DNA of 32,056 bases from Sphaerochaetaceae bacterium. GTDB lineage: Bacteria > Spirochaetota > Spirochaetia > Sphaerochaetales > Sphaerochaetaceae. The notes under the pieces were generated by a model that ran no database searches, was not told where the DNA came from, and was given only the letters and a program-made list of their open reading frames with translations. Shown here piece after piece: positions 1 to 32,056 of the stretch. The stretch is taken from NCBI GenBank assembly GCA_028532915.1, contig JAQQAI010000009.1, positions 1-32,056 on the forward strand, read 5' to 3'. Every line of letters begins with the position of its first letter. Within the stretch, counting starts at the first letter, position 1. Made by a program: the position numbers and the translations under genes.

Positions 1-169
1 TTCCGCCTGATGCCATTCCTGCGGCGGCATTGACCATTCCGAGCTCTGCGATTCCCATATTGAAATATCGTTCTGGAAATTCTTTGCCGAACAGAATCGA
101 AGATGTCGATCCTCCGATATCGGCCTCGAAGACCGCAAAATTCTTATCGACCGCACCATACTCTTTCAT
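1..169 (-). CDS. transketolase C-terminal subunit, partial (3' end beyond left edge)
   Basis: Only the first 56 codons are present. They read MKEYGAVDKNFAVFEADIGG and continue to FNMGIAELGMVNAAAGMASGG, the start of the pyrimidine-binding half of a split transketolase; the Glu in GIAEL corresponds to the catalytic glutamate that activates thiamine diphosphate. ATG at 169 gives an N-terminus about 10-15 residues shorter than the other two such subunits in this window. The frame stays open upstream to a TGA at 203-205 and includes GTG at 173-175 and TTG at 179-181; the upstream residues (IFQLGVR) resemble the missing helix, so the true start may be TTG 181 or the N-terminus may be damaged. The gene is divergent from the isomerase at 387 and is a third transketolase in this window. 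Its partner subunit is not visible. Confidence 0.8.
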   Translation of the reverse strand, partial: MKEYGAVDKNFAVFEADIGGSTSSILFGKEFPERYFNMGIAELGMVNAAAGMASGG

Positions 170-237
170 CCGCACCCCCAATTGAAAAATTCCTGCAGCA
201 ATTCACTTTTTTACTAGGAGGAACCGGTAACTCATCA

Positions 238-285
238 TTGACATGAGAGTATTCCTATGTTTTACTTACTTAATGAAAGTAATTA
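238..285 (+). promoter_or_regulatory. promoter with ROK-type operator for the sugar isomerase gene
   Basis: TTGACA at 238-243 and TTTACT at 261-266 are separated by exactly 17 nt. Overlapping the -10 box is an inverted repeat: TACTTACTT (263-271), 5-nt spacer, AAGTAATTA (277-285), with one mismatch between the arms. The same repeat with the same spacer recurs at 10819-10841, 12151-12173 and 15396-15418. Transcription would begin near 272, giving an untranslated leader of about 115 nt before the ATG at 387. Assignment to the ROK protein at 10902-12080 is inference. Confidence 0.75.
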
Positions 286-386
286 GAAAAAGCATCTTGA
301 GAGATATCCCTGCACGGCCTTTACCCTCAGCACGGAAATCATCTCTTACGGTTCGAGTCATATAAACAAGAGGAAGGATACATATT

Positions 387-1703
387 ATGAAAGAACGGAT
401 TACCCTGGGAGTCGTCGCCCTGGCGAGAACGACATTCGACTACAAAGCGGCAAAGGAACTCTATTCAAATATTCTCAAAGATCTGAAAGGTCTGGAGAAT
501 GTAGATCTTGCGGCAATAGAAGATCAGATCATAGAAGTCGAAGATGCGAAGAAAGCCGCACGAGAACTTGCAGCGGCTCAGATTGACGGACTTGTTGTGA
601 TCAGCAGTACCTTCCATCTGGGACATCTCGTCCTTGAACTGGACAAGGTCCTTCATAAACCGATTCTGCTGTGGGGACTCCCTGAATTACCATATAACGG
701 AGGGAAGATCAGACTCAATTCGGTATGCGGTGTCAATCTGAACTCTTCAAATCTCTACAAAAGCGGAATCAAGAACTATCATGTCTGTGTAGGTTCCGAG
801 ATAGATTCAGACTGGGTGGATGCCATCAGAATCTCCGCGGCATTCAACAAAACCAACCTCGGAGTCCTCGGATACCGTGCAAAGGGGTTTTTCAATCTCG
901 GAGTCTACGATCTCAATGTCTATTCAGATCTGGGTATTCTTCTGAACCATTATGAATTGTCTCAGGTATGGGAATACAAAGTCGATGAAGAAGAAATCGA
1001 ACAGAGAAAGAAACAGGTTCTTGAAACCTTTGATGTCAAAGAACTGAACGAGTTCCAGATCAATAAAGTTGCAGAACTCACTGCAAAACTGGGCAGATTC
1101 ATGAAAGACAACTCACTTACAGCTCTGGCAGTAAGATGCTGGCCCGAATTCGCCGGAGAATTCGGCATCTCCCCCTGTGCAGCGATGTCAATCTTACAAA
1201 GTGAACACAACATTCTCAGCTGCGAAGGAGATATCGAGGGAGCACTTTCAATGATCGCCCATAGAGCTGTAGGTGGAGAAACACCCTATCTGTTCGATTT
1301 CTCTCAGGTTGATTTTGAAGAAAACACTGCACTTTTGTGGCATTGCGGTGTAGCCCCCTGCAATCTCTGGGACGGAGTGTGTACACGATCGCTGTCCACA
1401 TACTTTGCAGGCGGAAAGGGTGTGACAGCTGATTTTGTCCTGAAGAATGGGGATTTCTCTGTTGTCCGGTTAGATTCGGACAGAACCACCTACCGGGTAT
1501 TCCTGGCTTCCGGTTCAGTCATTCCGATGAAAAAGGAACTCAGAGGAACCTATATGAAAGCCAGGTTCACCAAACCTGTCGATGAGATGTTGAGAATCGT
1601 CACCGAAAACGGAATCGCTCATCATGCATCGGTCGTATACGGAGATTTCTTGAAACCATTTAGAATATTTGCAAAGATAAAAGGATGGCAGGTCATCGAA
1701 TAA
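387..1703 (+). CDS. sqvD: fucose/arabinose-isomerase-fold sugar isomerase, candidate sulfoquinovose isomerase
   Basis: A 438-residue protein of the L-fucose isomerase-like family. Typical pieces are CWPEF at 251-255, ISPCAAMS at 261-268, CEGDIEGA at 279-286 and WHCG at 318-321; the acidic residues in the CWPEF and CEGD motifs are where this family places its metal/active-site ligands. The family interconverts aldoses and ketoses. In sulfo-transaldolase and sulfo-transketolase clusters the SQ to 6-deoxy-6-sulfofructose isomerase (SqvD) is of this type, and the neighbours (split transketolase, RpiB-like isomerase, acylating aldehyde dehydrogenase, CoA ligase) fit that role. The start is ATG with AAGGA about 9 nt upstream. 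The gene leads a two-gene plus-strand unit behind the operator at 263-285. Family membership is strong; SQ as substrate is inferred from context. Confidence 0.75.
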   Translation: MKERITLGVVALARTTFDYKAAKELYSNILKDLKGLENVDLAAIEDQIIEVEDAKKAARELAAAQIDGLVVISSTFHLGHLVLELDKVLHKPILLWGLPELPYNGGKIRLNSVCGVNLNSSNLYKSGIKNYHVCVGSEIDSDWVDAIRISAAFNKTNLGVLGYRAKGFFNLGVYDLNVYSDLGILLNHYELSQVWEYKVDEEEIEQRKKQVLETFDVKELNEFQINKVAELTAKLGRFMKDNSLTALAVRCWPEFAGEFGISPCAAMSILQSEHNILSCEGDIEGALSMIAHRAVGGETPYLFDFSQVDFEENTALLWHCGVAPCNLWDGVCTRSLSTYFAGGKGVTADFVLKNGDFSVVRLDSDRTTYRVFLASGSVIPMKKELRGTYMKARFTKPVDEMLRIVTENGIAHHASVVYGDFLKPFRIFAKIKGWQVIE

Positions 1704-1722
1704 CCGGGACCGGATGAAACGC

Positions 1723-1741
1723 GACCCGTCTTTGACGGGTC
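1723..1741 (+). terminator. intercistronic hairpin between isomerase and DUF4867 genes
   Basis: GACCCGTC (1723-1730), loop TTT, GACGGGTC (1734-1741): a perfect 8-bp stem 20 nt after the isomerase stop. The T run (GTTTTTG, about 1754-1760) is too distant for a classical intrinsic terminator, so this may be a partial terminator or an mRNA-stabilising hairpin within the operon. Confidence 0.5.
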
Positions 1742-1771
1742 TCCTGCCTCATCGTTTTTGGAGAAATTATT

Positions 1772-2422
1772 ATGATAAAGACAATTCAGAACATGAATCC
1801 CGACAAAGAGATCAGACCTGTTACAGATCCTTCGGTATCCCGATACGGATATGTGATGAGAAACATTGAAACGGAGTCTCTGATCGAGCTCTCTCTGTCC
1901 CTGTTTGAGGACAAAGAAGGGACTCAGTATATACCATCAGATCAGAGGATGGAGGCTCTTCCTGTTAAATCATCTCTAGAACGTCTCGCCTTCGGAGAGC
2001 TTCCGATTCAGGTAGGATGTTGCTACGGAATGAATCATCATCTGAACGGAATGGAATATCATGCAACCAACGAACTCATCATCGCTGCAACAGATCTGGT
2101 ACTCATGCTGGGAAAGGTTCAGGATATCAGAGAGGACGGGACATGGCATTCGGCCAATACTGAATTCTACTACATGAACAAAGGAGAAGCTCTGGTAATC
2201 TACTCCTCAACACTCCATCTGGCACCATGCAGAGTATCAGAAGACCCGTTTAATGCCATCATTGTCCTTCCCAAGGGCACGAACGAGGCATTGTCGGGAG
2301 AACCTCATTCGACATTGTTCAAAAATAATAAGTGGATGCTTGCCCATCAGGAAGGCCCTGCAGCGAAAAACGGGGCTCTCGTGAAGACCGTCGGAGTCAA
2401 CATCGAACTTACCGTAAATTAG
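1772..2422 (+). CDS. DUF4867-family protein, sugar-operon associated
   Basis: A 216-residue soluble protein with no signal peptide or membrane segment. The segments PIQVGCCYGMNHHLNGMEYH (residues about 77-96), ATDLVLMLGKV, STLHLAPC, VLPKGTN and NNKWMLAHQE are the conserved blocks I associate with DUF4867, a cupin-like family of unknown biochemical function often found next to sugar isomerases. Conserved His and Glu in GMNHH/EYH suggest a metal or sugar-binding pocket, but this is inference. It starts at ATG with GGAG 9 nt upstream, 68 nt after the isomerase, and probably shares its transcript. It converges with the epimerase gene on the other strand with only 13 nt between the stops and no obvious terminator. 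Confidence 0.75.
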   Translation: MIKTIQNMNPDKEIRPVTDPSVSRYGYVMRNIETESLIELSLSLFEDKEGTQYIPSDQRMEALPVKSSLERLAFGELPIQVGCCYGMNHHLNGMEYHATNELIIAATDLVLMLGKVQDIREDGTWHSANTEFYYMNKGEALVIYSSTLHLAPCRVSEDPFNAIIVLPKGTNEALSGEPHSTLFKNNKWMLAHQEGPAAKNGALVKTVGVNIELTVN

Positions 2423-2435
2423 GTATCTCCCCACC

Positions 2436-3452
2436 TCAGCACAGGCCGAGCTTATAGATGGTCGTATGATCGAACGGATGGTCCGCATCATAAATGGTTG
2501 ATGGAAAATGAGGGTTGTTCACACTGTCCGGATAATGCTGAGTCTCGAGACAGAAACCGTGATATTTGCGGTAGGGAATACCGTCAGGAGAAACCCCTGC
2601 TCCATCAAGAGAATTCCCCGTGAAAAATTGTACAGCTTCCAGTGTGGTGAACACCTCGAGTTTTCTTCTGGAGATCGGATCGCAGACGACGGCCAATGGC
2701 TTGGAAAGATCTGTCTTTCCTTTTCTGATCATACAATGATCATATCCTCCGACATCTTTCAGCCCGGATCCGATTCTCTTCGGCAGAGTAAAATCGAACG
2801 GAGTCTTTCTCACTTCGAGTACTCTGCCTGTCGGAATCTTCTCACCATCGGTTTCGACATACCGGTCGCAATCCAGTCTGAGAATATGGGAAAGGATATC
2901 TTTTTCACACGAAAGATTGAAGAATGCGTGATTAGTAATATTCAAAGGTGTTCTTTCAGAACATCTTCCCACATACCGGATTCTCAGTGCGCCATCATCC
3001 TCCAGAGAAAAAGTGACCGACAGATCGACCTCCCCGGGAAACCCCTGGTCTCCATCCTCACTTTTCAGAGAGAGAACTAAACGGTTTTCGAGTATTTCAG
3101 AGTCGAAGATTCTGGAGGAAAACCCATGAACCCCGCTGTGAAGAGTGTGTTTATCATGATCATTGGTCTGCAGAGTATATGTTTTCCCGTCAAGCTGGAA
3201 TGTTCCATTACTTATTCTATTTGCAACACGACCGATAGTGTAGCCGAGATACGTGCTGCTGTTCACATACTCTGAAAGAGTACCATAAGAGAGGAGAACA
3301 TTTCCCATATTCCCGAAAGCATCCTTTCCTGAAAAGGAAACAAGAGCGCCCCCGTAGGTACTTACGGAGACACTATAATCTTGATTGCTTATGGTGTAGA
3401 GATAGACAGTGTTCCCCTCCGGGGTGGTTCCGTGAATCTTCTTTGTTATCAA
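2436..3452 (-). CDS. galM: aldose 1-epimerase (mutarotase), candidate sulfoquinovose mutarotase
   Basis: A 338-residue GalM-family protein interconverting alpha and beta anomers of an aldose. GRVANRI at 74-80, NITNHAFFNL at 171-180 (general-acid His175), GGYDHCM at 235-241 and ETQHYPDS at 303-310 (general-base Glu303) match the family's active-site blocks. The start is TTG at 3452 with GGAG 6 nt upstream; no ATG lies nearby. It is last in the long minus-strand operon, 117 nt after the RpiB-like gene and separated from it by hairpins. A mutarotase is a usual companion of SQ isomerases, which act on one anomer; specificity for SQ rather than glucose or galactose is inferred only from location. 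Confidence 0.85.
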   Translation of the reverse strand: MITKKIHGTTPEGNTVYLYTISNQDYSVSVSTYGGALVSFSGKDAFGNMGNVLLSYGTLSEYVNSSTYLGYTIGRVANRISNGTFQLDGKTYTLQTNDHDKHTLHSGVHGFSSRIFDSEILENRLVLSLKSEDGDQGFPGEVDLSVTFSLEDDGALRIRYVGRCSERTPLNITNHAFFNLSCEKDILSHILRLDCDRYVETDGEKIPTGRVLEVRKTPFDFTLPKRIGSGLKDVGGYDHCMIRKGKTDLSKPLAVVCDPISRRKLEVFTTLEAVQFFTGNSLDGAGVSPDGIPYRKYHGFCLETQHYPDSVNNPHFPSTIYDADHPFDHTTIYKLGLC

Positions 3453-3480
3453 TACAATCTCCAGTGATATAAAAAGAGAG

Positions 3481-3560
3481 CATCCCGGGATGAAGGCAGA
3501 ATCTCACAAATCATGTGAGAGAAAGCATTTCTGCTGTGAAGAGATGCTCCTTCACAGCAG
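3481..3560 (-). repeat. three inverted repeats between rpiB-like and galM genes
   Basis: Within this 117-nt gap are a perfect 11-bp stem (CTGCTGTGAAG at 3531-3541, CTTCACAGCAG at 3550-3560), a perfect 7-bp stem (TCTCACA at 3502-3508, TGTGAGA at 3514-3520) and the 12-bp palindrome CATCCCGGGATG at 3481-3492. On the minus-strand transcript the last is followed by CTCTCTTTTTAT. They could process the mRNA or partly terminate it so that the epimerase is made at a lower level. Confidence 0.55.
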
Positions 3561-3569
3561 ATTCCATGC

Positions 3570-4052
3570 TTATTTGAAATTTTCACCTTCGATCTCTCTG
3601 ACCAGATTGAAATTATCAGTAAGGAAATCTTTTTTGAATTCCATCTTCTCGGTGAACCCGATATTGAGCCATGCTTCTACGATCTGAGTCCCTACAAACG
3701 GAGCTGTTATCCAGCCTCCCATAGTGAGAACATTTGCATTGTTGATGATCTTCCCCCGCTCTCCGGCGAAAACCGTGTCAGCTACCACCGCATAGACACC
3801 TTTGAACTTGTTGGCGATGATTGCCATCCCCTGACCTGTCCCGCATATCAGGATTCCCTTATCAGCTTCCCCCGTCTGAATCGCCCTGGCGACCTTCGGA
3901 GCCTGGACTGTATAAGGTTTCGGAGCGTCTTTCGATTCGATCCCGAAATCGATGACGTTAACATCATCGCGTCCTTTCAAATATTCAACGACAGCCTCTT
4001 TCAGAGGAAAACCTGATAAATCCGATGCTATCGCTATTGTCTGTTTGGCCAT
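3570..4052 (-). CDS. sqwI: RpiB/LacAB-family isomerase, candidate 4-deoxy-4-sulfoerythrose isomerase
   Basis: A 160-residue RpiB/LacAB-fold protein. It has the catalytic cysteine in CGTGQGM (Cys70) and NNANVLTMGG at 104-113. The usual SDHAG phosphate-site motif is changed to SDLSG at 10-14, losing the His, and the C-terminal arginines that hold the phosphate in ribose-5-phosphate isomerase B are not evident. Such changes fit a non-phosphorylated substrate. In the sulfo-TK pathway SqwI, an RpiB relative, converts 4-deoxy-4-sulfoerythrose to 4-deoxy-4-sulfoerythrulose so that transketolase can act a second time. Position directly after the transketolase pair (12-nt gap) supports this. ATG has AAGGAG 8 nt upstream. 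Fold assignment is firm; substrate is inference. Confidence 0.75.
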   Translation of the reverse strand: MAKQTIAIASDLSGFPLKEAVVEYLKGRDDVNVIDFGIESKDAPKPYTVQAPKVARAIQTGEADKGILICGTGQGMAIIANKFKGVYAVVADTVFAGERGKIINNANVLTMGGWITAPFVGTQIVEAWLNIGFTEKMEFKKDFLTDNFNLVREIEGENFK

Positions 4053-4064
4053 TTCATCATCTCC

Positions 4065-5006
4065 TTATTTGTTCTTTTTCTGAAGAACTTCTTTCGCGGC
4101 GGACACTATATCCTTTGCGGTCAGCTTATATTCCTCCATAAGGAAATCAAGCGTACCGACCTGCCCGAACTGATCCTGAGCACCTATCATCCTCATGTAT
4201 GCGGGATATTCTCTGCTCAGCAGCTCGGCAACGGCTCCACCGAGACCGCCGATGACCTGATGGTTCTCACAGGTGACAATACATCCAGTCTTTTTTGCAT
4301 AGGACAACACCAGATCTTCATCCAGAGGTTTTATCGTGTGCATGTCGATAACTGCGGCACTTATCCCTTCTTTCTCCAGCATTTCGGCAGCCTTCAACGC
4401 CTGCGGGACCATGACGAACCCTGCAGCGATAAGAGTCACATCTCTACCGTCTTTGAGAACGATCCCCTTGCCCAGCTCGAATTTCTGGTCTTCCGGATAA
4501 AGAGTCTGCGATCCTTTTCTGTGCATTCTGATATACATAGAACCCTTATGGTCTGCTGCGAGACGGATGATCTGTTCACAGGAAACAGTATCACATGGTT
4601 CGACGATCGTCAGATTCGGAATCAGCCTCATCATACCGACATCTTCAAACGGCATGTGAGTTCCTCCATTAAACTGGGCGGTCACTCCCGGATCGGTACC
4701 CACAAGTTTCACATTCAGCTGAGCATAATTTGCTGAAAGGAAGAACTGGTCAAAGGCTCTTCGTGAAGCAAAAGTACCGAAAGTCGCAGCAAAAGGAATC
4801 TTTCCTTCACTCGATAGACCTGAAGCGACCCCGACGAGATTCGCTTCGGCGACCCCGACGTTAAAAGCCCTTTCCGGATATGCTTCCTTGAAAGGTTTTG
4901 TTCCTGTCGCTCCCATCAGATCAGCTTCCAGCACACAGATATCTTTGTTTACGGACGCAAGATCAATGAGCGTCTCTGTATATACTTGGCGCATGTCCTT
5001 ACCCAT
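4065..5006 (-). CDS. sqwH: transketolase C-terminal subunit, candidate sulfofructose transketolase
   Basis: A 313-residue protein comprising the pyrimidine-binding and C-terminal domains of a split transketolase. NVGVAEANLVG at 49-59 carries the catalytic Glu54 that contacts the thiamine diphosphate pyrimidine; GLGGAVAELLS belongs to the C-terminal domain. It overlaps the N-terminal subunit gene by one base (TAATG), so the two are translationally coupled; AGGAGGTG lies just upstream. Together they should form an alpha2beta2 enzyme moving a ketol unit. In the proposed pathway it acts twice: sulfofructose + glyceraldehyde-3-P to sulfoerythrose + xylulose-5-P, then sulfoerythrulose + glyceraldehyde-3-P to sulfoacetaldehyde + xylulose-5-P. 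The transketolase call is secure; the sulfo-substrate is inferred from neighbours. Confidence 0.85.
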   Translation of the reverse strand: MGKDMRQVYTETLIDLASVNKDICVLEADLMGATGTKPFKEAYPERAFNVGVAEANLVGVASGLSSEGKIPFAATFGTFASRRAFDQFFLSANYAQLNVKLVGTDPGVTAQFNGGTHMPFEDVGMMRLIPNLTIVEPCDTVSCEQIIRLAADHKGSMYIRMHRKGSQTLYPEDQKFELGKGIVLKDGRDVTLIAAGFVMVPQALKAAEMLEKEGISAAVIDMHTIKPLDEDLVLSYAKKTGCIVTCENHQVIGGLGGAVAELLSREYPAYMRMIGAQDQFGQVGTLDFLMEEYKLTAKDIVSAAKEVLQKKNK

Positions 5007-5833
5007 TAGTTCACCTCCTGTAATGCTGAGAGGGCTTCCTTCATCATCTGCTCGGAAACCGGCATATTATGACTTGAAAGCTTTCCTTCAGCGAACGAAC
5101 AACCTTTACCTTTGATCGTGTCCAGAATGATCATCGAAGGCACACCTTTCATGCTCTTTGCAGCCTGAACCGCTTCTTCTATAGCGTTGAAATCGTGACC
5201 GTCTATCTGTTGAGTATGCCAGCCGAACGATTTCCATTTATCGGCGAGACAGTCCAGATTCATCACATCACTTGTCATCCCGTCGATCTGCATCTTGTTG
5301 TAATCAGTGAAAGCAATTAGATTGTCGAGCCTGTACTGTGATGCACTCATTGCAGCTTCCCAGTTCTGTCCTTCGTTGCTTTCTCCATCGCCGATAATCG
5401 CGAACACATGCTGTTCTCTATCGTCAAGTTTCATCGCCAGAGCGATACCCACCGCAGCTGACAGCCCCTGACCGAGCGAACCGGTCGTCATATCAATGCC
5501 GGGTGTACGATTCCTGTCGCAATGACTGGGAAGATTCGTCCCTCCGACATTCAGCGTATCAAGCCATTCGATCGGGAAAAAGCCCTTCATCGCAAGAACA
5601 CTATATAATGCCGGACCGGCATGCCCTTTCGACAGAACGAGTCTGTCCCTGTCAGGATTTCTGGGGTTCTCAGGATTCACACTCATTTCCGAATAATACA
5701 GATACGTCAATATCTCTATGATTGACATAGCTCCCCCGATGTGCCCCACACCAAGATGGCCTATGGACTTTATGGTATTGACACGAGCTTCGCGCGCTTT
5801 ATCATAAAGCTGTTTTAGTTGTTTTTCTGTCAT
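5006..5833 (-). CDS. sqwG: transketolase N-terminal subunit, candidate sulfofructose transketolase
   Basis: A 275-residue ThDP-binding N-terminal half of a split transketolase. GHLGVGHIGGAMS at 25-37, SKGHAGPAL at 68-76, TTGSLGQGL at 116-124 and the ThDP motif starting GDGESNEG at 148-155 and closing with Asn179 in DYNK are all present. The start is ATG at 5833 because GGAGG lies 5 nt upstream and the protein then begins like its family. The reading frame is open further upstream to 6253, but that part lies antisense-frame inside the transporter gene and gives no transketolase-like sequence. The stop overlaps the start of the C-terminal subunit. It sits 41 nt behind the DASS transporter in the same minus-strand operon. 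Confidence 0.88.
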   Translation of the reverse strand: MTEKQLKQLYDKAREARVNTIKSIGHLGVGHIGGAMSIIEILTYLYYSEMSVNPENPRNPDRDRLVLSKGHAGPALYSVLAMKGFFPIEWLDTLNVGGTNLPSHCDRNRTPGIDMTTGSLGQGLSAAVGIALAMKLDDREQHVFAIIGDGESNEGQNWEAAMSASQYRLDNLIAFTDYNKMQIDGMTSDVMNLDCLADKWKSFGWHTQQIDGHDFNAIEEAVQAAKSMKGVPSMIILDTIKGKGCSFAEGKLSSHNMPVSEQMMKEALSALQEVN

Positions 5834-5874
5834 CTTTCCTCCAATATTCCTGTTCATTAAAATTTTTTCTATAT

Positions 5875-7332
5875 TTAGTACACTCCCTGAAGAGTCCCTA
5901 CCCCGAACACGACCGCCGTCACAAGAACAGTCGCGAAAAGTGTCATGACCAGTCCCGATTTCGCAAAATCTGCAATAGAAAAATAGCCTGCCGAGTAGGG
6001 AATCACATTCGTAGGAGATGATGTTACCAGTATGAAAGCAAGCGATGCTACCAAAGACGCCGGCAACGCGACTGAAAGCACCGGCAAATGCAGAGACATA
6101 GCCAGCTCGATCATGATCGGTATAACAATAGTTGCTGTAACAGTGTTGCTTGAGAAGACGATCTTTAAAAGAGACACCATGAGAATGATCACAAATACCA
6201 TAAGAACCGGCGGCAGCGTTCCGATACCTGAAAGCATCACCGTTGAAAGCCATTTAGCCGTTCCCGTCGAGTAGAGTATCATTCCAAGCGATATCCCCGA
6301 CTGGATGAGAAGGATCCCGCTCCAGGAGATTTCCTTTTCGATGTGTTTCCATTTGACCCGACCGACATTAGGAATGAAAAATAGACATGAGGTTAACAAT
6401 ACCGGCATCGAAATAGGTATTGATATCCCCAAAATCTGCTCGAAAAGGGGAGAGGTGAGCCAGAGAAGAACCGTCAAAAGGAAGATCACGAGGGTCACAA
6501 TCTCCTCTCTGCTCATCTTTGAAAGATTCCTGTACTCCTCTTTCATCTCTTCTTTTGTTTTGGAAAGGTATTTCTTCTCGGGCTTGAAAAACATGAGAAG
6601 AACTAGCCAAGCAGCAGGGATTAAAAGACAGGCGGAGGGTATTCCGTACATCATCCACTGTCCGAACGATATCTCGATGCCTGCCATCTCACGTAAAAAC
6701 CCTATGGCAAGTGGGTTCGGACCTGCTCCTGAAGGAGTCGCGATGCCGCCGATTATCGAACCCCATGCACATGCTATAAGCAAAGCCTTCCCGAAATTGC
6801 TCTTCATTGGTTTGACACCCTCTTCCTGCAGTATCCCTACTGCAAGAGGCATCAACATTGCAGAAGCAGCCATTGCGGTCAGCCACATTCCCAGCAAAGT
6901 TCCTGTCAGAAGGAAGCCCAGAATGATATGGGATGTATGGTTTCCCGTCCTTGAAAGGATGAGCATTCCGATCCTTCTGCCGAGTCCCGAAACGGTGATA
7001 AAGGCGGAGAGGATGAGTACGCCCAGAAAAAACGCTACGATATTATTACCGAATCCGAGAGCGACGATATTAATGAAGCTGTCTGTTCTGAACAATGTAA
7101 GAAGGATGATACTCATCAGTCCCGTGATATGGAAAGGAACCGCTTCGGTCATCCATAGAATCAGAGCGAAGGCAAGGACCGCAAGAGATGTCTGACCGCT
7201 TGCTGTAAGTTCGGCCCCCCCTGCAATTCTTAGAGCATCAGGAAAAGGGATAACCTTTATGATAATCATGCAGAGGAAAGCAAGGGACAAATACAGCAGT
7301 TGTCTGTTTTCAACAGAGATCTTTCTTTTCAT
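5875..7332 (-). CDS. DASS (SLC13)-family anion transporter, candidate sulfoacetate exporter
   Basis: A 485-residue polytopic protein with roughly a dozen hydrophobic segments and two family signature loops: TPSGAGPNPLA around residues 205-215 and SNTVTA plus TSSPTNVIP in the C-terminal half. DASS proteins move di- and tricarboxylates, sulfate and other anions coupled to sodium or by exchange. It lies between the CoA ligase that would release sulfoacetate and the transketolase genes, so export of the sulfonate end product is the natural role; import of an anionic substrate cannot be excluded. ATG 7332 is preferred over the TTG one codon earlier; GAGAG lies 7 nt upstream. The gap to the ligase alpha subunit is 13 nt. 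Family: firm; substrate and direction: inference. Confidence 0.85.
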   Translation of the reverse strand: MKRKISVENRQLLYLSLAFLCMIIIKVIPFPDALRIAGGAELTASGQTSLAVLAFALILWMTEAVPFHITGLMSIILLTLFRTDSFINIVALGFGNNIVAFFLGVLILSAFITVSGLGRRIGMLILSRTGNHTSHIILGFLLTGTLLGMWLTAMAASAMLMPLAVGILQEEGVKPMKSNFGKALLIACAWGSIIGGIATPSGAGPNPLAIGFLREMAGIEISFGQWMMYGIPSACLLIPAAWLVLLMFFKPEKKYLSKTKEEMKEEYRNLSKMSREEIVTLVIFLLTVLLWLTSPLFEQILGISIPISMPVLLTSCLFFIPNVGRVKWKHIEKEISWSGILLIQSGISLGMILYSTGTAKWLSTVMLSGIGTLPPVLMVFVIILMVSLLKIVFSSNTVTATIVIPIMIELAMSLHLPVLSVALPASLVASLAFILVTSSPTNVIPYSAGYFSIADFAKSGLVMTLFATVLVTAVVFGVGTLQGVY

Positions 7333-7345
7333 CAATCACTCTCGT

Positions 7346-8233
7346 TCATTTGTTATCAAGCATCTCTTTCAGCAGTTCGCCGACTTTTGACGGGCGGTCA
7401 GCCACGACACCGCCTGATTGCTGCAGAGCTTTTATCTTACCTTCGACTGTTCCTTTTCCACCGGTGACGATTGCCCCGGCATGACCCATCCTCTTTCCTT
7501 TCGGGGCTGTTCTTCCTCCAAGGAAAGCCACGACAGGCTTGGTGAATATACCTTGCTGCATCGCTTCAGCAACCTCTTCTTCCATCGTCCCTCCGAGCTC
7601 ACCTATGATAACAAGGGCTTCGGTCTCACTATCGTTCTGGTAAAGAGGAAGCATCTCGGCAAAACGGGTCCCGGGGACCGGGTCGCCTCCGATACCGATA
7701 AGTGAGCTGACGCCGAATCCGGCTCTTACAACCATCGCCGTAACTTCATTCGTCAACGACCCGCTGCGTGTCATGACACCGATACTTCCTTTTCTGTAGA
7801 CCCGTTCTATCCAATAGGGGAACATTCCCATCATGGCGACTTCAGGACTTATACATCCTGATGTATTGCCGCCTATAACCATCGCTCCACAGGAAAGTGC
7901 CGCCGCTCTGATCTGTACCATCTCATGCAGAGGTATCCCGTCCGCTATGGTGACGATCTTTTTTATACCGCTGTCGAGCGCTTCGAAGACCGCATCCTTC
8001 GTGAATCGGGGCGGAACGAAGATCATCGAAGCATCCGCATCGAATTCGGAAACCGCCCTCCTTACTGAATTGAACACCCTTCTGCCTTCGATCTGCTGTC
8101 CTTCCTTCCCCGGTGTCACTCCACATACAACATTCGTTCCGAGATTTATCATATGGCCGGTCCAGAAACTCCCCTCCTTACCGGTGATCCCCTGAACCAG
8201 AACTTTCGTATCCGAAGTAATAAATATGCTCAT
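7346..8233 (-). CDS. ADP-forming acyl-CoA ligase alpha subunit (SucD-like), candidate sulfoacetate-CoA ligase
   Basis: A 295-residue SucD relative. The N-terminal Rossmann CoA-binding region begins KVLVQGITGKEG; GHAGAI near the C-terminus holds the phosphohistidine (His251 from this ATG) that relays phosphate between acyl-CoA and ADP. The glycine-rich CoA loop is altered to GGNTSGCISPEV from the usual GPNCPG. ATG 8233 has AGGG 8 nt upstream and matches the family N-terminus; GTG 8248 would add MRVWI. With the beta subunit it should run acyl-CoA + ADP + Pi to acid + ATP + CoA. Next to an acylating aldehyde dehydrogenase and a transketolase this fits SqwKL of the sulfoacetate-producing sulfo-TK route. 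Which of K/L is alpha I do not recall, so no symbol is given. Confidence 0.87.
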   Translation of the reverse strand: MSIFITSDTKVLVQGITGKEGSFWTGHMINLGTNVVCGVTPGKEGQQIEGRRVFNSVRRAVSEFDADASMIFVPPRFTKDAVFEALDSGIKKIVTIADGIPLHEMVQIRAAALSCGAMVIGGNTSGCISPEVAMMGMFPYWIERVYRKGSIGVMTRSGSLTNEVTAMVVRAGFGVSSLIGIGGDPVPGTRFAEMLPLYQNDSETEALVIIGELGGTMEEEVAEAMQQGIFTKPVVAFLGGRTAPKGKRMGHAGAIVTGGKGTVEGKIKALQQSGGVVADRPSKVGELLKEMLDNK

Positions 8234-8252
8234 TATCCATACCCTCACATGT

Positions 8253-9359
8253 TCACTTGCAAAGCTGCACAGCTTTTCTCACTGCTTCCTCTGTATCAAA
8301 AAGAGGTTCAAGACCGGCATTCCTGAGAGTCTTCACAGCTTCTTCTTCATTGGTCCCGCGTATACAGACGACAATAGGTCTGTCAGGTTTCAACCGCTCT
8401 ATCGCATCCACGATTCCTTCCGCCATCACATCGGCACGTGCAATAGTGCCGAAAGTGACGACCAGAATAACCTTGGAGTCGTTCTGAAGACACAGCTCCA
8501 TCGCCCTGACCGCCTTGCGATAATTAGGGCCGCCGAACTCTAGATAGTTCGCAACGCTGCCTCCCTCATAATTGATCAGATCATAGACTGTAGTCGTCAA
8601 ACCGGCACCGGCACACATGAGACTGATATCACCATCAAACTGAAGATAGGGTATCCCCTCTTTCGCAGCCTCGAACTCCATATCACTGTCGTAATATTCT
8701 CTGGTTCTCTCGAATCCTTCCTGCCGATTCATCGAATTCTCATCGATGATCAGCTTGCCGTCACCGGCGATAAGCTGACCTTCACGTGTTATGAACAGGG
8801 GATTTATCTCTACCAGTTCAGCATCGTATTTAGCGAAAACACTGTAGAGTCTCCGGAGGATACCGATCAGCTGTTTAGCTTCGATTGGATCACAAGACAA
8901 TCTGTACGCAAGATCAGTTGCCTGAAAGGATTGCAAACCGGCTGTAATATCCACTTCTTCTCTGAAGATCTTCTCCGGTGCGTTCACAGCCAGCTCTTCG
9001 ATCTCTACTCCGCCTTCAGCACTGGCTATGATCAAGGCTTTCGCTCTGACCGGATCAACGGTCACAGACAAGTATAATTCCTTCTTAATCGAGACGGCCT
9101 CTTCAACAAGCAGCAGTTTTACATCTCTGGCAAACAGGTTTGAAGCGGCCTTTTCCACCTCCTCCGGATTTTTCACGATTTGTATCAGTCCGGCTTTGCC
9201 GCGACCTCCCTGCAGCACCTGTGATTTCAGTACGCACGGAAAACCTGTTTTCTCTGCCGCATTTACAGTATCCTCAACCGAACGGGCCATTTCACTTCGG
9301 GGAACGGGTATACCCGCACCCCGGAATATGTCTTTCGCCTGATATTCGAACAGTTTCAT
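8253..9359 (-). CDS. ADP-forming acyl-CoA ligase beta subunit (SucC-like, ATP-grasp), candidate sulfoacetate-CoA ligase
   Basis: A 368-residue SucC relative. It starts KLFEYQAKDIFRGAGIPVP as the family does, has the ATP-grasp nucleotide segment QGGRGKAG at 50-57, metal-binding EINPL at 184-188 and DGKLIIDE at 200-207, then the C-terminal CoA-ligase domain. It partners the alpha subunit encoded 19 nt downstream. Together they conserve energy as ATP from an acyl-CoA. The sequence departs enough from ordinary succinyl-CoA synthetase, and no TCA-cycle gene is near, that a dedicated substrate such as sulfoacetyl-CoA is likely (inference). It begins 13 nt after the aldehyde dehydrogenase stop. Confidence 0.87.
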   Translation of the reverse strand: MKLFEYQAKDIFRGAGIPVPRSEMARSVEDTVNAAEKTGFPCVLKSQVLQGGRGKAGLIQIVKNPEEVEKAASNLFARDVKLLLVEEAVSIKKELYLSVTVDPVRAKALIIASAEGGVEIEELAVNAPEKIFREEVDITAGLQSFQATDLAYRLSCDPIEAKQLIGILRRLYSVFAKYDAELVEINPLFITREGQLIAGDGKLIIDENSMNRQEGFERTREYYDSDMEFEAAKEGIPYLQFDGDISLMCAGAGLTTTVYDLINYEGGSVANYLEFGGPNYRKAVRAMELCLQNDSKVILVVTFGTIARADVMAEGIVDAIERLKPDRPIVVCIRGTNEEEAVKTLRNAGLEPLFDTEEAVRKAVQLCK

Positions 9360-9372
9360 GATAAGAGACTCC

Positions 9373-10797
9373 TTATTTTCCGGTTACCCATGAACCGAAA
9401 ATCTCCTCATCAGAGGGCTTATCGGCAGGGATCAGCTGAGAGACCCATGTGATATTCAGAAAGTGTTTGTAGGTGATATTCTCTGTTGTGATATTCCCTC
9501 CCCAGGTACCGCATCCGAGCGTCACGGTAGAGGGCATTCCATTCCAGAAATTACCTCCATTACCCGGAGCCTGAGGCTGATTGACAAGGATTCTGCTTGT
9601 CTTCATCTGTTCACCGAGGCGGGTAATATACTGTTGATTCTGTGTAAAGATTCCGCATGAATGTCCGGTGCCTGCATTATCGATAAGTCTTTTGAGAAGA
9701 TCAAAACCTTCTTCAAAGTCAGAATATTTCCAGACCGTCAGAACAGGTGATAATTTCTCTCCGGCAAAATGGTCCTTTTCTAAAGGTTCTGTCCCTTCCA
9801 CGATTATCATATTCTTATCTGACGGCATCGAAACACCGGCATCCTGAGCAATCACAGATGCATCTTTCGCAATGATCTTCGGATTCAAGGCTACCTTTCC
9901 TTTCTTTCCGGGGACCCACATCCATTTTTCCAGAGTCGCCCGGTCGGGACCTTCAGCCATCCACCCGCCGTGTGTTTCCAGCTCAGAGATGAACTGATCG
10001 TATATGTTCTCGTGAACGATCACCGAGTTCTCGCTCGAACAGCTTGTCGCATTGTCAAAGCATTTACTTAAAGCGATCTTTCCAGCGGCATCAGAAACAT
10101 CAGCATCTTCGGCAATCAGCTGAACCGAATTCCCGGGTCCTACCCCATATGCCGGAGTTCCGCTTGAATAGGCGGCTTTCACCATGGCTCCCCCTCCGGT
10201 GGCCAGAACAAGATCTACTTCTCTCATAAGGACCTGAGTTGCAGGAATACTCGGCTTATCGATGATCTGAATCAGGTCGGCAGGAGCTCCGACAGCTTCC
10301 AGTCCATTTCTCATCATCTCGACAGCAAGAGCGGACGATTTTGCAGCTCTTGGATGAGGAGCGAAGATCACCGCATTACGTCCTTTCAGGATGCTTAAAG
10401 CATTACTGCCGGGAGTGGCGGTCGGATTGGTCACAGGAGTCAACGCTCCGACGACACCTACCGGTTTCGCATATTTATATATCCCTTTGTTTTCATCGAC
10501 TTCGATCAGACCGACAGACTTCGCCCCTTTGAGATCTTTCAGGACTCCGAGTATCTTCCCCTTATGTTTTTTGATCTTATCGGAAACATTACCCATCCCG
10601 GTCTCTTCAACCGCCAGTTTTGCCAACTTTTCTATGTTGCTGTCCTCATAGACCTGCCAGCCGGCTGCAACGCAAAGTTCATCGATTTTCTGTTGAGAAT
10701 AATCGGCTATTTTCTGTTGAGCAACCCTCGCTCTGTTTACGAGATCAGATATCATCATTTCTACTTCATCATTATCTTTAATCTCATTCGAAGCCAT
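9373..10797 (-). CDS. sqwD: CoA-acylating aldehyde dehydrogenase, candidate sulfoacetaldehyde dehydrogenase
   Basis: A 474-residue member of the acylating aldehyde dehydrogenases (AdhE N-domain/SauS-like). PVTNPTATPGSNAL at 121-134, TGGGAMVKAAYSSG at 200-213, GPGNSV at 220-225 and the catalytic cysteine in NATSCSSENSV (Cys253) are visible. It should oxidise an aldehyde with CoA and NAD(P) to acyl-CoA. Known SauS and SqwD enzymes of this class turn sulfoacetaldehyde into sulfoacetyl-CoA. It is first in the long minus-strand operon, directly behind the best operator/promoter of the locus, and precedes the ADP-forming ligase that would consume its product. ATG has GGAGG 8 nt upstream. Other aldehydes (glycolaldehyde, acetaldehyde) are possible; no ethanolamine or microcompartment genes are nearby. 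Confidence 0.82.
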   Translation of the reverse strand: MASNEIKDNDEVEMMISDLVNRARVAQQKIADYSQQKIDELCVAAGWQVYEDSNIEKLAKLAVEETGMGNVSDKIKKHKGKILGVLKDLKGAKSVGLIEVDENKGIYKYAKPVGVVGALTPVTNPTATPGSNALSILKGRNAVIFAPHPRAAKSSALAVEMMRNGLEAVGAPADLIQIIDKPSIPATQVLMREVDLVLATGGGAMVKAAYSSGTPAYGVGPGNSVQLIAEDADVSDAAGKIALSKCFDNATSCSSENSVIVHENIYDQFISELETHGGWMAEGPDRATLEKWMWVPGKKGKVALNPKIIAKDASVIAQDAGVSMPSDKNMIIVEGTEPLEKDHFAGEKLSPVLTVWKYSDFEEGFDLLKRLIDNAGTGHSCGIFTQNQQYITRLGEQMKTSRILVNQPQAPGNGGNFWNGMPSTVTLGCGTWGGNITTENITYKHFLNITWVSQLIPADKPSDEEIFGSWVTGK

Positions 10798-10818
10798 ATG
10801 ACCAACCTCCCATTGTAT

Positions 10819-10866
10819 TACTTACTTTTTCTAAGTAAGTATAACATTGCAATAATAGGTTGTCTA
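10819..10866 (-). promoter_or_regulatory. promoter with perfect ROK-type operator for the aldehyde dehydrogenase operon
   Basis: On the minus strand TAGACA (10866-10861) and TATACT (10843-10838) are 17 nt apart, each one base from consensus. A perfect inverted repeat, TACTTACTT (10819-10827), 5-nt spacer, AAGTAAGTA (10833-10841), overlaps the -10 box and the expected start. This is the best copy of the four repeats and defines the consensus. A repressor bound here would block transcription of the whole run of genes to 2436. Confidence 0.82.
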
Positions 10867-10901
10867 GAATTAGATGGAAAAATTTATCATCTTATCGGGT
10901 T

Positions 10902-12080
10902 TTACAGATTCTGGAAGTAATGGTCAAAAATAAGATCACAGGCCCCCATTCCGGCCTCGTTGGACGAATACTGACCACTGTATACCTGCAATTTTCCTTC
11001 TTCGATCTCCTGTGAGAGGGATTCACTGATAATGTCTGCAAAAACCCTCGAAAGAGTCGGATACCTGGTAATCACCAGAAAGCCGTCAGGAGACAGAATT
11101 TTCATCATATTTCTTGCGCTCAATGAAATATACTTACCGCACCGCTTTACAGCTTCGAGAACCCCGGTATTTCCTTCCGACAGCTGCTGCTCGACTTCAT
11201 CCATCGAAGAAAACGGGAAACCGGCTTCAGACAGATACTCCAGTATCGCCAGCTCGGAAATATATGCTTCAAGACAGCCTTTCGCTCCGCAGTAGCACTG
11301 TTTTCCATCAGATTCCACAATAGTATGGCCGATCTCGAAAGCGGTCTTACCCAATACGGAAAAAAGCCTTCCCTGATGAATGAACGCTCCTCCGACTCCT
11401 CTTCTGATGAAGAAAGTGAAGAGTGCATCCGATTCTTTGGCGACCCCCTGACGATATGCATTCAGAGCGAACACTCCCGCATTATTCGCGACTTTGATGG
11501 GGCAATCATATCGCTCTTTCAACATCTTTCCGAGGGGGAATTTATTAAATCCTGGTATTTTACGGTATTCGATTATGGCTCCGTCATCGACACAGACCTG
11601 CCCCGGGGCGCCGACTCCTATACCGAGAATCTTTTCCGGCGGGATACCTACACTCTCTATCGCCTGGTCGATCAGATGCACGATCTCCTCATACATCTCC
11701 ATGGCATCACATCCCTGTCTGAAACACACCTCTGAAGAGAACACAGATGATTTCGAAAAATCTACGACGAGAATGAATGCCGAACGGGACCAGAACTCGA
11801 CACCGATGACGTATCTGGAATTCTTAACCACGTTATAATATACCGGCTTGCGCCCTTTCTTGTCGGAGGTCCCGCGGTCAGGAACCTTCTTCCGGACTTT
11901 TATAAGACCATTACCTTCAAGGATAGAGAAAATCCTCAATACTGTCGGGGCCTTCAAACCCGTAAGCTGAACAATTTCAGATTGTGATATCCCCTCACTC
12001 TGCTGAATATACCGCAAAATAAGTTTTTCGTTCTTTTCTCTTACATCTTCACTGCGCAACGGCATGTTTTTCATATTCAT
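10902..12080 (-). CDS. ROK-family transcriptional repressor
   Basis: A 392-residue NagC/XylR-type ROK protein. A winged helix-turn-helix covers about residues 15-65 (SQSEIVQLTGL...TVLRI). The sugar-kinase-like part has GIGVGAPGQV at 153-162, VANNAGVFAL at 197-206, where the catalytic Asp of ROK kinases is Asn, and the zinc site His252 with Cys262, Cys264 and Cys269 in GHT...CYCGAKGC. This is the pattern of a sugar-responsive regulator that has lost kinase activity. It lies between the transporter and dehydrogenase operons and its own upstream region carries the same inverted repeat, so autoregulation is likely. ATG 12080 has AAGGA only 2 nt upstream; ATG 12074, two codons later, is better spaced. 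The inducer is unknown (SQ or an intermediate would fit). Confidence 0.9.
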   Translation of the reverse strand: MNMKNMPLRSEDVREKNEKLILRYIQQSEGISQSEIVQLTGLKAPTVLRIFSILEGNGLIKVRKKVPDRGTSDKKGRKPVYYNVVKNSRYVIGVEFWSRSAFILVVDFSKSSVFSSEVCFRQGCDAMEMYEEIVHLIDQAIESVGIPPEKILGIGVGAPGQVCVDDGAIIEYRKIPGFNKFPLGKMLKERYDCPIKVANNAGVFALNAYRQGVAKESDALFTFFIRRGVGGAFIHQGRLFSVLGKTAFEIGHTIVESDGKQCYCGAKGCLEAYISELAILEYLSEAGFPFSSMDEVEQQLSEGNTGVLEAVKRCGKYISLSARNMMKILSPDGFLVITRYPTLSRVFADIISESLSQEIEEGKLQVYSGQYSSNEAGMGACDLIFDHYFQNL

Positions 12081-12150
12081 AGTCCTTTTATGATGTAACC
12101 TAAACTATGTACTAATATCATAATCAGGATTCCATGGTAATCATATCATA

Positions 12151-12181
12151 ATTTTACTTAATAGAAGTAATAATAAGTAAG
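12151..12181 (-). promoter_or_regulatory. ROK-type operator upstream of the repressor gene
   Basis: ATTTTACTT (12151-12159), 5-nt spacer, AAGTAATAA (12165-12173): a perfect 6-bp core (TTACTT/AAGTAA) in the register of the other sites, with 6 and 7 of 9 consensus bases in the arms. A further half-site, AAGTAAG, follows at 12175-12181. TATTAT (12175-12170, minus strand) could be a -10 box but no good -35 lies 17 nt away. The site is about 70-90 nt from the repressor start, consistent with autoregulation. Confidence 0.6.
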
Positions 12182-12233
12182 GTACATTATCAAAGAGATT
12201 TAATCCAGTAACTTTGATCTTCCGGACCATGTC

Positions 12234-12275
12234 GCTCTTTACGGACAAAGAGCCCGGAAAGCACTCTTTCCGGGC
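12234..12275 (-). terminator. terminator hairpin after tctA
   Basis: GCCCGGAAAG (12252-12261), loop CACT, CTTTCCGGGC (12266-12275): a perfect 10-bp stem 35 nt after the tctA stop on the minus strand, followed there by TCTTTG. An alternative smaller stem, CTCTTT/AAAGAG (12234-12252), overlaps it. It separates the transporter operon from the repressor promoter. Confidence 0.7.
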
Positions 12276-12309
12276 CGTTATTCATACATACTGAAAAGCC
12301 CCGAGGCCC

Positions 12310-13851
12310 CTACTTCTCCTCGTGCAGTTCATCAACCTGATCGGCAGCAAGCGTTTCTATCTGCTTATTCATCCGCATGATCAGGATCGTGAAGATGACC
12401 GCAATGATCAGAATCGCACAACTGATCGGTTCTTTAAAGAAGATGAAGATATCATTGTTGTAAACGATCATACTCCGGGTAAAATTATTCTCGACTATCG
12501 GACCGAGAATAAGCCCGAGCATCATCGGGATGACCGAAAAACCGAGAAGTCCAAGAAAATATCCTGCAGCAGCAAGGGGAACGATGAGAATCATCTCCCA
12601 GACATTACCACTGTTGGCGAATGCTCCTGCAAAACAGAACAATGAAATAGCCACTCCAAGATTCTTGTAGGGAATTCTGATTACCTTGGATACCTGTCTG
12701 GTAAAAATTTTCCCGAGAAAATAGAGAAGAATATTACAGATTACCAGACCAAGGATGATCGAATATGTTTCAACAGCCTGTTCGGTGAACAATTTCGGAC
12801 CGGGTTCCATCCCATGCAGGATCAATGCACCCAGAAGTATTGCCGTCACTCCGTCACCGGGAATCCCCAGAGTCAAAAGAGGGATCATAGCTGAACCGAC
12901 CACGGTATTGTTTGATGATTCGGCAGCCGCGATACCTTCAAGAGAACCTTTCCCGAATTTCTCAGGATGACGTGAAGACCGTCTTGCTTCATTGTAACTG
13001 ACAAACTGGGCAACTCCGCCTCCGGCTCCCGGCATTGCACCGATGATCGTTCCGATGCCTGTGGAAACCAGAATCGTCTTGAGAATAGATCTGATTTCCC
13101 GCCTGTTGATGGGAGGGTCTTCTTTCTGGTTGATCGTGAAAGTCTGGCTTTCGGCAGACGCTTTCATCTTTTCCGACCGTTCCTCTACCGTCTTGATCAC
13201 TACCTGTGCAAGGGCTATCAGACCGATAAGTGCCGGAAGAAGGCTGATTCCTCCGAACAGTGCTATCGAATTGAACGTATATCGAAGTGTACCGCTTAAG
13301 GGTTCCAATCCTATACATGCTATAAATATCCCGAAGAACGCCGATATTATCCCCTTAATTATATTATCTCCTGACACTCCGGCAATGACCGTGAGCCCGA
13401 AAATCGCAAGAGAAAAATATTCAGGAGAACGGAATTTCATCGCGACTGCAGCGATAGGAGGTGCAGCGAACAAAAGAATCAGAGCTCCCAGCAATCCCCC
13501 CAGAGAGGAAGAGAACAGACTTGTACTCAATGCCTTATTCGCTTTCCCTTCCTTTGCGAGAGGATAACCATCAAGCGTGGTTGCCAAGGCCGAATTCGTA
13601 CCGGGGGTGTTGATCAGAATAGCACTGATGGAACCTCCGTAACATCCCCCCACATATATTGCAAGCAAAGCAATGATTGAGGTTATTGTTTCCATCCCAT
13701 AAGTCATCGGAAGAAGAAGAATAATCCCGAGTGTCACAGTAAGACCGGGAATACTTCCGATGATCATTCCAAGCAGAACTCCACCGACGGCATAGACAAG
13801 ATTTGTCAGGGTGAACAGCTGCACCACTACTTCAGAAAAAACAGCTCCCAT
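12310..13851 (-). CDS. tctA: tripartite tricarboxylate transporter, large membrane subunit TctA
   Basis: A 513-residue polytopic protein of the TctA family, with about 12 hydrophobic segments. The family's glycine-rich signatures are present: GSIPGLTVTLGI near residue 35, YGGSISAILINTPGT near residue 75, GAMPGAGGGVAQF and LLTLGIPGDG in the second half. It forms the main channel of a sodium-dependent uptake system with TctB and the binding protein TctC. The start is ATG 13851 (GGAGGGG 7 nt upstream), 2 nt after the tctB stop; the longer frame to 13932 overlaps tctB and is unlikely to be used. It belongs to the ROK-controlled transporter operon; imported substrate could be SQ or another sulfonate (inference). 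Confidence 0.93.
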   Translation of the reverse strand: MGAVFSEVVVQLFTLTNLVYAVGGVLLGMIIGSIPGLTVTLGIILLLPMTYGMETITSIIALLAIYVGGCYGGSISAILINTPGTNSALATTLDGYPLAKEGKANKALSTSLFSSSLGGLLGALILLFAAPPIAAVAMKFRSPEYFSLAIFGLTVIAGVSGDNIIKGIISAFFGIFIACIGLEPLSGTLRYTFNSIALFGGISLLPALIGLIALAQVVIKTVEERSEKMKASAESQTFTINQKEDPPINRREIRSILKTILVSTGIGTIIGAMPGAGGGVAQFVSYNEARRSSRHPEKFGKGSLEGIAAAESSNNTVVGSAMIPLLTLGIPGDGVTAILLGALILHGMEPGPKLFTEQAVETYSIILGLVICNILLYFLGKIFTRQVSKVIRIPYKNLGVAISLFCFAGAFANSGNVWEMILIVPLAAAGYFLGLLGFSVIPMMLGLILGPIVENNFTRSMIVYNNDIFIFFKEPISCAILIIAVIFTILIMRMNKQIETLAADQVDELHEEK

Positions 13852-13853
13852 AA

Positions 13854-14309
13854 TCAGCCCCTCCAGAAAGCAGGTAATTGAACGTGAAACACTAACGTGA
13901 ACAACAGATAGATACCAATCGCTAATGCGCACAAAATTACGATCTCAACAATGTTTCTGTTCTTGTATAAACGACTCATCAATACCACAAAAACGAGAGC
14001 TCCGACAACAAAACCGATGAAGTAGATCAGCAGGGCAAACAGTGCGAACAGGCCTATGACAGCTAACGCATATTTCTGATCTTCCCAGCAGACCTCCACT
14101 ATCTTCTCTTTTTTAAACACGACACTCTGAATGATAAGCAAAAGACCTCCGATGATCATGACAATCTCGGCCATAAAAGGTAAAACTTTTGCGCTCTGCA
14201 GAAAATGGATCTTCCCGTAGGTTATTACCTGGGAATTCAAAAGAAGCATCAGTATTGTTCCGAATACAAGAAAGATGATGCCTCCGGCAAGATTACTTCT
14301 AACTTTCAT
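13854..14309 (-). CDS. tctB: tripartite tricarboxylate transporter, small membrane subunit TctB
   Basis: A 151-residue hydrophobic protein with four predicted membrane segments, the usual size and topology of TctB. Two adjacent ATGs (14312 and 14309) are available; 14309 has the better distance from GGAG (5 nt) and starts MKVRSNLAGG, as expected just before the first membrane helix. The reading frame extends further to 14372 but that part shows no supporting ribosome site. It sits 74 nt after tctC and 2 nt before tctA. Sequence conservation in this subunit is always low; the call rests on topology, size and operon position. Confidence 0.88.
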   Translation of the reverse strand: MKVRSNLAGGIIFLVFGTILMLLLNSQVITYGKIHFLQSAKVLPFMAEIVMIIGGLLLIIQSVVFKKEKIVEVCWEDQKYALAVIGLFALFALLIYFIGFVVGALVFVVLMSRLYKNRNIVEIVILCALAIGIYLLFTLVFHVQLPAFWRG

Positions 14310-14383
14310 CATAACTCCATAAATCAAGCAATATGAGAGGGGAACAGACACGCTCCCCTCTCGAAAGAACAATATGTAGAACC

Positions 14384-15382
14384 TTAGTCAATAAGGCCTA
14401 GAGAACGGGCAGAGATCGTCGCATTTTCTGCGGCTTTTTTGATGTGCTCCTGAAGATCCTCACCATAGCACTCGAAAATATTGAGACCGATGCTGGTAGT
14501 GAATTCAGAGAATTCAGGATCGTCCCATACTGTCTTGATCAGATCTTCTACATCCTGGATATATGATTCTTTTGTTCCGGCTGTGACACTCAGCATACCA
14601 CCACCTGTGATGGCACTCTGAGGATATCCCGCATCTGCCACATTAGGAACGACAAGGCCGAGTTCTTCTTCGAATCCGACAAAATCGAAGTCTTTAAAAC
14701 ATGCAATAGCACGGACATCACCGGTCTGCAGGTACTGTTTACCAACCTGAGAGGTCCCTACGAAACAGTCAGCCTCTCCATTCAGGAGTGCAGCGATCTG
14801 CTGAGCTCCACCTTCATAGGAGGCAATCCGGCTCTCACCGCCTGCTTTCTTGATCAATCCGCCGAAGCACAGATGAGCATCAGCTCCTACAGCACCCGCA
14901 GAAAGAACGACTTCTCTTTTTTTCGATTCATCGATCAGGTCCTGCAGATCTTCGTATTTCGAATCTCCTCTCACATAAAGAAGGTACGACCTGTCATCAA
15001 AAGTCCCTACCGGATGAATCTTAGTCAGATCCAGCTGAATCGTGTCACCTTTTACGATCTTCTGATACCAAAGTCCGTAAGATGTGGTGAGCAGCTCTCT
15101 GGTATTGGGTTTTTTCTTCGTAAAATTGATACCTGCAACCAGCCCGTCACCACCTGTCTCCTGAACACATACAATAGGAGCATTCGTGTATTTCGAACCC
15201 ACCTCGGCAAACTTTCTCGCTACAACGTCATGAGTTCCTCCGGCCCCGTAAGGGATGATAATCTTAACTGTTTCATCAAAGAAGTTATCATCAGCGGTCT
15301 CCGATGCTTCAGCTCCTCCCTGAGCGAACACCATCGTAGGAATCAGACAGATCAATAAAGCAAAAACTAATAGTTTTTTCAT
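14384..15382 (-). CDS. tctC: tripartite tricarboxylate transporter binding protein TctC
   Basis: A 332-residue periplasmic binding protein of the TTT (TctC/Bug) family. A signal peptide ends at about MVFA-QGG (residue 20); there is no lipobox. IIIPYGAGGTHDVVAR near residue 42 is the family's first ligand loop (usually PxxPGGxxD), and GEADCFVGTSQ near residue 208 the second. In ordinary family members the first loop reads FAAGGxTD; the His before Asp here may alter specificity. It is the first gene of the tctCBA operon and follows a TTGACA promoter overlapped by the ROK-type operator. Substrate unknown: TTT systems usually bind carboxylates, and some have been linked to sulfonate uptake, so an SQ-type ligand is plausible but unproven. 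Confidence 0.92.
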   Translation of the reverse strand: MKKLLVFALLICLIPTMVFAQGGAEASETADDNFFDETVKIIIPYGAGGTHDVVARKFAEVGSKYTNAPIVCVQETGGDGLVAGINFTKKKPNTRELLTTSYGLWYQKIVKGDTIQLDLTKIHPVGTFDDRSYLLYVRGDSKYEDLQDLIDESKKREVVLSAGAVGADAHLCFGGLIKKAGGESRIASYEGGAQQIAALLNGEADCFVGTSQVGKQYLQTGDVRAIACFKDFDFVGFEEELGLVVPNVADAGYPQSAITGGGMLSVTAGTKESYIQDVEDLIKTVWDDPEFSEFTTSIGLNIFECYGEDLQEHIKKAAENATISARSLGLID

Positions 15383-15395
15383 TTCCTTCCTCCAT

Positions 15396-15449
15396 TTTTT
15401 ATTTACACTAAGTAAGTATTAGTAAAACATCAGAATTTCCAGCTGTCAA
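15396..15449 (-). promoter_or_regulatory. promoter with ROK-type operator for tctCBA
   Basis: On the minus strand TTGACA (15449-15444) and TTTACT (15426-15421) are separated by 17 nt, the same two boxes seen before the isomerase at 387. The right consensus arm AAGTAAGTA is intact at 15410-15418; the other arm (15396-15404) keeps 6 of 9 bases at the standard 5-nt spacing. An additional imperfect repeat (CTAA/TTAG) surrounds it. The rest of the 348-nt gap (15427-15656) is AT-rich and shows no gene. Confidence 0.72.
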
Positions 15450-15672
15450 GATAAAAATTTTATTTACAAAACAATTACTAATACCTGAAGAACACGAACT
15501 TTCCATATTTATGGTAAAATACTATTATTCCATTTCATAGAAATATTTATTTTTTGACTATCTTTGTCACTTTCGTATTTTGAGCATAATCGAAACCGGA
15601 TCAATACAGTATCAAATAAAATATCCGAGAATGGATCTCTTCTGCCTGAATAGGTCGACCACATGCAATACA

Positions 15673-15706
15673 AAACAGGACACCCCTTTCAAAGAGCGCC
15701 CTGTTT
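15673..15706 (-). terminator. terminator hairpin after the DUF1207 gene
   Basis: AAACAGG (15673-15679) pairs with CCTGTTT (15700-15706), and the interior continues pairing with several G-U pairs on the minus-strand RNA, leaving a very small loop. It lies 25 nt past the stop of the DUF1207-like gene. The following bases (TGTATTG) are only moderately U-rich. Confidence 0.65.
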
Positions 15707-15730
15707 AGTGTTATCAGTTTTCAGGTCAAT

Positions 15731-16657
15731 CTACAATTCTACACTGATCGAGAATCCTGTGAACTGTTCACGCTTGTTGTAGAAATTGTTCATGAGAGAT
15801 CTGCCGTCATAGAAATTATAGGCAACTCTCAGTGCCATACCCTCTACAGCTCCGTCTGTCTCCAGTCCGACCTCCAGAGAATAACATGGCATCCAGTCCA
15901 GCTCTTCCCAGTAGGTGATATGACCGGCGGCATACATGCTTGTATCGAAAATCTTCGGAGATTTGATCTCTGCTCCCACCGCGAACCATGTGTAGGCATC
16001 ACGGGCCGGTTTTATCTGTCTAGTACCCAGAGGATCTTCTCCAGGCCAGAAGAAATAGTAATCTCCGTAGATAAGCAATGTGTCATCAAGCCATCCGATA
16101 TCCAGAAGATTGAGAGGCTTCAGAGCGAGAGATATTCCGAAATCGTCTCTTACGTATGCTGAGGCGACCATATTGGCAGTAGGATCATAGTCTATAGACG
16201 AATCCCCATCTCCCGATGTATCGATCTCATCACCTGCATGGGTACAGATATGGTGGCGGGAGATTCTTGCCGTGATCCAGTCTGACGGACTGAGAACGAG
16301 GCCTACCGAATAGATGCCGTCAACGGCCAGCAGATCATTGCTTGATCCTTCCATGAAAAGCGGTATAGTCACCCAGAGATCCAGCTGGGCCCCGATATCG
16401 GGATTGTCGGTTTTTCTCAGAGAAAAGAGCGAGAACCGTGATCCGACTGTTATATCGAGTCTCTCGTCCGAATCAAGGGCAACCTCATTGATCGACAAAT
16501 CTCTGACGTCTGCTGAAAAACGCGAAGAGAACGGATCGGCGATGTAGTTCGGATAGAAGAATTCACCATCAAGAAGGTTGAACTCCCAGCCCTCATCAGA
16601 GGCCGCAAGCGGAAACAATATAATTACAAGCAATGTCAATACAATCAATCTTTTCAT
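15731..16657 (-). CDS. DUF1207-like outer-membrane protein
   Basis: A 308-residue exported protein: a signal peptide (MKRLIVLTLLVIILFPLAAS) followed by many alternating hydrophobic/aromatic strands and a C-terminal ending FSISVEL with a hydrophobic last residue, typical of an outer-membrane beta-barrel. FYPNYIADPFSSRFSADV early in the mature protein resembles the opening block of the DUF1207 family. ATG 16657 has GGAGGAA 6 nt upstream and lies 2 nt after the stop of the kelch lipoprotein gene, so the two form an operon. Function unknown; a pore, lipid- or carbohydrate-binding barrel are possibilities. Confidence 0.7.
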   Translation of the reverse strand: MKRLIVLTLLVIILFPLAASDEGWEFNLLDGEFFYPNYIADPFSSRFSADVRDLSINEVALDSDERLDITVGSRFSLFSLRKTDNPDIGAQLDLWVTIPLFMEGSSNDLLAVDGIYSVGLVLSPSDWITARISRHHICTHAGDEIDTSGDGDSSIDYDPTANMVASAYVRDDFGISLALKPLNLLDIGWLDDTLLIYGDYYFFWPGEDPLGTRQIKPARDAYTWFAVGAEIKSPKIFDTSMYAAGHITYWEELDWMPCYSLEVGLETDGAVEGMALRVAYNFYDGRSLMNNFYNKREQFTGFSISVEL

Positions 16658-16659
16658 GA

Positions 16660-17781
16660 CTATTCCTCCACCTCTGCTGTCCATACATCATCCTTTGTAC
16701 CGGTATAGGACCACCCTCCGAGAATCCAGATCTTCTCCCCGTCACCGGCATCAAACACTTGTGCTGTATAACCGTGCCTGGGACCATAGCCCGAACCGGC
16801 AGAATCCAAGGACCATGAATCGGAGGTGTAGTCATACGTCCAGGTCGAGTAAAAATCATCGTAATCCATACTGTATTCCCGTTTGACATCAGCACCGCTG
16901 AAAAGGAAGAATCTTCCATCGTAATTGACCATTTTCATCATTGCTCTATTGCCGTAGGAAGAACCGCCCGGACGGCTCATCTTTTCGACAGTATTATTTA
17001 CAGTATCGAATCTTCTGATCTTCTTCCAATCGGTCTGATCGACCTGTGCAAGTTCGTAATCAGAAGTGTATCCTCCCTGAATATAGATGTAATCTCCATC
17101 TGTTGCGACCGCCATCGCTGCACGCTCTTCGAGAATCTCCCTATCCTCATCCGACAACGAGACTTCAGTCCAGGTCTCCCCGTCGGCCGATTTCCAGATA
17201 TCATCATAATAATAAGTACCGTTCTTTCTTCCGCCTATGACATAGATCGTATCATTTACCACAACTGCCGCATGATAGGCTCTGTCTCCGAATGCGGCAT
17301 CAGCGGCAACTTCAGTCCAGTTCTCCCCGTCGGTAGATGACCACACATCGCTCATATAATGGTTTGTATCTTCATCATTATCATCCTCATCCACAGCGAA
17401 TCCGCCGATCAGATACATGGTATCGTTGAGAACGACAACACAATGACCTGCCCGGCCTTTCCACGGAGCATCCGAAGTCGCATTGACCCAGGTTGCACCG
17501 TCCTGAGAATACCATACATCCTCCAGATAGCTGTCCGAGGAAATATCCTGATACCCGTATCCGCCGAAAACCCACAGTTTTCCGTCGTAAACGGTCGACG
17601 CATGCTTATACCGTGAAGACCATCCGTCCGTAAAGGAAAGTTGTGACCATGTCAGCTGCCCGTCATATTCGTTCTGCCCGTATTTATCATCGGGCGGATA
17701 AGTGGACCATGAATCACAGCCTGTCAGGACAGTCATCAGAATGATCGAAATAATTACAGATATGTGAAGACCTTTGTTCAC
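16660..17781 (-). CDS. kelch-repeat lipoprotein
   Basis: A 373-residue protein with a lipoprotein signal (LMTVLTGC, lipidated Cys22) and five to six kelch-type repeats, each with a run such as LWVFGGYGY, MYLIGGFAV, IYVIGGRKN, IYIQGGYTS and IWILGGWSY followed by DVW and GxxWxxxx. The repeats should fold into a beta-propeller displayed at the membrane or cell surface. The start is GTG at 17781 with GGAGG 6 nt upstream; no ATG fits. It is the first gene of a two-gene operon with the DUF1207-like barrel, suggesting a propeller-barrel surface complex (inference). Such propellers often bind carbohydrate or protein; no catalytic residues can be pointed to. Confidence 0.85.
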   Translation of the reverse strand: MNKGLHISVIISIILMTVLTGCDSWSTYPPDDKYGQNEYDGQLTWSQLSFTDGWSSRYKHASTVYDGKLWVFGGYGYQDISSDSYLEDVWYSQDGATWVNATSDAPWKGRAGHCVVVLNDTMYLIGGFAVDEDDNDEDTNHYMSDVWSSTDGENWTEVAADAAFGDRAYHAAVVVNDTIYVIGGRKNGTYYYDDIWKSADGETWTEVSLSDEDREILEERAAMAVATDGDYIYIQGGYTSDYELAQVDQTDWKKIRRFDTVNNTVEKMSRPGGSSYGNRAMMKMVNYDGRFFLFSGADVKREYSMDYDDFYSTWTYDYTSDSWSLDSAGSGYGPRHGYTAQVFDAGDGEKIWILGGWSYTGTKDDVWTAEVEE

Positions 17782-18223
17782 ACGGAACCTCCATCAATAT
17801 GCTATAGAGTGCTTTATTATTCGCTTTTTTGTATTATTTCGATACGTTAATTTCATACCGGGAAAACAACACAGGGAAAACCAAATCATTTCACACGAAT
17901 CTATCATAAAATATCTCGGGGAAACACCGATTACCGGTAAACACTTTATCATACAGACACCGATTTTTGGAAGAGTAAAATACCATGCAAAGCTCTTCTT
18001 CCGGGAAAGTGAAAAACAGATAACATGAAGACAATCAGGTCGAATATTGACCGGCTCTCAGTAAACACCCTATCCGAACCTTTAAGGCATACATGAGACA
18101 AAAAAAACTGTGTCGAGATGGTAATTCTCCTGCTTTTACTTCTCACTACTGTGATATTGTCACTTTACCCTCCTGTGTCATTCTCTTATATATTACTCAA
18201 GTATTTGACAAAGAGGAGCTGAA
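17782..18223. other. 442-nt gap between divergent genes
   Basis: This AT-rich stretch separates the kelch gene (minus) from the persulfide reductase (plus) and must hold both promoters. A weak candidate for the reductase is TTTACC (18164-18169) with TATATA (18187-18192) 17 nt apart. The small plus-strand frame 17774-18028 starts with TTG, has no ribosome site and no recognisable sequence. I see no RNA gene or clear repeat. Confidence 0.4.
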
Positions 18224-20239
18224 ATGAAAGAGCTAGTAATAATCGGCGGTGTCGCTGCCGGAGCAACTGCGGCAGCACGCGCACGGAGAATCGATAACAA
18301 TGTGAATATAACACTTCTTGAGGCAGGAGCCGATGTCTCATTCGCAAACTGCGGCCTTCCCTACTACATAGGAAAGGACATCGAATACCGCTCCTCTCTC
18401 ATCATGGCGAGTAAAGAGACCTTCGATGAACAGTACAGAGTGAATGTACACACCAATACTCAGGCTCTGTCGGTAGATAGAGAGAAGAAAATCATCACTG
18501 CAGAGAATACGGAGACTGGAGAAAAGCTTAACTTCCCGTATGATGCCCTCATTCTGGCACAGGGAGGCAAACCTGTGGTCCCCCCTCTTCCCGGAGTCGA
18601 TAAAAACCATGTATTTCAGTTATGGACCCTCGATGATATGGACAGAATCGATTCTTTCATCAACGAAAAGAAACCGCAGAAAGCAGTCGTCGTAGGCGGA
18701 GGTTTCATCGGATTGGAGATGGTCGAAGCACTGGTAAAACGGGGTATCGACGTAACTCTAGTCGAGATGGCTTCCCAGGTGATGCCGAACCTTGAAGGGG
18801 AAATCGCAGGATTCATCACCAAGGAACTGCTTGATTATGGTGTCCAGCTCAAATTGAGCAAATCGGTGGATGCGATCGAAGATGACCATGTAGTTCTCAG
18901 TGACGGCTCCTCTGTAGATGCAGATTTCGTGCTGCTCTCAATCGGAGTTAGACCAACACTGCAACTGGCAAAAGATTCAGGATTGGAAATGGGTTCACGG
19001 GGAGGACTGAAAGTATCGGATCGGATGCAGACAAGCGACCCTTCAATCTATGCTGCCGGCGATATGGTAGAGATAACCCACTCGGTTCTCGACAAAACAG
19101 TCCGTATGCCTCTTGCAGGTCCCGCCAACAGACAGGGAAGAATCGTGGCGGAGAATGCTCTGGGTGGAAACCGGACCTACAACGGAGCGATGGGCACTTC
19201 GGTAGTCAAGATCTTCGGCGCAGTTGCCGGATCGACAGGCATGAGCCTGAAGATCGCAAAGGACGCCGGATTCGATGCCGAAGCCGTTGTCGTCCATAAA
19301 TCAAGTCACACATCTTATTATCCCGGATCGGAGAAAGTGAGTCTGATGCTCATCTGGGACAGAAAGAGCGAAAAGGTACTCGGAGCACAGGTTGCAGGAA
19401 GGATCGGAATCGACAAACGTATAGACGTAGTTGCTACCGCGATCGCAGGAGGCCTGACTATACGGGATCTGGAAGAACTCGATCTTGCGTATGCACCGCC
19501 TTTCAACAGCCCCAACGGACCTGTCAACATGGCAGCTTTCACGGCAGTAAACCATCAGACAGACTTCAGTCCATCGATCCTTGCTCAGGACCTCGAGACC
19601 TTCATCAGGGAAAAACAGCCGGTCGTTATCGACCTCAGAGATCCTATCAGCTTCTCGAAGGCAAACCTGAGAGGAAGTAACAACATCAGTCAGAATGACC
19701 TGAGAGACAATTTAGATAAACTACCCGCAGGTCATCCGGTCCTTCTTATCAGCGACGACGGTCAGAAAGGACACGTCGCCCTCAGAATGCTGAAAGGAGC
19801 ACAGGTTGACGATGTATTCAACGTAAGCGGCGGCTTCATCTCGGTCGAACGATATGCACGGGCCATCGGCTACAAACAACTCGATGTCTCGCTGTTCCCG
19901 ATCGAAAAGAAATCAGTCAGCGACCTTGAATCAAAGAATGATGATTCAGTATCTGCCTCTGACGGGAACTCTGTTCAGAAGACTCAGGAAGGACCTCTCA
20001 TCGTCGACGTGAGAACTCCGATGGAATTCGCGATGGGAGCACATCCCAAAGCGATAAACATCGACCTTGACGGCCTTGCCCAATGGGCTCAGACCCTTGA
20101 TGATAAAGACCAGAAGATCATCCTGTACTGCGCTTCGGGAGCCAGATCGAGCTACGGAGTTCGGGTACTCGGTCAACTGGGATTCTCAAATGTTGAAAAC
20201 GGAGGCAGCCTTCACAGCATGATGGCTTCCGGACTGTAA
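18224..20239 (+). CDS. CoA-disulfide/persulfide reductase with two rhodanese domains
   Basis: A 671-residue flavoprotein. The FAD-binding start GGVAAGATAAAR (8-19), active-site Cys43 in SFANCGLPYY, the NAD site VVVGGGFIGLE (about 155-165) and a dimerisation domain to about residue 445 give a CoA-disulfide reductase. Two rhodanese domains follow: the first (about 455-550) has SDDGQKG where the catalytic Cys loop should be and looks inactive; the second (about 590-671) has CASGARSS with Cys636. Relatives reduce CoA disulfide, CoA persulfide or polysulfide with NAD(P)H and so act in redox or sulfane-sulfur handling in the cytoplasm. Single rhodanese fusions are common; the tandem with one dead copy is less so. 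ATG has GAGGAG just upstream. The gene is monocistronic, closed by the hairpin at 20286. Confidence 0.88.
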   Translation: MKELVIIGGVAAGATAAARARRIDNNVNITLLEAGADVSFANCGLPYYIGKDIEYRSSLIMASKETFDEQYRVNVHTNTQALSVDREKKIITAENTETGEKLNFPYDALILAQGGKPVVPPLPGVDKNHVFQLWTLDDMDRIDSFINEKKPQKAVVVGGGFIGLEMVEALVKRGIDVTLVEMASQVMPNLEGEIAGFITKELLDYGVQLKLSKSVDAIEDDHVVLSDGSSVDADFVLLSIGVRPTLQLAKDSGLEMGSRGGLKVSDRMQTSDPSIYAAGDMVEITHSVLDKTVRMPLAGPANRQGRIVAENALGGNRTYNGAMGTSVVKIFGAVAGSTGMSLKIAKDAGFDAEAVVVHKSSHTSYYPGSEKVSLMLIWDRKSEKVLGAQVAGRIGIDKRIDVVATAIAGGLTIRDLEELDLAYAPPFNSPNGPVNMAAFTAVNHQTDFSPSILAQDLETFIREKQPVVIDLRDPISFSKANLRGSNNISQNDLRDNLDKLPAGHPVLLISDDGQKGHVALRMLKGAQVDDVFNVSGGFISVERYARAIGYKQLDVSLFPIEKKSVSDLESKNDDSVSASDGNSVQKTQEGPLIVDVRTPMEFAMGAHPKAINIDLDGLAQWAQTLDDKDQKIILYCASGARSSYGVRVLGQLGFSNVENGGSLHSMMASGL

Positions 20240-20285
20240 TCTGTATAATTAAAACACACTAACAGGTATCATTGTCTGTAAATAT

Positions 20286-20312
20286 GAAGCTTCCTGCAGC
20301 GCAGGAAGCTTC
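20286..20312 (+). terminator. strong terminator-like hairpin
   Basis: GAAGCTTCCTGC (20286-20297), loop AGC, GCAGGAAGCTTC (20301-20312): a perfect 12-bp stem 46 nt after the reductase stop, followed by GTTATATT. The U tract is poor, but the stem is the most stable in the neighbourhood and lies between two transcription units. Confidence 0.65.
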
Positions 20313-20371
20313 GTTATATTCATCGCTGTCCATCACTTAGGATGCATTATTTCCTGTTTAGAAAATATTTC

Positions 20372-20430
20372 TTGACAGATGTGATTTTGTGCCACACACT
20401 AAACATACGACGTATGACGTCTTATGTTTA
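20372..20430 (+). promoter_or_regulatory. promoter and 31-bp near-palindromic operator of the second transketolase operon
   Basis: TTGACA at 20372-20377 is a consensus -35; the -10 is poor (CACACT, 20395-20400, 17-nt spacing). From 20400 to 20430 runs TAAACATA-C-GACGT-ATG-ACGTC-T-TATGTTTA, symmetric apart from one base pair and the 3-nt centre. The GT-ATG-AC core is like sites of FadR-type GntR regulators, and such a protein is encoded at the operon's end (27286-27981). Location just downstream of the promoter suits a repressor. Confidence 0.6.
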
Positions 20431-20450
20431 AGCAAAAAGGAGCGCATACT

Positions 20451-21125
20451 GTGAAACATAAAATTGCAGCGATCTACACCGGAGCAGCGTTAGTCAAACC
20501 GCTATCGGACCTCTTGAATGAAATCCTTCCCGGATATCAGGTCATGAATATACTTGATGACAGCATGATTGCAGATATCATCTCTGCCGGAGAACTGACG
20601 AAGGATGTAAAACGCAGACTCTACGGTTACTATGAAATCGCCTGCGCCTCCGGTGCCGAGCTCATTTTGAATACATGCTCGTCCATTGGAGATGCAGTGT
20701 ACGGAGCACGCGAGTTCATGCCTGTCCCGATTGTGAGAATAGACGAAGCAATGAGCCGTAAAGCGATAGAGACAGCTGATTCTATCGCTGTGCTTGCAAC
20801 CTTACCGACGACTCTCGATCCGACGATCAGACTGCTTGAATCATATGCACGTGATAGCGGAAAGAAGATCAGCATAGTCTCAGGACTTGCCGAAGGAGCG
20901 TTCAGCGCGATAACCGCAGGAGACGGAGAGACTCATGACCGTCTTATTTCAGAGACCGCCCAGAAAGTCGCGCTTACATGTGATGTGATTCTTCTTGCAC
21001 AGGGTTCTATGGCAAGAATGGAAGAACCCCTACGACAACTAACAGGAAAAACTGTTTTCTCCAGTCCGCGCACAGGAATCGAAATGGTCAAAGAGATTCT
21101 GGAGGGACAAAATAATGAAAACTGA
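20451..21125 (+). CDS. Asp/Glu racemase-superfamily protein
   Basis: A 224-residue protein of the aspartate/glutamate racemase superfamily. The first catalytic-type cysteine is in NTCSSIGD (Cys76); the second, expected near residue 183, is replaced in LLAQGSM. One-cysteine members are not ordinary two-base racemases and may be lyases, decarboxylases, isomerases or non-catalytic. The start is GTG 20451 with AAGGAG 8 nt upstream; an in-frame ATG at 20424 lies inside the operator palindrome and has no ribosome site. The end overlaps the next gene by 11 nt. As first gene of a transketolase/TRAP/transaldolase operon it probably acts on the imported acid or its product, but no substrate can be named. 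Confidence 0.72.
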   Translation: MKHKIAAIYTGAALVKPLSDLLNEILPGYQVMNILDDSMIADIISAGELTKDVKRRLYGYYEIACASGAELILNTCSSIGDAVYGAREFMPVPIVRIDEAMSRKAIETADSIAVLATLPTTLDPTIRLLESYARDSGKKISIVSGLAEGAFSAITAGDGETHDRLISETAQKVALTCDVILLAQGSMARMEEPLRQLTGKTVFSSPRTGIEMVKEILEGQNNEN

Positions 21126-21939
21126 TATTCAACACCTGAATGATTGTGCCCGTCAGATCAGAAAAGACGTGGTGGAGATGGTTTACCGTTCAAAAGACGG
21201 ACATCCTTCTCCTTCATTTTCTGCCGCGGACATCATCGCCGCCTTGTATTTCCATATCATGAGGGTCGATCCGAAAAACCCTCTCTGGGAAGAAAGAGAT
21301 AGATTCGTGTTATCTAAAGGACATGCCTGTCCCGCTCTCTATGCGGCTCTGGCCAGAAGAGGTTTCTTTCCTCCTGAAGAGCTCACGACTCTGAGATTTC
21401 TTCATTCGAATCTGCAGGGACACCCATATCAGCCTAAAACCAGAGGGCTTGATGCGACGACAGGGTCTCTTGGTAACGGTGTTTCGGTAGCCCTCGGTAT
21501 CGCTCTTGCCGGAAGGATCCGGAAAAAAGAGTATCAGGTGTACGCAATAACAGGTGACGGAGAACTGGGAGAAGGACTGATCTGGGAATCTGCTATGGCG
21601 GCATCCCATCACAAGGTCTCTAATCTTACCGTATTCATAGACAACAACAACTATCAGAGCGGAGGGACTATAGAAGAGATCAGCGGTACATATCCTATCG
21701 ACGAGAAATGGCACTCCTTCGGGTGGCATGTACAATCCATCGATGGTCATGATATCTCTCAGATCCTTGAAGCCGTCGATAACGCCCATCAGGTTTCAGA
21801 CCGCCCTTCGGTGATCATAGCGAAGACGATCAAAGGATATGGACTCTCGTACATGATCGGAGACAACAGCTGGCACAAACGGGTTTATACCGATGAAGAG
21901 TATGCTCAGGCAATGGAAGAACTTGGAGGAAAGGCATGA
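21115..21939 (+). CDS. transketolase N-terminal subunit (second set)
   Basis: A 274-residue ThDP-binding half of a split transketolase. SKDGHPSPSFSAADI at 26-40, SKGHACPAL at 68-76, TTGSLGNGV at 115-123, GDGELGEG at 147-154 and the closing Asn of the ThDP motif in DNNN (176-179) are present. ATG has GGAGG 8 nt upstream. It overlaps the racemase-like gene upstream by 11 nt and the C-terminal subunit by ATGA. It differs clearly from the subunit at 5006-5833 (for instance GHPYQPKTRG versus SHCDRNRTPG before the TTGSLG motif), so this is a separate enzyme and not a recent duplicate. Confidence 0.9.
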   Translation: MKTDIQHLNDCARQIRKDVVEMVYRSKDGHPSPSFSAADIIAALYFHIMRVDPKNPLWEERDRFVLSKGHACPALYAALARRGFFPPEELTTLRFLHSNLQGHPYQPKTRGLDATTGSLGNGVSVALGIALAGRIRKKEYQVYAITGDGELGEGLIWESAMAASHHKVSNLTVFIDNNNYQSGGTIEEISGTYPIDEKWHSFGWHVQSIDGHDISQILEAVDNAHQVSDRPSVIIAKTIKGYGLSYMIGDNSWHKRVYTDEEYAQAMEELGGKA

Positions 21940-22898
21940 AGAAAGTGGTCGACAGCACTCGGGTCGGATTCAGAGACGGACTGATCGAACTCGCAGAAAA
22001 ACGGGAAGATATAGTATTCGTATCGACAGATTCCCTGAAAGTCGTGAAAGGAGAGCCTTTTCTCGAGAAATGGCCAGACAAAGTGATAGAACTGGGTATC
22101 AGCGAACAGAATGGAGTCGGTGTTTGTTCCGGCCTGGCATCAAGCGGATTGATACCGTATATCTGCACTTATGCAGGCTTTCTGACAATGAGAGCCTGTG
22201 AGCAGATGAGGACATTCGTAGCATATCCGAAATTGAAAGTCAGGTTTGTCGGAGCGAACGGTGGTCTGCACGGAGGAAACAGAGAAGGAGTAAGCCACCA
22301 GTTTATCGAAGATATCGGGCTGCTCAGAACGATACCGGGATTCTCTATACTGTGCCCCGCTGACGGGGAACAGGTCAGAAAGGCAATCGTTGCAAGTGTA
22401 GATATCGCCGGTCCCGTCTACATAAGGATTGGAAGCGGAAAAGAGGAAAAAGTATTCGGATCCGATCAGCCTTTCCCTTTAGGGAAGATACGGGTCATGC
22501 AAGACAACGGAAATAAGGTGGCTCTTTTCGCTCACGGATTTGTTCTCAACAGAGTCCTAAAAGCCGCAGAAATACTTGCAGAAAAAGGTATAGGAGCAAA
22601 GGTCGTAGAGGTTGCGACCGTAAAGCCCCTTGATCGGGAAGGTATCAAAGATATTCTCGCCCAGACAGGATGTGCCGTGACCATAGAAGATCATACGATC
22701 ATTGGCGGCCTGGGAAGTGCGATAGCTGAGGTGATAGCGGAAGAATCACCTGCAGTTCTTGCACGACTCGGACTTCAGGACACATACGGAGAATCAGGAT
22801 TCCCCGAAGAGCTGCTGGATGCATATGGAATGTCGGTCGAAAACATCGTCGCCTGTGCAGAATCGGTTATCAGAAAAAAGGAAAAACAACGACAATAG
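21936..22898 (+). CDS. transketolase C-terminal subunit (second set)
   Basis: A 320-residue pyrimidine/C-terminal half of a split transketolase. ELGISEQNGVGV at 52-63 carries the catalytic Glu57, FVGANGGLHGG and EGVSHQFIEDIGLLR follow as in transketolase/DXS-like enzymes, and GLGSAIAEV lies in the C-terminal domain. Start ATG overlaps the preceding stop as ATGA. With its partner it should transfer a two-carbon ketol unit; substrate unknown. It is followed after 39 nt by the TRAP binding protein. Confidence 0.9.
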   Translation: MKKVVDSTRVGFRDGLIELAEKREDIVFVSTDSLKVVKGEPFLEKWPDKVIELGISEQNGVGVCSGLASSGLIPYICTYAGFLTMRACEQMRTFVAYPKLKVRFVGANGGLHGGNREGVSHQFIEDIGLLRTIPGFSILCPADGEQVRKAIVASVDIAGPVYIRIGSGKEEKVFGSDQPFPLGKIRVMQDNGNKVALFAHGFVLNRVLKAAEILAEKGIGAKVVEVATVKPLDREGIKDILAQTGCAVTIEDHTIIGGLGSAIAEVIAEESPAVLARLGLQDTYGESGFPEELLDAYGMSVENIVACAESVIRKKEKQRQ

Positions 22899-22923
22899 TC
22901 GTTTGCTATACATTATAGTATAG
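22889..22923 (+). repeat. tandem small inverted repeats before dctP
   Basis: ACGAC-AATA-GTCGT (22889-22902, spanning the upstream stop codon) and CTATAC-ATTATA-GTATAG (22906-22923) follow each other in the 39-nt gap. They may form mRNA hairpins near the dctP ribosome site; TATAGT within the second could also be a -10 box but lacks a clear -35. Confidence 0.4.
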
Positions 22924-22937
22924 AAAAGGAGTGTTTT

Positions 22938-23960
22938 ATGAAAAAAGGAATGACTGTCTTATTGGTTTTGATTACAGTCTGTTCGTTTGTGTTTGCCGCA
23001 GGGCAGACAGAATCTTCAGGTCCGACCGCTGAAAAGCCTCTGGTCCTCCGTTACGCGCATATGAATGCTGCCAACAGCCCCAACGGACTTCAGGCAGATT
23101 ACTTTGCAAAGAGGATCGCAGAAGAGACAGACGGAGCCATCAAAATCGAAGTGTATCCCGGATCCCAGCTCGGAACTATAACGGAGATGGCAGAGATGGT
23201 CTCTCAGGGAAGTGTGGCACTGCATCATAATACATACGGAGGACTGCAGCCTCTCCTGGAAGATCTCGGTCTGTTTGATACTCCATACCTGTATCGTGAT
23301 GTCGATCATCTTCTGAAAGCAACAAACCCTGACACCTCTCCGGTATTGAAAGAACTGAATGAAGAGCTTATTGAAACAAGAAACGTGAGAATCCTTTATT
23401 CTTTCTACTTCGGAACCAGAAATCTTACAACAAATTCTCCAGTCTATTCGCCGGCTGATCTTTCAGGAAAGAAGATCCGTGCCATACCTTCACCCATCTA
23501 CATGGCAGCAGTCGAAGGGATGGGAGCAGTAGCAGTTCCGGTCGACTGGGCAGAAGTCCCCGTCGCATTGTCTACCGGTGTAGCAAACGGCCAGGAGAAC
23601 CCGGTGAGTGTGCTCGTCTCAAACAATCTGTATGACGTTCAGGATTATCTCATGCTCACAAATCATATCATGGGATCGGAACCGGTTGTGATCAATGAAA
23701 GTGTTTGGCAGAAATTGTCTGATGAGCACAAGGAAATCTTCAGAAACGTCGCTTCTGAAACTCGCGAATGGGCATCGAATTATGTGCTCAACAGTGAAGA
23801 AGCAGATCTTCAGACGCTGGCAGATAAAGGAATGACGATCATAGGACCCGAACAGGGTCTTCAGGTTGATGCATTCAGAGCGTCTGTAGAAAAAATCGTG
23901 GACGACCGCTTCGGAGACAAGTGGGGAGTCTATTACGATCAAATCCGCAGTCTGAAATAG
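22938..23960 (+). CDS. dctP: TRAP transporter solute-binding protein DctP
   Basis: A 340-residue periplasmic binding protein of the TRAP DctP family, with a signal peptide ending near VFAAG. Family landmarks are YFAKRIAEETDGAIKIEVYP early, GTRNLTT (Arg161), KKIRAIPSP (Arg181, the carboxylate-clamping arginine in most members), GMGAVAVPVDWAEV and GVANGQENP (Asn221). The conserved Arg suggests an acidic ligand such as a sugar acid or other carboxylate; a sulfonate is conceivable. ATG has AAAGGAG 8 nt upstream. Its operon neighbours are two transketolase subunits, the TRAP membrane subunits and a transaldolase-like protein. Confidence 0.93.
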   Translation: MKKGMTVLLVLITVCSFVFAAGQTESSGPTAEKPLVLRYAHMNAANSPNGLQADYFAKRIAEETDGAIKIEVYPGSQLGTITEMAEMVSQGSVALHHNTYGGLQPLLEDLGLFDTPYLYRDVDHLLKATNPDTSPVLKELNEELIETRNVRILYSFYFGTRNLTTNSPVYSPADLSGKKIRAIPSPIYMAAVEGMGAVAVPVDWAEVPVALSTGVANGQENPVSVLVSNNLYDVQDYLMLTNHIMGSEPVVINESVWQKLSDEHKEIFRNVASETREWASNYVLNSEEADLQTLADKGMTIIGPEQGLQVDAFRASVEKIVDDRFGDKWGVYYDQIRSLK

Positions 23961-23978
23961 CCGAAAAAGAAAAACATT

Positions 23979-24018
23979 CCGGAAGGCCGTGATCGGTTCC
24001 TCTGATCACGGCATCCGG
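23979..24018 (+). repeat. stable intercistronic hairpin between dctP and dctQ
   Basis: GCCGTGATC (23986-23994) pairs with GATCACGGC (24004-24012), and CCGGA (23979-23983) pairs with TCCGG (24014-24018) across a small internal bulge, giving a stem of about 14 bp. Hairpins here commonly stabilise the upstream message so that the binding protein is made in excess of the membrane subunits. Confidence 0.7.
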
Positions 24019-24037
24019 TTTATCTGGAGAACCTTAC

Positions 24038-24514
24038 ATGCAAAATATCATTAAAAAGACCAGCAGGATATTAGAGACGGTGTCTTTAATATTTCTGATC
24101 CTCCTGTTCGGATGCGTTCTGACTCAGATTATCATGAGGAACTTTTTCAACAGCGGATCTGTCATCATAGAAGAGCTTGCCCGATATAGTCTCGTTTCTC
24201 TTGTATTTCTTATGATCCCGGTACTGATTGTTGATAAGCAGCATATCATCGTAGATCTTGTCACTTCACGGCTCCCGAAGAAACTGCAATGGATATTCGA
24301 ACTGCTTGGTGAAGGATGTTCATTTCTTATGGCGTTGTTCCTTCTTCTTTCAGTCAATCAGGTTCTCTCAAAAAACTGGAGCGTGAAGACTCCTGCGATG
24401 AGAATGCCCAATTACATCATGTATATCCCGATTGTCATCGGTATCGCGTTTACAGCCGTTGCCGCATTGTCTTTCATCATCACACTGCTCAAGAACGGAG
24501 GTAATACAAAATGA
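24038..24514 (+). CDS. dctQ: TRAP transporter small membrane subunit DctQ
   Basis: A 158-residue protein with four hydrophobic segments, matching DctQ in size and topology. MRNFFNSGSVIIEELARYSLV in the first third is the typical DctQ block (RxxFxxxxxxxEELxRxxL). It overlaps dctM by ATGA and should form the stable DctQM membrane complex. ATG lies 77 nt after dctP, behind the hairpin; GGAG is about 9 nt upstream. Confidence 0.92.
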   Translation: MQNIIKKTSRILETVSLIFLILLFGCVLTQIIMRNFFNSGSVIIEELARYSLVSLVFLMIPVLIVDKQHIIVDLVTSRLPKKLQWIFELLGEGCSFLMALFLLLSVNQVLSKNWSVKTPAMRMPNYIMYIPIVIGIAFTAVAALSFIITLLKNGGNTK

Positions 24515-25791
24515 GCGGAACAATAATCATCCTGCTGTTTCTTACATGTATTCTTGCGGGTCTTCCGATCGCTTTCAGCATGAGTCTACCTGCCGCCTTA
24601 TATCTGATAATCAATAATATCCCGGTGAGCGTGATGGTGCAGAGAATGGTGGCGAGTTTGAATTCGTTTCCGCTTCTTGCAGTCCCTCTGTTCATCCTTG
24701 CTGCAGGACTCATGAACAATTCAGGGATCACGAGCCGCCTGTTCGAGTTCTCGAAGTTACTGGTAGGACGCCTGAAGGGGGGACTGGCCCAGGTCAATAT
24801 CGTCGCATCTCTGATCTTTGCCGGGATCAGCGGCGCAGCTCTTGCAGACGTCGGAGGTTTGGGGAATATCGAAATAGATGCAATGGAAAAACAGAATTAT
24901 CCGAAGGAGGATTCTGCGGCGATAACAGCCGCTTCAGCTGTTGTCGGACCAATCTTCCCTCCCAGTATTCCCCTGATAATCTACGGCTCGGCTGCAGAAA
25001 CCTCGGCAATGCGTCTTCTCATCGCAGGAATACTCCCGGCTCTCATCATTGTTGCTCTTCTTATGCTTCAGGTGGGATTCTTCGCCAGAAGAAAGAATTA
25101 TCCGAAAGGGGTCGTCGGAAAATATACCCTAAAAGAAGTGTTTACCATCATCCGGCGGGGAGGCCCTGCAATGCTCATGCCTATTATGCTCATGGTCGGC
25201 ATGCTCAGCGGATATTTCTCTCCCACCGAAGTCGGGGCGATCACTGTAACCTATGCACTTATTCTGAGCGCGATATATAAAGAACTCAGCCTGAAAGGAT
25301 TGATCAAAGTTCTGAAAGAAACTCTGCGTTCTACCGTCAGCGTTCTTTTCATCGTCGCTTCTGCCGCGATCTTTGCATGGATCCTCACAGTGGAACAACT
25401 GCCTCAGCATGTTTCGAATCTGATGCTGACGGTCTCCTCAAGTCCATATGTTCTGCTTCTGATAGCAAACATCGTCCTGCTGATTACGGGAATGTTCATC
25501 GAGACGACGGCAGCTATCATGGTTCTTACTCCGATTCTGCTGCCTCCTTTAGTGGCTGCCGGTGTAAGCCCCATCCATTTCGGGGTGGTCATGGTTCTGA
25601 ACCTGATGATAGGAATGATCTCACCTCCGGTAGGAATGAGCGTCTATATGCTGTCTCCTATCGTAAAACTGCCCGTAGAAAAGATCTTCAAAGCTGTCGC
25701 ACCATACTTCATAACACTGCTTCTTGCTTTGATCATCGTCACATATTTACCACAGATAAGTCTTTTGCTTCCGAATGCAATGTTTAATTGA
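24511..25791 (+). CDS. dctM: TRAP transporter large membrane subunit DctM
   Basis: A 426-residue DctM protein with about 12 membrane segments. FAGISGAALADVGGLGNIEI (about residues 107-126), GPIFPPSIPLIIYG, GYFSPTEVGAITVTYA, MFIETTAAIMVLTPILLP and LMIGMISPPVGMSVYML are the family's characteristic segments, including the ligand/sodium site loops. It is the transport subunit of the sodium-driven TRAP system with DctP and DctQ. Start overlaps dctQ by 4 nt; the transaldolase-like gene follows 17 nt later. Confidence 0.95.
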   Translation: MSGTIIILLFLTCILAGLPIAFSMSLPAALYLIINNIPVSVMVQRMVASLNSFPLLAVPLFILAAGLMNNSGITSRLFEFSKLLVGRLKGGLAQVNIVASLIFAGISGAALADVGGLGNIEIDAMEKQNYPKEDSAAITAASAVVGPIFPPSIPLIIYGSAAETSAMRLLIAGILPALIIVALLMLQVGFFARRKNYPKGVVGKYTLKEVFTIIRRGGPAMLMPIMLMVGMLSGYFSPTEVGAITVTYALILSAIYKELSLKGLIKVLKETLRSTVSVLFIVASAAIFAWILTVEQLPQHVSNLMLTVSSSPYVLLLIANIVLLITGMFIETTAAIMVLTPILLPPLVAAGVSPIHFGVVMVLNLMIGMISPPVGMSVYMLSPIVKLPVEKIFKAVAPYFITLLLALIIVTYLPQISLLLPNAMFN

Positions 25792-25808
25792 ACAAAAGGA
25801 GAACCCTC

Positions 25809-26858
25809 ATGTATAACACCGGATATTTCCAACGCGTAAAAAAAACCACAGCGACACGATTCTGGATTAACAATCCCACAATCGAAGATGCAGTGAAAGC
25901 CATCGAAGCAGGTGCCGTCGGTTGTACGACAAACCCGAGCTATGTTTCCAAACTGTTGAAATCTCCCTCCGACAGAGCTTATGTGACACGAACTATCAGA
26001 CTTCTGTCTCCGTATATCGAAGATAATTCAGAACTTGCCGCGATGGTACAAAGAATCATGGTGAGCAGACTCAGTGATCTGTTTATGCCCATGTACGAAA
26101 GCAGTGAAGGAAGATACGGGTTTGTTACAATACAAAGCAACCCCTACCATGAAGAAGATGCATCCGCCATCATTGCGGATGGTATCGAGAACCGTAAGAT
26201 AGGTGATAACATCATGGTGAAAATTCCTGTGACCGCATACGGTATCGAAGCGATCAGAACTCTCGCAGGAAAAGGGACACCCACTATGGCCACCGAGGTC
26301 ATGAGTCTTTCACAGGCTATTTCAATTGCTGAAGCCTATCGTGAGACGACGCAGGAACTGAAAGAACAGCCTCCGTTCTTCCTTACACATATCACCGGGA
26401 TTCTGGATGATCATTTCAAACGGGTAATAAGGAACGAGAATATTCAGATCTCTGATGAAGCAGTGCGCGCTGCCGGATTATCGATCGCGAAGAAACAGTA
26501 CAAATTACTCAAAGAACGAAACTATCCCGGAACAATGATCGGCGGCGGCGCAAGGAAACTCGAGGACTTCACGGAACTTGTCGGCGGAGATCTTCATATA
26601 ACGATCAACTGGAAAGGGACCGCAGAAACGCTGATCGAACAGGATATGGATGTCGTGTCGAGAATTGACGACATCCCTGAAGATTCGATCATCGCGGAAC
26701 TGAAAGAGAAACTCTCCGATTATAGAAGAGCATACGCCGAAGACGGCATGAAAGAAAGTGAATATTATGATTTCGGAGGAGTAGAACTGTTCCGTTCCTC
26801 ATTTGTGAAGGGATGGGATGTTCTGGTCGAATACATCAAAAAGGTAAGGAGACAGTAA
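25809..26858 (+). CDS. divergent transaldolase-family protein
   Basis: A 349-residue class I aldolase of the transaldolase family. CTTNPS at 39-44 and the Schiff-base lysine in VKIPVTAYG (Lys138) are in place. Two usual catalytic features differ: the Asp of the first strand (FLD/FID) appears as Asn21 in WINN, and the SPFVGRxDD segment is THITGILDD at 193-201, losing the phosphate-binding Arg. It could therefore work on a substrate without that phosphate or with altered proton transfer (inference). ATG 25809 has AAGGAG 8 nt upstream; the frame also opens at 25788 inside dctM but without a ribosome site. It overlaps the cupin gene by one base (TAATG). With the transketolase it suggests carbon-skeleton exchange on the TRAP-imported compound. 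Confidence 0.82.
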   Translation: MYNTGYFQRVKKTTATRFWINNPTIEDAVKAIEAGAVGCTTNPSYVSKLLKSPSDRAYVTRTIRLLSPYIEDNSELAAMVQRIMVSRLSDLFMPMYESSEGRYGFVTIQSNPYHEEDASAIIADGIENRKIGDNIMVKIPVTAYGIEAIRTLAGKGTPTMATEVMSLSQAISIAEAYRETTQELKEQPPFFLTHITGILDDHFKRVIRNENIQISDEAVRAAGLSIAKKQYKLLKERNYPGTMIGGGARKLEDFTELVGGDLHITINWKGTAETLIEQDMDVVSRIDDIPEDSIIAELKEKLSDYRRAYAEDGMKESEYYDFGGVELFRSSFVKGWDVLVEYIKKVRRQ

Positions 26859-27202
26859 TGAGTTCAGATCATAAGCATAGAGGGAATCTGGCTGCAGATC
26901 CCAAAATAGAGAGAGCACCGGGTATACAAAGGGTGACATTGACATATGATAAAGATACGATGATGTGTTATTTCTATCTGGAAAAAGGATCGACTCTCGA
27001 GATGCATACTCACGTTCAGTCCCAGAACGGAATCGTGATGAAAGGCCGCATAAACTTCATCAAGGGGAACGGTGATATTCTGGAACTGAAAGCTGGTGAT
27101 GCCTACTATTTTGCCTCAGATGATCCGCATGGGTCGCAGGTCCTTGAAGATACCGAACTGCTCGAGTGTTTCACTCCCTGCAGAGAAGATTACATCGATT
27201 GA
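26858..27202 (+). CDS. small cupin-domain protein
   Basis: A 114-residue single-domain cupin. The first cupin motif is EMHTHVQSQNGIVMKGRINF (about 45-65), with two His and a Gln in place of the frequent Glu, and the second is DAYYFASDDPHGSQVL near 80-95 with the third His. A bound divalent metal is likely. Such small cupins serve as sugar isomerases/epimerases, dioxygenases or ligand sensors; nothing here decides between these. The start overlaps the transaldolase stop (TAATG), with AAGGAG upstream, so it is translationally coupled and probably acts on the same pathway. Confidence 0.8.
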   Translation: MSSDHKHRGNLAADPKIERAPGIQRVTLTYDKDTMMCYFYLEKGSTLEMHTHVQSQNGIVMKGRINFIKGNGDILELKAGDAYYFASDDPHGSQVLEDTELLECFTPCREDYID

Positions 27203-27215
27203 CACTTTTCCTATA

Positions 27216-27244
27216 TTGATAACATACCGGCATTTCAGTATCAT
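27216..27244 (+). promoter_or_regulatory. candidate promoter of the GntR-type regulator gene
   Basis: TTGATA (27216-27221) and TATCAT (27239-27244) are separated by 17 nt, each one base from consensus. They lie in the 83-nt gap before the regulator and would give a separate transcript starting near 27251. I see no copy here of the palindrome found at 20400-20430. Confidence 0.5.
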
Positions 27245-27285
27245 TCCAACATAGAGAACGTAATACAAATACAGGAGTTTTTTCC

Positions 27286-27981
27286 TTGAATGAGTTATTC
27301 ACCGTAGCAGAAAGAAGATTATCATCTGTTGAAATCGTGGTTGAGAAAATCAAAGAGCTGCTCATCCGGCAGAGCCTGAAACCGGGTGATATGATTCCCA
27401 GCGAGACTGTGCTGGCCGAAAATCTGAAAGTAGGCAGAGGTTCGGTGCGTGAAGCGATCAAAATTCTTTCTGCATACGGAGTACTCGAAATCAGGCGCGG
27501 ATCAGGAACCTTCGTCGCGACAGCATCGAACAAGAAACTTTTCGATGCCCATCTGTATCAGATTCTGGTCCAGGAGCGTGACTATGAATCTCTCACACAG
27601 GTAAGACAGCTACTTGAAGAAGGAATCGTCCGTCTTGTCATTGAACATGCTAGCGATGAGGACCTCAAGGTACTTGACCGAACCATGAACAGTTTTCTCA
27701 AAGAACTGAGAAGCGACCAGGTCAGCTTTGAGAAAGCGAATGAATACGATATCGAGTATCATCATCAGCTTGGCAACCTGACGCACAATCCTATCATCGA
27801 AAGGATATATGACTTCGTCATCGAATTGTTCACCCCGACAATCAATCCCATCCACGCGGGAGTATATGAAGCACATGAATCTTTGCACAATGCAGTCATG
27901 AACAGGAATATCGATGAGGCGATCTTATGTGTTCATACTCATACAGATATCTGGGTGCAGTCGCACCTGGACAAATTCTGA
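27286..27981 (+). CDS. GntR-family regulator, FadR/FCD subfamily
   Basis: A 231-residue regulator. The N-terminal winged helix (about 10-78) has IKELLIRQSLKPGDMIPSE, the recognition region GRGSVREAIKILSAYGVLEI and the wing RRGSGTFV. The C-terminal FCD domain (about 90-225) shows the metal/ligand-type pattern with Asp in EYDIEYHHQL and His in EAHESLHNAV and CVHTHTDI. FCD regulators typically sense small acids or sugar acids, which agrees with a TRAP-imported substrate. The start is TTG at 27286 with AGGAG 9 nt upstream; the ATG at 27290 is out of frame. Probably the repressor of the 20451-27202 operon through the palindrome at 20400-20430. Confidence 0.9.
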   Translation: MNELFTVAERRLSSVEIVVEKIKELLIRQSLKPGDMIPSETVLAENLKVGRGSVREAIKILSAYGVLEIRRGSGTFVATASNKKLFDAHLYQILVQERDYESLTQVRQLLEEGIVRLVIEHASDEDLKVLDRTMNSFLKELRSDQVSFEKANEYDIEYHHQLGNLTHNPIIERIYDFVIELFTPTINPIHAGVYEAHESLHNAVMNRNIDEAILCVHTHTDIWVQSHLDKF

Positions 27982-28021
27982 CAGAAATCACTAAATTATA
28001 GATAAAGGTGACGTTTTTCCA

Positions 28022-28771
28022 ATGAAAAGTATGAAACCAAAAACTGTCTCAGCTAAAATCAGAATCATCAGCACGACATTCTTCCTCCTTCTGTTCCCCG
28101 TAATATTCTACTACCTTTCTCCTGTGATCCCGCTTGCCGGAGCATCTGAAGGAATCATAACAGGCAGTCTGATCATCTTCGGCTTGATGTTCATCTTTTC
28201 CATATTCTTCGGACGTCTGTTCTGTTCTTATATCTGTCCGGGAGGAAAGATAGAGGACCTGGTGGAAGGAGCACAGAATAAGAAATTCAGGCGCACACGT
28301 TTTAACTGGATCAAATATCTGATCTGGATTCCCTGGGTCTTCATGCTTCTCTTTCTCTTTTGGAAAACAGGCGGAGTCAATGCAGTTAATTTCACCTATA
28401 TGACTGTAAGCGGAATATCTGTCTCGGATGTACCCTCTCTGATCATCTTCATCATAGTTTCACTGATATTCTTCATTCTCCCTCTTCTGTTCGGAAGAAG
28501 GGCTGCCTGCCATACGATCTGCTGGATGGCTCCGTTCATGATCGCAGGCAAAAAGCTCGGGAAAACGTTGAACATTCCGTCTTTGCATATCAGTGCAGAT
28601 AAAGATTCCTGCATACACTGCCTCCGATGCAACGAACGATGTGTGATGAGCATAGATGTCGAGCGTTATGTTGATAAAGAAAACGTCGACACGACAGACT
28701 GCATCCTGTGCAGTGAATGTGTCGACGCATGCCCTGTTTCAGCGTTATCACTGAAGTGGAGCAGACAATAG
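28022..28771 (+). CDS. NapH-like membrane-bound 4Fe-4S protein
   Basis: A 249-residue integral membrane iron-sulfur protein. About four membrane segments occupy residues 15-175, with the CxxxCP-type pairs of the NapH/NosR/RdxA group at FCSYICPGG (Cys68, Cys72) and ACHTICWMAPF (Cys163, Cys167). Two [4Fe-4S] motifs follow at Cys197/200/203/207 and Cys227/230/233/237. Such proteins pass electrons from the quinone pool or membrane to periplasmic or cytoplasmic acceptors. No nitrate, nitrous oxide or cytochrome oxidase genes are near, so the partner is unknown. It starts 40 nt after the GntR gene and converges with the nitroreductase with a single base between the stops. The ribosome site is weak (AAGGTG). 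Confidence 0.85.
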   Translation: MKSMKPKTVSAKIRIISTTFFLLLFPVIFYYLSPVIPLAGASEGIITGSLIIFGLMFIFSIFFGRLFCSYICPGGKIEDLVEGAQNKKFRRTRFNWIKYLIWIPWVFMLLFLFWKTGGVNAVNFTYMTVSGISVSDVPSLIIFIIVSLIFFILPLLFGRRAACHTICWMAPFMIAGKKLGKTLNIPSLHISADKDSCIHCLRCNERCVMSIDVERYVDKENVDTTDCILCSECVDACPVSALSLKWSRQ

Positions 28772-28772
28772 C

Positions 28773-29345
28773 TTATTTTTTCTTGGGCAAAAGAAGATCT
28801 GACCATCTGTCCCAGCTCAAAATCTGATCAAGCGGCTTCCTCTCCCTTTCCATTTCTTCCATCTGCAGATGTTTTTCACTCAAGATATCTTTATCACCGG
28901 GGTATCCTACTATCATAAGAATCTCGAGAACAGCCTCATCGGGAATGGAGAGCACTTCTTTCGCTTTCTGAGCATCGAAGCCTACGATCGGATGAACATA
29001 CAGCCCTTCGCTGACCGCCTGCAGCTGATAAGCCATCGCAGCCATACCCAACTCAAAATAGGCAAGGTCCCGTCCTCCTATAGACATGGACCATCCGGGG
29101 CTTGTAACGAAGGCACTGACCGCAGGAGCGTTCTTCCCCCAGTAATTTCCGCCGGCCAGTACTTCCTTCATCTTTGCCAGCTGCCCTTCTTCTGTGACAG
29201 TGACGATTCTCCACGGCTGATTATTCGCACTGGAAGGCGCTGTATGGGCAGCCTGTGCAAGTCGGGTAAGAATCTCAGTATCGACTTTCTTCTTATCGAA
29301 CGCCCGGTAGGCTCTTCTTTTCTGTATTGGTTCAAGTAACTGCAT
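28773..29345 (-). CDS. nitroreductase-family FMN oxidoreductase
   Basis: A 190-residue nitroreductase. IQKRRAYRAFDKKKV at 7-21 is the FMN-phosphate binding start; TAPSSANNQPWRIVTV at 35-50 is the conserved flavin loop, and the C-terminal part has IVGYPGDKD. FMN-dependent NAD(P)H oxidation of nitro, quinone or other acceptors is expected, in the cytoplasm. ATG 29345 has GGAG about 12 nt upstream; TATAAT (29406-29401, minus strand) is a likely -10 box. It is monocistronic and divergent from the DUF1801 gene; physiological substrate unknown. Confidence 0.9.
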   Translation of the reverse strand: MQLLEPIQKRRAYRAFDKKKVDTEILTRLAQAAHTAPSSANNQPWRIVTVTEEGQLAKMKEVLAGGNYWGKNAPAVSAFVTSPGWSMSIGGRDLAYFELGMAAMAYQLQAVSEGLYVHPIVGFDAQKAKEVLSIPDEAVLEILMIVGYPGDKDILSEKHLQMEEMERERKPLDQILSWDRWSDLLLPKKK

Positions 29346-29406
29346 GATGATGTTTCTCCTCGATTAATCTGTAATGTTTTTATTTTTGTATTTACTTATA
29401 ATTATA

Positions 29407-29434
29407 CTATCGTAAAAAACTGTGCTATCGTAAA
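29407..29434. repeat. direct repeats in the nitroreductase/DUF1801 intergenic region
   Basis: CTATCGTAAA occurs twice, at 29407-29416 and 29425-29434, with an 18-nt period, directly upstream of the minus-strand TATAAT of the nitroreductase. Tandem half-sites of this kind are often regulator boxes; no regulator can be assigned. Confidence 0.5.
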
Positions 29435-29468
29435 GAGTCGATGAAAAAAAATCAAAGGAGAGAGCAGT

Positions 29469-29897
29469 ATGTACGAACAGAAGACAGTGCCGAACGCACA
29501 CCCTGTGAAAGAATTCCTTGATGCGATCGAACATGAAAAAAAGAGGAAAGATGCCTATGAACTTCTCAGAATCTGCGAGGAGGAAACCGGATATCCCGGT
29601 GTGATGTGGGGTCCATCCATCATAGGATTCGGATCCTACCATTATGTCTATCCTACAGGACACAGCGGAGATGCTCCCCTTTTCGGATTCTCTCCGCGCA
29701 AGGCGAGTATCAGTCTCTACAGTGCTGTCGGTGACGAACAGCTGAAAGAGATCCTCCCCGGGTTCGGAAAGTATTCTATGGGTAAAGCCTGCATTTATGT
29801 GAAGAAACTCGAGGACATCAATATTGATGTATTAAAAGAGATTATCCGCCATTCAGTCGACTTTCTCACAGGAATGTATGAGGTTTCAGACAAATAA
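29469..29897 (+). CDS. DUF1801 (YdhG-like) protein
   Basis: A 142-residue cytoplasmic protein. MWGPSIIGFGSYHYVYPTGH, FGFSPRKASISLY and GKACIYVKKLEDIN are the conserved blocks of the DUF1801 family, small proteins related to the YdhG/frataxin-like fold, for some of which iron handling has been suggested. Function here is unknown. ATG has AAAGGAG 8 nt upstream. Its stop codon lies inside the inverted repeat that precedes znuA. Confidence 0.85.
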   Translation: MYEQKTVPNAHPVKEFLDAIEHEKKRKDAYELLRICEEETGYPGVMWGPSIIGFGSYHYVYPTGHSGDAPLFGFSPRKASISLYSAVGDEQLKEILPGFGKYSMGKACIYVKKLEDINIDVLKEIIRHSVDFLTGMYEVSDK

Positions 29898-29938
29898 AAT
29901 GCAAATGACTTGCATTTTACTATTTCCGGCAGTATATT
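29895..29938 (+). promoter_or_regulatory. promoter and Zur-type inverted repeat upstream of znuA
   Basis: TAAAATGCAA (29895-29904), 5-nt centre ATGAC, TTGCATTTTA (29910-29919): perfect 10-bp arms. TTGCAT (29910-29915) can serve as -35 with TATATT (29933-29938) as -10 at 17-nt spacing, so a bound repressor would cover the -35. Placement before a zinc-type ABC transporter suggests a Zur- or related metalloregulator box; the regulator gene is not in the window. Confidence 0.68.
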
Positions 29939-29955
29939 CTCTCCAAGGAGAATAT
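29934..29955 (+). promoter_or_regulatory. inverted repeat covering the znuA ribosome-binding site
   Basis: ATATTCTC (29934-29941), 6-nt loop, GAGAATAT (29948-29955), immediately before ATG 29957. The Shine-Dalgarno AAGGAG (29945-29950) is partly in the loop and partly in the stem, so the folded mRNA would mask it. Whether this is regulatory or fortuitous cannot be told from one sequence. Confidence 0.4.
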
Positions 29956-29956
29956 C

Positions 29957-30877
29957 ATGAAAATTACACGATCAAAGATAATCACATTATTTCTGCTCGC
30001 TGCGGTCTCAGTATCCCTGTTCGCAGCGGGAGAGATCGAGAGTACTGAAACAGGAAAGACAAAAGTAGCTGTATCGATCGCTCCTCAGGCATTCGCTGTA
30101 AGCCGTGTGGCAGGAGACCTCGTCGAAGTCATAACCCTCGTAGGTCCCGGACAGTCGCCCCATAACTATGAGACAACCCCGCGCCAGATGGCGGACCTGG
30201 CCGAATCGGAGGCATGGTTTCTCAGCGGAACCGATTTCGAAAATGCTCTGGTTCCTAAAGTTACGGCACTGTATCCAGATCTGCCGGTAATCGACACCAC
30301 AGAAGGAGTCACATTCAGAATGATGGATGAACACAGCCATGAGGATGAACATGAAGACGAGCATAGCCACGAAGATGAGCATGATATGGTCTACGATAAG
30401 CACACATGGCTATCGAAAGATCCCTACATCATCCAGGTCAACCACATCGCTGACACTCTGTCTGCCATTGATGCCGAAAATGCTTCAGTGTATAAGGAAA
30501 ATGCTGCAGAGTTTATTACAGAGATCGAACAGCTGTTCGCTCAGCTCAGAAAAGATCTTGCACCCCTTTCAGGGTCAACTGTGTTCGTCTATCATCCCGC
30601 CTTCGGATACTTCCTTGATGAGTTCAACATCAGCCAGGAAGCTGTCGAAACAGGAGGTAAGGAACCAACTGCCAAGACTCTCGCCGCACTGATCGAAGAG
30701 GCTCAGGAAGAAGAGGTGAAAGCTATCTTCGTGCAGGAACAGTTCCCCAAAGAAGCTGCAAAAAGTGTTGCCGATGCCGTGGGAGCACAGGTACTGTCAC
30801 TTGATTCGCTTGCATATGACTGGCTTGAGAATATCAGGAAAATGGGAGATACTTTAATTGAAGCAAGCAGATTATAA
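29957..30877 (+). CDS. znuA: zinc/manganese ABC transporter binding protein ZnuA
   Basis: A 306-residue cluster 9 metal-binding protein. The signal peptide ends near LFAAG. Metal ligands expected in the family are His69 (SPHNYE), His149 (KHTWLS) and His213 (YHPAFGYF), with an acidic residue near LDSLA toward the C-terminus. Between the first two lies a His/Asp/Glu-rich loop (residues about 124-143, repeating HEDEH), characteristic of zinc-binding ZnuA proteins rather than manganese ones. It is the first gene of a znuACB operon behind the inverted repeat at 29895-29919. Confidence 0.93.
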   Translation: MKITRSKIITLFLLAAVSVSLFAAGEIESTETGKTKVAVSIAPQAFAVSRVAGDLVEVITLVGPGQSPHNYETTPRQMADLAESEAWFLSGTDFENALVPKVTALYPDLPVIDTTEGVTFRMMDEHSHEDEHEDEHSHEDEHDMVYDKHTWLSKDPYIIQVNHIADTLSAIDAENASVYKENAAEFITEIEQLFAQLRKDLAPLSGSTVFVYHPAFGYFLDEFNISQEAVETGGKEPTAKTLAALIEEAQEEEVKAIFVQEQFPKEAAKSVADAVGAQVLSLDSLAYDWLENIRKMGDTLIEASRL

Positions 30878-30889
30878 AGGAAGTATGCA

Positions 30890-31693
30890 GTGCACCCGTT
30901 ACCGGTAAAACAACCCAGCGGGAAAATCGTTCTTGAATTTTCCCGCGTCTCTTTTTCCTACCCTTCTTCAAAAGTCCTTTCGGACACATCCTTTCATATC
31001 CATGAAGGAGAGTTCGTATCCCTTCTCGGACCGAACGGAGCCGGAAAGAGCACGATACTGAAGCTTCTGCTGGGCCTGGAAATCCCTGAGAGAGGAGAGA
31101 TCAGACTCTTCGGAACCTCGGCCACAGAGGGAAAGAAGTATCTCGGATATGTACCTCAATATGCGAATTTCGATTCCGCTTTCCCCATCTCTGTCTACGA
31201 GGTGGTAAGAATGGGATGTGTCACTCCATGGAAGTTTCACTACTCAAAAGAAGATAGAGAGAGGATAGATGAGGCTCTCTCTCTTATGGATGTTCACAAC
31301 CTGTCATCCCGCCCCTATTATGCACTCTCCGGAGGACAGAGGCGGAGAGTCCTGGTCGCCAGAGCCCTCGCTTCCCGACCGAAGATGCTCATTCTCGATG
31401 AACCGACAGCCAACATGGACGCTCTGAGTGAAAGGAATTTCTATGAGGCACTGAGCAAGATCAAAGGTGACACGACTATCTTCATCGTGACGCATGATAC
31501 CACATACGTCTCAGCTCTGACCGACAGGGTCCTGTGTGTCGGAGAACATCCTGAGAACGGCATGATCTCTAATGTCGTCCAGCATCCCCTTGCAGCAGCA
31601 GAAGAGGAGAGTGAATCCTCAATTCTCAAAGTACTGCACAGTTCGAAGATCAGTCACAGCTGTGAATGCATAACAGGAGCACATCATGAGTAA
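30890..31693 (+). CDS. znuC: zinc ABC transporter ATPase ZnuC
   Basis: A 267-residue ABC ATPase with Walker A GPNGAGKST (47-55), signature LSGGQRRR, Walker B MLILDEPTANMD and switch His in FIVTHD. It energises the transporter formed with ZnuA and ZnuB. The start is GTG 30890 with AAGGAAG 7 nt upstream; the ATG at 30885 is in another frame. A C-terminal extension after the nucleotide-binding domain ends with a short Cys/His-rich stretch (HSCECITGAHHE), which might bind metal (inference). It overlaps znuB by 8 nt (ATGAGTAA). Confidence 0.93.
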   Translation: MHPLPVKQPSGKIVLEFSRVSFSYPSSKVLSDTSFHIHEGEFVSLLGPNGAGKSTILKLLLGLEIPERGEIRLFGTSATEGKKYLGYVPQYANFDSAFPISVYEVVRMGCVTPWKFHYSKEDRERIDEALSLMDVHNLSSRPYYALSGGQRRRVLVARALASRPKMLILDEPTANMDALSERNFYEALSKIKGDTTIFIVTHDTTYVSALTDRVLCVGEHPENGMISNVVQHPLAAAEEESESSILKVLHSSKISHSCECITGAHHE

Positions 31694-32056
31694 TTTTCTT
31701 CAGGCGCTGTTCAATCCGAACATGCCGTTCATTCGCAATGCACTGATAGCCGGACTGCTGTCTTCGGTTCTTTTCGGAGTCCTGGGGACCATAGTTACAG
31801 TAAAAAGAATTGCTTCTCTCGCAGGAGCGATCTCCCATGCGGTCCTTGGAGGAATCGGACTGGCTCTCTATTTCAATGCGACAGGTATTCTGCCGTTCAT
31901 GCCTCCAATTGCGGGAGCGATCATATTCGCTGTGATTGCTGCGCTTATCATAGCGATGGTCTCTTTGAAGGCGAAGGGAAGAAATGATACCGTCATCAAC
32001 GCAATCTGGGCTATTGGTATGAGTATCGGTGTCGTCAGTATGGCAAAGACACCGGG
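31686..32056 (+). CDS. znuB: zinc ABC transporter permease ZnuB, partial
   Basis: The first 123 codons of a cluster 9 ABC permease, cut by the right edge. ATG 31686 overlaps the znuC stop. NALIAGLLSSVLFGVLGTIV, a membrane segment, is followed by KRIASLAGAISHAVLGGIGLA, the family's conserved ISHAVLxGxxLA block, and by NDTVINAIWAIGMSIGV. It should form the membrane pore for zinc (or manganese) uptake with ZnuA and ZnuC. Confidence 0.93.
   Translation, partial: MSNFLQALFNPNMPFIRNALIAGLLSSVLFGVLGTIVTVKRIASLAGAISHAVLGGIGLALYFNATGILPFMPPIAGAIIFAVIAALIIAMVSLKAKGRNDTVINAIWAIGMSIGVVSMAKTP

Follow-up and report, generated by a model that had tools for sequence, protein, structure and literature searches.

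An operon on the plus strand of the window, at positions 20451 to 27202, probably belongs to a catabolic system in which a racemase-fold protein (RAC) makes an acid of the type HOCH2-CO-C(OH)(R)-COOH, which is cleaved without a kinase in spirochaetes. Aceric acid is a tentative candidate for the specific substrate. The window is the whole stretch of DNA that was analyzed, 32,056 nucleotides of contig C9 within a 2.64-Mb draft assembly, and has its relatives among the Sphaerochaetaceae and other spirochaetes. The gene set, its conservation, the residue signatures and the neighborhoods can be read directly from the sequences, whereas the proposed reactions and substrate are drawn from sequence, gene neighborhood and fold. 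No operon of such composition was found described in the open-licence literature, in line with the earlier note on this DNA, which had called the combination unrecognised.

The genes named in that note are all present on the plus strand and are as tightly packed as it had described, with operon genes that overlap or lie no more than 77 bases apart and a GntR regulator after them, but the structural genes number eight rather than seven. RAC (20451 to 21125; PF01177, E 3.7e-17) is a predicted isomerase with the Asp/Glu/hydantoin racemase fold. It precedes the two chains of a split transketolase, the N-terminal, ThDP-binding chain TKN (21115 to 21939; PF00456, E 3e-55) and the C-terminal chain TKC (21936 to 22898; PF02779/PF02780). 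The TRAP transporter consists of the solute-binding protein DctP (22938 to 23960; PF03480, E 2.6e-63), the small permease DctQ (24038 to 24514; PF04290) and the large permease DctM (24511 to 25791; PF06808, E 1.3e-115). TAL, a divergent transaldolase/FSA-fold protein (25788 to 26858; PF00923, E 2.8e-23), has its likelier start at the ATG at 25809, and its stop is overlapped by the start of a KdgF-like cupin (26858 to 27202; phmmer to KdgF 5fpz/5fpx, E about 1.6e-9). The GntR/FCD-family regulator (27286 to 27981; PF00392 and PF07729) begins with TTG. For RAC, the previously proposed GTG at 20451 is the most likely start, with AGGAG just upstream; the reading frame can be extended to an ATG at 20424.

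A 31-bp palindrome, TAAACATACGACGTATGACGTCTTATGTTTA, lies at 20400 to 20430 with a TTGACA-like box just upstream. It is the only such site in the genome when up to three mismatches are allowed, and some relatives (e.g., L034, L035, L073 and L046) have palindromes of related sequence 5' of RAC. The palindrome is a probable operator for the adjacent GntR regulator, and a single promoter for the whole operon is plausible. The closest solved structures to DctP are of the DctP/SiaP type. The GxKIR motif is retained in relatives, and Arg181 is a candidate carboxylate-binding residue.

Comparison of genome neighborhoods, which the earlier note had suggested, showed the gene set to be shared by at least 18 spirochaete genomes, mostly in the same order; the arrangement is therefore not due to chance. 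The order RAC-TKN-TKC-DctP-DctQ-DctM-TAL-cupin-GntR was kept in most of the related loci fetched, and other members of the family and class encode TAL homologues with 59 to 71% identity. In L048 and L049 the TAL-cupin-GntR part is transcribed divergently, and in L046 and L058 the gene set is present in diverged form. An aldo/keto reductase gene lies within or beside several copies. Genes flanking the spirochaete operons (gyrase, pseudouridine synthase, photolyase and similar) gave no clue to the substrate.

RAC falls within the Asp/Glu racemase superfamily (63.2 bits against a PF01177 cut-off of 31). Its AlphaFold model has a pLDDT of 94.7 and matches aspartate racemases (3s81) with VIA Z 23. 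The protein had been described as a one-cysteine racemase-fold protein; it contains three cysteines, of which just one is invariant. This residue (Cys85 when numbering begins at the ATG at 20424, Cys76 when it begins at the GTG) was conserved in 89/89 homologues. The second cysteine site of two-base racemases was Gln in all 89, with no Cys nearby, a count that is influenced by the use of part of the second-site motif as a search pattern. Across 84,980 species genomes, at least 565 candidate relatives were confirmed, of which 80 were retained; the survey patterns force conservation of AQGSMARM or ATLPTTL, and the sample is biased accordingly. We know of no sugar isomerase with the Asp/Glu racemase fold.

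The transketolase carries an inserted Arg (Arg116 of TKC) in the loop G-N-R-E-G-V-S-H-Q. This Arg directly precedes the acidic residue aligned with Asp424 of human transketolase, a substrate-loop residue, which is now Glu. In the same alignment, human His416 is replaced by Asn and Ser345 by Val or Ala (Asn and Val in the window), both positions belonging to the phosphate pocket of the human enzyme. The signature of inserted Arg, Asp to Glu and His to Asn was found in 14/14 operon transketolases, which are mutually related and thus represent one family signature rather than 14 independent events, and in none of 11 other transketolases. The 14 include a Limnochordia homologue and the enzyme of a second operon in L058, and the 11 include the sulfo-transketolase of the window.

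The operon is not a pentose-phosphate set, as judged from its sequences. The transketolase loop reads G[NE]REGV[ST]HQ as opposed to the canonical GE-DGxSHQ, and TAL scored 65.3 bits with its best NCBIfam model against an equivalog cut-off of 367. A full-length transketolase is encoded elsewhere in the genome, on C92. With divergent enzymes here and that enzyme elsewhere, the standard set, which the earlier note had named as its own refutation, does not apply. The genome contains about ten matches to the transketolase N-terminal chain, mostly split enzymes, suggesting that split transketolases have diversified in it. A truncated transketolase pyrimidine-domain fragment lies on the minus strand at the left contig edge (2 to 169).

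TAL belongs to the PF00923 transaldolase/FSA fold (83.1 bits, cut-off 27), and its Lys145, the probable Schiff-base Lys, was invariant in 21 sequences. In a profile alignment to solved transaldolases, the catalytic Asp and Glu of transaldolase correspond to Asn28 and Gln116 of TAL, and Arg181, at the phosphate-Arg position, is not conserved across paralogues. Paralogues of TAL (about 40 to 45% identity) are encoded beside genes for 3-oxo-tetronate kinase (OtnK) and decarboxylase (OtnC). In L052, of the same genus (6034 to 9029), the paralogue directly follows genes for 3-oxo-tetronate kinase and 3-oxo-tetronate-4-phosphate decarboxylase, both above cut-off, and the paralogue locus in L060 likewise has a 3-oxo-tetronate kinase above cut-off. 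Because of these neighbors, TAL is suggested to yield 3-oxo-tetronate; neither gene is present in the window operon. In L055 (234 to 10756), a TAL paralogue, a RuBisCO-like protein and a split transketolase are encoded in one operon; the related operons of L051 and L054 add lactonase, Ldh_2, SDR, fucose-isomerase-like and creatininase genes. KdgF, an enzyme of 4,5-unsaturated uronates, is among the closest characterized relatives of the operon cupin, but the operon encodes no KduI/KduD, lyase or unsaturated-uronate enzymes, and KdgF function is not implied by the sequence. A KduI-type unsaturated-uronate route was rejected: KduI/KduD are absent, and its diketo intermediate would lack the C4 hydroxyl needed by an aldolase. 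The roles of TAL and the cupin are weakly constrained.

RAC defines the system, which the earlier note did not see, and other phyla use other back ends, probably on the same intermediate. In Paenibacillus, Bacteroidales and Anaerolineae, RAC homologues occur with a kinase and a RuBisCO-like protein or with a kinase and a beta-keto-acid cleavage enzyme (BKACE). Within 9 kb of RAC, the kinase, the RuBisCO-like protein and a 574-aa protein were found together at 33 loci among the matches listed, and kinase plus BKACE at at least 16 loci; the spirochaete set has the transketolase. The closest NCBIfam models of the RuBisCO-like protein and the kinase are OiaX and OiaK, which are 3-oxoisoapionate-phosphate decarboxylase and 3-oxoisoapionate kinase, respectively. 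The matches are full-length and below the equivalog cut-offs (498 and 457 of 700 bits for the OiaK/OiaX relatives). A Bacillota locus, L084, has the order GntR-RAC-DctP-DctQ-DctM-BKACE-kinase, with RAC 55% and DctP 59% identical to those of the window, the latter in a frameshifted reading frame. On the RAC tree, a quick tree with several long branches, the three back ends clustered yet swapped repeatedly, with transketolase loci on both sides; the BKACE loci L093 and L112 nest amid RuBisCO-like loci and retain a GH127-like gene. The simplest common factor, we infer, is one RAC intermediate that is consumed differently by lineage.

The 574-aa protein matched no Pfam family; its predicted fold, with a mean pLDDT of only 56.7, matches GH127 in 10/10 top hits. 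RAC lies next to GH127-fold glycosidases in both Paenibacillus and Anaerolineae, with GH127 itself in two Anaerolineae. L079, a Treponema with the same operon, has GH127 and GH78 upstream, GH127 lying 8.5 kb off. GH127 is patchy among operon carriers (10/23), and its presence was for that reason not made a requirement. The window's genome contains neither GH127 nor RuBisCO-like proteins, and its one DUF1537 kinase gene is partial and lies at the end of a contig. Lacking GH127, it could only scavenge free acid.

In the proposed pathway, the TRAP transporter would import a free sugar acid, and RAC, with one catalytic Cys, would isomerize this aldose acid to the keto acid HOCH2-CO-C(OH)(R)-COOH. 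Two points favor this intermediate: it would be the substrate of the OiaK/OiaX relatives, and the transketolase carries an extra Arg near its own substrate. In the loci inspected, no dehydrogenase was recognized on the stretch from RAC to the kinase; for those of the RuBisCO type, this argues that RAC is an isomerase acting on a sugar that is already an acid. The unphosphorylated keto acid would then be cleaved by the Arg-bearing transketolase together with the transaldolase-fold enzyme, which would transfer two- or three-carbon units to a sugar phosphate, e.g., glyceraldehyde-3-phosphate. Carbon would thus enter in the form of xylulose-5-phosphate or fructose-6-phosphate, with no need for a kinase. 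We give kinase-free cleavage of an acid of this class an even chance. There is a real tension in that Val and Asn at the Ser345 and His416 positions sit uneasily with a phosphorylated acceptor.

Aceric acid (3-C-carboxy-5-deoxy-L-xylose) is a rare sugar of pectin. It is favored as the known polysaccharide sugar that fits the class of the intermediate. One GH127, BT1003, hydrolyzes aceric acid from rhamnogalacturonan-II (PMC5698469), and this, together with the GH127-fold enzymes next to RAC in several lineages, makes aceric acid the leading candidate. The open-licence literature yielded no description of its catabolism, only of its hydrolytic release. With aceric acid, TAL may release acetaldehyde and leave 3-oxo-tetronate, from which the transketolase would give glyoxylate; equally possibly, the transketolase would yield 3-hydroxy-2-oxobutanoate directly. 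Against aceric acid, most characterized GH127s are beta-L-arabinofuranosidases, GH127 is absent from the window's genome, and RAC was found in just 2/201 Bacteroidaceae genomes, although this family includes an aceric acid releaser. The complete scheme, in which RAC is a new single-Cys racemase-fold sugar-acid isomerase of aceric acid catabolism and its product is used by three lineage-specific back ends (kinase and RuBisCO-like decarboxylase, kinase and BKACE, or kinase-free transketolase/transaldolase), is possible but on balance doubtful. If right, it would bring carboxylated sugars, alongside sulfonated ones, within kinase-free transketolase catabolism, give a function to a widespread uncharacterized racemase-fold family, offer a way in which aceric acid could be consumed and make the Arg insertion a marker of transketolase specificity.

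A linear C4 acid is a rather unlikely substrate. RAC would turn a C4 aldehyde acid or 2-oxo acid into 3-oxo-tetronate (HOCH2-CO-CHOH-COOH), from which the transketolase would produce glyoxylate and xylulose-5-phosphate. The pair would be the exact carboxylate counterpart of SqwI/SqwGH in sulfo-TK. The TAL paralogues beside OtnK/OtnC agree with this, and an Arg by C3/C4 would suit a C4 carboxylate too, but the OiaK/OiaX relatives and GH127-fold enzymes by RAC homologues point to a branched acid that is freed from a polysaccharide. The same relatives favor apiose-derived acids, processed by an apionate/3-oxoisoapionate pathway in which the transketolase would give hydroxypyruvate and xylulose-5-phosphate. 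Next to its diverged operon, L058 has a twin operon (1487 to 7054; GntR-DctM-DctQ-DctP-PGDH_C/KARI_N dehydrogenase-TKC-TKN) with the same Arg signature, in which the dehydrogenase takes the place of RAC, TAL and the cupin. This architecture is presumably that of D-apionate oxidoisomerase, and the twin operon is possibly an apionate-type pathway. For the window operon, however, this pathway is distinctly unlikely: oxidoisomerase, lactonase and dehydrogenase are absent, the OiaK/OiaX relatives fall well below cut-offs, and no specific apionate-enzyme model matched the L058 dehydrogenase. The D-apiose branch through 3-oxoisoapionate (ApnO, OiaK, OiaX) shares with the system the full-length OiaK/OiaX relatives and the chemical class of the predicted intermediate, but the ApnO-type oxidoisomerase and the OiaK/OiaX equivalogs, i.e., the kinase and the RuBisCO-like protein, are missing from the window operon.

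RAC might instead decarboxylate without a cofactor, as a one-Cys mirror image of arylmalonate decarboxylase, and leave a ketose to be shared by transketolase and transaldolase, but this is improbable. The single Cys at the first racemase site with Gln at the second, and arylmalonate decarboxylase among the structural matches of RAC, would fit such a role. Next to the homologues, however, the OiaX-like decarboxylase would be redundant, and the transketolase Arg would be left without a carboxylate to bind. A second sulfonated-sugar route is very improbable, even with a sulfo-TK-like cluster adjacent in the genome and a known bifurcated transketolase/transaldolase sulfoglycolysis (PMC11659671). 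The signature loop is unlike that of the window's sulfo-transketolase, no sulfonate enzymes were identified in the orthologous operons inspected, and the partners of RAC elsewhere are of the carboxylate type. Of the second transketolase-based route that had been suggested for a sugar acid or sulfonate, the sugar acid thus fits the divergent enzymes and the separate full-length transketolase, while the sulfonate lacks support, the loop being different and the RAC neighborhoods pointing to a carboxylated plant-derived sugar.

Sulfo-TK is a precedent for kinase-free cleavage (PMC12890257, PMC11659671). Sulfo-TK (SqwGH, SqwI and SqvD, also in a bifurcated variant) and the scheme proposed here, in which RAC supplies the carboxylated substrate, share a split transketolase, an unphosphorylated acidic ketose, transfer of units to glyceraldehyde-3-phosphate and an isomerase that acts ahead of the transketolase. 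The window operon differs in TRAP uptake, the racemase-fold protein instead of SqvD- and RpiB-type isomerases, the active-site loop, the cupin and the absence of sulfonate enzymes. The SqvD-type isomerase and RpiB-type SqwI are present in the sulfo-TK-like cluster at 387 to 15382. This cluster comprises a fucose-isomerase-like protein, DUF4867, aldose epimerase, RpiB, a split transketolase, a DASS transporter, a SucCD-like ligase, an aldehyde dehydrogenase, a ROK regulator and TctABC, and resembles the sulfoacetate-forming variant of sulfo-TK. Between this cluster and the RAC operon, a CoA-disulfide-reductase-like flavoprotein with two rhodanese domains is encoded at 18224 to 20239. Downstream, genes at 29957 to 32054 for a solute-binding protein with a His/Asp/Glu-rich stretch, an ABC ATPase and a permease, judged by sequence, probably encode a zinc/manganese importer.
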